From Cryobacterium luteum (GTDB lineage: Bacteria > Actinomycetota > Actinomycetes > Actinomycetales > Microbacteriaceae): DNA of 64,000 bases. The translations under genes and the position numbers were made by a program. The notes below the pieces were generated by a model. It was not told the origin of the DNA, made no database searches, and worked only from the letters and a program-made list of their open reading frames with translations. Positions within the stretch are counted from its first letter, which is position 1. Each line of letters begins with the position of its first letter. This document shows positions 1 through 64,000 of this stretch, piece after piece. The stretch lies in contig NZ_FOCN01000009.1 in the NCBI RefSeq assembly GCF_900110125.1, positions 62,001-126,000 of the forward strand, written 5' to 3'.

Positions 1-1
1 G

Positions 2-976
2 GGTCCGATCCCCGTGATGGTCGACGATGCCGTTCGTGCGGTCCTGAGCAATCTCAAGGTGCGGCGCGTTTCCCGTGGTGCCGGAGCTGCGGATGAACCA
101 GAAATCCCGGTGGACGCCGTGCGCGAGGCCATTGCCAATGCCCTCACCCATCGCGACTACAGCGACTTCGCGCTTGGCGACCAAGTGCGAGTGGAGATTT
201 ACCCGGACCGGCTGGAAGTCTGGAGCCCGGGTGGCATCTGGGGCGGTCGCAGGGTTGTAGATCTTTTCGACGGCAGCTCTCGCTCTCGCAATCAAGTGCT
301 CGCGAGTTTGCTCACAGAAGTCCCCTTCCCCGACAGAGACGAAACCGTCTGTGAAAACGCTGGGTCGGGAATCTTGCGGATGGCTGGTGTGCTGGGTGGA
401 ATGGGACTCCCCGCTCCGCGTTTCACCGCTACGTCCACCAGCATGACCGTCACCCTCGACCGGCATGGATTGCTCACACCGGAGATGTCCTCCTGGCTGT
501 CGGGCATCGGGGCAGCGTCGCTCAATCCGGATGCGCAGCGAACTCTGGTTCTGGTGCATCGGGGCTACGACGTCGAAGATCAACTTTTACGGGCCCAATT
601 TGGCATGGATTCCACCGACGCGCGACTGATTTTGCGAGCACTCGTGGCCGACGGCTGGCTTCGATTCCCATCGCAACCTGGCGGCGCCTACCGCCCGGGC
701 CCAGGACTCCTCGATGCCGAGTTGAACGAAAACACCCTGTTCTCGGACGTTGTGGTGCCACCGACCCAACACCCTGAAGGTAGTCTCGATGAGAGGATTC
801 TGAAGGCCATCGGGCAAAATGATGAACTCAGCATCAACGAGCTGGTGACAATTACACAAAGCAGCACAAACTCCCTGCGCCCTCGCTTGCGAGTACTCAT
901 CGAACAGGGTGCCCTGGTTCCGACTGCTCCACCACAGAGCCGCAATCGGCGCTATCGACGGCCACCCGGCGAGTAA
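2..976 (+). CDS. RecG-like/AlbA_2-family ATP-binding protein, 5' end outside window
   Basis: The reading frame is open from base 2, so the start lies upstream and only about the last 325 residues are seen. Counting from the GTG at 14, the motif NALTHRDY (residues 42-49), followed by SPGG (71-74) and NAGSGI (115-120), matches the GHKL-like HATPase_c_4 module found C-terminal to Schlafen AlbA_2 domains in proteins often labelled RecG-like helicase or ATP-binding transcriptional regulator. The last 70 residues look like a winged helix (ILKAIGQNDELSINELV). The expected AlbA_2 nucleic-acid-binding domain would lie before the window. Role inferred: DNA-binding regulator or stress/defence-associated protein; no helicase motifs are visible in this part. 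Confidence 0.72.
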   Translation, partial: GPIPVMVDDAVRAVLSNLKVRRVSRGAGAADEPEIPVDAVREAIANALTHRDYSDFALGDQVRVEIYPDRLEVWSPGGIWGGRRVVDLFDGSSRSRNQVLASLLTEVPFPDRDETVCENAGSGILRMAGVLGGMGLPAPRFTATSTSMTVTLDRHGLLTPEMSSWLSGIGAASLNPDAQRTLVLVHRGYDVEDQLLRAQFGMDSTDARLILRALVADGWLRFPSQPGGAYRPGPGLLDAELNENTLFSDVVVPPTQHPEGSLDERILKAIGQNDELSINELVTITQSSTNSLRPRLRVLIEQGALVPTAPPQSRNRRYRRPPGE

Positions 977-1032
977 AATTCAATCCACCAAGTTCGGCAG
1001 TTCCCGCAACACAGGTCAGTACTGGGTCGCAT

Positions 1033-1872
1033 CTATAGATGCGGGGGTGGTGCCCCGAGACTCACGACGGTCTGGATCGCGGCATGGTCCGACGGCCATC
1101 CGCCCTCATAGCGCGTGACGTTTATGGCGGCCTTGAGCACGGTGACGCGCGGCGTGACGAGGATCCAGTCGATGCGTTTGTGATTCTCGCGCGGCGGACG
1201 GTAGTCCAGGAACGTTCCCCACCCCTCGGTGAGGCGTTCTTGGGCTGTGTCCCAGGTGTCCAGCAGCAGACCCTGGCCAGTGAGTCGGTCGTAGGGGGAG
1301 GTCGTCGCATCCGTGTTGAAATCGCCGGTCACGACAGTAGGCAGCAGTGATGCAGCCACGATTCGTAGCAGTACATCGGCGGATCGCACCCGCGAGGTGC
1401 GGGAACGGTTATCGAGGTGGGTGTTCACGGCCCGGAAGTCGATGCCGGTGGCCACGTCGTGAAAGAGCGCGTCAACGACGACGCGCGGAGTGCGGTTGCC
1501 CCACGAGGTGGAGCCCGGCCGCAAGGGTGTGTCCGAGAGCGCCGTCTGCTCCCAGTCGAGCAGGCGCACTCGACGGGAATCGTAGACGATCGGACAGCCT
1601 TCCCCGCCCGTGTTGGTTTCCCGGCCATGTCCGATCGAGCGGTAGCGATCGCCGAGGGCGTGACGCACGAAGTTCGCCTGGTCGAACAGTGCTTCTTGCA
1701 CGCCGAGCAGCGCGGGCTGTTCCGCCGCGAGCAGCCGTTTCAGCAGCGACCGGCGGTGCACCCACCGATCGGGGCTGCGCGGGTTGAGGTGCGGTAGGCG
1801 TCGACGGATGTTGAAACTCATGACATGCAGATCAGGTGCGGTGACGGGCCCGATAAGTGCGCTGTCTGTCAT
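1033..1872 (-). CDS. endonuclease/exonuclease/phosphatase (EEP) family protein
   Basis: 279 residues, full length for this family. The metal and catalytic motifs occur in the right order: SFNI (19-22), QEAL (59-62), NTHLD (150-154), TGDFN (182-186), RIDWI (233-237) and SDHAA (261-265). No signal peptide or membrane segment is seen, so it probably acts in the cytoplasm as a Mg-dependent phosphodiesterase or phosphatase; the substrate cannot be told from sequence. The start is supported by a TAGGCT box exactly six bases upstream, which suggests a leaderless transcript. The neighbour upstream on the same strand is a truncated flavin reductase, so no intact operon is present. Confidence 0.88.
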   Translation of the reverse strand: MTDSALIGPVTAPDLHVMSFNIRRRLPHLNPRSPDRWVHRRSLLKRLLAAEQPALLGVQEALFDQANFVRHALGDRYRSIGHGRETNTGGEGCPIVYDSRRVRLLDWEQTALSDTPLRPGSTSWGNRTPRVVVDALFHDVATGIDFRAVNTHLDNRSRTSRVRSADVLLRIVAASLLPTVVTGDFNTDATTSPYDRLTGQGLLLDTWDTAQERLTEGWGTFLDYRPPRENHKRIDWILVTPRVTVLKAAINVTRYEGGWPSDHAAIQTVVSLGAPPPHL

Positions 1873-1878
1873 GGAACC

Positions 1879-1884
1879 AGCCTA
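1879..1884 (-). promoter_or_regulatory. -10 box (TAGGCT), leaderless promoter of the EEP gene
   Basis: TAGGCT on the minus strand ends six bases before the ATG at 1872. This TANNNT-N6-ATG spacing is the usual actinobacterial leaderless arrangement, and no Shine-Dalgarno sequence is present. Confidence 0.6.
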
Positions 1885-1968
1885 TGTGGACGGTGCGACG
1901 ACGTCGTGCTCGGCCACCGCGCCACCTACCGTTTGGGAAATCCGTCCCTGGCACGCCGCCACTGCCGC

Positions 1969-2262
1969 CTACTGTCGCCGGCTGGGCACGGCCGGGTGCT
2001 CTTGGGAGAGCCGGTACCCGCCGGAGAAGAACAACAATGGGTCGCCGTCGAGCTTCTTATAGGTTTGCACCTGGCCGATGAAAATCGTGTGGTCTCCCTC
2101 CTGATTGCGCGACACGGTCCGGCACGAGAATCGGGCGAGGACTCCCTCGATTTCCGGCACGCCGGCTTCGTCCTCGGTCACCTTGAGTCCCGCAAATTTG
2201 TCGGCCGCCGGGGTGGCGAACTGGCGCGACACCAGATGCTGATCGGCCGAAACTCTTCCCAC
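1969..2262 (-). pseudogene. flavin reductase (FMN-binding split barrel) remnant, N-terminal part missing
   Basis: The frame reads about 95 residues that match the second half of NAD(P)H:flavin oxidoreductases of the HpaC type: the SADQ..VSRQFA..AADKFAGL stretch, then GVPEIEGVLA and a closing GDPLLFFSGGYRLS strand. Such enzymes are normally 160-190 residues; the first 80 or so, including most of the FMN-binding strands, are absent. The homology stops at about 2255, right where a foreign plus-strand permease fragment begins at 2265. I infer a deletion or recombination junction there. The C-terminal end appears intact. It is unlikely to give a working reductase. Confidence 0.68.
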
Positions 2263-2264
2263 CT

Positions 2265-2560
2265 GTGATCGCGACTGCGCTGACCTGCGCCGTACTCGTC
2301 GGGGTCGCCTTCGTCATTACCGGAGCCGTCGCCGCCGCTCGGGGTATCACCGCCGACTGGACTATTGATCCGGCGGCCACTGCAGGCTGGTTCGTCGTCA
2401 ACGTGATACTTGTGCTCAGTGGGGTCGCACTCGGCACATTAATTCTCAACGCCCCCGCCGCGATCATTTTCGTCGCCACAGGCACCATGGCCTGGCGCCT
2501 CATTGCCGTCTCCAGCACGACCGGAGCCGCCATTGCTTCGTGGCTCGACATGCCTCTTTG
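2265..2560 (+). pseudogene. ABC-2-type transporter permease fragment
   Basis: About 98 residues with two hydrophobic segments (near residues 5-27 and 40-62), followed by VALGTLILNAPAAI and SWLD, resemble the C-terminal third of actinobacterial ABC-2 export permeases, which usually carry ALGALLLNTPAAI at this place. Both ends are missing: upstream it abuts the flavin reductase remnant, downstream it runs in another frame into an MmyB-domain tail near 2555. There is no partner ATPase nearby. It is read as a gene relic; a short membrane peptide could still be made but probably has no transport function. Confidence 0.55.
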
Positions 2561-2772
2561 CGGTTCATCGCCGCACAGCACCAGGACGACGCCGAGCTGA
2601 CCCAGCTCATCGGCGAGCTCACGCTCAAGGGCCCCGACTTCGCTGCGATGTGGACGAAGCACCCCTACGACAATGCGTCAGCGGTGTAAAGCGCTTCCAC
2701 CCCCGAGACTAGGAATTTCGATCTCAGCTTCGAGGTCCTCCACCTCCCGGTGCCAGCGGACACCGAATGATG
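2555..2772 (+). pseudogene. MmyB-type helix-turn-helix regulator, C-terminal remnant with frameshifts
   Basis: In one frame 2555-2689 reads FIAAQHQDDAELTQLIGEL followed by TLKGPDFAAMWTKH, which is the hallmark of the MmyB-like ligand-binding domain found after an XRE HTH. It then stops at 2687. The next family motif, KRFHP, is in a shifted frame (2688-2702), and the following one, FDLSFEVLHLPVPAD, returns to the first frame (2717-2761) before another stop. So the last third of the regulator is present with two compensating frame changes and stops; the HTH domain and the extreme C-terminus are missing. It lies tail to tail with the beta-lactamase relic. Confidence 0.62.
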
Positions 2773-2821
2773 ACGCACGCTGCCGAAGCCGAACGCTCTT
2801 TCCGGAGGCAACCAACTTTTC

Positions 2822-3773
2822 TCAGGCCGCGAGCTCCGAGACAATAAGGCGGGTTGCATCAGCGATGACGTCATTACTGTTCGGCGCGCTGGCTATTTCT
2901 GTTCGGGTGAGAATGCACATGGCAATTGTTTGTCGCTGCCCCTGCCAAAGCACTCCGGCATCGTTGACGATTCCGTAATCGCCTGCGCCGGTTTTGTCTG
3001 CGAGCTCGAACGGCTCGGACAGGCCCGCACGAGCTCGTTTACCTGATGTGGTGTTGCGCAGCATTAAATCCTGGAGACGGCTACGTGCGAGTTGGCCGGC
3101 ATCGCCGTCGATGAGGAGAGCTTTCATGATCGCGACCATGTCTTCGGCGGTAGTGGTATCGCGAACGTCTCCGGGAAGTCCTTCGTTGAGTTCAGGCTCT
3201 ATGCGTTCCAGCCGCGTTCGCTTTGCGCCGAGTGCTTGAGCAAAACTCCGTGATTGTTGCTGGTCCGCCGAGCTCACGGAGAAGAAGGTTGCCTGCTGTG
3301 TTGTCGGAGAATCGGAGGGCGGCGTCCGCCATTTGATTCGGCGTCATCGACATCGACGTTGAAGCGGTGGCGACCGGTGAATTCACGACGAGGTCAGCGG
3401 CAGTGAAAGAAATTGGTGTGTTCCAGTACTGGTCTTCATATCCGCGTAGGCGGAGCAGATTTGCGACTGCTAGCACTTTAAAAAGTGAGCACATCGGCAC
3501 AGGCTCGGTTGCACGATGGTTGATTTGACGTCCGGAACGCACGTTCTTTGCACTCACGGCAATCATCACCCCCGATGTCGACTCGAGCTGACGGACACTC
3601 CGCCCAAAGTTTGAAATCACCGAGGTGAGTGCAGGGCTCGGTGTGGTGCACCCGGCAAGGGCGACCGCCGCCGCGCCAGCCACCAAAAAAGATCGTCGAG
3701 AAGAATGACCGAACGTTCGAGTAGAGGACACGTAGACCACTATGCGGGGCATTGCCCTCTCATGTCCAAGCAT
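2822..3773 (-). pseudogene. class A beta-lactamase, Tat lipoprotein type, split by a +1 frameshift
   Basis: Two overlapping minus-strand frames together give a whole class A serine beta-lactamase. The first carries a twin-arginine signal (SRRSFL) and lipobox LAGC, the SLFK nucleophile motif and the SDN loop. The second carries EPELN (omega-loop Glu), DTTTAEDM and KTGAGDYG. The switch falls between GGPATITEF and AQALGAKR. On the plus strand a run of four A at 3242-3245 would restore one frame if it were three. All catalytic residues are present, so this is either a recent inactivation or a one-base sequence error. The exact start is uncertain: 3773 is the furthest one, and a GTG nearer the Tat motif is equally plausible. 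Confidence 0.82.
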
Positions 3774-4069
3774 TAAAGGGCCCGACTAATCGCAAATGTG
3801 CAAAGTGGCTGCTGGAGTGGGTCACCGCGGCTCTGCCCGTCGGGAAGCGGATGTCGGAGCGCGAGGTGAGCGACCGTCTCGCGCTGGTCGTCGACGACGT
3901 CGTGACTCTAGGTCGGTACCTCGTCGATGCGGGAATGCTCGCACGCACACCGGATGGCGCGGTATACCAAGTCGAGAAGCGATATGGGTCGCGGACTACC
4001 TCCGACGACTTTTCAGCAATAATCCACGGTTTGCCGCGCGGCTACTGCTCCACGGCGCCAACTGCTTGA
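3752..4069 (+). CDS. DUF2087-domain protein, small or 5'-truncated
   Basis: Residues 8-70 (KGPTNRKCAKWLLEWV, GKRMSEREVSDRL, DDVVTLGRYLVDAGMLAR) match the DUF2087 domain, a short winged-helix-like module that occurs alone or after an ArsR-type HTH. The start shown is a TTG with no clear ribosome binding site, and the frame is open back to 3722, so the original N-terminus may have been lost. The last 30 residues after VEKRYG do not look like the family. It lies divergent to the beta-lactamase relic and inside a decayed region, so it may itself be a remnant. Confidence 0.5.
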   Translation: MPSHVQALKGPTNRKCAKWLLEWVTAALPVGKRMSEREVSDRLALVVDDVVTLGRYLVDAGMLARTPDGAVYQVEKRYGSRTTSDDFSAIIHGLPRGYCSTAPTA

Positions 4070-4159
4070 TGCCCACGCCAGTTTGCTGCCTGCGGGCAGG
4101 GGTGAGGGGACCGGTAGACTTGCCGGGTCAAGCATCCGCTATATCTGGGAGAACGCCAC

Positions 4160-6466
4160 GTGACCGCTGCTACCACCACCCACTCCCGCGGCGTCGCCGA
4201 CACCGTTTCCAACGCCATCGCGACGCCCGAGAAGGAGCAGCCCTACGGCGCGCTCGGGCTCAAGGCCGACGAGTACGCGAAGATCCGCGAAATTCTGGGC
4301 CGCCGCCCCACGAGCGGCGAACTCGCCATGTACTCGGTGATGTGGAGCGAGCACTGCTCCTATAAGAGCTCAAAGATGTACCTGCGCCAGTTCGGCGACA
4401 AGGTCACGCCCGCCATGAAGAAGAACCTCATGGTCGGCATGGGCGAGAACGCCGGCGTTCTCGACGTCGGTGAGGGCTGGGCGGTCACCTTCAAGATCGA
4501 ATCGCACAACCACCCCTCCTACATCGAGCCGTTCCAGGGCGCCGCGACCGGCGTCGGCGGCATCGTGCGCGACATCATCTCGATGGGCGCCCGCCCGGTC
4601 GCCGTGATGGACGCCCTGCGCTTCGGCGATATCAACGACCCGGACACCGCACGCGTCGTGCACGGCGTGGTCAGCGGCATCAGCTTCTACGGCAACTGCC
4701 TCGGCCTGCCGAACATCGGCGGCGAAACCGTGTTCGACCGGGTCTACCAGGGCAACCCGCTCGTCAACGCGCTCTCGGTCGGCGTGCTGCGCCACGAAGA
4801 CCTGCACCTCGCCAACGCCCGGGGGGTCGGCAATCAGGTCGTGTTGTTTGGAGCCCGCACCGGCGGCGACGGCATCGGCGGGGCATCCATTCTCGCCTCC
4901 GACACCTTCAGTGCTGGCGGGCCGACCAAGCGCCCCGCGGTGCAGGTCGGCGACCCGTTCGCCGAGAAGGTGCTCATCGAGTGCTGCCTCGAACTGTTCG
5001 CCGGCAAGCTCGTCGAGGGAATTCAAGACCTCGGTGCCGCCGGAATCAGCTGCGCGACCAGCGAACTCGCCTCGAACGGCGACGGTGGCATGTTCATCGA
5101 ACTAGAGAAGGTACTGCTGCGCGACCCCACGCTCACCGCCGAAGAGATTCTCATGAGCGAGAGCCAGGAACGCATGATGGCCATCGTCACGCCCGAAAAG
5201 CTCGAGGGCTTTCTCGCCGTCACCAAGAAGTGGGACGTCGAGACCAGCGTGCTCGGCGAAGTCACCGATACCGGTCGGTTGATCATCAACTGGCACGGCG
5301 AAGAAATCGTCAACGTACTGCCGCGCACCGTCGCCGTCGACGGCCCGGTCTACGAGCGCCCGCTCGCCTACCCGACCTGGATCGACGCCCTGCAGGCCGA
5401 CACCGCCTCCGTGCTGCCGCGCGCCCTCGACGGCGAGACCCTGCGTGAGCAGTTCCTCGACCTGCTCGGTTCGCCGAACCTGGCCGACCCGAGCTGGATC
5501 ACCGACCAGTATGACCACTACGTGCAGGGCAACACGGCGCTGGCTTTTCCCGACGACGGCGGCATGATCCGCGTCGACGAGGAGAGCGGCCTCGGCTTCG
5601 CGATCGCGACCGATGCGAACGGCCGTTACTGCCAGCTCGACCCGTATCGCGGCGCGCAGCTGGCCCTGGCCGAGGCGTACCGCAACGTGGCCGCGACCGG
5701 CGCGGTGCCGGCCGGCGTCAGCGACTGCCTCAACTTCGGCTCGCCCGAGAACCCCGAGGTCATGTGGCAGTTCCGCGAGGCCGTCACCGCCCTCGCCGAC
5801 GGATGCCTGGAGCTTGAGATTCCGGTCACCGGCGGCAACGTCTCGTTCTACAACCAGACCGGCGACCAGCCCATTCACCCGACCCCGGTCGTGGCCGTGC
5901 TCGGCGTGATCGACGACGTCGCCCGCCGCATCCCGAGCGGATGGCAGGACGACGGGCACAACATCTACCTGCTCGGCACGACCCGCCTCGAGCTCGACGG
6001 CTCAGCCTGGGCCGGTGTGGTGCACAACCACCTCGGGGGTCGTCCGCCGGTCGTGGACCTCAGCCAGGAGAAGGCCCTCGCCGGTCTGCTGCACGCCGCC
6101 TCGAAGGAAGCCCTCATCGACAGCGCCCACGACCTCAGCGAGGGCGGGCTCGCCCAGGCCCTCGCCGAAGCCGTGATGCGCTTCGGGGTGGGCGCGCGCG
6201 TCTGGCTGGGTGACATTCTGGATCGGGACGGGGTCGACGCATCCACTGCGCTCTTTTCGGAGTCGGCCGGTCGCGTCATCGTTTCGGTGCCGCGCGAAGA
6301 CGACGTGAAGTTCCTCGGCCTGTGTGCCGGCCGCTACATTCCGGTGCTGCGCATCGGAGTGACCGACGCCACCCTGCGCGCCCTAGAGGTTCAGGACGTC
6401 TTCGCCGCGCCCCTAGCCGAGATGCGCAACCGTCACCAGTCGCCCCTCCCCGCCGCCTTCGCCTGA
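4160..6466 (+). CDS. purL: phosphoribosylformylglycinamidine synthase subunit PurL
   Basis: 768 residues, the length of the small-type PurL that works with separate PurS and PurQ. It catalyses the ATP-dependent conversion of FGAR to FGAM in cytoplasmic purine synthesis. Motifs seen: [10 protein letters not shown] (63-72), [10 protein letters not shown] (111-120, the catalytic His region), GVGGIVRDI (131-139) and [11 protein letters not shown] in the second half of the N-terminal AIRS-like domain, followed by the repeated AIRS-like half. The start is preceded by GGGAGAA at a good distance. purS/purQ are not beside it; purA, another purine gene, lies 3.5 kb downstream on the other strand. Confidence 0.97.
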
Positions 6467-6486
6467 CCTGGAGCGCGTCTCCGCCC

Positions 6487-6582
6487 GCGCATAACTCCTG
6501 CAATTTCTGCAGCGCCACCGGGTTCTCCCCGGAAATACGCGGGACTTTCACCTGCGGCGCACGAATTGCAGGAGTTAGGCGC
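6487..6582. repeat. 19-bp inverted repeat with 58-base spacer
   Basis: Arms 6487-6505 and 6564-6582 are complementary with a single mismatch; the inner 14 bp (TAACTCCTGCAATT and its complement) are perfect. It fills the gap between the convergent purL and SDR genes. It could act as a two-way terminator, form a cruciform, or be a dispersed palindromic element. The spacer holds a smaller CCGG-rich hairpin. A comparable element with related ends lies at 9001-9085. Confidence 0.7.
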
Positions 6583-6599
6583 GAAAAATGCGCCGCGAC

Positions 6600-7523
6600 C
6601 TAGAGGAAGGGGTCGCCGATCAGGGTCTCGGCGCGCTCCCAAAGGCGCGCGGCCACCGCTCGGTCCCGCGAGGTGCGCGTTGCGGGCTGACGCACCGGGC
6701 GGCCGCGCAGCAGCAGGCTCGGGCCGAAGTAGTCGCCGCCGTTGGCATCCGGGTCGATCGCGGCCCGCACGGTGGACCAGGCGCCCTGCTGCTTGCTCTG
6801 GGCCCCGACGAGCAGCTGCAGCCCGTCGAGAACGCGTTTGCCACGCGACACCTCATTGACCGAACGGATGCCCAAGGTCAGCCCCGAAATGGAATATCCC
6901 GGATGCGCGACCAGCGACTGCACCATGCCGGCCCCATTGGCCCGCAGCCGCCGGTCAAGCTCGAATCCGAACACCTGCATGGCGATCTTGGACTGCGCGT
7001 ACGCCTTCCAGCCGCTGTACGTGGTCGCCAGTTGCAGGTCGTCGAGCGAGGAGTCCATCAGCCGCGAGATCAGCGACCCGAGCGACACCACTCGGCTTCC
7101 CGGCGTGCGACGGAGCGCCATGAGCGAACCCGCGGTGAGGGCGAAATGCCCGAGAAAGTTCGTGGCGAACACGAGCTCGTTGCCGTCGAGGCTCACGACG
7201 CGATCGGTCGGCGGGTGCACGATACCGGCGTTCAAAATCAAGCCGTCGAGGCGGGGGAAGGCGCGCAGCGTCTCGCTGACCTCGCGCACCGACTGCAGAT
7301 CCGAGACATCGAGCTGCAGCACCGAAACGGATGCCCCCGGCACCCGTAATCGGATGGCCGCCGCCGCCGCATCCGCTTTCACCGGGTTGCGGCAGGCGAG
7401 CACGACGTGCGCTCCCGCACCGGCGAGCTGCTCGCTGGTGAAGTAGCCGAGGCCGGCGTTGGCTCCGGTGACGACGAAGGTCTTGCCGGCCTGATCGGGC
7501 AGCGAGCGTGGGTTCCAGCTCAC
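6600..7523 (-). CDS. short-chain dehydrogenase/reductase, retinol-dehydrogenase-like
   Basis: 307 residues. The NAD(P) loop TGANAGLG (19-26), ACRN, NAG (98-100), the catalytic Ser near SLGS (147-150) and YAQSK (175-179) define a classical SDR of the retinol dehydrogenase/WW-oxidoreductase-like subgroup, which has a longer C-terminus of about 100 residues. The substrate is unknown. The GTG start at 7523 lies just four bases after the stop of the chorismate mutase, so the two are probably co-transcribed. No signal peptide or membrane helix is seen. Confidence 0.85.
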   Translation of the reverse strand: MSWNPRSLPDQAGKTFVVTGANAGLGYFTSEQLAGAGAHVVLACRNPVKADAAAAAIRLRVPGASVSVLQLDVSDLQSVREVSETLRAFPRLDGLILNAGIVHPPTDRVVSLDGNELVFATNFLGHFALTAGSLMALRRTPGSRVVSLGSLISRLMDSSLDDLQLATTYSGWKAYAQSKIAMQVFGFELDRRLRANGAGMVQSLVAHPGYSISGLTLGIRSVNEVSRGKRVLDGLQLLVGAQSKQQGAWSTVRAAIDPDANGGDYFGPSLLLRGRPVRQPATRTSRDRAVAARLWERAETLIGDPFL

Positions 7524-7527
7524 CCGA

Positions 7528-7911
7528 CTACGAAGCCACGATCGGCGAAACGGCCGGCGCAGCGCCCGCCGCGCGCCCCGGCGCCACGGCCGGGCCGCCG
7601 GCGATTTTCACGTGATGATGAATGACCTCGGCGATGATGAAATTGAGAAACTTCTCGGCGAATGCCGGGTCGAGGTGCGCCTCTTCGGCGAGGCCGCGCA
7701 GCCGGTCGATCTGCATGAGCTCGCGGGCCGGATCGGCGGCCGGCAGTCCGTGGGCGGCCTTGAGCCGGCCCACCGACTGGGTGAATTTGAATCGCTCGGC
7801 CAGCAGGTGAATGAGCGCGGCATCGATATTGTCGATACTCTCGCGAATGCTGTGCAGCTGCTCGATTGCCGCAGCGTCGGCATCAGCGGGTAGTTCCTCG
7901 TGTGCGGCCAT
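7528..7911 (-). CDS. chorismate mutase (AroQ type)
   Basis: 127 residues from the ATG at 7911. IEQLHSIRESIDNIDAALI, LLAERFKFTQSVGRLKA and DPAREL match the all-helical AroQ fold, which converts chorismate to prephenate for Phe/Tyr synthesis. Conserved active-site residues appear as the early Arg (SIRESID), the Arg/Lys of the AERFKF and GRLK helices and the Glu in AREL. The C-terminal 25 residues are Ala/Pro-rich and probably disordered. This start is preferred to one six codons upstream because a TATCGT box ends six bases before it. Monofunctional; no prephenate dehydratase is fused. Confidence 0.85.
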   Translation of the reverse strand: MAAHEELPADADAAAIEQLHSIRESIDNIDAALIHLLAERFKFTQSVGRLKAAHGLPAADPARELMQIDRLRGLAEEAHLDPAFAEKFLNFIIAEVIHHHVKIAGGPAVAPGRAAGAAPAVSPIVAS

Positions 7912-7917
7912 GGTTTT

Positions 7918-7923
7918 ACGATA
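7918..7923 (-). promoter_or_regulatory. -10 box (TATCGT), leaderless promoter of chorismate mutase
   Basis: TATCGT on the minus strand is followed by six bases and then the ATG at 7911. It decides between this start and the upstream ATG at 7929. Confidence 0.55.
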
Positions 7924-7932
7924 ATGCATGCC

Positions 7933-8892
7933 CTAAGCGGATGCCGCCGCCTCCCGGCCGCGCGCCCCGAACGACCCGAGCCGCAACCGTTTTTGGGTCA
8001 GCAGGATGCCCAGCAGCACCAGGAGCGCCCCGGCCGGCTCGTGCCAGGAGAATGTTTCGGCGAGCACGAGCACTCCGAGCACCACTCCCACGACGGGCGT
8101 CACGTAGGTCACCGTGGACGCGTTGGTCGGCCCCCAGGCCCGCAACACGTTGATGTTCCAGATGTAGGCCAGGCCGGTGCCGAGCGCACCGAGCGCCAGC
8201 AGACACAGCACGATCGAATAGGTCAGCACCACCGGGCTCCAGGCCAGCACCGGGGTGAGCAGCAGCATGATGAACCCGGCGAGGCCGATGTTGAGAAAGG
8301 CGAAGGTCGACGCAGCTATCGGCCGCCCACTAAGAAAGCGGCGGGTGTAGCCGAAGGTGAAGCCGTAGCAGACGGCCGCGCCGAGGCAGGCGAGCTGGCC
8401 CCAGAGGTCGCCGGTGAGTGAGGAATACTGCCACGGACCAATGATCACGACGACACCGACGATGCCGAGCACGACACCGGCGACCTGCGCGCGCACGAGT
8501 TTCTCCACCCGAAAGGCGAGCGTCGCCATCACCGCCGTCATGATCGGGGTGACCGCGTTGTAAATGCTGGCCAGGCTCGACGAGACATACTGCTCGGCCC
8601 AAGCGAACAGCAGGTGTGGGATCACGCATCCGCTGACCGCGATCACCAGAAAGTGCAGCCAGACCACGCCCTCCCGCGGCAATACCGGCCCGGTCCCGAT
8701 GCGCGGACGGCGCACCAGCACGATCAGCCCGAGCGTCAACCCGCCGAGAACCAGCCGTGACCAGGCGATCTGGCCGAAGCTGACGCCGTCGAGGGCGATC
8801 TTCATGAACAGAAAGCTCGCGCCCCAGATCAGGCCCATCCCGAGGAATTGCACCACGACGAGGGTCTTGCTGGCTGCAGGGGTCTGGGGCAC
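7933..8892 (-). CDS. EamA/DMT-family membrane transporter
   Basis: 319 residues with about ten hydrophobic helices arranged as two EamA repeats, starting with GMGLIWGASFLFMKIAL, typical of drug/metabolite transporters of the RhaT/YdcZ-like EamA group. It is expected in the cytoplasmic membrane as an exporter or importer of amino acids or small metabolites; the substrate cannot be inferred. The GTG start follows a TAGGCT box by six bases. The gene lies upstream of and on the same strand as chorismate mutase, but each seems to have its own promoter. Confidence 0.88.
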   Translation of the reverse strand: MPQTPAASKTLVVVQFLGMGLIWGASFLFMKIALDGVSFGQIAWSRLVLGGLTLGLIVLVRRPRIGTGPVLPREGVVWLHFLVIAVSGCVIPHLLFAWAEQYVSSSLASIYNAVTPIMTAVMATLAFRVEKLVRAQVAGVVLGIVGVVVIIGPWQYSSLTGDLWGQLACLGAAVCYGFTFGYTRRFLSGRPIAASTFAFLNIGLAGFIMLLLTPVLAWSPVVLTYSIVLCLLALGALGTGLAYIWNINVLRAWGPTNASTVTYVTPVVGVVLGVLVLAETFSWHEPAGALLVLLGILLTQKRLRLGSFGARGREAAASA

Positions 8893-8898
8893 TCCACG

Positions 8899-8904
8899 AG
8901 CCTA
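8899..8904 (-). promoter_or_regulatory. -10 box (TAGGCT), leaderless promoter of the EamA transporter
   Basis: TAGGCT on the minus strand is separated by six bases from the GTG at 8892. Confidence 0.58.
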
Positions 8905-9000
8905 TAGCGCAGGTCGCCCGCTGGAGGTCGGCACCAACTCGACGTCCGAAAAGCGCCGAAACATGGCAGCGGATGCCGCCCGCACGCCCTGCCCGTGGCC

Positions 9001-9085
9001 AATTCAGGAAATCCGGCCAGCCGGCCGCCGGCACCCCGCCCGGTTCCGTGCCTCAGACACTCGCGCCTGAGGTTTTTCCTGAATT
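9001..9085. repeat. 10-bp inverted repeat with 65-base spacer
   Basis: AATTCAGGAA at 9001-9010 and TTCCTGAATT at 9076-9085 are perfect complements. The spacer contains an inner CCTCA/TGAGG hairpin. It lies downstream of the acetyltransferase stop (minus strand) and upstream of the EamA promoter, so it may end the acetyltransferase transcript. Outer ends begin with AATT and carry CAGGA, as in the 6487-6582 element. Confidence 0.5.
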
Positions 9086-9125
9086 AACCCCCAAACCCAC
9101 CGGGTACGAGCGGATGCCGCCCCCG

Positions 9126-9869
9126 CTACGACGCGTCGGCCCCGGCATTGCGTTCGGTGTCGGTTCCGGCCGGGCGGCCGCCACGAATTCCGCCCTGCGG
9201 TCCGCCACCGACAATGGTGCCGCCGGGCGCAGCCGGGCGCCGGCTGCGGTAGGTCACGAATCGGCCAGGCATCGCGTTGAGACGAGCTTCCAACCCGGCA
9301 CGCACCGCCGGCCATTCCTCAGCGAGGATCGAGTAGACGGCGCTGTCCCGCCAGGTACCGTCGGCGCGGGGACGATCGCGGCGCAGGATGCCCTCAAACG
9401 TGGCGCCGATGCCGAGGATGGCGGCGCGGGAACGAGCGTTGATGGCATCCGCTTGAATTTTGACCCGGCCGAAGCCGTTGTCGAAGGCCGTGCCGAGCAC
9501 GAGCAGTTTGGTTTCAGCGTTGACGGCGGTGCCCCAAACGCGCGGGTCGTAGGCGGTCCAGCCGAGATGGATCGCCTCATTGACGACGTCGATGTCACCG
9601 AGGGTCGTGGTGCCGACGACGTCGCCGTCGTTCGGACCGCCGAGCAGGCGCACCACATAGGGCAGGCCTTCCCACTGAAAGTAGTCGTGCGCCCACTTAA
9701 TGAAGCCCTCGCCCTGCCGCAGGGCAGCCGGGCCGCCGCCGTAGCCGGCGGCGAACACCTCCGGGTGCGCGATGGCACGCGCCAACTCGGGGAGCACTGC
9801 ACTGCCGAGCGGTTGCAGCTGAACAAAGCGACCGGTCAGGGTCAGGGAATGGGGTCTCACGGCGTTCAC
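9126..9869 (-). CDS. GNAT-family N-acetyltransferase (RimJ/RimL-like)
   Basis: 247 residues from the GTG at 9869. The pattern LTGRFVQLQPL, VVRLLGGPNDGDVVGTTTL, IHLGWTAYDPRVWGTAVN, KLLVLGTAFDNGFGRVKIQ and NARSRAAILGIGATFEGILR is the typical RimJ/RimL-type acetyltransferase fold (Acetyltransf_3). The acetyl-CoA is presumably transferred to an amine or a protein N-terminus; the substrate is unknown. The last 35 residues are Gly-rich and likely disordered. An upstream GTG at 9890 is possible, but a weak CACACT box lies six bases before 9869. Confidence 0.82.
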   Translation of the reverse strand: MNAVRPHSLTLTGRFVQLQPLGSAVLPELARAIAHPEVFAAGYGGGPAALRQGEGFIKWAHDYFQWEGLPYVVRLLGGPNDGDVVGTTTLGDIDVVNEAIHLGWTAYDPRVWGTAVNAETKLLVLGTAFDNGFGRVKIQADAINARSRAAILGIGATFEGILRRDRPRADGTWRDSAVYSILAEEWPAVRAGLEARLNAMPGRFVTYRSRRPAAPGGTIVGGGPQGGIRGGRPAGTDTERNAGADAS

Positions 9870-9932
9870 TCGCCCAGTGTGACACGCCAAAGTGAGGAAT
9901 CGTGCGCGGTTCGCGGCAACCCGCCGATAAAT

Positions 9933-11219
9933 CTAGTCGATCAGGTCGTGACGCACCACGATGGCTTCACGGTCGGGCCCGACGCCGATCGCCGAAATGC
10001 GCGATCCGCTCATCGACTCGAGGGCGAGCACATAGTTTTGCGCTGCCTGCGGCAGTTCCTCGAAGGTGCGCATACCGGTGATGTCTTCGGTCCAGCCGGG
10101 AAAGTTCTCGTAGATCGGAACGGCGTGGTGAAAGTCGCTCTGTGAGACGGGCACCTCGTCGACGCGCACGCCGTCGACCGAGTAGGCCACGCAGACCGGG
10201 ATCTCGGCCAGGCCGGTGAGCACGTCGAGTTTGGTCAGCACGAAGTCGGTGACACCGTTGACGCGCGCCGTGTAGCGGGCGATTGGGGCGTCGTACCAGC
10301 CGCAGCGACGTGGGCGACCGGTGGTGGTACCGAACTCGAAGCCGTTGGCGCGCAGGTATTCGCCCGACTCGTCGAACAGTTCGGTGGGGAACGGGCCGCT
10401 GCCGACCCGGGTCGTGTAGGCCTTGACCACGGCGATGACGCGGTCGATGCGGTTCGGAGCGATTCCGCTGCCCGTCACTGCGCCGCCCGAGGTGGCGTTC
10501 GACGACGTGACGAAGGGATAGGTACCGTGGTCGACGTCGAGCATGGTGGCTTGGCCGCCCTCGAACAAGACGGTCTTGCCGTCGTTGAGCGCCTGGTGCA
10601 GCAGCAGGGCGGTGTCGGCGACCATGGGGCGCAGACGCTCGGCGTAACCGAGCAGTTCGGTGACGATCTCCTCGGCCTCGATGGCGCGGCGGTTGTAGAC
10701 CTTGACCAGCATGTGGTTCTTCTGGTCGAGGGCTCCCTCGACCTTCTGGCGCAAGATATTCTCATCAAACAGGTCCTGCACACGGATGCCGACGCGGTTG
10801 ATCTTGTCGGCGTAGGCCGGGCCGATGCCGCGCCCGGTAGTGCCGATCTGACGCTTGCCGAGAAAACGCTCGGTGACCTTGTCGAGGGTGCGGTGATAGG
10901 CGGTGATGACGTGGGCGTTGAGGCTGACCTTGAGCCGGGAGACGTCGACGCCACGCTCGGACAGGGCGTCGAGCTCTTCGAACAGAACCTCGACATCGAC
11001 GACGACGCCGTTGGCGATGACCGGGGTGACGCCGGGGCTCAAGATACCGGACGGCAGCAGGTGCAGGGCATACTTCTCATCGCCCACGACGACGGTGTGG
11101 CCGGCGTTGTTGCCGCCGTTGAACTTGACGACATAGTCGACCCGGCTGCCGAGCAGGTCGGTGGCCTTACCCTTGCCCTCGTCGCCCCACTGGGCTCCGA
11201 TGAGTACGATCGCGGGCAT
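9933..11219 (-). CDS. purA: adenylosuccinate synthetase
   Basis: 428 residues, the usual PurA length. [11 protein letters not shown] (8-18) is the GTP-binding P-loop, with [10 protein letters not shown] soon after (catalytic His), [10 protein letters not shown] and [10 protein letters not shown] further on, and TKLDVL for guanine recognition. It joins IMP and aspartate with GTP hydrolysis, the first committed step to AMP, in the cytoplasm. The DUF3151 gene stop overlaps its start, so the two form one transcription unit with DUF3151 first. Confidence 0.98.
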
Positions 11220-11704
11220 TAGTCTTCTCCTCGAATAACAAAAGCTTCGGTGGGCGGCGCCGGGTCGAAACCCGGGCTGCCGGTGTGCAGCGTGGCGATA
11301 ATGTCAATGGCGTTCGCGTCGGCATCCGTCAGAAAAGCCGTGAGGCGCACAACTTCGTCGGCCTCGCCGATCTCATCGGCAGCGCGGCGCAGCGCGAACA
11401 GGGCGCGGAGCACCCCGCGGTTGGGTTCGTGGCGCCACGGAATGGGGCCGTGGCCGCGCCAGCCGGCCTTGCGCAGGGCGTCGAGTCCGCGGTGGTAGCC
11501 GACCCGGGCGTAGGCGTAGGACTCCAGGATGCGACCCTCGTGGTGGGTGGCATCGGCTAGTTCGGCCCAGGCCAGCGGGGAGGTCGGGTGCACCTGCACC
11601 ACGGTGGCGAGCTGGCTCCTCGCGGTTCGGCGCAGGGCCTCGAGCACCTCCGGTTCCGCGGGAAGAAGGGTCTCGGGCTCTGAAATCAAATTGTCGCCGG
11701 TCAC
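11219..11704 (-). CDS. DUF3151 family protein
   Basis: 161 residues. The region from [14 protein letters not shown] through [37 protein letters not shown] and [17 protein letters not shown] matches the actinobacterial DUF3151 family, helical and TPR-like, of unknown function. It is directly upstream of purA with overlapping stop and start codons, a linkage that hints at a role tied to purine metabolism or simply translational coupling. The GTG at 11704 is chosen because a TAGGAT box lies five bases before it; an in-frame start at 11719 exists. Confidence 0.85.
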
Positions 11705-11709
11705 ACTGA

Positions 11710-11715
11710 ATCCTA
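11710..11715 (-). promoter_or_regulatory. -10 box (TAGGAT) for DUF3151-purA
   Basis: TAGGAT on the minus strand, five bases before the GTG at 11704. It would drive a leaderless DUF3151-purA transcript. Confidence 0.5.
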
Positions 11716-11757
11716 CCAAGGCCGCGGTGCCCTCATCCCGGCGACGGGCCCGGCCGG

Positions 11758-11811
11758 CCTAAAACACCAGGCCTAAAACACCAGGTCTGGAACGCTAGTC
11801 CGGAACGCTAG
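11758..11811. repeat. two adjacent tandem duplications (14 bp x2 and 13 bp x2)
   Basis: CCTAAAACACCAGG occurs at 11758-11771 and 11772-11785. It is followed at once by TCTGGAACGCTAG (11786-11798) and TCCGGAACGCTAG (11799-11811). The last copy includes the stop codon of the NTF2-like gene (11808-11810), so the duplications lie in its 3' untranslated region. Confidence 0.85.
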
Positions 11812-12176
11812 GCCTGGCTTTGCTGTCGGGCCGCGACGCGCCAGCCACCGTTGACGAACAGGTAGGTCGTCGACATGTTCAGTTCGGCGACCTCCTCGCC
11901 GCGGCGGGCGATAGCCTTGTACACGACGACTCCGGCGTGCTCGCCGAGCCGGATGATGGCCGGTTCGTGGATGCCGTAGCTCTCCCACGGCGCCGCCTGG
12001 TCGAAGTAGGCGGTGACCTCGTCGCGGGTGATAATGGCGCCCGGCACGATCATCAGGCCGTCGTCGGTCATTTCGCGCTGGTAGTACGCGCCGCCCTCGC
12101 CGCCCAGGATGGCCTGCCAGCCGGCGTTTTCTTCGTGGAGGAGCCGGGCCGGAAGATCGTCAGTGATCGCAGTCAT
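11808..12176 (-). CDS. NTF2-like/DUF4440 protein
   Basis: 122 residues with the SnoaL/NTF2-like cone fold pattern: an N-terminal helix (LLHEENAGWQAILGG), YYQREMTDDGLMIVPG, TRDEVTAYFDQAAPWESY, and C-terminal strands VVVYKAIARRGEEVAELNMSTTY and GGWRVAARQQ. Proteins of this type bind small ligands or have minor enzyme roles; the function here is unknown. A TAGCGT box ends six bases before the ATG, indicating its own leaderless promoter. Confidence 0.8.
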   Translation of the reverse strand: MTAITDDLPARLLHEENAGWQAILGGEGGAYYQREMTDDGLMIVPGAIITRDEVTAYFDQAAPWESYGIHEPAIIRLGEHAGVVVYKAIARRGEEVAELNMSTTYLFVNGGWRVAARQQSQA

Positions 12177-12182
12177 ACCGCC

Positions 12183-12188
12183 ACGCTA
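12183..12188 (-). promoter_or_regulatory. -10 box (TAGCGT) of the NTF2-like gene
   Basis: TAGCGT on the minus strand, six bases before the ATG at 12176. Confidence 0.55.
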
Positions 12189-12218
12189 GCCCTTGCCGCG
12201 GCGGTTTGGTCAGAAAAA

Positions 12219-12884
12219 TCAGAACCGGTGCTGAAGCACCCAGGCGTGCATGGTAACGGCAGCGGCGGCCGAGGCGTTGATCGACCGAGTCGATCCGAAC
12301 TGGCTGATTTCGACGACGGCATCGGCGGCGGTGATGGCCTCGTCCGACAGTCCGGGGCCCTCCTGGCCGAACAGCAGCACGCAGCGTTCGGGAAAGCGGA
12401 ACGTCTCGATGATGACGCTGCCTGGCACATTGTCAATGGCGATGATCGGCAGGTCACCCTGAGAACACCACTCAACGAACGCGGCGACATCCGGGTGGTG
12501 CAGCACGTGCTGGTAGCGGTCGGTGACCATGGCACCGCGCTTGTTCCAGCGCTTGCGGCCGATGATGTGCACGGTGTCGGCGCCGAAGGCGTTGGCGCTG
12601 CGCACGATCGAACCGATGTTCATGTCGTGCTGCCAGTTCTCAATGGCCACGTGAAACGGATGCCGGCGCTCATCGAGATCGGCCACGATCGCCGCCATGG
12701 TCCAGTATCTATACCGGTCGATCACGTTGCGAGTGTCGCCGTGCTCGAGCAGGTCAGCGTCGTACCGATCTTCGCTCGGCCACTCCCCCGGCCAGGGACC
12801 GACGCCGTAGGTCGAGCGTTCCGGCGTGGGGCTGCCGTTGGCCGGCACGTCGGCGGCGAACGTTGGGGCTGCTGATTCTGTCAC
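12219..12884 (-). CDS. SpoU/TrmH-family RNA 2'-O-methyltransferase
   Basis: 221 residues from the GTG at 12884. All three SPOUT motifs are present: NIGSIVRSANAFG (motif 1), LLFGQEGPGLS (motif 2) and EISQFGSTRSINASAAAAVTMHAW (motif 3, within which the knot forms). It would transfer a methyl group from S-adenosylmethionine to a ribose 2'-OH of tRNA or rRNA; which nucleotide cannot be said. A 60-residue N-terminal part replaces the L30e-like domain of some relatives. The start fits a TACGGT box six bases upstream. Confidence 0.9.
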   Translation of the reverse strand: MTESAAPTFAADVPANGSPTPERSTYGVGPWPGEWPSEDRYDADLLEHGDTRNVIDRYRYWTMAAIVADLDERRHPFHVAIENWQHDMNIGSIVRSANAFGADTVHIIGRKRWNKRGAMVTDRYQHVLHHPDVAAFVEWCSQGDLPIIAIDNVPGSVIIETFRFPERCVLLFGQEGPGLSDEAITAADAVVEISQFGSTRSINASAAAAVTMHAWVLQHRF

Positions 12885-12890
12885 TACCCA

Positions 12891-12896
12891 ACCGTA
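12891..12896 (-). promoter_or_regulatory. -10 box (TACGGT) of the SpoU methylase gene
   Basis: TACGGT on the minus strand, six bases before the GTG at 12884; it decides this start over an ATG nine codons upstream. Confidence 0.55.
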
Positions 12897-12946
12897 TCTT
12901 GCCGACCGCACCCCAATTCGGGGTTTCGGTGCGCCTAACTTCTGGC

Positions 12947-12952
12947 TAGGGT
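12947..12952 (+). promoter_or_regulatory. -10 box (TAGGGT), leaderless promoter of mntH
   Basis: TAGGGT ends six bases before the ATG at 12959. No Shine-Dalgarno sequence fits. The DtxR-like regulator encoded just downstream could bind around this box, but no clear operator was recognised. Confidence 0.58.
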
Positions 12953-12958
12953 TTCGGT

Positions 12959-14230
12959 ATGACTAAAACGGATGCCCCGGCCCCCGACCGCGTGCTCTCG
13001 CAAGCTCCCACCACCGTCGCCTCCAGCCGGCTGCTCTGGCTGCTCGGTCCGGCCCTCGTGGCCGGGGTCGCCTACCTCGACCCGGGCAACGTTGCGAGCA
13101 ATATGACCGCCGGCGCACGGTACGGCTACCTGCTGGTCTGGGTGGTCGTGGCCGGCAACGTCATGGCGTGGCTCATCCAGTACCTTTCGGCCAAGCTCGG
13201 CATCGTCACCGGGGCGAGCCTGCCCGAGATTCTCGGGGTGCGCATGAAACGGCCGATGGCCAGGCGGCTGTACTGGGTGCAGGCCGAGTTGGTTGCCATG
13301 GCCACCGACCTCGCCGAGATCATCGGCGGGGCCGTCGCCCTCAACCTGCTGTTCAACCTGCCGCTGATCTGGGGCGGCGTGATCACCGGCACCATCTCGA
13401 TGATCGTGCTTATGGTGCACTCCCGGCGGGGCCCGCGCATATTCGAGCGGGTCATCATCATGCTCATGCTCATCATCACCGTCGGTTTCACGGCGGGCGT
13501 CTTCATTTCTCCGCCCGACGGTGGCGGGGTGCTCGATGGTCTGGTGCCGCGGTTCGAGGGCTCCAACTCGGTGTTGCTCGCCGCGTCCATCCTCGGCGCC
13601 ACGATCATGCCGCACGCCATCTATGCGCACTCCTCACTCACGCGTGACCGGTTTCCGGAGTGGCAGGGTACCGTCGCCACCCGCCGCCTGCTCTGGGCCA
13701 CCAAGTGGGACGTCACCATCGCGATGGCGATCGCCGGAACGGTGAACCTGGCGATCCTGCTGCTCGCAGCATCCGCTTTGCAGGGTGTGGACGGAACCGA
13801 CACCCTAGAAGGGGCCTATGCGGCGCTGAAAGACACGCTCGGGCCGATCGTCGCGACCCTGTTCGCGGTGGGGCTGCTCGCGTCGGGGCTCGCGTCGACC
13901 TCGGTCGGTGCCTATGCCGGTGCCGAGATCATGCACGGACTGCTGCACGTGCGCATCCCGTTGTTGCTGCGCCGACTGGTCACCCTGATTCCGGCGCTGA
14001 TCATTCTCGGCGTGGGGTTCGACCCCACCCAGGCGCTCGTGCTCAGCCAGGTGGTGCTGTCGTTCGGTATTCCGTTCGCGCTGATTCCGCTGGTCTGGCT
14101 CACCGCCCAGCGCGGTCTGCTCGGAACCTTCACCAATCGGTGGTTCACCACGGCCGCCGGTGCCGTGTGTGCGCTAGCCCTCGTGGCGCTGAACCTGGTG
14201 CTGCTGGTGCTCGTGTTCGGCGAGTTCTAA
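12959..14230 (+). CDS. mntH: Nramp-family divalent metal (Mn2+) transporter
   Basis: 423 residues, about 11 membrane helices. The Nramp metal-binding motif DPGN (41-44) in the first helix and MPHAIYAHS in the sixth are intact, as is the GxxTxxxxxG-type transport loop region. It imports Mn2+ (or Fe2+) with protons across the cytoplasmic membrane. The next gene, 36 bases downstream, codes for a DtxR/MntR-type metalloregulator, which supports metal-responsive control of this importer. Confidence 0.94.
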   Translation: MTKTDAPAPDRVLSQAPTTVASSRLLWLLGPALVAGVAYLDPGNVASNMTAGARYGYLLVWVVVAGNVMAWLIQYLSAKLGIVTGASLPEILGVRMKRPMARRLYWVQAELVAMATDLAEIIGGAVALNLLFNLPLIWGGVITGTISMIVLMVHSRRGPRIFERVIIMLMLIITVGFTAGVFISPPDGGGVLDGLVPRFEGSNSVLLAASILGATIMPHAIYAHSSLTRDRFPEWQGTVATRRLLWATKWDVTIAMAIAGTVNLAILLLAASALQGVDGTDTLEGAYAALKDTLGPIVATLFAVGLLASGLASTSVGAYAGAEIMHGLLHVRIPLLLRRLVTLIPALIILGVGFDPTQALVLSQVVLSFGIPFALIPLVWLTAQRGLLGTFTNRWFTTAAGAVCALALVALNLVLLVLVFGEF

Positions 14231-14251
14231 GGGAAGCGGCGCCTGAACGGC

Positions 14252-14257
14252 TACCCT
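14252..14257 (+). promoter_or_regulatory. -10 box (TACCCT) of the DtxR-like regulator gene
   Basis: TACCCT lies nine bases before the ATG at 14267, giving the regulator a promoter of its own in addition to any read-through from mntH. Confidence 0.45.
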
Positions 14258-14266
14258 GAAACAGCT

Positions 14267-14911
14267 ATGACCTATACGACCGGCGCGGCTGAGGACTACC
14301 TCAAGACCATCTATGCCCACACCGAGTGGCAGCCCGACCTGATCACGCCGTCCGTGCTGGCGGCACGGCTGGGCGTGGCGCCGTCATCCGTCACCGAGAT
14401 GGTCAAGAAGCTCGCCGCGAACGGCCTCATCACCCACGTTCCGTACGGCCCGCTGGCCTTGACGGATGCCGGCCGCCTGCGTGCGACCGCCGTCGTGCGG
14501 CGGCATCGCCTGATCGAGGCCTGGCTGGTCGGCGAGATGGGCTACGACTGGGATCAGGTGCACGACGAGGCCGAGATTCTCGAGCACTCCATCTCGGATC
14601 GACTGCTCGAGGCGATCAACGCACGGCTCGGGTTTCCGGCGCACGATCCGCACGGTGATCACATTCCCGCCGCCGACGGCACCGTGGTGCGGCCGCCCGC
14701 ACTTTTGCTGGCCGAGGCCGCGGTCGGGCATTGTGGCACGGTGCTGCGCATCAGCGACCGCGACCCGGCTGTGCTGCGTGAGCTCGCCGCCGACCTCATC
14801 GGGCCGGGCACCGAGTTCACGCTCGCGGCCCCGTTCACCATCGTTTTAGCGGATGGCCAGAGCCGGCTGGTCACGCCCGCTGCGACCGCCGCCATCTGGG
14901 TGACCGCCTGA
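14267..14911 (+). CDS. DtxR/MntR-family metal-dependent transcriptional regulator
   Basis: 214 residues. An N-terminal winged helix (EDYLKTIYAHTEWQP, SVLAARLGVAPSSVTEMVKKL, LTDAGRLRATAVVRRHRLIEAWL) is followed by the metal-binding and dimerisation domain with HDEAEILEHSISDRL and then a FeoA/SH3-like C-terminus. It is expected to bind promoters when loaded with Mn2+ or Fe2+ and repress metal uptake, most likely mntH just upstream. Length fits three-domain DtxR proteins (about 220-230). Confidence 0.92.
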   Translation: MTYTTGAAEDYLKTIYAHTEWQPDLITPSVLAARLGVAPSSVTEMVKKLAANGLITHVPYGPLALTDAGRLRATAVVRRHRLIEAWLVGEMGYDWDQVHDEAEILEHSISDRLLEAINARLGFPAHDPHGDHIPAADGTVVRPPALLLAEAAVGHCGTVLRISDRDPAVLRELAADLIGPGTEFTLAAPFTIVLADGQSRLVTPAATAAIWVTA

Positions 14912-15003
14912 CGCGTGGCGGGCATCCGCTTATTCGTGCGATACCCGTAACCGTGGGGAAACGTCGCGCGGCTAGGCTGGGAGTCGACGAAATGGAGCGC
15001 CTG

Positions 15004-15804
15004 ATGGCACGACGCGACGAAATCGAATGCTGGCTCACCGACATGGACGGTGTACTCGTGCACGAGAACCAGGCCCTCCCGGGGGCGGCCGAGCTGCTGC
15101 AGCAGTGGACCGACGCGGGCACGCCGTTTCTGGTGCTCACCAATAACTCCATCTTCACGCCCCGCGACCTGAGCGCCCGGCTGCGTTCGAGCGGGCTCAA
15201 CGTGCCGGAGGACCGAATCTGGACCTCGGCACTCGCCACGGCCGACTTTCTGAAGTCACAGGTGTCCGGCGGCACCGCGTTCGTGATCGGCGAGGTCGGA
15301 ATCACGACCGCTCTGCACGAAGCCGGGTTCATCATGACCGAGACCGACCCCGACTACGTCGTCGTCGGCGAGACGCGCAACTACTCGTTCGAGGCGATCA
15401 CCAAGGCGATTCGGCTCATCCTGGCCGGAGCGCGGTTCATCGCGACGAACCCGGATGCGACCGGCCCGAGCAAGGATGGCCCGATGCCGGCGACCGGCGC
15501 CATTTCGGCGCTGATCTCCAAAGCCACCGGCATGGACCCCTACGTTGTCGGCAAACCCAATCCCATGATGTTCCGCTCGGCGATGAACAAGATCGGTGCC
15601 CACTCGGAGAACACCGGCATGATCGGTGACCGCATGGACACCGACATCGTCGCCGGCATCGAGGCCGGGCTGCACACCATCCTGGTGATGACCGGCATCA
15701 GCGACGAAGCCGAGATCAACCGCTACCCGTTCCGACCCGACGAGATCGTGGCCGGCGTGCACGAGCTCCTCGTCACCGAGCCGATCGAGAGCGACGAGAT
15801 CTAG
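15004..15804 (+). CDS. HAD-IIA family phosphatase, NagD type
   Basis: 266 residues. The HAD nucleophile motif DMDGV (13-17), TNNS (motif II), the cap domain with YVVVGETRNYSFE, KPNPMMFRSA (motif III Lys) and IGDRMDTDI (motif IV) define a NagD-like HAD-IIA hydrolase that acts on sugar or nucleotide phosphates in the cytoplasm. The start at 15004 is chosen because GGAG lies at the proper distance; an in-frame ATG at 14992 and a GTG further up are also open. Its stop overlaps the 3' end of the dehydrogenase remnant on the other strand. Confidence 0.9.
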   Translation: MARRDEIECWLTDMDGVLVHENQALPGAAELLQQWTDAGTPFLVLTNNSIFTPRDLSARLRSSGLNVPEDRIWTSALATADFLKSQVSGGTAFVIGEVGITTALHEAGFIMTETDPDYVVVGETRNYSFEAITKAIRLILAGARFIATNPDATGPSKDGPMPATGAISALISKATGMDPYVVGKPNPMMFRSAMNKIGAHSENTGMIGDRMDTDIVAGIEAGLHTILVMTGISDEAEINRYPFRPDEIVAGVHELLVTEPIESDEI

Positions 15805-16138
15805 GCCGTAGTGGGGACGCTCGTTCCTACGGTGACGAGCACCTTGACCTGCTCGGGGTCGTCCGAGGCGCGAAATGCCTTGGCGGCATCGGCCAGATCG
15901 AAAGTGGCCGTGATGATCTCCTCGATCGGCACGGTCTTCGTCTGCAGCAAACGGATGGCCCGAGCCACGTCCTCACGCACGTACATCAGGTTTCCGCACA
16001 GGGTCAGCTCGCGGTCCTGCACCAGGTCGAGATCGACCAGAAGCGGTCGTAGGCACCGGGAACCGGTACCGCTATCCGTTCCAGAACAATGTCCGTGACG
16101 GAATTCACGACGACGCGACGGTTGGTGAGAACGGTCAT
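15801..16138 (-). pseudogene. zinc-type alcohol dehydrogenase remnant with a large internal deletion
   Basis: An ATG at 16138, two bases after the SDR stop, begins an N-terminus typical of medium-chain dehydrogenases (MTVLTNRRVVV, then VPVPGAYD), about 31 residues. Near 16045 the homology jumps, in another frame, to a dehydrogenase C-terminus (VDLDLVQDRELTLCGN, then ITATFDLADAAKAFRA and VKVLVTVG), about 75 residues. The catalytic domain with the zinc ligands and the whole coenzyme domain, roughly 230 residues, is missing. Both original ends of the gene survive, so the loss is internal. It is non-functional. Confidence 0.78.
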
Positions 16139-16140
16139 GA

Positions 16141-16899
16141 TCAGTACACCGTGTATCCGCCGTCGGCGACGAGCACCGAACCGGTGATGAACGACGCAGC
16201 CTCACTCGCGAGGAAGACGACACAGGGTGCGATCTCCTCGGGCAGGGCGAACCGCTTCTGGGGCGCGTCCTCGACCCAGTAACGCTGGAATTCCGGCCGG
16301 TCGACGGGAGCCATGTCCGTTTTTACGTAGCCGGGGGCGACCGCGTTGACCCGGATTCCCAGCGGCGCCCACTCGGCGGCCAGGGAACGGGTCAAATGAT
16401 GCACCGCAGCCTTGGATGCGTTGTAGGCCGGCTGCATCTGCGGGCGGTTCACGATGATGCCCGACATCGAGCCGATGTTGACGATGGCACCCTTGCCCTC
16501 AGTGCGCATGTGCGCGCCCACCGAAAGGCTCGCCTTCCAGAGCGCACGCACGTTGAGGTCCCAGACCGCGGCCCACTCATCATCGGTCACATCGAACGCC
16601 GGTGCGTGGTAGCAGGTACCCGCGTTGTTCACCAGAATATCGATCTTGCCGAGGCCGGCGATGGCTTCCTCGGTCATGCGCGCGACCTGATCGTCCTTGG
16701 TGATGTCGGCCTGAATGGTGACGAAGTCGTGGCCGGCAGTCGCTGCCTCCACGGCGACGGCGGCGTTGCGCTCCGCGCTTCGCCCGGCGATCGCGACGTG
16801 CGCGCCGGCCTGGGCCAGCGCGAAGGCGAAGGCCTTGCCCAGTCCCTGGTTGCCGCCGGTGACCAGGGCGGTTTTGCCCTCGAGGCTGAATACGTCCAT
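16141..16899 (-). CDS. short-chain dehydrogenase, polyol/sugar type
   Basis: 252 residues from the ATG at 16899, which has GGAG seven bases upstream. TGGNQGLG, NNAG, NIGSMSG with the catalytic Ser, YNASK and the VDGGY-like end (VADGGYTVY) give a complete classical SDR close to gluconate 5-dehydrogenase and sugar-alcohol dehydrogenases. Frame upstream of 16899 is open to 17004 but has no family similarity. It sits between two medium-chain dehydrogenase genes in a polyol operon, so oxidation of a sugar alcohol or ketose is likely. Confidence 0.88.
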   Translation of the reverse strand: MDVFSLEGKTALVTGGNQGLGKAFAFALAQAGAHVAIAGRSAERNAAVAVEAATAGHDFVTIQADITKDDQVARMTEEAIAGLGKIDILVNNAGTCYHAPAFDVTDDEWAAVWDLNVRALWKASLSVGAHMRTEGKGAIVNIGSMSGIIVNRPQMQPAYNASKAAVHHLTRSLAAEWAPLGIRVNAVAPGYVKTDMAPVDRPEFQRYWVEDAPQKRFALPEEIAPCVVFLASEAASFITGSVLVADGGYTVY

Positions 16900-16924
16900 G
16901 GTGGTGCTCCGGTTTCTCTCTAAA

Positions 16925-17962
16925 TTAGTTCGGGTAGACGATGGACTTGAGGCTGTCGTCGTTTCGATCACTGTCGAGGGCTTCCGCGACGTGCTCGAGG
17001 TCAAATTTGCCCGTCACGAGCGAGTCGAGGTCGACCTGGCCGGAAGCGACGAGGTGGATGGCCGTCGGCCAGGTGTCCACGTAGCGAAAGATGCCGGTGA
17101 CCGTGATTTCCAGGTTCTGAATATGCGACACCGGCAGAATCATCTCGGGGATTCCCAGCCCCACCAGAACGACCGTGCCGGCCGGCCGTACCGAGCGGAT
17201 GCCGCTGTCAACGGCCCGCGCAGACCCGCTCGCGTCGATGAACGCGTTCACGTCGAGGTTGAGTGTTGCCGGGTCCTCGGCCACCGGATCGATGACCCTG
17301 GTGGCGCCGAATTTCAAGGCCCGCTCCCGCTTCGCCGCGATGAGGTCGGAGACGATGATCTCGCTTGCCCCGAAGGCCCGCGCGGTCTGGGCGGTGATGA
17401 TGCCGATCGGCCCGGCCCCGGCGATGAGGATCGACGAGCCCGGAACAATCTGGGCCTTACGGATACTCGCGATGGCGACGGAGAGAGGCTCCAGCAGGGC
17501 GGCAGCCTCAAAGGAGACCGAGTCGGGAATCGCGTGGGCGAATTCGGTCTGGATCGTCACGTAGCCGCAGAAGGCACCGTCGATGGGCGGTGTCGCGTAG
17601 AACTCCATCTTCGAGCACAGATTGTACCGACCGGCGCGGCATTCCCGGCACAGGCGGCAGGGACGCTGGGGTTCCACGGCCACCCGTTCCCCGATGCGGG
17701 CGGGGTCGACGTCGACTCCGACCCCCACGATGGTGCCGCTGAGCTCATGGCCGAGAACCAGGGGTGCGTCGACGATGAAGTCGCCGATTCGGCCTTCGCG
17801 GTAGTAATGCACGTCTGAGCCGCAGACGCCGACCGCGGCGACCTCGACCAGCACCTCGCCGGCACCGGCCGTGGGCACGGGTCGATCCTCAATCGTCAGC
17901 TCCTGTTGTTTCAGCAAAACGCTCGTGCGCATTGTCGTCGGCAGCGTGGGTGAACTGTCCAT
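16925..17962 (-). CDS. zinc-dependent sorbitol/xylitol-type dehydrogenase
   Basis: 345 residues, the family's normal length. Catalytic-zinc residues appear in VGVCGSDVHYYREGR and GHELSG; four structural-zinc cysteines lie in CRLCRECRAGRYNLC; the coenzyme loop is GAGPIGI. The HYY..G.IGDF signature is the one of polyol (sorbitol, xylitol, L-iditol) dehydrogenases. It would oxidise a sugar alcohol to a ketose with NAD+. It follows the SIS/HPS chimera by two bases and precedes the SDR, so all are in one operon. An alternative Met lies ten codons in. Confidence 0.9.
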   Translation of the reverse strand: MDSSPTLPTTMRTSVLLKQQELTIEDRPVPTAGAGEVLVEVAAVGVCGSDVHYYREGRIGDFIVDAPLVLGHELSGTIVGVGVDVDPARIGERVAVEPQRPCRLCRECRAGRYNLCSKMEFYATPPIDGAFCGYVTIQTEFAHAIPDSVSFEAAALLEPLSVAIASIRKAQIVPGSSILIAGAGPIGIITAQTARAFGASEIIVSDLIAAKRERALKFGATRVIDPVAEDPATLNLDVNAFIDASGSARAVDSGIRSVRPAGTVVLVGLGIPEMILPVSHIQNLEITVTGIFRYVDTWPTAIHLVASGQVDLDSLVTGKFDLEHVAEALDSDRNDDSLKSIVYPN

Positions 17963-17964
17963 GA

Positions 17965-18321
17965 CTAGTCTTCTCTCTGATAAGGATGTGATTCGTGGGG
18001 ACTGAAAAAGAGGCCGCGTCCGGAGACGATATAGCCGGCACCACGCGAGACGGCCAGGGCGGCCACCGCACCCGTGACCCCGCCGTCCACGCCGACCGGC
18101 ACGGTGCCGGCGAATCGGCCAACGGCCTCGAGACCGTGCAGGTCGTCCGCGATGCCCGACGTGCCGGTTCCGGTGGTGACGACCTTTCCCGTGGTTGCGA
18201 GAACCCGGTTCACGACGTCAAGGGAACCTTCGAGCGAGTGCGCGAGCTGGTCGATCGCGGCCGCTTCTCGACGAATGAAGGCGCGCGCGGATTCCAGCAC
18301 CTCAACACCGTTGTCGCTCAC
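17965..18321 (-). pseudogene. chimeric remnant: SIS sugar-phosphate isomerase N-terminus joined to hexulose-phosphate-synthase-like C-terminus
   Basis: 118 codons. Residues 1-56 (VEVLESARAF, then VLATTGKVVTTGTGTSGIA) look like the start of a SIS-domain sugar isomerase. Residues 57-118 (DDLHGLEAVGRFAG, VPVGVDGGV, then GAGYIVSGRGLF) look like the C-terminal part of the orotidine-decarboxylase-like HPS/KGPDC family. The join skips most of both domains but keeps frame. The two families are common partners (isomerase and aldolase/decarboxylase), so two adjacent genes, or a fused gene, seem to have collapsed by one deletion. Neither active site is complete. Confidence 0.62.
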
Positions 18322-18393
18322 ATGAACCCCGAACGCTCTCTTTTGTCTAGATCTTCATCCTCGCGGCGCCGTACTCAAATGTCAAGTCACGCG

Positions 18394-18403
18394 CTCATAT
18401 GAG
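18394..18403. promoter_or_regulatory. palindrome CTCATATGAG, putative SorC-type operator
   Basis: A perfect 10-bp palindrome in the gap between the divergent polyol operon and the SorC-type regulator gene. Its CATATG core, unusual in this GC-rich sequence, recurs at 23281-23286 upstream of the second SorC-type gene. A TTGACA-like -35 for the minus-strand operon lies beside it at 18380-18385. Confidence 0.45.
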
Positions 18404-18458
18404 AGAATCGTCTTGCGAACCTGAAATTCGGCGCAGAGTGGCGAGGCAGAGGAGAGTC

Positions 18459-19403
18459 ATGAATATCGGTCCCAGCGAGCTCGTTCAAATGGCCTATGTG
18501 GCGCAGCAGCACTATCGTGTCGGAAAATCGCTCGTTGAAATCGCTGACGATATCGACATGTCCCGCTTCAAGGTCGCGCGACTTCTGGCCCGAGCCCGAG
18601 AGACCGGACTCGTCACCATTCGGGTGAACGCGCCGGGCACCCTGCACGCCGAACTTGCTCGCCGTCTGGCGGCGGCCTACGGGCTGAACCGGGCGATCGT
18701 GGCCAACACGACCACCGATCTCAGCCCGGCTATTCGGGCGGAACTGGGTCGGATCACGGCCAATCTGCTGACCGAGATCGTCACGGAATCCGACGTGCTT
18801 GGCATCGCCAGCGGGCGCACCCTCACGGCCATCGTCGACCAACTCGACCGGCTCGCGCCCTGCGATGTCGTGCAGCTCACCGGCATGGCCGGCGACCCGA
18901 ACCAGACGTCCAGCGACCTGGTGCGGCGCATCTGCGAGATTTCGGGCGGTCGACCGTTTCCGATCTACGCCCCCCTCGTGGTCTCCGATCCGCAGGCCGC
19001 TGAAGCGTTCAAGCGCCAGGCATCCGTTCAAGCCACCTTCCAGCGGATGAGCCGGGTGACGAAGGCGGTGCTCGCGGTCGGCAGTTGGGAGCCGCCGGAG
19101 TCCCAGTTGAGCGACGCCCTCAGCGACGACGAGCGCGCCGAGTTGCTCGCCCGCGGCGTTCGCGCCGAAATCAGCGCGACCCTGCTCGACGAACGCGGCC
19201 AGCGGGTACCTGCGCTGGAAGGACGCACGCTCGCGATCGACGTAGAGGCGCTGCGCAACATTCCCGAAGTCATCGTCGTGGCCGGTGGCGCCCAGAAGAC
19301 GGAGGCCTTGCGGGCGGCGCTGAACACCGGGGTCGTCACCATCCTGGCCACCGATTCGCATATGGCCCAGCGGCTGTTGGACGGCGCGCCGCGCGCCAGG
19401 TGA
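18459..19403 (+). CDS. SorC/DeoR-type sugar-binding transcriptional regulator
   Basis: 314 residues from the ATG at 18459, preceded by AGGAGAG. The N-terminal HTH (YRVGKSLVEIADDIDMSRFKVARLLARA) is followed by the sugar-phosphate-binding SorC domain (NRAIVANT, LGIASGRTL, DVVQLTGMAGDPNQTSSDLVRRI, PLVVSDPQAAEAF, TKAVLAVGSW, IVVAGGAQKTEAL). It is divergent to the dehydrogenase operon and convergent with the ABC genes. It probably senses a phosphorylated sugar from this pathway and controls the flanking operon. Confidence 0.9.
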   Translation: MNIGPSELVQMAYVAQQHYRVGKSLVEIADDIDMSRFKVARLLARARETGLVTIRVNAPGTLHAELARRLAAAYGLNRAIVANTTTDLSPAIRAELGRITANLLTEIVTESDVLGIASGRTLTAIVDQLDRLAPCDVVQLTGMAGDPNQTSSDLVRRICEISGGRPFPIYAPLVVSDPQAAEAFKRQASVQATFQRMSRVTKAVLAVGSWEPPESQLSDALSDDERAELLARGVRAEISATLLDERGQRVPALEGRTLAIDVEALRNIPEVIVVAGGAQKTEALRAALNTGVVTILATDSHMAQRLLDGAPRAR

Positions 19404-19420
19404 ACCCCCGGGAGCAAATG

Positions 19421-19462
19421 CGTGGTGCCGCGGTCGAGAGAATTCTCGACCGCGGCACCACG
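19421..19462. terminator. strong bidirectional terminator hairpin
   Basis: A perfect 19-bp stem (19421-19439 with 19444-19462) closed by the tetraloop GAAT, followed on the plus strand by TTTGTGTT. It separates the convergent SorC-type gene and the ABC transporter binding-protein gene. Confidence 0.9.
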
Positions 19463-19485
19463 TTTGTGTTCGGGTAGGCGGTGCC

Positions 19486-20556
19486 TTACTCGCCCTGACC
19501 TGGCAGGTTCTCGAAGGCGATATCGCCCGTGATGAGGTTGCCGGCGATCAGCTCGCTGAGAGCGTCGAGGAAGGTCGGGCGGTCGGACACGACGTGCTCG
19601 ATGGCGTCACCGACATTGTCGGTGGTGATCGGGGGCATGAGGTAGAGGAGGTTCTTGTCGACCTCTTCGCCGCGGGCGATCTTGGCAGCGACGGCGACAC
19701 CCGTGGCGAGCTGGACGGTGCCGTTCTGCAGGCTGGTCCCGATGAAATCGCCGTTCTCGACGGCGTTGAGGCCGTCTTCGATTCCGTCGATGCCCACGAC
19801 CGGTACACCCTCGATGCCGGCTTCGCGCAGGGCCTGCACGGCACCGAGACCCATGTCATCGTTCTGAGCGATCACACCATCGATCTCGCCGCCGAACGCG
19901 GAGATCCAGTTCTTCACCTTGTTGATGGCTTCGTCGCGGCTCCAGTTGGCCGTGTCCTTGGCGAGAACGGTGATTCCCGGGTTTTCGGCCAGCACGTTGT
20001 CGATTCCCTGGCCGCGGTTGATCTCACCGGATCCACCGAGCGGTCCCTGCAGGATCACCACGTTGCCGGAACCACCGAGCGCCTCCATCATCATTTCAGC
20101 TTCCTGCTCGCCTGCCGCGACGTCGTCGGGCTGAACACTGCCGGCGACCTCGGAGTTGTTCAGGGTGGCATTCACGTCGAGGAAGGGGATGCCGGCTGCC
20201 TTCGCAGCCGCGACCTGCGGCTGGAGGGTCTCGAGCTGCACCGGAACGACGACGATGGCGTCAACTGCGGCACTGATGTACTGGTCGATCTGGTTGGCCT
20301 GGGTTCTGACGTCCATTCCCGCTGAATTCCAGAGAATGTCGATGTCGTTCTCTTCGGCGTAGCGGTCGATGCCTTCTTTGCCCTCGGTGATAAACGACGA
20401 CATGTCATAGACCGTCACACCGATAGTGACTCGGTCGCCCGCGTCGTCGCCCTGATTGGCGGTGGGGTCCCCTGCCCCGCACGCGGTGAGCGAGAGCGCT
20501 GTCAGCCCGGCGATCGCGATTCCGGTCGCGCGACGGATAGTGCGTGTGATCTTCAT
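19486..20556 (-). CDS. sugar ABC transporter substrate-binding lipoprotein (RbsB type)
   Basis: 356 residues from the ATG at 20556, which has AGGAGG upstream. A lipoprotein signal ends in LSLTAC; the body is a periplasmic-binding-protein-like type 1 fold ([65 protein letters not shown]). It would capture a sugar or polyol outside the membrane and hand it to the permease. The frame continues open far upstream, but that is antisense to nothing real and overlaps the permease gene in another frame. Last gene of the ABC operon. Confidence 0.93.
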
Positions 20557-20639
20557 TGATTCCTCCGTGTTGGGTTCCCGGTGCCGGGAGTGCGTGGCGC
20601 CAGCGCGAATGCGCGTGGGCCAAGTGCGTGGTGACGAAA

Positions 20640-21617
20640 CTAAACGGGCCGTTTGGAGGCCCACACGTCGACGGCGACGGCCGTGACGATGAGCATCCCC
20701 TTGATGACGTCCTGCCAGTAGGCGGGAACGGTGAGAATGTCGAGTCCGTTGTTGAGGGTTTGGATGAGCAGAAGGCCCAGCGCCGTGCCCCAGATGGTGC
20801 CCCGGCCACCGAGCAGGCTGGCTCCGCCGATCACGACCGCCGCGATGGCATCGAGTTCGTACCCCTGGCCCAGGTTCGGTGACCCGCTGATCACGCGGGA
20901 TGAGAGCATGATTCCGGAAAGCCCCGCGAGCGCTCCGCTGATCGCGTAGACGCTGAACAGGATGCGTCCCGTCTTGACCCCCGCGATCTCGGCGGCCAGG
21001 CGGTTGCCGCCCACCGCATAGACGCGCATGCCGTAGGCGGTGCGCTTCATCAGGATTCCGAAACCCACGATGCTGACAATCATCAGGATCACGGGGATCG
21101 TCAGCCCGAAGATTTCGGTGTTGGCGATCTGACCATAGGCAGCCGGCAGTCCGTTGATCGGTGCGCCACCACCGACGACGAATGCGAGGCCGGAGGCCAG
21201 GGTGAGCATGCCCAGGGTGGCGATGAACGGTGGCACGTTGATGATCGAGACCACCAGCCCGTTGATCGAGCCGGCGATCAGCCCGACGGCCACGGCAACC
21301 AGCAATGCCAGCCAGACGCGATCGGGGAAGGTTTTGGCGGTCAGTGCCCCCGACATGGCGCTGAGGGCGATGATGCTGCCCACCGACAGGTCGATACCGC
21401 CAGTGAGGATGACGAGGGTCTGGCCGAGAGCGATGAGGGCGAACGGTGCGGCAGCGATGAGGATCGTGACGACGTTGTCGACGGTCCCGAACCGGGCGCT
21501 GCGATAGAGGAAGAACGAGATAATGAGCACCATCACGATGACCATCGCGTAGCGCACCGCAAGGTCCTGCAACCATTTTGCGGAGAAACGCCGCGTGGTG
21601 TCCTGGGTAATTGTCAT
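20640..21617 (-). CDS. sugar ABC transporter permease (RbsC type)
   Basis: 325 residues, about nine to ten membrane helices. The BPD_transp_2 signature is clear: [64 protein letters not shown]. It forms the membrane channel of an RbsABC-type importer. It follows the ATPase gene by two bases, and an 83-base gap with a small CCCGG/CCGGG hairpin separates it from the binding-protein gene, an arrangement that often boosts expression of the latter. Confidence 0.93.
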
Positions 21618-21619
21618 GC

Positions 21620-23185
21620 TCAGTTGTCCTTCTGATTGTTCGTGGACGGGTCGGCGGGGTCGGGGTCGGAGGATTCGATGCCCTCGAGTCCGCTGGCCAG
21701 CCGAAAGATGGTGTCCTGCACGCCTGGATGCGCCAGTTGCTCGGAATCGAGCTCACCGGCGATGATGCCGTTGCGCAGGACGAGCGCCCGATGGGACAAG
21801 CTCAGGATCTCCGGCATGTCGCTGGAGGCCATGACCACCGCCATCCCTTGCTCAGCGAGGTCCACGATGATGCGGTAAATCTCGCTGCGAGCGCCGACGT
21901 CAACGCCACGGGTTGGTTCATCGAGGATGAGAACATCTACGGGGGAGGTGAGCCAGCGCGCCAGCACGACCTTCTGCTGATTGCCACCGGAGAGCGTCTC
22001 CATCGATTGGTCGAGCCCGCGGCTGCGCAGCTTGACGGCGTCCATGGCCTCGCGCACCTGCGACCGGCGAAAGCCCTGTCGAAGCAGTCCGCCAACCGAG
22101 AATTTGTCCATCCGGGGCAGTGTGGCGTTGTCGAGTACGCTCATCGACAGCACGGCTCCGGCACCCTTGCGGTCCTCCGGAACGAAGGCCATGCGAGCCG
22201 CAATCGCTGCTGCGGGCGTGCCTCCCTTGATCGTGGTTCCCTTGACCCTGATCGAACCGGCGGTGCTCTTACGAATACCAAACACCGTTTCCAGCAATTC
22301 CGTGCGGCCGGCCCCGACGAGTCCGGCCAGACCGACGATCTCGCCCCGCCTCACAGTGAGGCTGAGCGGCGCGGCCGCGCCGGACACGTGCAGGTTGTCG
22401 ATCTCGAGCACGGCTTCCGTACCGGGCTCCGGCAGGGCGGGAAAGAGGCCTTCGAGCTCACGACCGATCATGGCCGTGACGATGTCATCGTCGGTGAGGT
22501 TGCGCAGGGCCTCGTCGAGCACGAGCTCGCCGTCCCGCAAGACCAGGACGCGGTCCGCGAGAGCGCGCATTTCTTCCATTTTGTGGGTCGTGAAAAGCAG
22601 GGCCACACCGCGGTCGCGCAGTGTGCGCATCACCTCGATCAGTTTTCCGACTTCACGCTCGGCGATGGCGCTGGATGGCTCGTCGAGCAGGATGACGCGA
22701 GCTCCGGTGTTGGTCGCCTTGACGATTTCCACGATTTGCCGCAAACCGACGGGGAGGCTGCCCATGCGCCGCGTCGGCTCGATGTCGACGCCGAAGACGT
22801 GCAGAATCTGTCGGGCCGATTCAATCATCGCCCGGCGTCGCAGGCCGAACGGTCCGCTCAATTCGCGCCCGATGAAGATGTTCTCGTAGACCGTCATCTC
22901 CAGCACGGAGGCCAGTTCCTGGGGAACGATCGCCACCCCGAGCCGGTAGGCCGCTTGCGGGTTGCCGCTCGGAAGGCGTTCGCCACGCACGAGCACCTCG
23001 CCGGAGTCCGGCCGGTACTGCCCGGACGCGATCTTCATCAGCGTAGACTTTCCGGCGCCGTTCTCACCTGCCAGTGCGGTGATCGTTCCCGGAGCGAGCG
23101 AGAGGGAGATGCCCTTGAGCACCGGAATCCCACCAAATGCCTTGGTCAGATCGCGGCATTCCAAGGTGCCCAGTTCATCTGCCAT
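21620..23185 (-). CDS. sugar ABC transporter ATP-binding protein (RbsA type, two ABC domains)
   Basis: 521 residues from the ATG at 23185, preceded by AGGTGAGG; 19 further open codons upstream lack support. The first ABC domain has [18 protein letters not shown] and [10 protein letters not shown]; the second has degenerate GLVGAGRTE in place of a full Walker [10 protein letters not shown] and [10 protein letters not shown], as in all RbsA-like proteins. It powers the importer with RbsC and the binding protein. A divergent SorC-type gene lies 173 bases upstream, with operator-like palindromes between. Confidence 0.93.
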
Positions 23186-23243
23186 CAGCCTCACCTTTCG
23201 TGCAAGGAGAGCTGGCGATAGAGCCTCTTTGCGATCAACCATC

Positions 23244-23259
23244 GAAAACGAATGTTTTC
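23244..23259. promoter_or_regulatory. inverted repeat GAAAAC-N4-GTTTTC, putative operator
   Basis: Perfect 6-bp arms with the spacer GAAT, located between the divergent ABC operon and SorC-type gene and 59 bases from the ABC ATPase start. A second palindromic core, ACATATGT, follows at 23280-23287. Either could bind the SorC-type regulator. Confidence 0.42.
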
Positions 23260-23357
23260 AAACTCTAACCACAAAAAATACATATGTGAAACCACCATGC
23301 ACAAATGAGCGAAGTGCTACCCTTGAGCGCAGGCAAACTCAATGGAAGAGAGTTGCG

Positions 23358-24290
23358 TTGAAACGGAACGATGAAGAGCGTATGGCCGACGTCGCAACGC
23401 GTCACTTCATTGGCAACCTCTCGAGGATCGAAATCGCCGAGGAACTGGGAATCTCTCGATTCAAGGTGGCCCGGTTGCTCGAGCAGGCCATTGAACTGGG
23501 AATTGTCACGATTGATATCGGCCTGCCCGGTGTCGTGGACCTCGACCTGTCCATTGCCCTGCAGAAACGATTCGGGCTCAAACGCGCGATCGCCGTGATG
23601 ACCCCCAGTCCGCGACCCGAGGTCGTGCAAGAGGCGTTGGGTCGGGTCGGCGCTCAGCTGCTGAGCGAAATCCTCGTCGACGGCGACGTCCTGGGCGTTA
23701 CCGCCGGGCGTACGCTCAGCCACATGGCGCACCACATCGGTGAGATCGCCCGCTGCGAGGTCGTACAACTGGCCGGGGTTGCCGGGCCGGTTCGCGAGAA
23801 CGGCATCGATATCGTGCGCCGCATCGCCCTGGCATCCGGTGGAAACGCCTATCCGATTTTCGCCCCCCTCCTGGTGAAAGATCGCGCCACAGCGATCGCG
23901 CTGCGCAGTGATCCGGTCATCCACGAGACGTTTCGACGTTTCGACGGGGTCACCAAGGCCGTCGTCGCGATCGGAAGCTGGAACCCGCCGGATTCCCAGC
24001 TGTATGACAACGCCCGGAATATCGGCGTACTCGATGACCTCCTCCGCCGAAACGTTCTGGCCGAGGTGGCAGCGACCCTGCTCGATTCACGCGGCCAGGA
24101 AATAGATGCCGTGGCCGACCGCTCGGTCGCCATCAGCTCGGCGCAACTGCATGCCATCCCCGATGTCATCGGCCTGGCCGGAGGCACCCTGAAGGCCGCG
24201 GCGGTGCGCAGTGCAATCGACAGCGGACTGGTCACCTCGCTCGTCACCGATACCGGTTTGGCGCAACGGCTGTTGAGCCAGCCGGCGTAG
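23358..24290 (+). CDS. second SorC/DeoR-type sugar-binding transcriptional regulator
   Basis: 310 residues from a TTG at 23358 with GGAAGAG seven bases upstream; an ATG eight codons later is possible. HTH region LSRIEIAEELGISRFKVARLLEQA, then a SorC domain with LGVTAGRTL, VVQLAGVAGPVRENGIDIVRRI, APLLVKDRATA, TKAVVAIGSWNPPDSQL and GLAGGTLKAAAV. It is clearly homologous to the regulator at 18459 over its whole length. It is divergent to the RbsABC-type operon, which is its likely target. Confidence 0.9.
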   Translation: MKRNDEERMADVATRHFIGNLSRIEIAEELGISRFKVARLLEQAIELGIVTIDIGLPGVVDLDLSIALQKRFGLKRAIAVMTPSPRPEVVQEALGRVGAQLLSEILVDGDVLGVTAGRTLSHMAHHIGEIARCEVVQLAGVAGPVRENGIDIVRRIALASGGNAYPIFAPLLVKDRATAIALRSDPVIHETFRRFDGVTKAVVAIGSWNPPDSQLYDNARNIGVLDDLLRRNVLAEVAATLLDSRGQEIDAVADRSVAISSAQLHAIPDVIGLAGGTLKAAAVRSAIDSGLVTSLVTDTGLAQRLLSQPA

Positions 24291-24341
24291 GGTGCGCCGT
24301 CGGCACGACCTCGTACTCACCATCAGACCTGGAGTAGACAC

Positions 24342-24401
24342 ATGCATGCAGACAGCACCGCCCAGACCATCGTCATTGATGGTGGCTATACCGCCTTGTA
24401 G
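24342..24401 (+). pseudogene. short-chain dehydrogenase stub (start codon region plus C-terminal tail)
   Basis: A 19-codon frame begins with ATG behind a GGAG ribosome binding site and ends in TAQTIVIDGGYTAL, the standard C-terminal strand of SDR enzymes (VTGQ.I.VDGGY). Nothing else of the enzyme is left. It reads like an SDR gene whose interior of about 230 codons was deleted while the translation start and last 15 codons survive. It sits directly after the second SorC-type regulator, as an SDR of the same polyol pathway would. Confidence 0.55.
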
Positions 24402-24409
24402 GCCGGGCG

Positions 24410-25720
24410 TCAGGCGGTCGGGCCGGGCCCCTTGATGCTCGCGGTGAGCGGCTCGGCCGAGGCTCGGCTCACGAAGCAGTAGTAGTTGCGCGGTTCAGCG
24501 CTCCACTGCTCGGCGGTGATCGGGTAGCTGCCCTGCATCTGCAGGTTCGGGTAGGCGCCGGCCGCGGTCAGGTCGAGGATGCCGGGCGCCGTGCAGAGCA
24601 GGTTGATCTGGGCGGCCAGGGCGGCCTCGCCGGGAAACACGGTGGTCGCGTCGCCGCCGAAGTTTCCGCGATAGACCAGCTGGGCGGTGTGCTCGGCAGC
24701 GCAATCGACGACGGTGAAGTCTTCCTCCCACGGTGACGCATACGGTTCGAGGCACTCGCCCCCGAACAGGGTGTTCCACTCGTGCACACCGGCGGGCTGC
24801 GCGGCCGCGATCTCCGGGATGGGCGTTGGAGTCGGGGTGGGCGTCGGCGCAGCGGATGCCGTCGGTGCCGGTGCGGCTGCGGGGCTCGGGACGAGCCGCT
24901 GGCCCAGAAAGTACAGCCCGACGAGCACGATGAGGGCGAGCAGCCCGACGGCCGTCCAGATCAGGGTGGCCTGGGTCGTTCCGGGGGCGCTACGGCGCGA
25001 GCGGTGGCGGCTCGGTGGCTCAAGGCCAGCGTCGACGTTGCCGGCGGTGGAATCCGGTTTCGTCAGGAGCACCGTCGGCTGATCGGCAGCGGTTTCACCC
25101 AGGCGGATGCCCGGCGCCGGGTCGGGCGCGTCGGCCTCGGTGTCAGAGACGGGCAGGAGCACCGTGGCGATCGCGGAGGGCGGCTCAATACTTTCTGGCT
25201 GGACAGCGACTGATTCAACCGGTTCAACGGCGATGGGTTCGACGGCGGCCGGCTCGACGACGAGCGCGTCGTGCCGTTCCGGCTCGACGTCGGCCGGCGG
25301 AAGGTCAGGCTCACTGGTCACAGTGTCAGCAGGAGCGCCGGCCTCAGCGGACTGGGGGTCAGCGGCATCAGCGGCGTCGGGCTCAGTGGCAACCGGTTGC
25401 GGCAGCGGAGTCGTCCACCAGGGGGCCGGCCCTGCTGGAGCGGCAGCAACGGGCGGTGCGATCGGTTCGACGATCGGTTCGACGACCGGTTCGACAGCTG
25501 GTTCAGCCACCGGTTCAGCGGAGCGACGAGCGCGGCGACCGAATCGGGTCGCGGGCGCCGGGGCATCCGCTTGTTCGGCGGCCGTCGGTGTCGCTGGCGA
25601 CTCCTCGGAGTCGAGGCCAGCATCAGCGTCGATAGTGCCATCGGCCGGGTCGGTCTGGGGGTTCGGGTCGAGCTGCGACGCGAGCCAGTCGATTCCGCGC
25701 TCGTCGTCGTCTGGTGACAC
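24410..25720 (-). CDS. single-pass membrane protein with septum-formation-like C-terminal domain
   Basis: 436 residues. Residues 1-250 are acidic and rich in Pro/Ala with short EPV/VEP repeats, probably disordered in the cytoplasm. A membrane helix spans about 252-272, a Pro/Thr linker follows (PTPTPTPTP, 292-301), and residues 310-430 resemble the extracytoplasmic Septum_form/DUF4352-neighbour domain: GGECLEPY and VVDCAAEHTAQLVY, with two conserved Cys (323, 340). Its GTG start overlaps the pyrE stop by one base, so they are co-transcribed. Exact role unknown; cell-envelope function inferred from the domain. Confidence 0.72.
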   Translation of the reverse strand: MSPDDDERGIDWLASQLDPNPQTDPADGTIDADAGLDSEESPATPTAAEQADAPAPATRFGRRARRSAEPVAEPAVEPVVEPIVEPIAPPVAAAPAGPAPWWTTPLPQPVATEPDAADAADPQSAEAGAPADTVTSEPDLPPADVEPERHDALVVEPAAVEPIAVEPVESVAVQPESIEPPSAIATVLLPVSDTEADAPDPAPGIRLGETAADQPTVLLTKPDSTAGNVDAGLEPPSRHRSRRSAPGTTQATLIWTAVGLLALIVLVGLYFLGQRLVPSPAAAPAPTASAAPTPTPTPTPIPEIAAAQPAGVHEWNTLFGGECLEPYASPWEEDFTVVDCAAEHTAQLVYRGNFGGDATTVFPGEAALAAQINLLCTAPGILDLTAAGAYPNLQMQGSYPITAEQWSAEPRNYYCFVSRASAEPLTASIKGPGPTA

Positions 25721-26268
25721 TAGTTCAGCCCCAGGTCCTCAAGGGAGATCGCGGCGAAGTACGGGTAGCCGGCGGCCTCGATCACTTCGCGGGCACCGGT
25801 GTTGCGGTCGACGACAACGGCGACGCCGGCGATCTCGGCACCAACCTTGAGTAGGGCTTCGATGGCGGCGAGGGGCGATCCACCGGTGGTCGAGGTGTCT
25901 TCGAGCACGATCACGCGCTTGCCGGCGAGGTCAGGTCCCTCAACCTGGCGGCCGCGGCCGTGGTCCTTCGGTTCCTTGCGCACGACGAAGGCGTCATAGC
26001 TCAAGCCTTGGGCGGCGCCCTGGTGCATAACGGCTGCGGCGATCGGGTCAGCGCCCATAGTCATGCCACCGACAGCGACGACGTCGGGAACGTTCTTAAT
26101 GAGGTCGAGCATGACCTGCCCGATCAGCGGGGCGACTCGGTGATCGAGGCTCACCCGGCGCAGGTCCACGTAGTACGTGGCTTTCTTACCACTTGTGAGA
26201 ACGAAGTCTCCGTGAAAAACGGCCTCGGCCGAGATGAAGTCGATGAGTTTCTGCCGTGTATCAGTCAC
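25720..26268 (-). CDS. pyrE: orotate phosphoribosyltransferase
   Basis: 182 residues from the GTG at 26268. FHGDFVLTSGKKATYYVDLR is the OMP-phosphoribosyltransferase N-terminal signature, VAVGGMTMGADPIA the next, and VIVLEDTSTTGGSPLAAIEAL the PRPP-binding loop. It makes OMP from orotate and PRPP in pyrimidine synthesis. A TAAACT box seven bases before the GTG suggests a leaderless mRNA and fixes the start, although the frame runs open further upstream. Confidence 0.96.
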   Translation of the reverse strand: MTDTRQKLIDFISAEAVFHGDFVLTSGKKATYYVDLRRVSLDHRVAPLIGQVMLDLIKNVPDVVAVGGMTMGADPIAAAVMHQGAAQGLSYDAFVVRKEPKDHGRGRQVEGPDLAGKRVIVLEDTSTTGGSPLAAIEALLKVGAEIAGVAVVVDRNTGAREVIEAAGYPYFAAISLEDLGLN

Positions 26269-26275
26269 ACAGGCA

Positions 26276-26281
26276 AGTTTA
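26276..26281 (-). promoter_or_regulatory. -10 box (TAAACT) of pyrE
   Basis: TAAACT on the minus strand, seven bases before the GTG at 26268; it would transcribe pyrE and the membrane protein gene that follows. Confidence 0.58.
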
Positions 26282-26290
26282 GGGGGGTGC

Positions 26291-26479
26291 TTAGAAGATG
26301 CGCACCAGGTTGCGACGCTCGGTCTGGCGATAGCCGTCGCGGTGAACCTCGACGACGAGGGCGGCGATGGATGCAATGGTAACGAGCAGGATTGCGATGA
26401 GGACGAACACGAGATGCCTTTCGAAGGAGGTGGAGTGGCCCGGCACGGAGGCGACATTGCTCGTGTTTGACCCTCTCAT
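26291..26479 (-). CDS. small single-pass membrane protein
   Basis: 62 residues from the ATG at 26479, with AGGGGTGA upstream. One hydrophobic helix (about residues 22-44, HLVFVLIAILLVTIASIAAL) is followed by a basic tail containing DGYRQTERR. Short proteins ending in a DGYR-type motif are, to my recollection, common in Microbacteriaceae, but I cannot assign a function. It lies between pyrE and the divergent LysR gene. The open frame extends beyond 26479 but there overlaps the LysR gene. Confidence 0.58.
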   Translation of the reverse strand: MRGSNTSNVASVPGHSTSFERHLVFVLIAILLVTIASIAALVVEVHRDGYRQTERRNLVRIF

Positions 26480-26530
26480 TTGATCACCCCTAACCGTGCA
26501 GCACAATGGCTTTATTCTGCATGAACTCTT

Positions 26531-26536
26531 TAGACT
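26531..26536 (+). promoter_or_regulatory. -10 box (TAGACT) of the LysR gene
   Basis: TAGACT ends six bases before the ATG at 26543, a leaderless arrangement. Confidence 0.58.
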
Positions 26537-26542
26537 AGCTAC

Positions 26543-27457
26543 ATGGACGTGCAACGACTCGAACTGCTTCGCGAACTTGCCGACCGCGGCAGCGTCACGG
26601 CGGTCGCCCTCGCCACCCACCGCACCCCCTCGGCCGTCTCCCAACAGCTCAAGGTGCTCGAACGTGAGGCCGGCCTGCCGCTCACCCAGCGGCAGGGGCG
26701 CGGCCTCGTACTCACCGACGCCGGCCGCGCCCTCGCCCGCAGCGCAACGGATGTCGCGGTGTCACTCGCGAAGGCCACCGCGCTCTGGGACGAATTTCGC
26801 AACCACGCCTCTGGCGAGGTGAGTCTGGTCACCTTTCCCACCGCCGGCCAGATGCTGCTCCCCGGCGTGATCAAGCAGCTCGGGGCGGACCTCGTGCTCA
26901 ATTGCGCCGACGAAGACCCCGAACTGAGCGACTTTCCCGCGTTCACGGCCGAGTATGACATCGTGCTCGCCCACTCGATGAGCGGCCAGCTGTCCTGGGC
27001 GGGCCGCGGGTTGAGCGTCGTTCCGCTCATGACCGAGCCGCTGGATGTGGGCCTGCCGGTGGGGCATCCGCTGGCCGATCGCGCCTGGGTCGGCCCCAGA
27101 GACCTCGTCGGTGAGACCTGGATCGGCGTGACCGACGGCTACCCGTTCGAGCGCATTCTGCACGCGATCGAGCAGGAAGCCGGCTCGCGGTTGTCGATGT
27201 CGCAGCGCTTTGCCGACCTCGCCCTGATCGAATCGTTCGTGATTGCCGGGCTGGGCATCGCGCTCGTGCCGCGGTACACCTCGGGCGGCGGGCAGCCCGG
27301 CCGCGTCGTGCTCAAACCGCTGCGCGGTGTGGAATCGGAGCGTCAGATCGTGGCCCTGATGCGCCCCGACCGAGCCGAACGGCTGGCCGTGCGCACCGTC
27401 GTTGAGGCCCTGCGCGCCGAGGCCGCGCGGGTGCAGCAAGCCCACACCGCTCCGTAG
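26543..27457 (+). CDS. LysR-family transcriptional regulator
   Basis: 304 residues. The N-terminal winged HTH (LELLRELADRGSVTAVALATHRTPSAVSQQLKVLEREAG, LTDAGRAL) is followed by a LysR substrate-binding domain (GEVSLVTFPTAGQMLLPGVI, FAD.ALIESFVIAGLGIALVPRY). The regulated genes cannot be told; it faces the divergent small membrane protein/pyrE side and is convergent with mmsA, from which a hairpin separates it. Confidence 0.9.
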   Translation: MDVQRLELLRELADRGSVTAVALATHRTPSAVSQQLKVLEREAGLPLTQRQGRGLVLTDAGRALARSATDVAVSLAKATALWDEFRNHASGEVSLVTFPTAGQMLLPGVIKQLGADLVLNCADEDPELSDFPAFTAEYDIVLAHSMSGQLSWAGRGLSVVPLMTEPLDVGLPVGHPLADRAWVGPRDLVGETWIGVTDGYPFERILHAIEQEAGSRLSMSQRFADLALIESFVIAGLGIALVPRYTSGGGQPGRVVLKPLRGVESERQIVALMRPDRAERLAVRTVVEALRAEAARVQQAHTAP

Positions 27458-27476
27458 CTCCGCCAGAATGCACCAC

Positions 27477-27505
27477 GTGCCCGATTGGACGGTCCAATCG
27501 GGCAC
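27477..27505. terminator. bidirectional terminator hairpin
   Basis: Thirteen perfect base pairs (27477-27489 with 27493-27505) around a CGG loop, between the convergent LysR and mmsA genes; TTCT follows on the plus strand. Confidence 0.8.
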
Positions 27506-27528
27506 TTCTGTGCGGTAGCGGCCAATAA

Positions 27529-29028
27529 CTACTGGTTCTGGGGGAAGCCCAGGTTGATGCCGCCGTGGCTCGGGTCCAGCCACCGACTCGTCACGGCCTT
27601 CTCACGGGTGAAGAAGTTCACGCCGGCGGGGCCGTAGGCCTTGGCGTCACCAAACAGGGAGTTCTTCCAGCCGCCGAAGGAGTGGTACGCGACCGGCACC
27701 GGAATCGGCACGTTGATGCCGACCATGCCGACCTGCACCTCGTTCTGGAACCGGCGAGCGGCTCCGCCGTCGTTGGTGAAGATGGCAGTGCCGTTGCCGT
27801 ACTGGCTCGCGTTTATCAGGTCGAGGCCCTCCTGATAGGTGGCCACCCGTACGATCGACAACACCGGGCCGAAGATCTCGTCGAGGTACACGGCCGAATC
27901 GACGCTGACCTTGTCGAACAGGGTCGGGCCGAGCCAGAAGCCGTTCGGGTCGCCGTCAACCTTGACACCGCGACCGTCGATGACGATGTCGGCACCGTCA
28001 GCCTGGGCGATGTCGATGTAGCCGGCGACCTTGTCGCGGTGCACCTGGGTGATCAGCGGTCCCATATCGCAGTTGCGGGTTCCGTCACCCACGGTGAGGC
28101 CCTTGACCCGTTCGGCGATCTTCGCGATGAGCTCGTCGGCGACGGGTTCGACGGCGACGATGACGCTGATCGCCATGCAGCGCTCACCGGCGGATCCGAA
28201 ACCGGCGTTGACGGCGGCATCCGCTGTCAGGTCGAGGTCGGCGTCCGGCAGCACCAGCATGTGGTTCTTGGCTCCGCCGAGCGACTGAACGCGCTTGCCG
28301 TGCTTGGCCGCGGTCTCGTAGATGTAGCGGGCGATCGGGGTGGAGCCGACGAAGGAGATGGCCTGCACGTCGGGGTGCACGAGCAGCGCGTCGACGGCCT
28401 CCTTATCGCCGTGTACGACGTTGAGCACCCCGGCGGGAAGTCCGGCTTCGGTGAACAGTTCGGCGAGCCAGTTCGAAGCACTCGGGTCTTTCTCGCTCGG
28501 CTTGAGCACGACGGTGTTGCCGGCCGCGATGGCGATCGGGAAGTACCAGAGCGGCACCATGGCCGGAAAGTTGAACGGGCTGATGATGCCCACGACGCCG
28601 AGGGACTGGCGCAGCGTGTACACGTCGACGCCGGTCGAGACGTTCTCGGAGTACTCCCCCTTGGACAGGTGCGGCATTCCGAGCGCGAATTCGACGACCT
28701 CGAGCCCGCGGATGATCTCACCGAGCGCGTCAGAGGTGACCTTGCCGTGCTCGGCGGTGAGGATCTCGGCGAGGTCACCCTTGCGCGCGTTAAGCAGCTC
28801 GCGAAAGTTGTACATGATGGTCTGGCGGCGGGCCTGGCTCATATCGCGCCAGGCCGGGTAGGCGGCCTGGGCGACCGCGACGGCGTCGTCGAGGTCGGCC
28901 GTGCTGGCCAGCAACACGTTCTTGGCAACCTGGCCGGTGGCCGGGTTGTAGACGGGTGCGGTGCGGGTGGACGTGCCGGCGGCCGGTGCGCCGTTGACGT
29001 AGTGCGTGATGGTGGGGAGGTCGGTCAT
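27529..29028 (-). CDS. mmsA: CoA-acylating (methyl)malonate-semialdehyde dehydrogenase
   Basis: 499 residues, family length. The aldehyde dehydrogenase fold is complete; NAGFGSAGERCMAIS holds the catalytic Cys and SFVGSTPIA lies in the coenzyme domain, both as in MmsA/IolA. It turns malonate semialdehyde (or methylmalonate semialdehyde) into acetyl-CoA (or propionyl-CoA) plus CO2 with NAD+ and CoA. It follows the aminotransferase by 25 bases in the pyrimidine-degradation cluster and would carry out its last step, clearing the product made from beta-alanine. Confidence 0.93.
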   Translation of the reverse strand: MTDLPTITHYVNGAPAAGTSTRTAPVYNPATGQVAKNVLLASTADLDDAVAVAQAAYPAWRDMSQARRQTIMYNFRELLNARKGDLAEILTAEHGKVTSDALGEIIRGLEVVEFALGMPHLSKGEYSENVSTGVDVYTLRQSLGVVGIISPFNFPAMVPLWYFPIAIAAGNTVVLKPSEKDPSASNWLAELFTEAGLPAGVLNVVHGDKEAVDALLVHPDVQAISFVGSTPIARYIYETAAKHGKRVQSLGGAKNHMLVLPDADLDLTADAAVNAGFGSAGERCMAISVIVAVEPVADELIAKIAERVKGLTVGDGTRNCDMGPLITQVHRDKVAGYIDIAQADGADIVIDGRGVKVDGDPNGFWLGPTLFDKVSVDSAVYLDEIFGPVLSIVRVATYQEGLDLINASQYGNGTAIFTNDGGAARRFQNEVQVGMVGINVPIPVPVAYHSFGGWKNSLFGDAKAYGPAGVNFFTREKAVTSRWLDPSHGGINLGFPQNQ

Positions 29029-29053
29029 GAGTGGTGCCTTTCAGTTGATGCGA

Positions 29054-30376
29054 TTAGGAAAGAAGGTCGAGGCTGAGCACCTCGTCGTAGATGGCGAGCG
29101 CCTCAGCCACCTCGTCGTCGGTGACGACACAGGGCGGCACGACGTGGATGCGGTTCTCCATGAGAAACGGCAGCAGGCCGCGACCGAGCAGTTCGGCCTT
29201 GACGCGGGCCATGACGGCGGCGCTCACCGGTTCGCGGGTGTCGAGGTCGGTCACGAGTTCGACCGCCCAGAACACTCCGACACCGCGCACGTCGCCGATG
29301 ATCGAGTGCTTGGCCTGCAGGGCTTTCAGGCCCGGCTCGAGCACGTCGCGGCCGATGCGGGCGGCGTTCTCAACGATGCCCTCGGCCTCCATCGCGTCGA
29401 GGGCGCCGACGATCGACGCCATGGCGAGCGGATGCCCGCTGTAGGTGAGTCCGCCGGGAAAAACCGTCTCGTCGAAGTCGGCGGCGATGGCGTCGGAGAT
29501 GACCACGCCACCGGTGGGCACATACCCGGAGTTGACGCCCTTGGCGAAGGTGATCAGATCGGGAACGACGTCATAGGCCTGGAAGGCGAACCAGTTTCCG
29601 GTGCGGCCAAAGCCGCACATGACCTCGTCGAGGATGAGCACGATGCCGTACTTGTCGCAGAGCGCACGAACGCCGGGCAGGTAACCGGCCGGCGGCATCA
29701 TGATCCCCGCGGTACCGGGAATCGACTCGAGCAGAATGGCGGCGACCGACGCTACCCCTTCGCCCTGAATGACGCGTTCGAGGTGGTGCAGCGCACGGGC
29801 GCATTCCTCGGCCTCGCTGGTGGCCCAGAATTCGCTGCGGTAGAGGAATGGTCCGAAGAAGTGCACGTGGCCGCGCGCATATTCGTTGGGAATGCGGCGC
29901 CAGTCGCCGGTCGCGACCACGGCCGCACCGGTGTTGCCGTGGTACGACTTGTAGAGCGAGAGCACCTTGTCGCGTCCGGTGTGCAGGCGGGCCATGCGCA
30001 TGGCGTTCTCATTCGCATCCGCTCCCCCGTTGGTGAAGAACACCTTGTTGAAGCCGGCCGGGGCCCGGTCGGTGATGCGTTTGGCGGCCTCGCCACGGGC
30101 GAGGTTGGCCGTTGAGGGCGCGATGGTGGTCAGCAGCGCGGCCTGCTCTGTGATGGCCTGCACCACGGCCGGATGCTGATGGCCGATATTCACGTTCACC
30201 AGCTGACTCGAGAAGTCCAGATAATGTCGACCGTCATGATCCCAGACGCGGCAGCCCAACCCGCCGGCGATGACGAGCGGCTTTAATGCCGCCTGTGCCG
30301 ACCAGGAATGGAAGACGTGCGCCCGGTCGAGTTCGCTGGTGCGCGCGTTGAGGCTTTGGGTAATGGTGTCAGTCAC
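29054..30376 (-). CDS. class III aminotransferase, probable beta-alanine (omega-amino acid) transaminase
   Basis: 440 residues from the GTG at 30376; the frame is open further up but unrelated to the family. Fold-type I markers: FFTNGGADANENAMRMAR, KSYHGNTGAAV, ILDEVMCGFGRTG and TFAKGVNSGYVPTGG, where the Lys binds pyridoxal phosphate. In this cluster the obvious reaction is beta-alanine plus an oxo acid to malonate semialdehyde, feeding the MmsA protein downstream. A GC-rich hairpin (30426-30456) precedes the gene, so expression may be partly uncoupled from the transporter genes. Confidence 0.9.
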   Translation of the reverse strand: MTDTITQSLNARTSELDRAHVFHSWSAQAALKPLVIAGGLGCRVWDHDGRHYLDFSSQLVNVNIGHQHPAVVQAITEQAALLTTIAPSTANLARGEAAKRITDRAPAGFNKVFFTNGGADANENAMRMARLHTGRDKVLSLYKSYHGNTGAAVVATGDWRRIPNEYARGHVHFFGPFLYRSEFWATSEAEECARALHHLERVIQGEGVASVAAILLESIPGTAGIMMPPAGYLPGVRALCDKYGIVLILDEVMCGFGRTGNWFAFQAYDVVPDLITFAKGVNSGYVPTGGVVISDAIAADFDETVFPGGLTYSGHPLAMASIVGALDAMEAEGIVENAARIGRDVLEPGLKALQAKHSIIGDVRGVGVFWAVELVTDLDTREPVSAAVMARVKAELLGRGLLPFLMENRIHVVPPCVVTDDEVAEALAIYDEVLSLDLLS

Positions 30377-30425
30377 GAATATCGCTGGCTTTCTCTGTGG
30401 GTGGTGTGAATCGGAAAGTTTGTGG

Positions 30426-30456
30426 GGCCGGGCGGCCCGGTCGGGGCCGCCCGGCC
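30426..30456 (-). terminator. GC-rich hairpin after the ABC binding-protein gene
   Basis: A perfect 13-bp stem (30426-30438 with 30444-30456) with a five-base loop, in the 88-base gap between the binding-protein stop and the aminotransferase start. In the direction of transcription it is followed by a mixed CCACAAACTTT tract, so it may act as a partial terminator or an mRNA-stabilising structure rather than a full stop. Confidence 0.6.
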
Positions 30457-30464
30457 GGGTGTAG

Positions 30465-31610
30465 TTAGTTGCCGCCCTCGTTGAGGGTGACCTCGGTGGG
30501 CGTCCAGTCGGCACCCTTCACGTCGACGCCGTCGGCCGTCAGCTCGTCGAGCGCCTGCTGCACGTACTCGTTGGAGTAGGCGGTGGCGGGCGGTTCGGTG
30601 GTGATGATGGTCGCGCCGGTCTCGTTCTTGGTGTTGAGGGCGATGTCGACCGTGTTGGCCCAGGCAGCGTCATCGATGAGTCCGACGCCATTTTCCGAGG
30701 GGAAGATGAGCTTGCTGACCTCGTTGGTCATCCACAGCTGGTGGCTCTGGCCGAGCGAGGAGCCCGCGGCGGTCACGATGGCCGCGGCTTCTTCGGGGTT
30801 GGTGCCGGCGTAGATCCAGCCCTTGATGGAAGCCTTGATGAACTTCACCGTGTTGGCGGCGTAGTCCGCGTCGCTCTCCAGCTGGTCGGCATTGGCCCAG
30901 ATGGCGTCCTGGAGCATGGCCGTACCCTCGTCGTTCCAGTCGATGACGTTGAGCTCATCGGGCTGGTACAGCTCATTGGTGTCGGGGTTCACGGTCTCGA
31001 GCACCTGGGCGTATTCGTTGTAGGTCATCGCCTGGGCCGCATCGATGTCGCCGGAGAGGAAGGCGTTCATGTCGAAAGCCTGCTGGATCAGGGAAATATC
31101 ATCGAGAGCGACATCGGCCTGCTGCATGCCGGCGAAGAGTTCCCACTCGTTGCCGAAGCCCCAGCTGCCCACGTTCTTGCCGGCCAGGTCGGCGGCAGTC
31201 TCGATGCCCTGGTCCTTGAAAGAGATCTGGGTGGTGGCGCTGCGCTCGAAGATCTGGGCGACGTTGGTGATGTTCGCGCCCTGCTCGATCGAGCCGAGAA
31301 CCTTGGGAACCCACGAAATGGCGTAGTCCACGTCACCGGCCGCGAGCACATCCTGCGGCACGATATCGGGGCCACCCTCGACGATGGTCACGTCGAGTCC
31401 CTCATCTTCGTAGAAGCCCTGGTCGACGGCGGCGTAGTACCCGGCGAACTGGGCTTGGGCGACCCACTGCAGTTGCAGGGTGATGGGCGTGAGTTCGCCG
31501 GCGGCATCCGGTGAAGGGGTGTCGCTGGCGGTGCTGCAGCCAGACAGTACGAGCGCGCCGACAGCCGTGATCGCGCCGACGGTGCCGAGCCAGTTGATGC
31601 GGTGTTTCAT
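30465..31610 (-). CDS. ABC transporter substrate-binding lipoprotein, NMT1/THI5-like
   Basis: 381 residues from the ATG at 31610 with an AGGAGG site before it. The signal peptide ends in LVLSGC. The mature part (TPITLQLQWVAQAQFAGYYAAVDQGFYEDEGLDVTIVEGG) is the NMT1/THI5-like fold that binds pyrimidine precursors, sulfonates or related compounds. With two permeases and an ATPase in the same operon as dihydropyrimidinase, it most likely captures a pyrimidine, hydantoin or a breakdown product outside the membrane. Confidence 0.92.
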   Translation of the reverse strand: MKHRINWLGTVGAITAVGALVLSGCSTASDTPSPDAAGELTPITLQLQWVAQAQFAGYYAAVDQGFYEDEGLDVTIVEGGPDIVPQDVLAAGDVDYAISWVPKVLGSIEQGANITNVAQIFERSATTQISFKDQGIETAADLAGKNVGSWGFGNEWELFAGMQQADVALDDISLIQQAFDMNAFLSGDIDAAQAMTYNEYAQVLETVNPDTNELYQPDELNVIDWNDEGTAMLQDAIWANADQLESDADYAANTVKFIKASIKGWIYAGTNPEEAAAIVTAAGSSLGQSHQLWMTNEVSKLIFPSENGVGLIDDAAWANTVDIALNTKNETGATIITTEPPATAYSNEYVQQALDELTADGVDVKGADWTPTEVTLNEGGN

Positions 31611-31623
31611 GGTGCCTCCTTGG

Positions 31624-32400
31624 TTACTGGTGCTGTGTGTGGTTGCGGGTGACGAGCGTCTCCACGATGAGAGCTGCACAGTAGAAGGCGAGGCCGAGAA
31701 TGATGGAGCCGAGCACGTAGGCCCAGGCGAGGCCGTAGTTGCTGCTCGATGCGGCCGAGGTGATCGATTTGCCGAGGCCACCGACCGGTCCGCCGAAGTA
31801 TTCGGCGATGAGGGCGCTGATCACGGCGAGCGACGATGCTATGCGCAGCCCGGTGAAGACGAAGGGCAGCGCGGTCGGCAGAGTGACGGCCCGGGTGGCC
31901 TGCCAGTTGGTGACGGCGTAGGCGCGCATGAGGTCGCGGTGAACCGGGCGCACCATGCGTAGCCCCTTGAGAGTGTTGAAGTAGACCGGCACGAACACGG
32001 CGAGCGCCGCGACGAGCTGCCGGGCGGTCTCAGCGCCGGCGCCGAACATCGTGTAGAGCACCGGGGCGAGCGCCACGATCGGCACCACCGAGAGGGCGGC
32101 GACGACCGGAGCGGCCATCCCGTCGAACAGGCGGGCCAGCGCCGACACGATCGCGAGCGCAATGCCGAGCAGGGCACCGATGACGAGGCCGATCAGGGCA
32201 TTGCGACCGGTGACCGCCATGCCGTTGGCCACGTTCTGCAGGTTGGCGGTGAATTCGGCGCCGATCGCAAACGGAGCGGGCAGAATGAACGCCTTGATGG
32301 CGAGCCCGGTGACGAGACCCTGCCACAGCAGAATGACGGCCACCCCGAACACGATCGGCGCGAGCACGATCTGGAGCAGACCTGGCTGAGCGGTTCTCAT
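31624..32400 (-). CDS. ABC transporter permease (SsuC/TauC/ThiX type)
   Basis: 258 residues, about six helices, with the BPD_transp_1 EAA loop as AYAVTNWQATRAVTLPTALPFVFTGLR. Its ATG overlaps the stop of the ATPase gene upstream (ATGA). It pairs with the longer permease at 33233-34195 to form a heterodimeric channel for the NMT1-type importer. Confidence 0.92.
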   Translation of the reverse strand: MRTAQPGLLQIVLAPIVFGVAVILLWQGLVTGLAIKAFILPAPFAIGAEFTANLQNVANGMAVTGRNALIGLVIGALLGIALAIVSALARLFDGMAAPVVAALSVVPIVALAPVLYTMFGAGAETARQLVAALAVFVPVYFNTLKGLRMVRPVHRDLMRAYAVTNWQATRAVTLPTALPFVFTGLRIASSLAVISALIAEYFGGPVGGLGKSITSAASSSNYGLAWAYVLGSIILGLAFYCAALIVETLVTRNHTQHQ

Positions 32401-33236
32401 CGCGTCTCAACCCCGCGAACGCCCGTCGGGTTGATTCCGGCTTCGTCACCGTGCAGCAGCTCACGCACCTGGCTGAGCGCGTGGAAGAATCCTTCGTCTT
32501 CACGCAGGTCTTCACCGCGGCCACTCATTTCGCCCAGTCCCACACTCACGATGGAACGGATGCGTCCGGGTCTGGGCGACATGACCACTACCCGGTTGGA
32601 GAGGAACACCGCCTCGGGGATGGAGTGGGTCACGAAGACCACGGCCGCCTGCGTTTCGGCGCAGATGCGCACAAGTTCGTTCTGCATGCGCTCGCGGGTC
32701 ATCTCGTCGAGGGCGCCGAACGGTTCGTCCATCAGTAGCAGGCTCGGGCTTTCGGCGAGCGAGCGGGCGATCGCGACGCGCTGCTGCATGCCGCCGGAGA
32801 GCTGGTCGGGGTAGTGGCTCGCGAAGTCGGCGAGCCCGACCAGGGCGATGAGTTCGGCTGCGCGCGCCCGCCTGGCCGCCTTACCGACCCCGTGCAGTTC
32901 GAGCGGCAGTTCGATGTTGCCCGCCACGGTGCGCCAGGGCAGCAGGCCGGCCTGCTGAAAGGCGATGCCGTAGTCCTGGTCGATGCGGGCCTGTCGGGCC
33001 GGCTTGCCGAACACCTCGATGCTGCCGCTCGTCGGCACGTCGAGGTCGGCGACGAGCCGCAGCAGGGTGCTCTTGCCGCATCCGCTCGGCCCGATCAGGC
33101 TGACGAATTCGCCGGGCGCGACCGTGAGGCTCACATCGTCGAGAGCGGTGACGCCGGAGCCTTTGCGGGCCGCGAAGATGCGCGTCACACCCTGAACACG
33201 TACCGCGGGCACATCGTTAGTCATGCTCGTGCTCAT
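32397..33236 (-). CDS. ABC transporter ATP-binding protein (SsuB/TauB type)
   Basis: 279 residues from the ATG at 33236, which overlaps the upstream permease stop. Walker A GPSGCGKST, Q-loop QQAGLLPW, signature LSGGMQQRV, Walker B LLLMDEPFGALD and the switch His in VTHSIPEAV are all intact. It is the shared ATPase of the two permeases in the pyrimidine cluster. A longer open frame to 33341 is not supported because it runs into the permease gene. Confidence 0.94.
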   Translation of the reverse strand: MSTSMTNDVPAVRVQGVTRIFAARKGSGVTALDDVSLTVAPGEFVSLIGPSGCGKSTLLRLVADLDVPTSGSIEVFGKPARQARIDQDYGIAFQQAGLLPWRTVAGNIELPLELHGVGKAARRARAAELIALVGLADFASHYPDQLSGGMQQRVAIARSLAESPSLLLMDEPFGALDEMTRERMQNELVRICAETQAAVVFVTHSIPEAVFLSNRVVVMSPRPGRIRSIVSVGLGEMSGRGEDLREDEGFFHALSQVRELLHGDEAGINPTGVRGVETR

Positions 33237-34195
33237 GTAGACACTTCTCCCCTGCGAAAACGGCGAAGGAACAGGCCGATCAGACCGACAAATCCGGCGG
33301 CAACGAGGCCGACCAGGATCGATCCGAAGATGGGCGCCCAAGGCTTGCCCGGGTCACCGCCGGCGGCGCCGGCGTACTCCACGATGAGCCGGCCAATGCC
33401 ACCGCGCAGACCGATGGACACCTCGGCCACGACGCTGCCGACGACGGCGCTGACCGCGGCCAGGCGCAGGGCCGGCAGCAGGTAGCCGACGCTGGCCGGC
33501 AGGCGCAGCCGCCACAGGATCTTCCACCAGCCCACCGCGTAGCAGCGCATGAGGTCGACGTGGTTGGCGTCGGGCGAACCCAGGCCGCGCAGGGCGCCGA
33601 TCGAGACGGGGAAGAACGCGAGGTAGGAGGCGATCAAGGCCACCGACATCCAGCTTTCCCAGGTGAATTCGCCGAACTGGAGCTGCGCGCCCCAGCGCCG
33701 CACGAGCGGGGCGATCGCGATGAGGGGCACGGTCTGGCTGAGTATGATCCAGGGCAGAATGGCCGACTCGGCCAGGCGAAGGCGCTGCATCAGCAGTGCG
33801 AGCGCGAGCCCGACGGTCACGCCGACCAGCCAGCCGACCGCTGCGATGCCGAGGGTGAACAGCGAACCGGCGAGCACCGCCTGCCACAGCGGCAGAGCGG
33901 ATGCCGCGCCCGTCACCGGCTCGAACAGTCGCTCGAACATGACCGCGAGGTGCGGCATCGCGAGGTCGGTCGTGCGCGGCAGCACCGTGACGCCGCCGAG
34001 CACAACGCCGTCGGCCGGCCCGACGGTTTTGTAGAGCTCCCAGACCAGGCCGAGCAGCGCCAGGCCGGCCAGACCGAACACGCCCGCGCGCAGGCGCGGG
34101 CGCACAACGGTGCTCCGGCGGTGGGGTACCCGCAGTTCAGGTACTCCGAGCGCGCCGCGGTTGAGCGGGGCGGTCCGCTCGGTCTGGGTGGGCAT
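33233..34195 (-). CDS. ABC transporter permease, second subunit
   Basis: 320 residues. A 45-residue basic N-terminal extension (RRSTVVRPRLR) comes before the first helix; the EAA loop reads CYAVGWWKILWRLRLPASVGYLLPALR. It is a BPD_transp_1 permease of the same type as the one at 31624. It starts nine bases after the LLM oxidoreductase stop, so it belongs to the same long operon. Confidence 0.92.
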   Translation of the reverse strand: MPTQTERTAPLNRGALGVPELRVPHRRSTVVRPRLRAGVFGLAGLALLGLVWELYKTVGPADGVVLGGVTVLPRTTDLAMPHLAVMFERLFEPVTGAASALPLWQAVLAGSLFTLGIAAVGWLVGVTVGLALALLMQRLRLAESAILPWIILSQTVPLIAIAPLVRRWGAQLQFGEFTWESWMSVALIASYLAFFPVSIGALRGLGSPDANHVDLMRCYAVGWWKILWRLRLPASVGYLLPALRLAAVSAVVGSVVAEVSIGLRGGIGRLIVEYAGAAGGDPGKPWAPIFGSILVGLVAAGFVGLIGLFLRRFRRGEVST

Positions 34196-34203
34196 CCGCT
34201 TGG

Positions 34204-35220
34204 CTATTTCTTGGCCGTGATGGCGTCGGTCAGGGCCGGGATCACGGTTTCGCCGTAGACCCGCATGGTCTCTTCCTTGTTGTCGTGCTGCAGGTAGCCG
34301 GCGAACTGGTCGACGCCGAGGTCTTTGAGCGCCTCGAGCTTCTCGATGTGGTCCCTGGCCGTGCCGAGCAGGCAGAACCGGTCCACGATCTCGTCGGGCA
34401 CGAACGCGGCGTGCTCGTTGCCGGCTTTGCCGTGCTGGTTGTAGTCGTAGCCCTCGCGGTCCTTGATGTAATCGGTGAGCGCTTTCGGCACGGCCGAGTC
34501 AGCACCGTACTTGGCGACGATGTCGGCCACGTGGTTGCCGACCATGCCGCCGAACCAGCGGCACTGGTTACGCATGTGATCCCAGTCCTCACCGATGTAG
34601 GCGGGCGCGGCGACGCAGAACTTGATCGCCAGGGGGTCCCGGCCGGCGTTGGAGGCTGCGGTGCGTACGCTGTCGATCATCCACTCGGCGACATCGAGGT
34701 CGGCCATCTGCAAAATGAAGCCGTCGCCGACCTCGCCGGCGAGCTTGAGTGCGAGAGGACCGTAGGCGGCGACCCAGACGTCGAGGCTCGAGCCACGACT
34801 CCACGGAAATTGCACGGTGGCACCGTTGTACGCGACCGGGCGGGAGTTGGCGAGCTCCCGAATGACGTGGATGGACTCGCGCAGCGTCTTCAGCGTGGTC
34901 GGGGCGCCGTTGGTGGTGCGCACCGCCGAGTCGCCGCGGCCGATGCCGCAGATGGTGCGGTTGCCGTACATCTCGTTGAGGGTCGCATAAGCGGATGCTG
35001 TGACGGTCCAGTCGCGGGTGGCCGGGTTGGTGACCATGGGGCCGACGATGATCTTGCTGGTCTCCGCCAGGATTCGGCTGTAGATCACGTAGGGTTCCTG
35101 CCAGAGCAGGTGTGAGTCGAAGGTCCAGACGTGGCTGAACCCGTGCGCCTCGGCCAGTTTGGCCAGTTGCACGGTGCGCGCCGACGGCGGGTTGGTCTGC
35201 AGTACTGCTCCAAAATCCAT
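34204..35220 (-). CDS. LLM-class flavin/F420-dependent oxidoreductase, TIGR03842-like
   Basis: 338 residues with the luciferase-like (bacterial luciferase) TIM-barrel pattern: MDFGAVLQTNPP, LAKLAEAHGFSHVWTFDSHLLWQEPY, KIIVGPMVTNPATRDWTVTAS, RTICGIGRGDSAVRT, DVWVAAYGPLALKLAGEVGDGFILQM. From memory it matches the LLM family TIGR03842, predicted to use coenzyme F420 and often found with hydantoinase genes; I could not verify this. It lies nine bases from dihydropyrimidinase and from the permease, in the slot where a dihydropyrimidine dehydrogenase would be expected. It could reduce the pyrimidine C5-C6 double bond with F420H2, or act oxidatively like RutA. Confidence 0.85.
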   Translation of the reverse strand: MDFGAVLQTNPPSARTVQLAKLAEAHGFSHVWTFDSHLLWQEPYVIYSRILAETSKIIVGPMVTNPATRDWTVTASAYATLNEMYGNRTICGIGRGDSAVRTTNGAPTTLKTLRESIHVIRELANSRPVAYNGATVQFPWSRGSSLDVWVAAYGPLALKLAGEVGDGFILQMADLDVAEWMIDSVRTAASNAGRDPLAIKFCVAAPAYIGEDWDHMRNQCRWFGGMVGNHVADIVAKYGADSAVPKALTDYIKDREGYDYNQHGKAGNEHAAFVPDEIVDRFCLLGTARDHIEKLEALKDLGVDQFAGYLQHDNKEETMRVYGETVIPALTDAITAKK

Positions 35221-35229
35221 GTCAGCCCC

Positions 35230-36663
35230 TTAGATGAGGTACTGGCTCAGGCCGCGCTTGATGTAACGACCGTCACCCTTGGTGCCGAGGTAGGTGTTAT
35301 CGTCGACGACGACTTTGCCGCGGGAGATGACGGTGTCGACGTGGCCGTCGATCTCGTAGCCTTCCCAGGCGGAGTAGTCCATGTTCATGTGGTGGGTCTT
35401 GTCTACTCCAATGGAGGTGTGTCCGTTCGGGTCGTAGATCACCACGTCGCCGTCGGCGCCTGGGGCGATCACGCCTTTCTGGCCGTACATGCCGAACATG
35501 CGGGCCGGGGTGGTTGAGCACACCTCGACCCAGCGTTCGAGCGAGATCTTGCTGTCGACGACGCCCTGGTAGAGCAGGTCCATGCGGTGTTCGACGGAGC
35601 CGATGCCGTTGGGAATCTTGGAGAAGTCGGTCAGGCCCATGTCTTTCTGGCCCTTCATGCAGAACGGGCAGTGGTCGGTGGAGACCATCTGAATGTCGTT
35701 CGTTCGCAGGCTTTGCCACATGTGGTGCTGGTGGCCCTCGGCTTTGGCGCGCAGCGGCGTGGAGCAGACCCACTTGGCGCCCTCGAACCTGCCCCATTCC
35801 TCGCTCTCTGCCCCCAGGTTGTCTTCGAGTGAGAGGTAGAGGTATTGCGGGCAGGTCTCGCCGAACACGTTCTGGCCGCTATCGCGAGCCTGCGCAATCT
35901 GGTCCACGGCCTGCTTGGCCGACACGTGCACTACATAAAGAGGAGCGCCGGTGAGGTTGGCGAGCATGATCGCGCGGTGGGTGGCCTCTTCCTCGGCCTG
36001 CCAGGGCCGGGTGAGGCCGTGGTAGAGCGGGCCCGTGTTGCCGGCGGCGACCGCCTGCTGCACGAGCAGATCGATGACGCTGCCGTTCTCGGCGTGCATC
36101 ATGATCATGCTGCCGTTCGTCGCCGCGCGCTGCATAGCCTTGACGATCTGGCCGTCGTCGCTGAGGAACACCCCCTTGTAGGCCATGAACAGCTTGAAGC
36201 TCGTGACACCCTCGTCGACGAGTTCGTCCATCGCCGTCAGCGAGCTGTCTTGCACATCACTGAGAATCTGATGAAAACCGTAATCAATGGCGCACTGTCC
36301 GGCGGCCTTCTGCTGCCAGGTGGCGTAGCGCTCGAGTACGTCTTCGCCGGCGTACTGCACGACGAAGTCGACGATGCTCGTGGTGCCGCCCCAGGCTGCC
36401 GCGCGGGTGCCGGTTTCGAAGGTGTCACTGGCCTGGGTGCCGCCGAACGGCATCTCCATGTGGGTGTGGGCGTCGATGCCGCCGGGAATGACGTATTTGC
36501 CGCCGGCGTCGATGACACGGTCGACGTTGGCCGCCACATCGAAGCCGAGCAGGGTCGAGCCCGGTGCGAGTACGGCGGCGATTTTCTCGCCGTCGATGAG
36601 CACGTCGGCGAGCCCTCGGCCGGTGGCGTTGACCACGGTACCGTTCTTGATCAAAGTCTTCAT
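35230..36663 (-). CDS. hydA: dihydropyrimidinase/D-hydantoinase
   Basis: 477 residues. Binuclear-zinc amidohydrolase motifs: DAHTHMEMPFGGT (HxH), FKLFMAYKGVF with the Lys expected to be carboxylated, VVHVSAKQ, and STDHCPF with the metal-binding Asp region. It opens the ring of dihydrouracil/dihydrothymine (or 5-substituted hydantoins) to the N-carbamoyl amino acid in the cytoplasm. The start at 36663 has GGAGG upstream and the gene follows the amidohydrolase by 26 bases; the LLM gene follows by nine. Confidence 0.95.
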   Translation of the reverse strand: MKTLIKNGTVVNATGRGLADVLIDGEKIAAVLAPGSTLLGFDVAANVDRVIDAGGKYVIPGGIDAHTHMEMPFGGTQASDTFETGTRAAAWGGTTSIVDFVVQYAGEDVLERYATWQQKAAGQCAIDYGFHQILSDVQDSSLTAMDELVDEGVTSFKLFMAYKGVFLSDDGQIVKAMQRAATNGSMIMMHAENGSVIDLLVQQAVAAGNTGPLYHGLTRPWQAEEEATHRAIMLANLTGAPLYVVHVSAKQAVDQIAQARDSGQNVFGETCPQYLYLSLEDNLGAESEEWGRFEGAKWVCSTPLRAKAEGHQHHMWQSLRTNDIQMVSTDHCPFCMKGQKDMGLTDFSKIPNGIGSVEHRMDLLYQGVVDSKISLERWVEVCSTTPARMFGMYGQKGVIAPGADGDVVIYDPNGHTSIGVDKTHHMNMDYSAWEGYEIDGHVDTVISRGKVVVDDNTYLGTKGDGRYIKRGLSQYLI

Positions 36664-36689
36664 GGCATCCTCCGTTGGGTCAGCTCGAA

Positions 36690-37553
36690 CTAGGGCGCGA
36701 CGAGGGGCTCGTAGGAGTCGGGGCGACGGTCGCGGTAGAACTGCCAGGAGTTGCGTACCTCACGGATTACGCCGAGGTCGAGGTCGCGCACCAGGATCTC
36801 CTCGGTGTCGGTCGAGGCGCGTTCTCCCACGTAGTTGCCCTTGGGGTCAACGAAGTAGGAGCTACCGTAGAAGGTCACGGCTTCGTCGCCGAACTCGGCT
36901 TGTTCGTTGCCGATGCGGTTGTTCGCGCCGACGTAGTACTGGTTGGCGACGGCGGCGGCGGGCTGTTCGAGTTCCCACAGGCGGTTCGACAGCCCGGGTT
37001 TGGTGGCCGAAGGGTTGAACACGATCTCGGCGCCGTTCAGGCCGAGCGCACGCCAGCCCTCCGGGAAGTGGCGGTCGTAGCAGATGTAGACGCCGATCTT
37101 GCCGTACTTCGTGTCGAAGACCGGATAGTCGGTGTTGCCCGGTCGAAAGTAGAACTTTTCCCAGAACTGCGGCAGGTGCGGGATGTGGTGTTTGCGGTAC
37201 TTGCCGAGGTAGGTTCCGTCGGCGTCGATGACCGCGGCGGTGTTGTAGAGCACGCCGGGCTGTTCTTCTTCGTACATCGGCACGACGATGACCATCTTGA
37301 ACTCGCTCGCGAGCTTTTGGAATCGTTCGACGATGGGGCCGGGTACGGCCTGCGCGTAGTCGTAATATTTGGCGTCCTGCACGATGCCGAAGTACGGGCC
37401 GTGGAAGAGTTCCTGGAAGCAGATCACCTGCACGCCCTGGGCGGCGGCGGTGCGCACGAACCCTTCGTGCTTCTGGATCATGGATTCTTCGTCGCCGGTC
37501 CAGGTGGCCTGAGTGATGGCGGTTCGAACAATCTGGCTTGTGTCAACAGTCAT
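36690..37553 (-). CDS. nitrilase-superfamily N-carbamoyl-beta-alanine amidohydrolase (beta-ureidopropionase)
   Basis: 287 residues from the ATG at 37553, with GGAAGG before it; a Met ten codons upstream lacks such a site. The catalytic triad is visible: Glu in ICFQELFHGPYF, Lys in KYRKHHIPH, Cys in VYICYDRHFPEGWR, the latter two in forms typical of beta-ureidopropionase. It hydrolyses N-carbamoyl-beta-alanine to beta-alanine, CO2 and ammonia. It is the first gene of the minus-strand cluster, next to the divergent MocR-type regulator. Confidence 0.93.
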   Translation of the reverse strand: MTVDTSQIVRTAITQATWTGDEESMIQKHEGFVRTAAAQGVQVICFQELFHGPYFGIVQDAKYYDYAQAVPGPIVERFQKLASEFKMVIVVPMYEEEQPGVLYNTAAVIDADGTYLGKYRKHHIPHLPQFWEKFYFRPGNTDYPVFDTKYGKIGVYICYDRHFPEGWRALGLNGAEIVFNPSATKPGLSNRLWELEQPAAAVANQYYVGANNRIGNEQAEFGDEAVTFYGSSYFVDPKGNYVGERASTDTEEILVRDLDLGVIREVRNSWQFYRDRRPDSYEPLVAP

Positions 37554-37589
37554 GCTGTGCCTTCCACTTGCTTCGTTAGTCAAGGGCCG

Positions 37590-37611
37590 ATACGAACCGC
37601 GCTGTTCGTAT
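37590..37611. promoter_or_regulatory. inverted repeat ATACGAAC-N6-GTTCGTAT, putative operator of the pyrimidine cluster
   Basis: Perfect 8-bp arms, six-base spacer, in the divergent gap between the amidohydrolase and the MocR-type regulator, 37 bases from the amidohydrolase start. It is the strongest dyad in that gap and the natural candidate for binding the neighbouring regulator. Confidence 0.55.
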
Positions 37612-37629
37612 TGTTATTATTTGACGTAA

Positions 37630-37642
37630 ACATTTCAAATGT
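37630..37642. promoter_or_regulatory. palindrome ACATTT-C-AAATGT in the same divergent promoter
   Basis: A 13-bp odd palindrome 18 bases beyond the larger dyad, embedded in an AT-rich stretch (37611-37660) that probably holds the promoters of both divergent units. Confidence 0.38.
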
Positions 37643-37704
37643 GTTTCTCTGTGTATCGCACGCATTAATCATCCTGTCGCCCGACGCAGCCAGAGGCAAG
37701 AGCA

Positions 37705-39072
37705 ATGCAGAACTTTATCGACGAAATCGAGCAGCGCACGCCCGCAGGCATCGCTGCGGCCATCGGCCGGCTGATCGCGTCCGGTCGACTCGCCCCGGGC
37801 GATCGCCTGCCCACCGTTCGAGTGCTCGCCGGCGAGCTCGGTGTCAGTCCCGCGACGGTCAGTCACGCCTGGCAGGCGCTCTCAGCGGTCGGCCTGATCG
37901 TGTCGCGTGGTCGGGGCGGCACGTTCGTGCAGGATGCCGCCCCCAAGTGGCTGCCGGCGCGCAGCCAGTCAATGATCGGCGCGGTTGGTCCCGCCCGCCT
38001 CGACCTGTCCCGCGGCACGCCGGACCCGCGGTTATTGCCGTCACTCGGGCCGGCCCTCTCCCGAGTGGCGCAGCGGGCGGTGACACCGAGCTACCAGGAC
38101 CTGCCCATCCTTCCGGAGTTGCTCGAGGTGCTGCGCGGGTCGTGGCCGTACCCGGCCGAGGCCATCACCATCGTTGACGGTGCCCTCGACGCCATCTCTC
38201 GCTGCCTCGACGCGGTCACCCGGTTCGGTGACCGGGTCATTGTGGAGAACCCGTCGTTTCCGCCGTTTTTCGACCTGCTCGACCAGCTCGGCCTGGAACG
38301 CCTGCCGGTGCCCGTAGACGAGCACGGCATCATTCCGGCCGACTTCGCCGCAGCCCTGAAGCTCGGTCCGGCCGTCGTGCTGCTGCAGCCGCGGGCGCAG
38401 AACCCCACCGGAGCGTCGATGACCGCGCAGCGGGCTGAGGAACTGGCCAGGCTGATGCAAAACACCCCGGCGAGCGCCGACACCATCGTGATCGAAGACG
38501 ATCACTCCGCCGAGATCAGCATCGCGCCCGAGGTGAGTCTCGGGCTCTGGCTGCCCGGCCGCACCCTGCACGTGCGCAGTTTCTCGAAGTCGCACGGCCC
38601 CGATCTGCGCATGGCGGCGCTCGGCGGACCGGCCGCGCTGATCGACCCGATCGTATCGCGGCGCATGCTCGGCCCGGGCTGGACCAGCCGCATGCTGCAG
38701 ACGATTCTGCACGACCTGCTCACCAACGGCGAGAGCATGGCGCAGGTCGGCGAGGCGCGCCGCATCTACTTTGCCCGCCAGCGCGCCCTCGCCGACGCCC
38801 TCGCCGGGTTCGGGCTCGACGTGGTGCAGGCCGACGGCATCAACACCTGGCTGCCGGTGCAGAACGAGCGTGACGCCCTCGTGCGCCTGGCCGCTTCCGG
38901 TATTAGGGTGGCTGGCGGCTCGCCGTTTCTCGCCACGGACGATGGCCCCGCGTTCATTCGGGTGACCGCCGGCGCCCTGCCCGACGACGTTACGCCGGTG
39001 GCGGAGGCGCTGGCCGCGGCGGCGCATCCGCTCGAATCGACCGTGCACCCGGTCGGGGCGCGCTGGGCGTAG
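37705..39072 (+). CDS. MocR-type (GntR-aminotransferase) transcriptional regulator
   Basis: 455 residues. A GntR winged helix at 10-75 (IAAAIGRLIASGRLAPGDRLPTVRVLAGELGVSPATVSHAWQ) is linked to a class I aminotransferase-like domain (PSYQDLPILPELLEVL, QPRAQNPTGASMT, HVRSFSKSHGPDLRMA, where the Lys would hold pyridoxal phosphate). MocR proteins usually sense amino compounds such as beta-alanine, GABA or PLP. Being divergent to the cluster that makes and consumes beta-alanine, it is its likely activator. Confidence 0.93.
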   Translation: MQNFIDEIEQRTPAGIAAAIGRLIASGRLAPGDRLPTVRVLAGELGVSPATVSHAWQALSAVGLIVSRGRGGTFVQDAAPKWLPARSQSMIGAVGPARLDLSRGTPDPRLLPSLGPALSRVAQRAVTPSYQDLPILPELLEVLRGSWPYPAEAITIVDGALDAISRCLDAVTRFGDRVIVENPSFPPFFDLLDQLGLERLPVPVDEHGIIPADFAAALKLGPAVVLLQPRAQNPTGASMTAQRAEELARLMQNTPASADTIVIEDDHSAEISIAPEVSLGLWLPGRTLHVRSFSKSHGPDLRMAALGGPAALIDPIVSRRMLGPGWTSRMLQTILHDLLTNGESMAQVGEARRIYFARQRALADALAGFGLDVVQADGINTWLPVQNERDALVRLAASGIRVAGGSPFLATDDGPAFIRVTAGALPDDVTPVAEALAAAAHPLESTVHPVGARWA

Positions 39073-39204
39073 CCGCGGGAGGGCGCAGGCCTCGGCAGGG
39101 GTTTAGGGTTAGGGCAGACCACCGGTTTGCTTTGACCGGCCCCGCTGGCCTGGATTTGGGCTGAGGTCCACCTTTATTCCGCCAGTTGAGCCGAAAGAGA
39201 CCTC

Positions 39205-40206
39205 ATGAATCGAATCATCGTGCGCACGGCCGGGGGAGTCACCGCACTGGTCGCCGCGTCCCTGCTGCTCAGCGGATGCGCCGCAACGGTCACCCCCGCC
39301 GCCACGCCCGCCAAAACCCCGGCGACCAGCGCGAACTACCCGCTCACGGTGCTCAATTGCGAATCGACCGTCACGGTCACGTCGGCCCCTGAACGCATCG
39401 TGTCGATCAAGTCCTCGGCGACCGAGCTGCTGCTCGCGCTGGGGGTCGGTGACCGCATCGTGGGCTCGGCCTTCCTCGACGGCCCGCTGCCAAAATCGCT
39501 CGCCACCGCCGGAGCCGATCTCAACGTGATCAGTGATTTCCTTCCCGGCCAGGAGGCCGTGCTCGGTCTGAACCCTGACTTCATCTATGGCGGTTGGGAG
39601 TCCAATTTCAGCGCCGACGGGGTGGGTGAACGCGCTGCCCTCGAAGCGCTCGGCGTGGGCAGCTATGTCTCACCGGCCGCGTGCAAGGGCGAGCGGATGC
39701 CCGACCCGCTGACCTTCCCGACGGTGTTCTCCGAAATTGAGGAAGCCGGCAAGATCTTCGATGCGCAGCCCGCCGCAGACGAACTCGTGCGCAGCCTGGA
39801 ATCCGATCTCGCCGGTCTGGTGCCATCCACCGACGGTGCCACCGCGCTCTGGTATTCCAGCGGCACGACCACCCCCTACGTCGGCGCCGGCATCGGTTCG
39901 CCAGCCATGATCATGGAGGCCGCCGGGCTCACCAACATCTTTGCCGACGTCAGTGACACCTGGACGTCGGTGGGCTGGGAGTCGATCATCGAGGCCAATC
40001 CGGGCATCATCGTGCTCGTGGATGCCAGCTGGAACACGGCCGCCGCGAAGATCGCCCACCTCGAATCGGACCCGGCCACGCAGGTGCTCGACGCCGTGAA
40101 GAACCAGCGCTACATCATCCTGCCGTTCGCCTCGACCGAGGCCGGCCTGCGCAACGTCGAAGCCGCCGCGTCGACCATCGCGCAGCTGGCCGCTCTGAAC
40201 GAGTGA
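39205..40206 (+). CDS. ABC transporter substrate-binding lipoprotein, putative F420-0 (siderophore/B12-type) binding protein
   Basis: 333 residues. A lipoprotein signal ends in LLLSGC. The rest is a helical-backbone (BtuF/FhuD-like) binding protein: ERIVSIKSSATELLLALGVGDRIVGSAFLDG, FLPGQEAVLGLNPDFIYGGWESNF, GWESIIEANPGIIVLVD. Together with the permease and ATPase that follow and with cofD, it matches the actinobacterial transporter that TIGRFAM curators named putative F420-0 ABC transporter on genomic-context grounds; the true substrate is unproven. Confidence 0.85.
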   Translation: MNRIIVRTAGGVTALVAASLLLSGCAATVTPAATPAKTPATSANYPLTVLNCESTVTVTSAPERIVSIKSSATELLLALGVGDRIVGSAFLDGPLPKSLATAGADLNVISDFLPGQEAVLGLNPDFIYGGWESNFSADGVGERAALEALGVGSYVSPAACKGERMPDPLTFPTVFSEIEEAGKIFDAQPAADELVRSLESDLAGLVPSTDGATALWYSSGTTTPYVGAGIGSPAMIMEAAGLTNIFADVSDTWTSVGWESIIEANPGIIVLVDASWNTAAAKIAHLESDPATQVLDAVKNQRYIILPFASTEAGLRNVEAAASTIAQLAALNE

Positions 40207-40234
40207 CACCCTCCCCCGTCTCGCGGAGGCTGGA

Positions 40235-41251
40235 GTGACTCGGGCTCGCTACCTCGGGTGGCTCGTCGCTGCCGCCATCGCATTGATATTGGTGTGCGGG
40301 ATGGCGGTGACCATCGGGCCGGCCGCGGTGAGCCTCGCGCAGGTGGCCGGCAGCATCGGCGCGCACCTGGGCCTCGCGACCGAGCCGGTGCCGCTGCTCA
40401 TCGACTCGATCGTCTGGCAGTTGCGCCTGCCCCGGGTGCTCACCGCCGCTCTGGTCGGTGTCGGCCTCGCGCTGAGCGGAGCGGTGATGCAGAGCGTGAC
40501 GCGCAACCCGCTCGCCGACCCCTACCTGCTCGGGCTGTCGAGCGGGGCATCCGTCGGCGCGGTCTGCGCGGTCATTCTCGGTATCGGCTTTGTTTTGCCG
40601 GCCGCCGCTTTTACCGGCGCGCTGCTGGCCCTCGTGGCGACGCTGAGCATCGCCAAGGTCGGCGGCACGATCACTCCGGTGCGGGCGGTGCTCGCCGGGC
40701 TGGCCATCGCGCAGCTCGCGGGAGCCCTCACCTCATTCATCATCTTCTGGGCGGCCAAGGGTGACTCTTACCGGGAGATCCTCAACTGGCTGCTGGGTTC
40801 GGTGGCCGGCGCCACCTGGACCAGCGTCGCGATTGCGGTGACGGCGGTCACCGTCGTGGGCACCGGCATCCTCGTCTCGGCGACCCGGCTCGACGCGTTC
40901 GCGTTCGGCGACACCTCGGCGGCGAGCCTCGGCATCAACGTGAACCGCACCCGCTGGGCGTTGCTCGGGGCCGTCGCCCTGCTGACCGGTTCGATGGTGG
41001 CCGTCAGTGGCTCGATCGGGTTCGTCGGGCTCATTCTGCCGCACCTCGTGCGCGGTATCAGCGGGCCGGGACACCGCCGGCTGCTGCCGCTCGTCGCGGT
41101 CTGCGGTGCCCTGTTTTTGGTCATCGCCGACACGCTCGCCCGCACGGTGTTCGACCCGCGCGAACTGCCGGTGGGCATCATCACCGCGTTCATCGGCGTG
41201 CCCGTGTTCATTCTGCTCATCAAGAGAAAGAAGTCACACCTGTGGGCGTAG
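40235..41251 (+). CDS. FecCD-type ABC permease, putative F420-0 transporter
   Basis: 338 residues, about nine or ten helices, with FecCD marks: LRLPRVLTAALVGVGLALSGAVMQSVTRNPLADPYLLGLSSGAS near the N-terminus, SFIIFWAAKGDSYREILNWLLGS, LGINVNRTRW and SIGFVGLILPHLVRGISGPGHRRLLP. The GTG start has GGAGG upstream. Its end overlaps the ATPase start by ten bases, indicating coupled translation. Confidence 0.9.
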   Translation: MTRARYLGWLVAAAIALILVCGMAVTIGPAAVSLAQVAGSIGAHLGLATEPVPLLIDSIVWQLRLPRVLTAALVGVGLALSGAVMQSVTRNPLADPYLLGLSSGASVGAVCAVILGIGFVLPAAAFTGALLALVATLSIAKVGGTITPVRAVLAGLAIAQLAGALTSFIIFWAAKGDSYREILNWLLGSVAGATWTSVAIAVTAVTVVGTGILVSATRLDAFAFGDTSAASLGINVNRTRWALLGAVALLTGSMVAVSGSIGFVGLILPHLVRGISGPGHRRLLPLVAVCGALFLVIADTLARTVFDPRELPVGIITAFIGVPVFILLIKRKKSHLWA

Positions 41252-42015
41252 ACCTCGACCGGCTGTCCTTCGCCATCGACGGCGCCCCGATTTTGCGCGA
41301 CGTGTCGGCGTCGCTGCCGACCGGCACGGTGACCGGCCTGCTCGGCCCGAACGGCGCCGGTAAATCCACCCTGCTGCGGCTCATCGCCGGCATCGACACA
41401 GCGGATGCCGGCAGCGTCACGCTCGACGGCGTCACGATCGGCTCGTTGAGCCGGCGCGACGCGGCCCGACGCATTGCCCTGCTCGAACAGAATGCGGCGC
41501 CGAGCGTGGAGCTGACCGTGCTCGAGGTCGTGCTGCTCGGGCGCATTCCGCATCGCACGAAACTCATGGGTTCGTTCAGCGGCCACGAGGATCACGCCGT
41601 CGCGTTCGACGCCCTCGCAGCCGTCGGCGCCGGGGCGCTTGTCGATCGCTCCTGGCACACGCTGAGCGGCGGGCAGCAGCAGCGGGTGCAGATTGCCCGA
41701 GCGATGGCGCAGCAACCGAGCTTGCTCCTGCTCGACGAACCGACCAACCACCTCGACGTGAGCGCCCAGCTGTCGCTGCTCGGCCAGGTGCGGGATCTCG
41801 GGGTGACGGCGATCATGGCCCTGCACGACCTCAACCTCGCGTCGGCCTATTGCGACCATATTCTTCTGCTCGACGGCGGCATGCTCGTGGCTTCGGGCAC
41901 GCCAGCCGAGGTGCTCACCCCCGAGGTCATCGGCAACGTCTACGGGGTGGAGTGCTTCATCCTGAAACATCCGCGCGGCGGGCATCCGGTCATTGTGTAT
42001 TCGGCGGCGTCATGA
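41242..42015 (+). CDS. ABC ATP-binding protein, putative F420-0 transporter
   Basis: 257 residues. Walker [31 protein letters not shown] and MALHDLNLASAY are intact, the pattern of FecE/BtuD-like ATPases. The stop overlaps the cofD start (ATGA), so transporter and F420 biosynthesis gene are translated together, the best evidence that the transported compound relates to F420. Confidence 0.92.
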   Translation: MGVDLDRLSFAIDGAPILRDVSASLPTGTVTGLLGPNGAGKSTLLRLIAGIDTADAGSVTLDGVTIGSLSRRDAARRIALLEQNAAPSVELTVLEVVLLGRIPHRTKLMGSFSGHEDHAVAFDALAAVGAGALVDRSWHTLSGGQQQRVQIARAMAQQPSLLLLDEPTNHLDVSAQLSLLGQVRDLGVTAIMALHDLNLASAYCDHILLLDGGMLVASGTPAEVLTPEVIGNVYGVECFILKHPRGGHPVIVYSAAS

Positions 42016-43004
42016 TGAGTCCCGATCTGACGCGTGTCACCGTGTTGGCGGGCGGCGTCGGCGGTGCCCGGTTCACCCGCGGCCTGCTGGCCCACCTCGC
42101 CGTCACGGCGCCCGAGGCGGCCGTGACGGTGATCGTCAACACCGGTGACGACATGTGGCTGGATGGGCTGCGCATTTGCCCCGACCTGGACACCGTCATG
42201 TACACCCTCGGTGGCGGGATCAACGAGGAGCAGGGCTGGGGGCGTCCCGATGAGTCCCGGCGGGCTTCGTCCGAGATCGCCGCCTATGGTCGCGGCTGGT
42301 CCTGGTTCACCCTCGGCGATCTCGACCTCGCGACGCACATTGTGCGCACCGACCTGCTGCGCAGCGGATCAACTCTGAGCGAGGCGACCGAATTCCTCTG
42401 TCGCCGCTGGCAGCCGGGGGCCAGGCTGCTGCCGATGAGTGACCAGCCGGTGGAAACCCACGTATGCCTTGCCGAGAATATCGACGATCACGCCGCGGGT
42501 GACTATATTCACTTTGAGGAATGGTGGGTTCGTTACCGGGCCCGGGTCGCGATCACGAGGTTCGAGCAGCGCGGACTGGCCGAGGCCGTGGCCGCGCCGG
42601 GCGTACTCGAGGCCATCACCGCGGCCGACCTCGTGGTGCTGCCGCCGTCAAACCCGGTCGTCTCGGTCGGAACGATCCTCGCGGTGCCGGGGGTGCGCGA
42701 GGCGCTGCGTTCCACGGCGGCCCGGGTGGTGGGCGTGTCTCCGATCATCGGCGGCGCGGCGGTGCGCGGCATGGCCGATGCCTGCCTGCACACGATCGGC
42801 GTTGAGACCAGCGCCCTCGCCGTCGGCCGGCATTACGGCGCCCGCAGCGCCGGTGGACTCCTCGATGCCTGGCTGATCGACGAAACGGATGCCGCCGCGC
42901 TGCCGGCGCTGGCGGCCGCCGACATCCGTTCTGCTGCCGTGCCATTGTGGATGACCGACTTGGCGTCGACGACCGCGATGGCCGCTGCCGTGTTGATGCT
43001 GTGA
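42012..43004 (+). CDS. cofD: 2-phospho-L-lactate (or PEP-derived) transferase, F420-0 synthesis
   Basis: 330 residues from the ATG at 42012 (a second ATG follows immediately). VTVLAGGVGGARFTRGL and IVNTGDDMWLDGLRICPDLDTVMYTL are the substrate-binding N-terminal motifs of CofD/FbiA; FTLGDLDLATHIVRTDLLR and LPPSNPVVSVGTIL follow in order. It transfers the phosphoenolpyruvyl- or phospholactyl-GDP moiety onto Fo to form (dehydro-)F420-0. Coupled to the upstream transporter. Confidence 0.94.
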   Translation: MMSPDLTRVTVLAGGVGGARFTRGLLAHLAVTAPEAAVTVIVNTGDDMWLDGLRICPDLDTVMYTLGGGINEEQGWGRPDESRRASSEIAAYGRGWSWFTLGDLDLATHIVRTDLLRSGSTLSEATEFLCRRWQPGARLLPMSDQPVETHVCLAENIDDHAAGDYIHFEEWWVRYRARVAITRFEQRGLAEAVAAPGVLEAITAADLVVLPPSNPVVSVGTILAVPGVREALRSTAARVVGVSPIIGGAAVRGMADACLHTIGVETSALAVGRHYGARSAGGLLDAWLIDETDAAALPALAAADIRSAAVPLWMTDLASTTAMAAAVLML

Positions 43005-43005
43005 T

Positions 43006-43671
43006 TCAGAGCAGCGCGCTCGTATGCGGCCCGAGCCCGAGAGCGCGGGCCGCAGCTAAATCGGCCGCGGTGTCGACGTCGCGGTGCAGGGAGGAGCTTG
43101 CCGGCAGGGCGAGCACCACGTGGCCGGCGGCCTCGTGCACGGCGCGGGAGTCGAGACCGAACCGTGGTGTGAGAGCCACGCCCGCGCGGGCGAACAGGGT
43201 CGTCGTTCCCACTCCTTCGGCGTCGGCCACCATCGAGCGCGGGTGCGCTGCGGCGAGGGCGAATCCGGTTTCGAGGTCGGCCGGTCGCAGGGCGGGCAGG
43301 TCCCCGGTCATCACGGCCAGATTCGCTTGGGGGCAGGTCTGGCGAGCAGCCGCCAGGCCCTGCTCGATCGCGGCGTTCAAGCGGGCCTGGCCCGTTTCCG
43401 CCCAGGTTTCCGCCCAGGTTTCTGCCGCGGGGTGTTCCGGGACGACGATCGCGCCGAGCTCGGTGAGCAGCTCGCCCAGCCGTGCATTGCCCGTCACCAC
43501 GAACACGTACTCCACCGCGGATGCCGCCACCAGCGCCGCCACCGTATCGAGCGCGAAGGCGTCGGCGAGCGCCGCTCGCCCAGGGACGCCCCTGAGTCGG
43601 CTCTTCGCCCCTACGCTCCCCTTCACCGGAACGACGACCACCCAGCGTGGTTCGGCGCGCAATTCGTCCAT
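43006..43671 (-). CDS. cofC: 2-phospho-L-lactate/PEP guanylyltransferase
   Basis: 221 residues. WVVVVPVKGSVGAKSRLRG is the nucleotidyltransferase loop, LAVMTGDLPALRPADL the GDLP metal site, and TTTLFARAGVALTPRFGLDS the substrate-binding part of CofC/FbiD. It activates phospholactate or PEP with GTP for CofD. It is convergent with cofD, the stops only one base apart. A 12-bp in-frame repeat gives AETWAETWAET (43394-43426), a family-untypical insertion. A TAGCGT box lies six bases before the start. Confidence 0.9.
   Translation of the reverse strand: MDELRAEPRWVVVVPVKGSVGAKSRLRGVPGRAALADAFALDTVAALVAASAVEYVFVVTGNARLGELLTELGAIVVPEHPAAETWAETWAETGQARLNAAIEQGLAAARQTCPQANLAVMTGDLPALRPADLETGFALAAAHPRSMVADAEGVGTTTLFARAGVALTPRFGLDSRAVHEAAGHVVLALPASSSLHRDVDTAADLAAARALGLGPHTSALL
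43394..43426. repeat. 12-bp in-frame tandem repeat inside cofC
   Basis: GTTTCCGCCCAG occurs at 43394-43405 and 43406-43417, and a partial third copy with one change runs to 43426. It encodes repeated AETW on the minus strand. Confidence 0.85.
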
Positions 43672-43677
43672 GGCGAA

Positions 43678-43683
43678 ACGCTA
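43678..43683 (-). promoter_or_regulatory. -10 box (TAGCGT) of cofC
   Basis: TAGCGT on the minus strand, six bases before the ATG at 43671. Confidence 0.55.
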
Positions 43684-43779
43684 GCAGCGTCGCGCACCCC
43701 CGACGCGCGGTAGCCTGAAGGGTCGACTGCAAACATCCGTCGGCCCGAACTCGTTCCTTTGAACGGCCCAGGAGGCTCC

Positions 43780-44130
43780 ATGTCACTCACCACCCAGTCG
43801 CGCACGCTCCCCATGGCGATTGTCACCTACCTCGAGCGCAGCGCGAGCGCCAAGCCCGCCTCAGCCAGAGCGACCTTCACCGAGAACGCTGTCGTCGTCG
43901 ATGATGGCAAGACCTACACCGGCGAAGCTGCCATCGCCGCCTGGCTGGCCGGCTCCGCTGCGGAGTTCGAGTACACGACCACCCAGCTGCGCGTTGAGAA
44001 AGACGAAACGGCCACGACCGTCGTCAACCGCGTTGAGGGCAACTTTCCCGGCCGCAGCGTCGACCTGAACTACCGCTTCGAGCTCGACGCCGACAGTGGC
44101 CTGATTCAGGCCCTCACGATCTCGATCTAA
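43780..44130 (+). CDS. SnoaL/NTF2-like protein
   Basis: 116 residues from the ATG at 43780, which has GGAGG five bases upstream. Pattern [47 protein letters not shown] then paired strands ([38 protein letters not shown]) is the SnoaL-like cone fold. Function unknown. Its last 17 bases overlap the end of cofE on the opposite strand, so the two genes are convergent and overlapping. Confidence 0.8.
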
Positions 44131-44929
44131 GCCCGGCGGCAAACCCCTCGGCGTACGCTTCCGCCGTGCCCAGCCGAAACATGTCGGTGTCGCTCGGGCG
44201 CTGCAGCGCCCGAGCGCCGACCGCATCGAGGTCGCCGACCAGCCGGCCGAGTCCCCGCACAACGACGACCGGGTTACCGCTGGTCTTGCCCTTGACCAGA
44301 TCGGCGGCACCGGCGATCTCGTCGGCAACCGCAGCGACGGTGACGTCGAGGCGGCGACCGGAGGCATCCGCTGTGCCGCGCAGGTCGTCGAGCACCGCAA
44401 GTCCGGCCGCGCCGATGGCGATGTCGGTCTGGCCCTCGCGCCATGGGCGCCCGGCGGTGTCGGTGATGAGCACGCCGAGTCGCAGCCCGGTGCGCTCACG
44501 CAAAGCCGAGCAGATGGCCCGTGCCGACCGGTCCGGATCGACCGGCAGCAGCAAGACGAGACCGTCGGGCGCGTTGCTCGTGTCGACGCCGGCCGCGGCC
44601 ATCACCAGTCCCTGCCGGTTTTCGACGATGCGGGTCACCCCGCCCGGGTGCTCCCGCGAGGCCACGACGCGCACGGTCTCGTCGGTGATCGCTTGCTCCC
44701 GGTCGGCAGCCAGCACGGTGCGGCCCTCGGCCTTGGAGACGATCTTGCTGGTCACCGCAACAATGTCGCCATCGAGCAGGCGCGACTGTGCGGCCTCCGC
44801 GATGAGGGCGGCCAGGTCGTCGCCGGCCCTGATCTCGCCGAATCCTCCGAGCGTGAACACCTTGAGGCCGAACAGGTTCATGGCGCCGACTTCTGCAGCG
44901 GCGGCGTCGGGCAGCGCGTCGTGCGGCAT
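44114..44929 (-). CDS. cofE: coenzyme F420-0:L-glutamate ligase, stand-alone
   Basis: 271 residues, only the CofE domain: [77 protein letters not shown]. It adds glutamate residues to F420-0 using GTP. Mycobacterial FbiB is about 450 residues because of a C-terminal nitroreductase-like domain that reduces dehydro-F420-0; that domain is absent here. The ATG follows the stop of the LLM gene immediately (TAAATG), so the two are coupled. Confidence 0.92.
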
Positions 44930-45931
44930 TTACCGAACGAGTTTCGGCAGAACGGATGCGCCGAACACGTCGATCCACTGCTTCTGATTGCGGCCCACGT
45001 TGTGCAGGTAGATGCGATCAAAGCCAAGGTCGACGAACTTCTGAATGTATTTGCGGTGCTCGTCAGGGTCGGCCGAGATGATCATGCGGCCCTCGAAGTC
45101 CTCCGGTCGCACCAGCTTGGCCATCTGTTCGAACTCGAACGGCGAACGGATGTCTCCCTTCGGAAACTTCATCCCGCCGTTCGGCCACTCGTGCAACGCG
45201 TTGGTCATGGCCTCTTCGTCGGTCTCGGCCCAGCTCATGTGCAGCTGCAGCACCTTGGGCATCAGCGAGGGATCCTTGCCGGCTTCGCGGGCGCCATCGT
45301 CGAACTTTCCGAACAGCATCGAGATCTTCTCGAGCGGCGCACCCACCGTGATGAGGCCGTCGGCGAGTCGGCCGGCGCGCTTGGCGGTGACCGGGCCGGC
45401 GGTGGCGACCAGAATCTCGGGGGCCACCTCGGGCATCGTCCACAGCCGGGTCGATTCGAGCTTGAAAAACTGGCCGGAATGCTTGACGTCCTTGCCGGCG
45501 ATCGATCCGGCGAACAGTTTGGAAATGATCTCGATGGCTTCGAACATGCGGTTGATGCGCTCGGGTGCTTCGGGCCAGTAGCCGCCGACGATGTGTTCGT
45601 TCAGGGCCTCACCGGAGCCGAGGCCGAGCCAGTGCCGGCCGGGGTACATCGAGGCGAGTGTCGCGGAGGCCTGGGCGACCATGGCCGGGTGCCAGCGAAA
45701 AGTCGGGGCGGTCACACCCGGGCCGAAATCTCCCCTGGTGCGCTCGGCGACCGCGGCGAGCACGCTCCAGACGAAGCTCGACTGGCCCTGCGCGGGAACC
45801 CACGGTTGAAAGTGGTCGGCCGCCATGACGCCGGTGAAACCGTGCTCCTCGGCGTAGGCAGACAGTGCGACCGCTTCGGCCGGTGCGAACTGCTCCAACA
45901 TGGCCGCGTAGCCAATCTGCAACTCCGTCAT
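44930..45931 (-). CDS. F420-dependent LLM oxidoreductase, glucose-6-phosphate-dehydrogenase-like
   Basis: 333 residues from the ATG at 45931 with AGGAAGG upstream. IGYAAMLEQFAPAEAVALSAYAEEHGFTGVMAADHFQPW, GVTAPTFRWHPAMVAQASATLASMYPGRHWLGLGSGEALNEHI and PEILVATAGPVTAKRAGRLADGLI are the pattern of the F420_G6P-family LLM proteins (FGD relatives, TIGR03557 as I recall). FGD reduces F420 with glucose 6-phosphate and so supplies F420H2. Whether this paralogue uses glucose 6-phosphate or another donor cannot be decided. Coupled to cofE. Confidence 0.88.
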   Translation of the reverse strand: MTELQIGYAAMLEQFAPAEAVALSAYAEEHGFTGVMAADHFQPWVPAQGQSSFVWSVLAAVAERTRGDFGPGVTAPTFRWHPAMVAQASATLASMYPGRHWLGLGSGEALNEHIVGGYWPEAPERINRMFEAIEIISKLFAGSIAGKDVKHSGQFFKLESTRLWTMPEVAPEILVATAGPVTAKRAGRLADGLITVGAPLEKISMLFGKFDDGAREAGKDPSLMPKVLQLHMSWAETDEEAMTNALHEWPNGGMKFPKGDIRSPFEFEQMAKLVRPEDFEGRMIISADPDEHRKYIQKFVDLGFDRIYLHNVGRNQKQWIDVFGASVLPKLVR

Positions 45932-46016
45932 TTGTGACCTTCCTGTGCATCGGTGTTTTGTCCCCATTCAAGCGCAACACGAGCGGGCGCGCATTCGATA
46001 CCGCGAAGGCGCCAGC

Positions 46017-46080
46017 CGCTGCCCGTCATAATCCGCTGCCCGTCATCGTCCACTGCCCCGCATCATCCACTGCCCCTTAT
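46017..46080. repeat. 17-bp tandem repeat, nearly four copies, upstream of xthA
   Basis: Units at 46017-46033, 46034-46050, 46051-46067 and a partial one at 46068-46080; copies 1 and 2 (CGCTGCCCGTCATAATC and CGCTGCCCGTCATCGTC) differ at two positions, copies 3 and 4 diverge more. The array ends inside the -10 box of xthA. Confidence 0.85.
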
Positions 46081-46085
46081 AGGCT
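46080..46085 (+). promoter_or_regulatory. -10 box (TAGGCT) of xthA
   Basis: TAGGCT ends six bases before the ATG at 46092, a leaderless arrangement, directly after the 17-bp repeat array. Confidence 0.58.
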
Positions 46086-46091
46086 GGTGAA

Positions 46092-46928
46092 ATGCGAATT
46101 GCCACCTGGAACGTCAACTCCGTTCGTGCCCGCTCCGGGCGAATCGTCGACTGGATGGAACGCGAGGACATCGACGTTCTCGCCATGCAGGAGATCAAGT
46201 GCAAACCCGAACAGTTTCCGTCGCAGGTGTTCGAAAACGCCGGCTACGACCTGGCCATCCACGGCCTGAGTCAGTGGAACGGTGTGGCGTTCGCCAGCCG
46301 TGAGCCCATGACGGATGTCGTCACCGCCTTCCCGAATATGCCCGGCTTTTTGAAGGGTGCGGTCGGGCCGGATCAGCCGCTCGAGGCGCGTGCCCTCGGC
46401 GTGACGGTGAACGAACTGCGGTTATGGAGCCTGTATGTGCCGAACGGGCGCGCCCTCGGCGACCCGCACTACGCCTACAAGCTGGCCTGGCTGAAGGCCC
46501 TTCAATCCCACGCGGCCGGGGAACTGAGCCGAAACCCCACGCTCGCTTTGGCCATGATGGGTGACTGGAACGTCGCCCCCCGCGACGAAGACATGGGCGA
46601 CCCGAGTTTCGTGCCCGGTCAGTCCACCCACATCTCACCCGAGGAACGGGCGGCGTTCGACGCTTTCGAACAGGCCGGGCTGGCCGACGTGGTGCGGCCG
46701 ATCGTGCCGGAGGGGTTCACGTTCTGGGACTACAAGCAGCTGCGGTTTCCGCGCAACGAGGGTATGCGCATCGACTTCATCCTCGGCTCGCCCGTCTTCG
46801 CTGACCTCGTGACGGATGCCAGCATCCACCGCAATGAGCGCAAGGGCGATGCCCCGAGCGACCACGTTCCGGTGCTCGTCGACCTCGATCTGGGCGACGA
46901 CGACGACGACCGTCCGATGATCTTTTAG
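46092..46928 (+). CDS. xthA: exodeoxyribonuclease III (AP endonuclease)
   Basis: 278 residues. [13 protein letters not shown] (start), LAMQEIKCK with the metal-binding Glu, [36 protein letters not shown] and [14 protein letters not shown] are the motifs of ExoIII-type AP endonucleases in order. It repairs abasic sites and removes 3' blocks in DNA. The ATG follows a TAGGCT box by six bases. The acidic tail ([13 protein letters not shown]) is not part of the fold. Confidence 0.94.
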
Positions 46929-47010
46929 GTCGTACCCCTGCTTCTCACCGGATGGGGTTGTCGCACTCCCCGGCGGGGTCTACTGTTCTCTGGGAACGCA
47001 AGGATCTCAG

Positions 47011-48966
47011 GTGACGAGGGCAGTCTATTCATTGTTCGCAGTGGTTGCGGGTGCAACCCTCGTTCTGACCGCCTGCGCGGGCTCGACCCAGACGCCCGAC
47101 CACTTCGACGATGCCGGTGCCGCGACCGCCACGTCGGTGCACTTCACCGCTTCCGGCGACATTTCCTCCAGTGCGGCGGCAGCGGCCACACTCAACCAGG
47201 TGGGTGCCATCGCTCCGGATCTCCACTTCGCTCTCGGCGACCTGTCCTACGGTCAGACCGGCGCCGAGCAGGCCTGGTGTGACTTCGTCACCGCGCGGGT
47301 CGGAGCAGGGTTCCCGTTTGAACTCGTGTCGGGAAACCACGAGAGCAACGGTCTGAACGGCAACGTCAACGATTTCACGGCCTGCCTGCCGAATCAGCTC
47401 GCGGGATTGGTCGGAACGTACGGGCGGCAATACTACGTCGATGTTCCGCAGGTCAATCCGCTCGTGCGTTTCATCATGATCTCCCCGGCGCTCACCTACC
47501 CCGATGGGGTCTGGTCCTACGCCCTCGGCAGCCCCCGCTATCAATGGACCGCCGACACCATCGATGATGCCAGGTCAGCAGCGATTCCCTGGGTGGTGGT
47601 GGGAATGCACAAGCCGTGCCTGACGGTCGGGCAGTACGGGTGTGACCCAGGGGCTGCGCTGATGAACCTGCTGGTCAGCAAGCGGGTGGACCTCGTGCTG
47701 AACGGTCATGAGCACCTGTATGCCCGCAGTAAGCAGCTGGCCCTCGGCGCTTCCTGTTCCCAGATCGTGCCAGGCAGCTACTCCGCCGGCTGCGTCGCCG
47801 ATGACGACAGCACCCTGGTTCGGGGAGCCGGAACGGTATTCGCCATTGTCGGAACCGGCGGGACTCCGCTGCGAGATGTGTTCGCCACCGACCCGGAGGC
47901 GCCCTATTTTGCCGCGTCCTCCGGACTCAACAGCAGTCCCAGCTTCGGCAACCTCGACGTGTCAGCCACCCCAGACTCACTCACCGCCCAATTCGTGCCG
48001 GCAACGGGCGCGTTCACGGATTCCTTCACGATTGCGGCGGGGGGTCCGCAGCAAAACCTGCCTCCGGTCGCGTCGTTCACCGCATCGTGCACCAACCTGA
48101 CGTGCAGCCTGGATGCATCAGAATCGTCCGACCCGGACGGGACGCTCTCCGGCTATGTCTGGAATTTCGGGGATGGAACAACCGGAACCGGCCGGGTCAC
48201 CTCCCACGACTATGCGATTGCCGGTGACTACACAGTCACCCTGACTGTGACCGACCATGCCCGCGCGACCGGGACCGCCACGCGCGGTGTCGCTCCGACG
48301 CAGCCTCCGGACGCCACCGTGCTCGCGACCGACGCGTTCACGCGCACGGTTGCCAATGGCCTCGGAACGGCACCGGTCGGCGGCACCTGGTCGACGACCG
48401 GAACGGCCAGCATGTATTCCGTCAACGGCACCGGCCGACTGCGCCTCGCTACGGCAGGCACGACGGCAAACGGTTTTCTCAACCAGCTGTCCTCCACCGC
48501 GAGCGACCTGCTGTTCACCGTGTCGGTCGATAAGGCCCCGATCGGAACGGGCACCTACGTCTCGGCCAGCGGTCGAAATGTCGTCGGCGTGGGCGCCTAC
48601 CGCGCCAAGATCGTGCTGCGCTCCACCGGCCTCGTCGGGATTTCACTCGTGCGCGTGAATTCGTCGGGCGGCGGGGAAGTGTCGCTGCAGTCGGCGATCA
48701 ACGCACCGGGACTCAGCTTCGCCGCCGGCGATCAGCTCAAGGTTCGGGTGTAGGCCACCGGAACGAACCCGACCACGATGCGCGCCAAAGTATGGAAGCT
48801 CGGCACGACCGAACCCGCGACCTGGCAGCGATCCACAACGGATGCGACGGCCGCGCTCCAGGCGGCCGGCGGCGTCGGGGTCAGCCTCTATGTGTCGGGT
48901 TCGGCGACGAACACGCCGGTCATTGGAAGCATCGACGATCTGCTCGTCGTGCAGCCTCAGAACTGA
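47011..48966 (+). pseudogene. secreted metallophosphoesterase lipoprotein with PKD domain, interrupted by an in-frame amber codon
   Basis: From the GTG at 47011 a lipoprotein signal ends in LTAC (Cys 22). A calcineurin-like phosphoesterase domain follows with ASGDI (47-51), GDLSYG (76-81), GNHES (108-112), GMHKP and NGHEHLYAR; then a PKD domain (about 352-432, [21 protein letters not shown]) and a C-terminal LamG-like sandwich. A TAG at 48751-48753 cuts that sandwich, but the same frame continues without gap to a stop at 48966 with fitting sequence (ATGTNPTTMRAKVW). CAG to TAG would explain it. The catalytic and PKD parts can still be made (580 residues). Confidence 0.78.
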
Positions 48967-48984
48967 CCAGTCACCCCGGTCGGG

Positions 48985-48990
48985 GATACT
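48985..48990 (+). promoter_or_regulatory. -10-like box (GATACT) of the ABM-domain gene
   Basis: GATACT ends six bases before the ATG at 48997; the intervening GGAGCC is too close to act as a ribosome binding site. Confidence 0.42.
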
Positions 48991-48996
48991 GGAGCC

Positions 48997-49608
48997 ATGA
49001 CTTCACAAGAGTCGGATCCCTTCGCACCGGTAACACCGCCCGCGTCAGCATCCGTGACCGTTTCCATCACTCGCACGGTCGACCCGGCGCGCTTCACCGA
49101 GGCCAGCGAATGGGTACAGTTCGGCATCAACCTCGCGCACAGATACCCCGGGTTTCTCGGGTCAGGCTGGGTGCGTGGCAGCGAAGAATCCGCGACCTGG
49201 AACATGCTCTACCGTTTCTCCAACCACGAGAGCCTCGAAGCCTGGGAGAACTCGGATGAGCGCACCGAATGGCTCGAAGCCGGCACCGACCTCGTGCTCG
49301 ACGCCCACGTGGAGAAGCGCACCGGCATCGAGGGCTGGTTCGACACCATGCAGCAGGCCCCACCAGGAACGCCCGCCCTGCTGCCGCCGCCGCGCTGGAA
49401 GCAGGCGATCAGCATCTGGCTCGGTTTTTTTCCGGTCAACCTTGCTTTCACCCTGCTCGTGACCTGGCTGGTTCCCGCCTGGGGTGACGTCGCCACGGCG
49501 CTGAAGGTGCTGCTGACCACCCTCGTGCTCACACCGCTCATGGCCTACTTCGTGCTGCCGTGGGTCACCCGGATGCTGCGCCCCTGGCTGCAGAGACAGC
49601 CTCGCTAG
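48997..49608 (+). CDS. antibiotic-biosynthesis-monooxygenase (ABM) domain membrane protein
   Basis: 203 residues. Residues 20-110 show the ferredoxin-like ABM fold (VTVSITRTVDPARFTEASEW, YPGFLGSGWVRGSEESATWNMLYRFSNHESLEAWENSDER), then a Trp/Pro stretch (GIEGWFDTM, PRWKQA), then two hydrophobic helices (about 137-158 and 165-187). This ABM-plus-two-helices type is common and uncharacterised; a role in heme or quinone handling at the membrane is only a guess. It is convergent with putP. Confidence 0.82.
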   Translation: MTSQESDPFAPVTPPASASVTVSITRTVDPARFTEASEWVQFGINLAHRYPGFLGSGWVRGSEESATWNMLYRFSNHESLEAWENSDERTEWLEAGTDLVLDAHVEKRTGIEGWFDTMQQAPPGTPALLPPPRWKQAISIWLGFFPVNLAFTLLVTWLVPAWGDVATALKVLLTTLVLTPLMAYFVLPWVTRMLRPWLQRQPR

Positions 49609-49633
49609 CGCCCACCCCGCTCGCGCCAACACC

Positions 49634-49677
49634 AACGGCACCCGTCGCCGACCGTGAAGTCGACGGCACGTGCCGTT
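49634..49677. terminator. hairpin between convergent ABM and putP genes
   Basis: Arms 49634-49647 and 49661-49677 pair over 14 bp (AACGGCAC plus CCGTCG) with a three-base bulge in the right arm and a 13-base loop. It probably ends transcription from both sides. Confidence 0.6.
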
Positions 49678-49695
49678 GCAGTTCGTGCAGGCTGG

Positions 49696-51198
49696 TTAGG
49701 CGGAAACCTTTTCGGGCGACCGGTACTTCGGGTGGGCCTGTTCGGCAGCCGCGTCGAACTCGGCGTCGATGGCGGTGTTCGGCTTGTAGGTGGCCAGCGA
49801 GACGATGACGGCAACCAGCAGGCTGGCTCCGAAGCCAGGCACGATCTCATAAAGCACGTCGCCGAGCGGCGAGCTGCCCCAGATGAACACGACGACGGCA
49901 CCGGTGACCATGGAGGCCAGGGCGCCCCAGGTGGAAAGCTTCTTCCAATAGAGGGAGAGCAACACCACCGGACCGAAGGCGGCACCGAACCCGGCCCAGG
50001 CGAAGCCGACCAGGTCGAGAATGGTCGAGTTCTGCTGCAAGGCGATGAGTCCGGCGACGACCGCAACGAGCAGCACGCCGATCCGGCCGAGCATGACCAG
50101 CTGCTTCGGCGAGGCCTCCTTGCCCACGATCTTGTACAAGTCCTCCACGAGCGCCGACGATGAGACGATGAGCTGAGACGAGATGGTGCTCATGATCGCG
50201 GCGAGAACGGCGGCCAGCACCAAGCCGGCGATGAAGGGGTGGAACAGGGTCTGTGAAAGCAGCAGGAAGACCGTCTCCGGGTTGGTCAGTGACAGGTCCG
50301 GGTTCTGCTGAAAGTACGCGATGCCGATCAGGGCGGTGGCAACGGCACCGAGCGCGGTCGCGATCATCCAGCCGATGCCGATGCGACGGCCGGCCGTGGC
50401 GTCCTGCGGGCTGCGCATGGCCATAAACCGCACGATGATGTGCGGCTGACCGACGTAGCCGAGCCCCCAGGCTGCGGCGGAGATGACGCCGAGAACGGAA
50501 CCGCCGGCGGTCAGTGAGAGCAGACTCGGGTCGACCTCGCGGATTGATTCGAGGGTCGCCGTGACTCCACCGGTGGCGTTGAGCGCCACGAGTGGAACGG
50601 CGATGAGCGCGGCAAGCATGAGAAGTCCCTGGGCGACATCGGTGAGGGTGGCGCCGAGGAAACCTCCAAAGAGCGTGTAGAGCAGGGTGACGCCACCGAC
50701 GATCAGCATGCCCATGAGGAAGGTAGAGCCGAAGGACTCCTCGAAGAACACGCCACCGGCCACCATGCCGGAGGAGACGTAGAACGTGAAGAACACGAGG
50801 ATGATCGCGCCGGACACGACCCGCAACAGGCGAGACGTGTCTTTAAGCCGATTCTCGAAGAAGCTCGGAATGGTGATCGAGTCATTGGATACCTCGGTGT
50901 AGGAGCGCAGCCGCGGGGCCACGTACTTCCAGTTGAGCCATGCGCCGATGGTGAGGCCGATGGCGATCCAGGCTTCGACCAGCCCGGACACGTAGATCGC
51001 ACCGGGGAGCCCGAGGAGGAGCCAGCCTGACATGTCAGAGGCACCGGCGCTCAGGGCTGCTGTGCCCGGTTTGAGTCCGCGGCCGGCGAGCATGTAGTCG
51101 TCAAGATCCTTGGTCTGGCGAAAGGCGAAGTAGCCGATGGCCACCATGCCGGCGAGATATAAAACGATGGCGATTAATTGAAATGTTTGATCCGTCAA
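49696..51198 (-). CDS. putP: sodium/proline symporter
   Basis: 500 residues from a TTG at 51198 with AAAGGA upstream, the position where PutP proteins normally begin (TDQTFQLIAIVLYLAGM). Thirteen or so helices; SSF-family marks include LDDYMLAGRGLKPGTAALSAGASDMSGWLLLGLPG, the sodium-site region AAAWGLGYVGQPHIIVRFMA, and LAAIMSTISSQLIVSSSALVEDLYK. It imports proline with Na+. No proline-catabolic gene is beside it. An open frame continues upstream to 51300 without family similarity. Confidence 0.94.
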   Translation of the reverse strand: MTDQTFQLIAIVLYLAGMVAIGYFAFRQTKDLDDYMLAGRGLKPGTAALSAGASDMSGWLLLGLPGAIYVSGLVEAWIAIGLTIGAWLNWKYVAPRLRSYTEVSNDSITIPSFFENRLKDTSRLLRVVSGAIILVFFTFYVSSGMVAGGVFFEESFGSTFLMGMLIVGGVTLLYTLFGGFLGATLTDVAQGLLMLAALIAVPLVALNATGGVTATLESIREVDPSLLSLTAGGSVLGVISAAAWGLGYVGQPHIIVRFMAMRSPQDATAGRRIGIGWMIATALGAVATALIGIAYFQQNPDLSLTNPETVFLLLSQTLFHPFIAGLVLAAVLAAIMSTISSQLIVSSSALVEDLYKIVGKEASPKQLVMLGRIGVLLVAVVAGLIALQQNSTILDLVGFAWAGFGAAFGPVVLLSLYWKKLSTWGALASMVTGAVVVFIWGSSPLGDVLYEIVPGFGASLLVAVIVSLATYKPNTAIDAEFDAAAEQAHPKYRSPEKVSA

Positions 51199-51377
51199 TG
51201 GGATTCCTTTGTTGGGATGCCCGACGTACTGGACGTGATTACCCGAGGTGCCGGGCAAGCTCAAAGCTTCAGTCTCGCAGAATGACGGGCTCTTTACCAT
51301 TTTTTGTCCCCCATTTGCCCACCAAGCCCGGTGTCACAGCGTGGTCATTCGCCCTTCACTTTCCCTTTTCGGAAGAA

Positions 51378-51394
51378 TTGGATACAGTATCCAA
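51378..51394. promoter_or_regulatory. 17-bp palindrome TTGGATACAGTATCCAA over the -10 box of the glutarate operon
   Basis: A perfect odd palindrome ending one base before the ATG at 51395. Its centre contains TACAGT (51383-51388), which sits six bases before the ATG and would be the -10 of a leaderless promoter. A protein bound here would block the promoter and the start codon at once. The GntR/FCD regulator at 53795 is the natural ligand, as FCD proteins favour ATAC-N-GTAT-like dyads. Confidence 0.68.
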
Positions 51395-52570
51395 ATGATT
51401 GGTATTGAGGACGTGACACCCGCGACCGGGCCGCTGGACGGCATCCGTGTGGCCGACTTTTCCCGCGTGCTCGCGGGGCCATTCGCCACCATGATGCTCG
51501 CCGATTTCGGTGCCGATGTCATCAAGATCGAGCATCCGCTCGGCGATGACACTCGCGCCTGGGTGCCGCCGGTCGATGAGAACGAAATGGGCAGCTATTT
51601 CGCGAGCGTCAACCGTAACAAGCGCTCGGTGGTGTGCGATCTGCGCACCGACAGCGGCCTGACCGAGGCGCGCGAACTCGCGCTGAACGCCGACGTCGTG
51701 ATCGAGAACTTTCGCCCCGGCGTCATGGAGCAGTACGGCCTCGACTACGCCGCGCTCCAAACCGTGCGCCCCGAACTCGTCTACTGCTCGATCACCGGAT
51801 TCGGCCGCTCCGGCGGTGCTGCGTTGCCCGGTTATGACCTGCTCGTGCAGGCGGTCGGTGGGCTGATGAGCGTGACCGGCTCTCCCGATTCGGAGCCGAG
51901 CAAGGTGGGCGTCGCCCTCGTCGACGTACTGACCGGCCAGAACGCGGTCGTGGGTATTCTCGCGGCGCTGCGCTCACGCGACCAGACCGGCCGGGGCCAG
52001 CGAGTCGACGTCAACCTGCTCTCCTCCCTGCTCGCGGGTCTGGTCAACCAGGCCTCGAGCACCCTCGCCACCGGCGTTGCGCCGAAACGGCTCGGCAACG
52101 CCCACCCGAGCATCGCGCCGTACGAGACCTTTCGCACCCGGGACGACCCGATCGCGATCGCCGTCGGAACCGACAAACAGTTCAGCGCCCTCGTACAAGT
52201 GCTCGGTCTGCCCGACCTTGCCGGTGATGCCCGTTTCGGTACCAATGCGAATCGTCTCGCGCACCGCGCCGTACTCAAGGCGTTGCTCGAGGAAGCGCTT
52301 GCGACGCGTACGGCCGCCGACTGGACAGCACGGCTGTCGGTGGCTCGGGTACCGGCCGGCAAGGTGAATTCCATCGCGGAGGCCCTCGACCTGGCGGCTC
52401 TGCTCGGTCTGGCCCCCGTTGTTTCGGTGACCGATTCGGTCGGGTCGCGAATGAGCCGGCAGATCGCCAATCCGATCAGCCTCTCCGACACCCCGGCTCG
52501 CTATTTGCGTCCGCCGCCCCTGCTCGGCGAACACGCCGGTGCAACCTTCTTCTCGACCCGCCAACCATAA
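51395..52570 (+). CDS. CaiB/BaiF class III CoA-transferase, probable succinyl-CoA:glutarate CoA-transferase
   Basis: 391 residues. GIRVADFSRVLAGPFATMMLADFGADVIKIEHP, YCSITGFGRSG and PGYDLLVQAVGGLMSVTG, whose Asp is the catalytic residue, define a family III CoA-transferase. Paired with glutaryl-CoA dehydrogenase 30 bases downstream, it most likely charges glutarate with CoA from succinyl-CoA, as GcdG and human SUGCT do. No ribosome binding site precedes the ATG; see the overlapping palindrome. A longer upstream frame runs through the promoter and is not used. Confidence 0.88.
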   Translation: MIGIEDVTPATGPLDGIRVADFSRVLAGPFATMMLADFGADVIKIEHPLGDDTRAWVPPVDENEMGSYFASVNRNKRSVVCDLRTDSGLTEARELALNADVVIENFRPGVMEQYGLDYAALQTVRPELVYCSITGFGRSGGAALPGYDLLVQAVGGLMSVTGSPDSEPSKVGVALVDVLTGQNAVVGILAALRSRDQTGRGQRVDVNLLSSLLAGLVNQASSTLATGVAPKRLGNAHPSIAPYETFRTRDDPIAIAVGTDKQFSALVQVLGLPDLAGDARFGTNANRLAHRAVLKALLEEALATRTAADWTARLSVARVPAGKVNSIAEALDLAALLGLAPVVSVTDSVGSRMSRQIANPISLSDTPARYLRPPPLLGEHAGATFFSTRQP

Positions 52571-52600
52571 GCATCCGCTTTACCGACCGAAAGACGACTC

Positions 52601-53779
52601 ATGACCGCTGCAGCCCTGCTTGAAGACACCGTCGACCTTGTCGGCATCGATTCCCTGCTGACCGAAACCGAGATCTCCCTGCGCAACGAGGTGCGGGATT
52701 TCGTCAACACCACTATCAAGCCGAATATCGCCGAATGGTATGAGAAGGCGGTCTTTCCGCTCGATATCATTCCGCAGATGGCCAAGCTCGGGCTGCTCGG
52801 CATGCACCTGAAGGGTTACGGCTGCCCCGGTCGCACCGCGGTCGAATACGGCCTCGCCGCGCTCGAGCTCGAGGCCGGCGATTCCGGGCTGCGCACCTTC
52901 GTGAGCGTGCAGGGTTCACTCGCAATGAGCGCCATCCACAAGCACGGCTCCGAGGAGCAGAAGAACGAGTGGTTGCCGCGCATGGCTGCCGGTGACGCCA
53001 TCGGCTGCTTCGGGTTGACGGAGCCGTCTGCGGGTTCGGACCCGGCTAGCATGACCACCTTCGCGCGCCGCGACGGCACCGACTGGGTGATCAACGGCAC
53101 CAAGCGCTGGATCGGCCTCGCCACGGTGGCCCAGGTCGCGATCATCTGGGCCATGACGGACGACGGGATTCGCGGCTTCGTCGTACCCACCGACACCCCT
53201 GGTTTCGTCGCCACGCTCATCGAGCCGAAGCTCTCGATGCGTGCCTCCATCCAGTGCGAGATCGAACTGACCGAGCTGCGTCTGCCCGACTCCGCCATGC
53301 TGCCGAAGGCGCGCGGCCTGCGCGGACCGTTCGAGTGCCTCAATGAGGCCCGTTACGGCATCGTCTGGGGTGTCATGGGAGCTGCTCGCGACAGCTACCT
53401 CACCGCGCTGGCTTTCTCGAAAGAGCGGATGCAGTTCGGCAAGCCGCTCGCGGGCTACCAGCTCACGCAGCAGAAGCTGGTGAACATGGCCCTCGAAATC
53501 AACAAGGGCACCCTGCTCGCGCTGCAGCTCGGTCGGCTCAAGGATGCCGGTACGCTCGCTCCGCACCAGATCTCGGTGGGCAAGCTCAACAACTGCCGGG
53601 AGGCGATCGCCATTTGCAGGGAGGCTCGTGCGATGCTCGGCGGCAACGGCATCACCCTCGACTACTCCCCCATGCGCCACGCCAACAACCTTGAGAGCGT
53701 GCGCACCTATGAGGGTACCGACGAGGTGCACACCCTCATTCTCGGCCAGCACATCACCGGCATCGCCGCCTTCCGCTGA
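52601..53779 (+). CDS. gcdH: glutaryl-CoA dehydrogenase
   Basis: 392 residues, acyl-CoA dehydrogenase fold. FGLTEPSAGSDPASM is the flavin-binding loop, QLTQQKLVNMALEI and MLGGNGITLDYSPMRHANNLESVRTYEGTDEVHTLILG are C-terminal, with the catalytic Glu in YEGTDEVH as in glutaryl-CoA dehydrogenases. RASIQCEIELTELRLPDSAMLP with an Arg in the substrate pocket also fits GcdH. It oxidises and decarboxylates glutaryl-CoA to crotonyl-CoA, a step in lysine/glutarate breakdown. Confidence 0.9.
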   Translation: MTAAALLEDTVDLVGIDSLLTETEISLRNEVRDFVNTTIKPNIAEWYEKAVFPLDIIPQMAKLGLLGMHLKGYGCPGRTAVEYGLAALELEAGDSGLRTFVSVQGSLAMSAIHKHGSEEQKNEWLPRMAAGDAIGCFGLTEPSAGSDPASMTTFARRDGTDWVINGTKRWIGLATVAQVAIIWAMTDDGIRGFVVPTDTPGFVATLIEPKLSMRASIQCEIELTELRLPDSAMLPKARGLRGPFECLNEARYGIVWGVMGAARDSYLTALAFSKERMQFGKPLAGYQLTQQKLVNMALEINKGTLLALQLGRLKDAGTLAPHQISVGKLNNCREAIAICREARAMLGGNGITLDYSPMRHANNLESVRTYEGTDEVHTLILGQHITGIAAFR

Positions 53780-53781
53780 AT

Positions 53782-53787
53782 TAGACT
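53782..53787 (+). promoter_or_regulatory. -10 box (TAGACT) of the GntR/FCD regulator gene
   Basis: TAGACT ends seven bases before the GTG at 53795, overlapping the 3' end of gcdH; it would allow the regulator to be made independently. Confidence 0.52.
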
Positions 53788-53794
53788 GGGCGCA

Positions 53795-54457
53795 GTGTCT
53801 TCAACCAATCCAACCCAGCGCCCGCCGACCGTTCCGGCGTTCGTGCTCGGCGAGCTGCGTCGGCTGATTGCGGTCGGTGACCTGGTTCCCGGGCAGCCGT
53901 TGCGACAGGAAGACCTGGCTGAGCGACTCGGCGTCAGCCGGGTTCCGGTGCGGGAGGCGCTCAACACGCTGGAAACCGAGGGGCACGTCGTGCACGAGCC
54001 GCATCGCGGCTACCGGGTGACCGAGCTGTCGCTCGCCGATCTGCTCGAGGTCTATCGGCTGCGTCAGCTGCTCGAGGCCGAAGCTGTGCGCGCCACGATC
54101 GCGCTCGGCTGCGCGCAGGTACTCACCGACCTGCGTGCGGCCGGCGCCGATGTCGAACGCGCCAACGCGGCCGGCGATCTGCTCGCCATGAACGAGGCCA
54201 ACCGGCGGTTTCACTTCGTGCTCGTGACGAGCGCCGGGCTGCCCCGGCTCGAACGCATTCTGCGTGCGCTCTGGGATTCGACCGAGGCCTACCGCCGGCT
54301 CTACTACGAGGAAACAGGTAATCGGGCACGGGTCGAGCACGAGCACGCTGGCATCATCGAAGCGTTCGCCGCAGGGGATACCGAGCTGGTCATCCGCTTG
54401 CTCGACGAGCATCGCGGCCATGCCACAACCGCGCTCGGCGCGTTGCTTCAGCCTTAG
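53795..54457 (+). CDS. GntR-family (FCD) transcriptional regulator
   Basis: 220 residues. The winged HTH (ELRRLIAVGDLVPGQPLRQEDLAERLGVSRVPVREALNTLETEG) is followed by an FCD ligand-binding domain with its metal/ligand residues (LLEVYRLRQLLEAEAVRATI, EANRRFHFVLVTSAG, EHAGIIEAFAAGD). It is third in the glutarate operon and likely controls it through the palindrome at 51378. The last four bases overlap the FAH-family gene on the opposite strand. Confidence 0.92.
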   Translation: MSSTNPTQRPPTVPAFVLGELRRLIAVGDLVPGQPLRQEDLAERLGVSRVPVREALNTLETEGHVVHEPHRGYRVTELSLADLLEVYRLRQLLEAEAVRATIALGCAQVLTDLRAAGADVERANAAGDLLAMNEANRRFHFVLVTSAGLPRLERILRALWDSTEAYRRLYYEETGNRARVEHEHAGIIEAFAAGDTELVIRLLDEHRGHATTALGALLQP

Positions 54458-55197
54458 GTCACGAGAAATTCGAGGTCACCGACCCCGTCGATGCCCGCTC
54501 TGACGACGTTCCCGGGTTCGATTCGGCCGACACCGGCGGGGGTGCCGGTGAAAATGAGGTCGCCGGGCCGCAGGGTGACGAAGCGGGAGAGTGCGGCGAT
54601 CACGCCCGGCACCGGCCAGATCTGGTCGGCGAGGTCGCCGGTCTGGCACCTCGCACCGTCGACGTCGAGCCAGATGCAAGCGGCCTCGGGGTGGCCGACC
54701 ACACTCGCGGGGGCGATCGGTGTGCAGGGCCCGGAGAAATCGAAGCCCTTGGCGAGGTCCCACGGGCGACGCAGGGCCTTGGCAGCGTTCTGCAGGTCGC
54801 GCCGGGTGAGGTCCACGCCGGCGCCGTAGCCGAAGACGTGGGCGAGGGCATCCGTTGCCGCAATGTCGGTACCGGCGACGCCGATCGCCACCACGAGTTC
54901 CATCTCGAAGTGCAGGTTGTCGGTCTCAGGCGGATAGGGAACAGTGTGCGGGGCCACTCCGCGTGCGAGAACACCCTCGGTGACGGCGAACACGGCGTCC
55001 GCCGGTTTGGCGAAGAAAAACGGCGGCTCCCGGTCGGGGTCGTTGCCCAGCTCACGGGCGTGCTCGGCGTAATTGCGGCCCACGCAGTACACCCGGTTCA
55101 GGTAGAACCGCTCGCGGGAGTCGACGATCGGCAGGCTGGTGGGTGTCGGCGGTGAAAAGGGGGCAGGTGAACCAGTTTCGGTGGTGCTGAGCGGCAT
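54454..55197 (-). CDS. fumarylacetoacetate hydrolase family protein
   Basis: 247 residues. VYCVGRNYAEHARELGN, PPFFFAKPADAV, LHFEMELVVAIG with the metal-binding Glu pair, GYGAGVDLTRRDLQ, KGFDFSGP and GDLIFTGTPAGVGRIEPG are the FAH core. Members cleave or hydrate acylpyruvates and related 2-oxo compounds; this one resembles the YcgM/acylpyruvase subgroup. ATG has AAGGA upstream. It is convergent with the GntR gene, so a link with glutarate metabolism is possible but not shown. Confidence 0.88.
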   Translation of the reverse strand: MPLSTTETGSPAPFSPPTPTSLPIVDSRERFYLNRVYCVGRNYAEHARELGNDPDREPPFFFAKPADAVFAVTEGVLARGVAPHTVPYPPETDNLHFEMELVVAIGVAGTDIAATDALAHVFGYGAGVDLTRRDLQNAAKALRRPWDLAKGFDFSGPCTPIAPASVVGHPEAACIWLDVDGARCQTGDLADQIWPVPGVIAALSRFVTLRPGDLIFTGTPAGVGRIEPGNVVRAGIDGVGDLEFLVT

Positions 55198-55307
55198 TTT
55201 CTTGTCCTTATCGAGGTGTCTGTGCAGAACTGCGGAAATTCTGAGTTCTACTGCCGGCGAGTGGGGATTTCGAGGTCATCGGGAATCTCCGACTTCATGA
55301 ACGGGAC

Positions 55308-56228
55308 TCAGGCGAGCAGGGCCGCGATCACGAGCAGCGCGGGCATCGAGGCGATCGTGGTGAGCAGAACGGTGTCCCGGGTGACGACGATCGCTCGGTC
55401 GTAGCGGGACGCGAAGTTGAAGATGTTCTGCGCGGTCGGCAGCGCCGACACTGCCACTACAGCGAATAGTTCGGCGCCGTCCAGGTCAAACACAAAATGC
55501 CCGAACAGGTAGGCGATGATCGGCATCAGCACGACCTTAATCGCGGTGGCCGCAACAACCTGTTTGCGCCCGGTGCCCGCCTTGAGCAGGCGCTGGCCGT
55601 GCAGGGACATGCCGAACGACAGCAGCACCATCGGAATCGCTGCACCTCCGATCAGTTCGAACGGTGCGAGCACCGGAGCCGGAAGGGTGATGCCGAACGT
55701 CGCCACGAGCACGCCGGCGAGGGAGGCAAGAATCATCGGGCTACGAAACGGCTGAGTCAGAATCGACACGAAGGAGGCCCTCCCGCGGGTGGCCACATCG
55801 AGAATCGCCAGGATGGTCGGTGCCAGAATCACCAACTGCAAGAGGAGTACCGGAGCCACATACTGGGCGCTACCGAGCACGTAAATGGCCACTGGCAGCC
55901 CGATGTTGTTCGCGTTCACGTAGGTCGCGCTCGATGCGCCGAGCACCGTCTCGGCCATGGGCGTTCGAAAGAACAGCCGGGCAGCGGCAATATAGAGAAG
56001 CACGCCGACGACGATCGTGCAGACGATGGCCAACAGAAACTCAGAGAACAGCACGGTGACATCAGCGTGCGAGAGCACGGTGAACAGCAACGCGGGCGTG
56101 GCGACGAAGAAGGCCATGCGGTTCAGTACCCGACCGGCGCCCTTCCCGGCAATGCCGAATCGCTCGATGAAGTACCCGATCAGGATGACAAATCCGATAA
56201 TCGAGAAGCCGACCAATACACCGCCCAT
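55308..56228 (-). CDS. AEC (auxin efflux carrier) family transporter
   Basis: 306 residues with about ten hydrophobic helices in two five-helix halves: GFSIIGFVILIGYFIERFGI, MAFFVATPALLFTVLSHA, VNANNIGLPVAIYVLG, SFGMSLHGQRLL and SALPTAQNIFNFASRYDRAIV, all typical of the AEC/MdcF family. Bacterial members move malonate, malate or other carboxylates. It starts with its own TAGGCT box and is probably not in an operon with the FAH gene, which is 110 bases downstream. Confidence 0.9.
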   Translation of the reverse strand: MGGVLVGFSIIGFVILIGYFIERFGIAGKGAGRVLNRMAFFVATPALLFTVLSHADVTVLFSEFLLAIVCTIVVGVLLYIAAARLFFRTPMAETVLGASSATYVNANNIGLPVAIYVLGSAQYVAPVLLLQLVILAPTILAILDVATRGRASFVSILTQPFRSPMILASLAGVLVATFGITLPAPVLAPFELIGGAAIPMVLLSFGMSLHGQRLLKAGTGRKQVVAATAIKVVLMPIIAYLFGHFVFDLDGAELFAVVAVSALPTAQNIFNFASRYDRAIVVTRDTVLLTTIASMPALLVIAALLA

Positions 56229-56235
56229 TCTGTTG

Positions 56236-56241
56236 AGCCTA
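56236..56241 (-). promoter_or_regulatory. -10 box (TAGGCT) of the AEC transporter gene
   Basis: TAGGCT on the minus strand, seven bases before the ATG at 56228. Confidence 0.56.
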
Positions 56242-56297
56242 GGGGTTCGCCCGGCCTCTCACCCGCGCGGCTCTTTCGGGCTGGCGCGCCGCGTTGC

Positions 56298-56303
56298 TAC
56301 GCT
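56298..56303 (+). promoter_or_regulatory. -10 box (TACGCT) of the alpha/beta hydrolase gene
   Basis: TACGCT ends six bases before the ATG at 56310; this and the AEC box form a compact divergent leaderless promoter pair. Confidence 0.54.
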
Positions 56304-56309
56304 CAACGC

Positions 56310-57125
56310 ATGCCCCGACTCGACGTTCCTGGCGCTTCCCTGTATTACGAGACTCAGGGGGACCCCGACTCGCCAGCCCTGTTGCTGATCCACGCGGGTA
56401 TCGCGACCCTGCGCATGTGGGATCCGCAGGTCGCTGCCCTCGCGGCGCACCACTACGTCATTCGCTTCGACACCCGTGGATTCGGCCAGACGACGACCGA
56501 GAATGTCGAATTCTCCAACCGAGCGGATGCCACGGCGCTGCTCGATCATCTCGGTGTCGCTCGCGCCACCCTCATCGGCTGCTCGCGCGGCGGCACGATC
56601 GCGATCGACCTGGCTGTGGAAAGCCCCGAGCGGGTCACCGGCCTGGTCACGATCGGATCCGGACCGAGCGGGTTTCCCGACGTCGGACTTACCGAGAAGG
56701 AGGATGCCCTGTTCGACAAGTTGGATGCAGCCTTCGCGGCGCGGCAGTGGCCGCGGCTGGCCCGGCTCGAAGTGGCGCTCTGGGCGGTCGGACCCACTCG
56801 CAAGGCGGCCGATGTCGACCCGGCCTTTCTGGCTCTCGCGCAGGAGCTCAATCTGCGCAACGTCATCCACGCCACCGAAGCGCCGATCCCTCTGCCGCTC
56901 GAACCGCCGGCCCTCGACCGGGTCAGCGAGATCGATATTCCGGCGCTCGTCACCGTCGGTGAGCTCGACGTCACGAGCGCTCTGGCCCACTATGAGTTTC
57001 TGTTGGAGATGCTGCCGCAGGCCAGCGGATGCACCTTCCACGACACCGCGCACCTGCCGAGTGTGGAGCACCCGCTCGAGTTTCAGCGGGTTCTCGTGAG
57101 CTGGCTGGCGACCAACAGTCTCTGA
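56310..57125 (+). CDS. alpha/beta-fold hydrolase
   Basis: 271 residues from the ATG at 56310. LLLIHAGIATLRMWDPQVAAL carries the oxyanion region, RFDTRGFGQT the second loop, LIGCSRGGTIAIDLA the nucleophile elbow with Ser, and DTAHLPSVEHP the catalytic His. It resembles 3-oxoadipate enol-lactonase-like and esterase-like hydrolases; the substrate is unknown. No signal peptide is seen. Confidence 0.9.
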   Translation: MPRLDVPGASLYYETQGDPDSPALLLIHAGIATLRMWDPQVAALAAHHYVIRFDTRGFGQTTTENVEFSNRADATALLDHLGVARATLIGCSRGGTIAIDLAVESPERVTGLVTIGSGPSGFPDVGLTEKEDALFDKLDAAFAARQWPRLARLEVALWAVGPTRKAADVDPAFLALAQELNLRNVIHATEAPIPLPLEPPALDRVSEIDIPALVTVGELDVTSALAHYEFLLEMLPQASGCTFHDTAHLPSVEHPLEFQRVLVSWLATNSL

Positions 57126-57252
57126 TCGAGTATCGCCTCCTCCCCCGGCAAAAGTTCTCCACAGACAGTGGCGCGGTCAGTCCCCGAATTTCCTCGCCCG
57201 GTAGCCTGTGGGGAGAGTGACCGATTGTGAAAGAGCGATTGTGGGGAGATCG

Positions 57253-60200
57253 ATGTCAGAGCACGAGCCAGTTCAGACCGGGGAGTTTTATCTCCGCCAT
57301 GTGGGACGAATCATCTGGCCGCGCCACCTCACCGACCTCACCGACACGACGCTCTGCCCGGCCTGCCACGCTCCGCTGAGGTCGCCGGTGTGCTCGGCGT
57401 GCCGGCTCGACCTGCGGCATGCGACCGCAACCGCATTGCTGGCCACCTCCGCGGATGCCGCGGCAGCCCTGGAAAAGCGTGCCGAGCTGATCGGGCGCAT
57501 TCGCTACGAAACTGAACCCGGCCGGATCAGCGTGCCCAAGCCCGTTGCGGTCGCGCAGCCGGACGCCAATTTGACCAGCGCCATGCGGCCGGCACCCGTC
57601 CAGCCGCCGGTCGCCGTTCCCGCCGCGCCGCGCGTCGCGCTCCCCGTCGCGCTCCCCGTCGCGCTCCCCGTCGCGCCGCCGGTCTTCGACCCGACGGCCA
57701 GCACCCGGGATCCGCGCCCGGTCGCGCCTCCGCGGGACCCGTCGTACCCGCAACCCGGCACCGCGCCGGTTCTGCCCGCGAAGCCCCAGCGTTCCAGCGT
57801 GCAGGTCGTGTTGCTGTCCATCGGCGTGCTGTTGGTCTCGGTCGCCGCAATCTTCTTTCTCACCGTCGCGTGGATCGTCGCCGGACTGGGCTTTCGCTCG
57901 GTTGTCGTCGCACTGCTCACCGTGGCAGCCCTCGTGGTCGCGGCCCGGATGCGTCGCTCACGGCTCACCGCCACCGCAGAGGGGATCGGTAGCTTTGCCG
58001 TCGTGCTCGTGCTGCTCGATGTCTGGGGCATGCGGCAGAACAACCTGTTCGGGCTCGCTGCCGGTGACGGCGCGCTGTACTGGGGTGTCGCCCTCACGGT
58101 CTGCGCGGCGCTTTTTCTCGGCTGGCACGACCGGTCGAACCTCCGAGTTGGCAGCGTCGCCGGCTTCGCCGTCGCGGCTCCCGGTATCGGGCTGCTCACG
58201 GCCGGTCTGTTCGAGAGCCAGGACCCCATCACCCGCGTGTTTGTCGGCTTTCTCGGCGCTGCCGTCGGTGCGCTCCTGCACCGTGTGACGCTTCCCCGGC
58301 CGACAGCGGTCACCGGCCGGCGGCCGGTGATCGATCGCTTTCCCGAGCGGATGCTGCTGCTCGCCCTCGGCGCGCTGGGCCTCGTCGTGTCGGGTATCGT
58401 CGCGACCTTCGTCGAATCCGACAGCCGCATCGCCCCGGTCTGGTGCCTCGGCGCGGTCGCGGCCGTCGCCACGGCGCACGCCGTTCTCGTGCTGCGCGCG
58501 CCGCAGACCGCGCTCGTGGCCACGATCACCCCGCCGCCAGCCAGCCTGCCAGCCCCCGACCGGCAGGCCGGCATCGCCGCCGCCATGAGCGCCCTGCTCG
58601 CCCAGCCTGCAGACCTGCGCGCTGCGATCGCGACGGCCCGATTTATGGCCGAATATCGATTCTTCGCCTATCTTGCAGCGTCACTGGCCGCGTTGGCCGC
58701 AGCGGGCATTGCGCCGGTCATTGCCGGTCGCTTCGACAACCTGCCCTTCTCCCTCACCGCGCCCGTACTGGTTGCGGCGGCCCTCGCCGTCGCCCTCGAA
58801 TCGTTCAGCCGTCGTGTCGTCACCTCCGCCGCAGCGCGCACCGCCGGGCTCGTGGCGGCGGGATCGGCGGCCATCGTCGGCGTCGTCCCACTGCTCCTCA
58901 CGGTCTGGTACGCAACCCGGCCGCTCGCCGAGGCCACCGAAAACGGAGTGCGCGGCCGAGAAATCGTCACCGACCTCGCCACCGCCGACAGTAGTTGGGC
59001 CGTGTTCGCCCTGGTCGGAATCGGTGTGATCCTGCTGCTCGGATGGACCCTCGGGGGGCTGATCCACGCTCGTCGCCAGATCGTGGCCGGCCTCACGCTG
59101 GCCGTCATCGTTCTCGCGGTTCCCTTCGTGGGGTCGGTCGGGATCATTGTCGCGCTCTACCTGCTGCTCGGCACCGGGGCGCTCACCGCCCTGCTTTTCG
59201 CTCGAACACCCGAGTCCGCGCCCAGTCCCGGCAGCGGCAACAGAACCGGCCAATTCTCTCTTGGATTCTTGCTCCCAAGCCTCGTCGGGCTGCTGATTGC
59301 CGGTGAAACGTTCGGCTATCTCATCAGCTGGGCGCACCCGACAACCTGGTGGTTCGGCACTGTCTCGCTCGTGCTCGCCCTCTGGTTCGCGCGCCTGTTG
59401 GTGATGGTGCCTGACGCGGGCCCTGTACCGGTAAGAACAGCACCGGTAAGAACAGCACCGGTAGGCCCAGCTTTCACCGCTGAGTCACGCGCACACGCTC
59501 GCGGAGCGCTGCTGGCCGCAGCGGTCGTGGTCGCCCTGATCGGCGTCGCTCATATTCCTCTGGCCCTTGCGCCGTATCAAATCTGGTCGGATCCGGTCAA
59601 CCTGGCCAATGTCACGGCGGCCCTCGCCCTGGCCACGGCACTGCTGCACCTACTCGTTGCCGCCGCAGCATTGCGGCCGACGGTACTCCCGCCCCTCGAG
59701 CGGCGCTGGGCTTTCTACACCCTGCTGGTTCCGAGCGTTGTCGTCTTCGCCCTGCCCGTTCGATCGTGGGCGTTCACCGCCGACGAACCGTTGCTCCAGC
59801 CCGAACCGTTCGGTTCACTCCTGCGCGCCGGTCTGCTCGTTCTCGCGTGCGCCCTGTGGGTGCTCCTGCGCGCTAACCGCGGCGGCCTGCACGCGGAACG
59901 GGCCATTGCCGCCGTCGCGTTGGCCCCGATGCTGTTTCTGCTGGTGCGCGAGGTCTTGTTCGCAACGGATGCCGTCGCATCCGTTTTCACCCTCGCCCCA
60001 CCGGCGGTCGCGCTCGTGGTCTGCTCGCTCGCGCTGTTTCGCGGCAGCGTTTCCATCGGTACCGCTGCGACCGGCACCGCTGCCGACAACGAACGCGTCG
60101 ACCGGTTCGCCCGGCGCGACCGGATCGCCCTCGAAATCGGTGCGGCGTTCGTGCTCGTGCCGGCCGCCGTCACCGCGGCGATCACTTTCCGTTCGCTCGG

Positions 60201-61506
60201 CTGGCTCGTGATCGTGCTCGCCGGCATCGTGGCGCTCATCATGGCGATCGCCCCCGATGGGCTTTTCGGCTCTCAATCGAATCGACGCCACCTCGGCTGG
60301 CTCGCCCTCGCGCTCGGTACCGCCGGCCTCTGGCTGGGCCTCGCACGGGCCGGAACAGTGGCGCTCGAACCTTATGTAGTGCCCGTCGCCGGCGTCGTGC
60401 TCGTCACGGCCGCGCTCATTCGCCGCTATGGCCGAATCGATCGTGCCAGTGCGGCGAGCCCGGTGGCCGCACTACTGACCCTGGCCGGACTGCTGATCGC
60501 CCTCGCACCGCTCGCCCTCGCAGCACAGTCGGGGTCGCTGGTGCGCGCGGTCGTCGTCGCCCTCCTGGCGGCAGCCCTGGTACTCGGTGCCGGGGCGGTG
60601 CAGTGGTCGCCACCGCGATCGCACTATCTCGCCGCGGCCGGTCTGGCGGGATCCGTCGCCCTGGTAGTCACGGCCGTCGTACAAACCCAACGGCTGCGCG
60701 GCGCTCCCGGAGCGCCCGATGCACGCCTCGAACTCTGGTTGTTGTTGCCTGCCGCCGTCGCCGTCGCGACCGCCTTCCTGCTGGCACGCCAAGCGGATGC
60801 CGCCTCCGCTCCGCTTCGTCGCGGCGCGAGTATCGCGACCGTGCTGGTGTGGGCATCCGTTGTCACCTGGATCGAACTCGCCGTGGCCATCTCCCCCGCC
60901 GATGCGGGCCTATCGACGCCGCGAGCCCTGCTGCTCGTAGTCGCGCTCTCGGCCGTGCACGTGCTGGCGCTCTGGCACCCCCACCCGCCGTTTGGGGCGC
61001 GCACGGCCTGGGGCGTGCTCGCACTGGCCGGCCTGGCCGCTTTCACGGCCGCGACGTTCGGCGTGGTCGACCCGTTCGAACTCGTCACCGTTCCGGTGGC
61101 GCTCGCGCTGTTGGGGTCGGGTTGGCTCCGTTTGCGGAGCGACCCGAGGGCGCGCAGCTGGCCCTGGACCGGCCCCGGCCTGCTGCTGCTCCTGGTGCCG
61201 TCGCTGCTGCTGGATCTCACCTACAGCGACCTGTGGCGCATCGTCAGCCTCGGTGTTGTCGCGATCATCGTGCTCGTGATCGGCAGCACGCGGCGACTGC
61301 AGGCGCCGTTCATGATCGGCGCTGTCGTGCTGCTGATTCACGGTATCGCCCAACTCTGGCCATGGATCGCCCTCGCCTACAGCGTCATCCCCTGGTTCCT
61401 CTGGCTCGGCGGCGGCGGAATCGTGCTCATCGTGCTCGCTGCCCGCTACGAACAGCGCATCGCGAACCTCAAGTCGGTGGCCCTGCGCATCAGCGCGTTG
61501 CGGTAG
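57253..61506 (+). CDS. SCO7613-like giant multi-pass membrane protein with N-terminal zinc ribbon
   Basis: 1417 residues from the ATG at 57253 with GGGGAGA upstream. Residues about 35-55 form a zinc ribbon (LCPACHAPLRSPVCSACRLDLRH, two CxxC pairs). A 90-residue Pro/Ala/Val linker with VALP repeats follows, then some 35 hydrophobic helices to the end, with a short loop PVRTAPVRTAPV near residue 730. This is the architecture of the actinobacterial SCO7613 C-terminal-domain membrane proteins, whose function is unknown. Cell-envelope role inferred only from topology. A TAGCCT box at 57202-57207 gives a leader of about 40 bases. Confidence 0.78.
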   Translation: MSEHEPVQTGEFYLRHVGRIIWPRHLTDLTDTTLCPACHAPLRSPVCSACRLDLRHATATALLATSADAAAALEKRAELIGRIRYETEPGRISVPKPVAVAQPDANLTSAMRPAPVQPPVAVPAAPRVALPVALPVALPVAPPVFDPTASTRDPRPVAPPRDPSYPQPGTAPVLPAKPQRSSVQVVLLSIGVLLVSVAAIFFLTVAWIVAGLGFRSVVVALLTVAALVVAARMRRSRLTATAEGIGSFAVVLVLLDVWGMRQNNLFGLAAGDGALYWGVALTVCAALFLGWHDRSNLRVGSVAGFAVAAPGIGLLTAGLFESQDPITRVFVGFLGAAVGALLHRVTLPRPTAVTGRRPVIDRFPERMLLLALGALGLVVSGIVATFVESDSRIAPVWCLGAVAAVATAHAVLVLRAPQTALVATITPPPASLPAPDRQAGIAAAMSALLAQPADLRAAIATARFMAEYRFFAYLAASLAALAAAGIAPVIAGRFDNLPFSLTAPVLVAAALAVALESFSRRVVTSAAARTAGLVAAGSAAIVGVVPLLLTVWYATRPLAEATENGVRGREIVTDLATADSSWAVFALVGIGVILLLGWTLGGLIHARRQIVAGLTLAVIVLAVPFVGSVGIIVALYLLLGTGALTALLFARTPESAPSPGSGNRTGQFSLGFLLPSLVGLLIAGETFGYLISWAHPTTWWFGTVSLVLALWFARLLVMVPDAGPVPVRTAPVRTAPVGPAFTAESRAHARGALLAAAVVVALIGVAHIPLALAPYQIWSDPVNLANVTAALALATALLHLLVAAAALRPTVLPPLERRWAFYTLLVPSVVVFALPVRSWAFTADEPLLQPEPFGSLLRAGLLVLACALWVLLRANRGGLHAERAIAAVALAPMLFLLVREVLFATDAVASVFTLAPPAVALVVCSLALFRGSVSIGTAATGTAADNERVDRFARRDRIALEIGAAFVLVPAAVTAAITFRSLGWLVIVLAGIVALIMAIAPDGLFGSQSNRRHLGWLALALGTAGLWLGLARAGTVALEPYVVPVAGVVLVTAALIRRYGRIDRASAASPVAALLTLAGLLIALAPLALAAQSGSLVRAVVVALLAAALVLGAGAVQWSPPRSHYLAAAGLAGSVALVVTAVVQTQRLRGAPGAPDARLELWLLLPAAVAVATAFLLARQADAASAPLRRGASIATVLVWASVVTWIELAVAISPADAGLSTPRALLLVVALSAVHVLALWHPHPPFGARTAWGVLALAGLAAFTAATFGVVDPFELVTVPVALALLGSGWLRLRSDPRARSWPWTGPGLLLLLVPSLLLDLTYSDLWRIVSLGVVAIIVLVIGSTRRLQAPFMIGAVVLLIHGIAQLWPWIALAYSVIPWFLWLGGGGIVLIVLAARYEQRIANLKSVALRISALR
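57634..57676. repeat. 12-bp in-frame tandem repeat, three and a half copies
   Basis: GTCGCGCTCCCC at 57634-57645, 57646-57657 and 57658-57669 are identical; a partial fourth follows. It encodes VALP units in the linker of the SCO7613-like protein. Confidence 0.9.
59427..59462. repeat. 15-bp in-frame tandem repeat, two and a half copies
   Basis: ACCGGTAAGAACAGC at 59427-59441 and 59442-59456, then six bases of a third; it encodes PVRTA units in a loop of the same protein. Confidence 0.88.
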
Positions 61507-61520
61507 CCGTACCGCGCCGT

Positions 61521-61549
61521 GAGTCGGCACAGAACGAGTCGGCACAGAA
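61521..61549. repeat. 14-bp direct repeat
   Basis: GAGTCGGCACAGAA occurs at 61521-61534 and 61536-61549, just behind the stop of the SCO7613-like gene. The rest of the 184-base gap to the SDR gene holds a weak CCCCG/CGGGG hairpin and an AT-richer stretch at 61607-61680 but no gene. Confidence 0.85.
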
Positions 61550-61690
61550 AGGCTGGGGCCCCGGTCCGCATCGGGGTCACCTTTCTAGTGAAAGAGTGCC
61601 ATCAATCGGAGTACGAGAACCCCAGCTGCCCAGAATAATACTCAGTTTTCGGCCGAACGCAAGACTTAATTCCTAGTGGAGCGCAGATGG

Positions 61691-62527
61691 CTAACTGCGA
61701 CCAACCCACCGGTCCATCGACCGATACACGCCGAAGACCCGACCGGCGACGGCGTCCCACGCCGCTAACGGCAGCCCCCCGCGCAGCACCTTCGACAGGG
61801 TCACCGTCCACGGCAACAGCAACTGTGGCTTACCGGCGAGCATCGCCCGCCACACGCGGTCGACCACGTACTCCGGGGTCATCAACGGGGTGAGCAGCGG
61901 CCCACGGGCACCCGCGAACATGCCCGTGTCGATGTAACTCGGGCAGACCGTGGTCACCTTCACCTGCCCATACCCCTGCTGCACGAGTTCGAGCCGCAAC
62001 GAATCGCTCCAGCCGATCAGCGCCGCCTTGGAGGCGGCATAGACGCTCATGCGCGGGGTGCTGAGAGTTCCGGCGGCCGACGCGATGTTGACGATACGCG
62101 ACTCGCGGGATCCGCTCGCAATCATCGCCGGCAGAAACTCGCGGGCGATATACATGGGAGCGAGCGCATTGATCTGCATGGTCGGCCGCGTGTCGGCGCC
62201 GTTGTCGTGTTCCCAGAAATACTTGCCGCGAACGATTCCGGCATTGTTGATGATGACGTCGGGGTCACCGATCTCGGTGCGCACCCGCTGAGCGGTCTGC
62301 GCGATGGCGCCCAGATCGGCGAGATCAACGACGTAGGGGGCGATTCGGGTGCGTCCGCTCGCGCGTTCATTCAGGATGGCGGTGGTCGCGGCGAGCGCCG
62401 CACCGTCGCGGTCCCACAGAATCACGGCTTTCGCCCCCTCGGCGACGCAGCGGTCGGCATACAGGCGGCCCATTCCCATGGCGGCTCCGGTAATCAGCAC
62501 GCAGGCTCCGGCAACGGTTCGACTCAT
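61691..62527 (-). CDS. short-chain dehydrogenase/reductase
   Basis: 278 residues from the ATG at 62527, with GGGAG upstream; an open extension to 62617 lacks similarity. LITGAAMGMGRLYADRC, NNAG, NIASAAGTL with the catalytic Ser, and YAASKAALIGWSDSLRLEL with Tyr and Lys are complete. The SDR has a C-terminal extension with VDRVWRAMLAGKPQLLLPW, common in membrane-associated SDRs that handle lipids or steroids. Substrate unknown. It is divergent to the antiporter gene, 88 bases away. Confidence 0.88.
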   Translation of the reverse strand: MSRTVAGACVLITGAAMGMGRLYADRCVAEGAKAVILWDRDGAALAATTAILNERASGRTRIAPYVVDLADLGAIAQTAQRVRTEIGDPDVIINNAGIVRGKYFWEHDNGADTRPTMQINALAPMYIAREFLPAMIASGSRESRIVNIASAAGTLSTPRMSVYAASKAALIGWSDSLRLELVQQGYGQVKVTTVCPSYIDTGMFAGARGPLLTPLMTPEYVVDRVWRAMLAGKPQLLLPWTVTLSKVLRGGLPLAAWDAVAGRVFGVYRSMDRWVGRS

Positions 62528-62615
62528 ACTCCCATCATGCCGTCTGTACCGGCTGCCCGGGACTACGCTCGATTCAGCGCATGAGCGCGCACATGACAGC
62601 CGCGGGGAGATGCGC

Positions 62616-63758
62616 ATGGATTTTCAGACCCTTGCCATCATCTCCGTGATCGCGCTGCTCGGGCCGCTGCTGGCAACGCCGCGTCGCTGGAATATTCCCG
62701 TCGTCATCGGCCAGCTCGGCGCCGGCGTGATCGTCGGCCGCACCGGATTCGGCCTCATCGACGCCGCTGACCCCACGCTGACCTTTTTAGCGGATGTCGG
62801 ATTTGCGTTGATCATGTTCGTGGCCGGCACGCACGTACCGGTTCGTTCCGGTGCGATCCGCGCAGCGCTTTCGGCCGGTCTGGCGCGTGCCATTCTCGTG
62901 ACCGTCTCGGCGAGCGCCCTCGGCGTGGCCATTGCGATGATCTTCGGCACCCGGCACGCCCCCTTGTATGTCGTGCTGCTCGCCTCCTCCTCGGCCGCTC
63001 TCGTGCTGCCGCTCATTCATTCGCTGGGGCTGCGCGGTCGGTCGATGCTCCAGCTCACCGCGCAGGTCGCGATCGCCGATATCGCAGCGATCGTGGCGCT
63101 TCCGCTCGCCATCGACCCGCCGAATGCCGGCCGCGCCGCGCTCGGCGCTGCGCTGGTGGCGGTGCTGGCTGTGGCCCTGTATGTTGTGCTGGCCTGGCTG
63201 GAACGAAACGGCTCCCGACTGCGGCTGCACAAGCTCTCGGCCAACCGCAAATTCGCGCTCGAACTGCGCATCCAGCTGGCCATTCTGTTCGCACTGTCGG
63301 CGGTGGCTGTGTTCAGCCACGTCTCGGTGATGCTCGCCGGGTTCGCCTTCGGCCTCGCCGTCGCGGCAGTCGGGGAACCACGCCGCCTCGCCCGCCAGCT
63401 GTTCGCCCTCGCCGACGGATTCTTCGGACCTCTGTTCTTCGTCTGGCTGGGCGCCTCGCTCGCCCTGCGTGACCTCGCCGACCACCCACAGATGATCGCG
63501 CTCGGACTGACGCTCGGCCTGGCCACCCTGCTCACCCACGCGACGACCCGCGTGCTGGGCCTCCCTCTCTCGCACGGGCTGCTGTCGGCGGCCCAGCTCG
63601 GAATTCCGATCGCGGCCGCGACGATCGGCACCCAGCTGCACGTGCTCGCCCCCGGCGAGGCGGCGGCCCTGCTGCTCGGCGCGCTCGTGACCATCGCGGT
63701 GACCGCGGTGGCGAGCGGATGGGCGCGGCCGCGCGCGGTATCCGCTTCGCTGGCCTGA
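62616..63758 (+). CDS. CPA2-family cation:proton antiporter
   Basis: 380 residues from the ATG at 62616, which has GGGGAG six bases upstream (the ATG two codons earlier would lie on top of that site). About 11-12 helices; VIGQLGAGVIVGRTGFGLID, FLADVGFALIMFVAGTHVPV and SSSAALVLPLIHSLGL follow the Na+/H+ exchanger (KefB/NapA-like) pattern. The conserved Asp pair typical of electrogenic members is not obvious. No regulatory TrkA domain is attached. Likely K+/H+ or Na+/H+ exchange at the cytoplasmic membrane. Confidence 0.85.
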   Translation: MDFQTLAIISVIALLGPLLATPRRWNIPVVIGQLGAGVIVGRTGFGLIDAADPTLTFLADVGFALIMFVAGTHVPVRSGAIRAALSAGLARAILVTVSASALGVAIAMIFGTRHAPLYVVLLASSSAALVLPLIHSLGLRGRSMLQLTAQVAIADIAAIVALPLAIDPPNAGRAALGAALVAVLAVALYVVLAWLERNGSRLRLHKLSANRKFALELRIQLAILFALSAVAVFSHVSVMLAGFAFGLAVAAVGEPRRLARQLFALADGFFGPLFFVWLGASLALRDLADHPQMIALGLTLGLATLLTHATTRVLGLPLSHGLLSAAQLGIPIAAATIGTQLHVLAPGEAAALLLGALVTIAVTAVASGWARPRAVSASLA

Positions 63759-63844
63759 CCGGCCTGCAGACCGGCAGACCGCGCGCGCGGCAATCTCCGA
63801 TAGCCTCGGTGCGAGCGCACATTTCGGCTCAACTGGGGGGCACA

Positions 63845-64000
63845 GTGAAACTTAAGCTGACCGTTGGCGGATTGCCGGAGGGCGACACTGATGTGCTCGT
63901 CACCGCCGATGTGATGGCGACGATCGGAGAAGTCGCCCGCAACCTGGTGCTCGGCCAGCCCGGCACCTCCCCGCACGAAGACGCCGCCCGCCGAAACAGC
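63845..64000 (+). CDS. N-terminus of a gene cut by the window edge, FtsK/SpoIIIE-like protein suspected
   Basis: A GTG at 63845 behind GGGGGG opens a frame that runs off the window after 52 codons. The sequence (MKLKLTVGG, then VLVTADVMATIGEVARNLV) resembles the ubiquitin-like N-terminal module seen in actinobacterial FtsK/SpoIIIE-domain proteins of the type VII secretion kind. With so little visible this is only a suggestion. A TAGCCT box lies about 40 bases upstream. Confidence 0.45.
   Translation, partial: MKLKLTVGGLPEGDTDVLVTADVMATIGEVARNLVLGQPGTSPHEDAARRNS

Follow-up and report, generated by a model that had tools for sequence, protein, structure and literature searches.

A probable F420H2-dependent uracil reductase of the LLM class in a pyrimidine operon of Cryobacterium luteum

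An LLM-class oxidoreductase encoded in a pyrimidine operon of Cryobacterium luteum is probably an F420H2-dependent reductase of uracil (and thymine) which replaces PydA, the substrate being assigned from gene context. The gene lies in a window of 64,000 nucleotides, which is the whole stretch of DNA analysed, and the relevant features are collected in Table 1. The use of F420 by this protein is very likely, as judged from genomic and predicted-fold evidence. The known dihydropyrimidine dehydrogenase PydA/PreAT performs the same step as the one proposed here, in the same pathway and next to a dihydropyrimidinase. However, it is unrelated to the LLM protein, since it contains FMN and Fe-S domains and takes its electrons from NAD(P)H or ferredoxin (described in parts of PMC7332683).

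Table 1. Features of the pyrimidine operon and of the neighbouring F420 genes in the window
Feature	Coordinates	Strand	Basis
CoA-acylating (methyl)malonate-semialdehyde dehydrogenase	27529..29028	-	TIGR01722, 673.8 bits vs cut-off 448.5
Class III aminotransferase; putative beta-alanine transaminase from operon context	29054..30514	-	NF004718 ("hypothetical protein" subfamily), 740 bits vs cut-off 472
NMT1/THI5-type substrate-binding protein of importer	30465..31781	-	PF09084, 127.7 bits
ABC importer permease 2	31624..32400	-	ORF, similarity to permease 1
ABC importer ATPase, chosen in-frame ATG; longer TTG start possible	32397..33236	-	taurine/nitrate-type ATPase matches, none over cut-off
ABC importer permease 1	33233..34195	-	PF00528
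TIGR03842 LLM-class oxidoreductase, proposed F420H2-dependent uracil/thymine reductase	34204..35220	-	TIGR03842, PF00296, fold nearest Mer (Z 35.4)
GPMVTNP codons (residues 60-66), aligned with Mer non-prolyl cis-peptide turn behind F420	35023..35043	-	alignments; Mer Gly61-Val62 (parts of PMC11094777)
Dihydropyrimidinase	35230..36663	-	TIGR02033, 549.5 bits vs cut-off 393.25; best PDB match 3sfw dihydropyrimidinase, E 2e-144
Carbon-nitrogen hydrolase, likely beta-ureidopropionase	36690..37583	-	PF00795
Predicted F420-0/FO importer: binding protein, permease, ATPase	39205..42015	+	TIGR03868, TIGR03869 over cut-off
cofD, 2-phospho-L-lactate transferase, chosen start	42012..43004	+	TIGR01819, 346.2 bits vs cut-off 257.45
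cofC	43006..43671	-	TIGR03552, 128.3 bits vs cut-off 105
cofE/fbiB-type F420-0:glutamate ligase	44114..44929	-	TIGR01916, 240.5 bits vs cut-off 180.65
Second LLM, F420 glucose-6-phosphate-dehydrogenase family, possible F420H2 source	44930..45967	-	TIGR03557, 281.7 bits vs cut-off 210.4

The interval 34204-35220 is exactly filled by an intact minus-strand ORF of 338 codons (35220..34204; product 338 aa), and its plus-strand reading is interrupted by a stop. The product belongs to the NCBIfam family TIGR03842 (588.6 bits, cut-off 295.45) and has PF00296 as its sole Pfam match (224.6 bits). Relatives are encoded in at least 587 public genome stretches; the best 80 of these, at 71-96% identity, were retained, and the closest among the matches listed are two Cryobacterium sp. 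at 96%. Because of these family scores and the many encoded relatives, the ORF is a real gene rather than a chance one. TIGR03842 is a hypothetical equivalog named "LLM class F420-dependent oxidoreductase" whose model gives no substrate or pathway, and the pyrimidine role is the present proposal. Of the 11 LLM genes that were found in the source genome, the TIGR03842 gene alone has hits to the queries from the pyrimidine operon at a distance of up to 1.5 kb. In two relatives, G225 (C1:2193491-2194476) and G237 (C1:121370-122355), the TIGR03842 match is split across two frames, which reflects either an assembly error or a broken gene.

The sequence-only reading had embedded this gene between the dihydropyrimidinase and the importer permease, with nine bases on each side. 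The embedding holds, as does the nine-base gap to the dihydropyrimidinase stop (35221-35229), whereas eight bases (34196-34203) separate the gene from the permease start. Along the minus strand, the amidase and dihydropyrimidinase genes come before the LLM gene; after it come the four importer genes (permease, ATPase, second permease, and NMT1-type binding protein) and then those for the class III aminotransferase and the CoA-acylating semialdehyde dehydrogenase. The amidase, a carbon-nitrogen hydrolase, is likely a beta-ureidopropionase by its sequence relationships; it scores 262 bits with TIGR03381 (N-carbamoylputrescine amidase), below the cut-off of 410, and its best PDB match is the N-carbamoylputrescine amidohydrolase 5h8i, followed by the beta-ureidopropionases 8pt4 and 6ftq. 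Dihydropyrimidinase and N-carbamoyl-beta-alanine amidase, which together define reductive pyrimidine degradation, are thus both predicted in the operon. At this level, every step from dihydrouracil to acetyl-CoA has a candidate gene, and the first step has no candidate except the LLM gene. A MocR-type regulator, divergently encoded at 37705-39072, adjoins the amidase gene and perhaps controls the operon; its best NCBIfam match is PtsJ, below the cut-off, and such a regulator was matched in 52 of the 80 related loci (the best 80 of at least 587).

In a sample of 246 genomes from Actinomycetota, TIGR03842 is over the cut-off in 53, PreA in two, neither of which has TIGR03842, and RutA in none. 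In the source genome, no PydA-type first enzyme, PreA, or RutA was found over the cut-off. These results uphold the earlier assignment of the LLM protein to the dehydrogenase slot. Identity of the LLM protein itself with PydA/PreA was rejected, as PF00296 is its only Pfam domain and no dihydroorotate-dehydrogenase-type domain was found. RutA-like proteins below the cut-off of 498 bits do exist in the phylum sample (the best at 248 bits). Because two TIGR03842 genomes carry such proteins (G225 with 247 bits and G111 with 161 bits), another uracil enzyme may be present there.

It could be supposed that the LLM gene is an accessory or unrelated traveller in the operon, with the first step left to a remote dihydropyrimidine dehydrogenase that escaped recognition, or with imported dihydropyrimidines as the starting point. 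This is very unlikely. The importer could in principle carry dihydrouracil or hydantoin, but in the source genome the PreA profile scores no higher than 36.6 bits (cut-off 335), and the LLM gene is conserved together with the pathway across lineages in which its partners are swapped. The sequence-only reading had reasoned that an accessory role would require an adjoining first-step enzyme, and in line with that argument no known one is present among the neighbours identified.

The cofactor can be approached from sequence profiles and from the predicted fold. After TIGR03842, the next NCBIfam scores of the protein belong to two models of Mer (136-137 bits), far below their cut-offs; it falls outside the Mer family TIGR03555 (136.3 bits, cut-off 348.7) and has Val6 at the place of the catalytic Glu6. 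A profile of 15 members, compared with PDB sequences, gives up to 211 bits with Mer and 98-82 bits with hydroxymycolic acid dehydrogenase, Adf, and FGD, versus at most 58 bits with FMN enzymes; RutA is absent from the 32 PDB entries matched at E 0.001. The structure predicted from 63 sequences has a pLDDT of 86.4 and a pTM of 0.88, with residues 36-41 below a pLDDT of 50. In a fold search with this model, F420 enzymes occupy the first 15 places among PDB entries, with a Z of 35.4-33.6 for Mer, 32.4 for Adf, 30.6 for FGD1 and FGD2, and 29.8-28.3 for other F420 glucose-6-phosphate dehydrogenases. On the FMN side, SfnG and luciferases reach a Z of about 27 and RutA 24.5. Mer, the F420-dependent methylene-H4MPT reductase, therefore provides the nearest solved structures. 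The comparison with MER, FGD, Adf, and RutA structures that the sequence-only reading had suggested, in order to decide between F420 and FMN, points to F420, as do the F420 operons on two plasmids, described below, which end in a TIGR03842 gene. The F420-dependent luciferase-like enzymes have been placed in one clade, according to parts of PMC6279831.

The active site was considered by alignment with Mer of M. jannaschii. In the portions of PMC11094777 concerning this enzyme, F420 is backed by a non-prolyl cis-peptide (Gly61-Val62), the pterin is contacted by Asp96 and residue 178, and the catalytic acid is Glu6; residue 178 is Gln178 in that text and Asn in the aligned sequence. In the LLM protein, the cis-peptide falls on M62-V63, Asp96 on D97, residue 178 on Q171, and Glu6 on Val6. 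V63, T64, N65, P66, and D97 are invariant and Q171 is nearly invariant in an alignment of 15 sequences, which includes one protein (L104, described below) under the TIGR03842 cut-off. The two sequence marks of an F420-type LLM enzyme, a PF00296 barrel and the turn aligned with the cis-peptide, are both found, GPxVTNP being kept in the alignment with Mer. As the turn, D97, and Q171 align while Glu6 is replaced by Val6, features of the F420 site of Mer are kept and the acid for its C1 substrate is gone; this replacement of the catalytic residue counts against the proposal. The stretches DFGAVLQTNPP and GIGRGDSAVRT, once proposed to hold the cofactor, correspond to residues 2-12 and 92-102. The former does not mainly do so, for it contains the place of the catalytic Glu6, and the backstop of F420 is the GPMVTNP turn. 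Family-specific conserved stretches around residues 222-233 and 258-264 distinguish the LLM protein from Mer, and the conserved residues S36, W40, N229, Y258, Y260, and H263 may bind the substrate or donate the proton.

RutA, the uracil monooxygenase, has the LLM fold and the uracil pathway in common with the LLM protein. RutA uses FMN and oxygen and gives other products. A RutA-like, FMN-dependent opening of the uracil ring with oxygen is extremely unlikely for the LLM protein, even though RutA shares its general fold and acts on uracil. RutA identity was rejected, since no match to TIGR03612 was obtained among 24 families at E 0.001, the BLAST comparison with E. coli RutA is no better than E 0.21, and the profile alignment is weak (37% probability). 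Moreover, in the alignment E. coli RutA is without the GPxVTNP turn and without the Asp at the place of Mer 96, and none of the operon genes identified resembles RutB, RutC, or RutF in kind. RutA chemistry would also leave the dihydropyrimidinase without a role.

The neighbourhood of the gene is widely conserved. Among close loci (the best 80 of at least 587), dihydropyrimidinase is present in all 80 and a nitrilase-type amidase in 79. At phylum level, 52 loci were compared at a BLAST E of 1e-15, one for each of the 53 TIGR03842 genomes minus the source genome. An N-carbamoyl amidase occurs in 48 of them (29 of the nitrilase type and 19 of the unrelated M20 type) and dihydropyrimidinase in 38. 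An NCS1 nucleobase symporter is found in 25 and an NMT1-type binding protein in 15, with no locus carrying both. The LLM gene is thus constant while its partners are swapped for nonhomologous ones. In loci of one family (f18, for example L074), the operon runs in the order dihydropyrimidinase, aminotransferase, M20 carbamoylase, NCS1 nucleobase symporter, and LLM, a build that differs from the Cryobacterium luteum operon. Even at 44-49% identity, nine loci (L086-L094) contain the amidase in all cases and dihydropyrimidinase in eight. Neither amidase nor dihydropyrimidinase was seen in four of the 52 loci; L071 and L079 are contigs shorter than 4 kb, whereas L058 and L075 are longer.

The nature of the substrate deserves separate consideration. 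The same operon could harbour an F420 enzyme acting on another compound, such as a hydantoin-type ureide or lactam or a modified or N-substituted pyrimidine, or catalysing an oxidation that supplies F420H2, uracil being reduced by an unrecognised enzyme or lying outside the pathway. The importer and the dihydropyrimidinase leave the ring compound open, and the latter has both dihydropyrimidinases and D-hydantoinases among its PDB matches. A chemical parallel comes from the uric acid clusters of Chloroflexota, where a different luciferase-family enzyme (PF00296), a putative F420-dependent yanthine reductase, is suggested to use F420H2 for the reduction of a ureide heterocycle; the likeness to the LLM protein, drawn from the description in parts of PMC12507026, is close in chemistry, although the pathway is that of purines. 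Such a substrate is nevertheless rather unlikely here. The amidase, the aminotransferase, and the CoA-acylating semialdehyde dehydrogenase indicate beta-alanine and therefore uracil or thymine, the NCS1 nucleobase symporters replace the ABC importer in nearly half of the phylum loci, and, by the profiles used, nothing else fills the first-step slot.

Further relatives link the family to F420 synthesis and bear on the same question. On plasmids of Paracoccus alcaliphilus and Leisingera caerulea (L101 and L102), the genes cofG-cofH-cofD-cofC-cofE-npdG-TIGR03842 follow one another consecutively; the LLM proteins are over the TIGR03842 cut-off (503 and 506 bits) and 42-45% identical to that of Cryobacterium luteum. 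Plasmid records with a match number 14, of which 10 are from Leisingera. No dihydropyrimidinase occurs within 10 kb of these Paracoccus and Leisingera members, which gives some weight to another substrate; because of this absence, the substrate may not be uniform in the family and that of the Paracoccus/Leisingera members may differ. A more distant LLM protein is encoded on a plasmid (L104) of Variovorax sp. PBL-E5, a strain from linuron-contaminated soil. It has 34% identity and 202.7 bits, below the TIGR03842 cut-off, and its gene is surrounded by those for a carbon-nitrogen hydrolase, an amidohydrolase, npdG, cofG, cofH, cofD, cofC, and cofE, so that an F420-dependent ureide pathway is possible on this plasmid.

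The association also emerges from genome counts, which may miss genes in fragmented assemblies. cofD is over the cut-off in 49 of the 53 TIGR03842 genomes versus 84 of the 193 others (Fisher p 2e-11, not corrected for kinship), and CofG (E 1e-30) is found in 46 of 53 versus 83 of 193 (Fisher p 7e-9, likewise uncorrected for kinship). cofD lies within flanks of up to 10 kb in 34 of the 80 related loci (the best 80 of at least 587). CofG was not found in seven of the 53 genomes. In G160 (81% complete) and G119 neither CofG nor cofD was found, and G119 has a CofH fragment.

In the window, cofC, cofD, cofE, and a protein of the F420 glucose-6-phosphate-dehydrogenase family lie 7-11 kb from the TIGR03842 gene. 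The last of these, one base from cofE, also scores 318.1 bits with the FMN-named family TIGR03885, below the cut-off of 398.7. Upstream of cofD there is a predicted F420-0/FO importer whose end overlaps the chosen cofD start by 4 nt. Its scores exceed the cut-offs for TIGR03868 (410.3, cut-off 392.4) and TIGR03869 (458.6, cut-off 437.35), while the ATPase remains below that of TIGR03873 (333.1, cut-off 372.4). The importer is not regarded as a novel FO transporter, since its binding protein and permease match the existing predictions TIGR03868/TIGR03869 ("putative F420-0 ABC transporter").

FO synthase is CofG, and its absence from the source genome counts against the proposal unless salvage occurs. 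In this genome (99.93% complete) neither CofG nor CofH was found, and hence its F420 would come from salvage; no CofG was found in seven related Cryobacterium/Glaciibacter genomes. Since CofG is missing while the predicted F420-0 importer is present, the source genome and these seven relatives probably scavenge the cofactor as FO or F420-0.

This pattern was followed in 48 related genomes with the operon, the search in relatives being for CofG and the CofH search covering ten genomes or records. CofG is missing in 31, and in 29 of these the importer adjoins the pyrimidine operon, cofD, or cofE; it occurs in none of the 17 with CofG, which were checked around cofD as well as around the pyrimidine genes (Fisher 4e-11, uncorrected). 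Presence of the importer and absence of CofG agree in 46 of 48 genomes, the exceptions being G256 and G272; in G225 the importer was seen first and CofG was then found absent. The placement of the importer beside cofD suggests that its cargo in most of these genomes is FO. Six of the 48 lack both cofD and CofG and would need a form of the F420 precursor later than FO. In five of them (L112, L165, L175, L126, and L130) the importer adjoins the operon, and in L126, L130, and L175 it has cofE and an FGD-like gene beside it; in the sixth, Salinibacterium amurskyense (G256), no importer was seen in the 21 kb examined.

The rule is not a general one. Only one of 13 further cofD-positive, CofG-negative genomes, chosen from the phylum sample, follows it: G009, with an importer-like cluster at 32-47% identity about 7 kb from cofD. 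No importer lies near cofD in G062 and G085. A tree of the LLM proteins, trimmed around a motif and leaving out L122, for which no full ORF was obtained, implies at least seven changes of CofG state and gives two well-supported independent pairs, a number too small for a test.

A mechanism can be outlined on this basis. F420 would be reduced to F420H2 by an FGD-type or similar dehydrogenase. The uracil ring would be held by D97 and Q171, which correspond to Asp96 and residue 178 of Mer, and would receive a hydride at C6 from C5 of F420H2, the hydride site and the direction of the reaction being proposals; protonation at C5 of the ring would then yield dihydrouracil. The dihydropyrimidinase would open this ring, the amidase would free beta-alanine, and the aminotransferase together with the semialdehyde dehydrogenase would lead to acetyl-CoA. 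The LLM protein is thus likely to work as Mer and other F420 hydride transferases do, in the place of PydA.

No description of an F420-dependent uracil reductase was found in the open-access literature, to which the search was confined (other licences and preprints lie outside it). The main text of PMC7332683 mentions neither F420 nor luciferase. The F420 review PMC8498797 assigns unknown function to the remaining luciferase-like hydride transferases, and its main text is without any uracil- word.

On balance, the evidence leans towards TIGR03842 as a second, unrelated route to uracil reduction, in which a single-domain, iron-free F420H2 hydride transferase replaces PydA across Actinomycetota, in some lineages on F420 precursors obtained from neighbours. 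If this is true, a function would be given to a widespread F420 family with no named substrate, present in 53 of 246 phylum genomes, and the degradation of uracil by actinobacteria that possess dihydropyrimidinase but not PydA would be explained. A small iron-free enzyme would join the large iron-sulfur flavoproteins to which this step is otherwise ascribed, and in some lineages the use of uracil would depend on a scavenged cofactor. A role for F420 in the physiology of soil actinobacteria would also become directly testable with commercial substrates.
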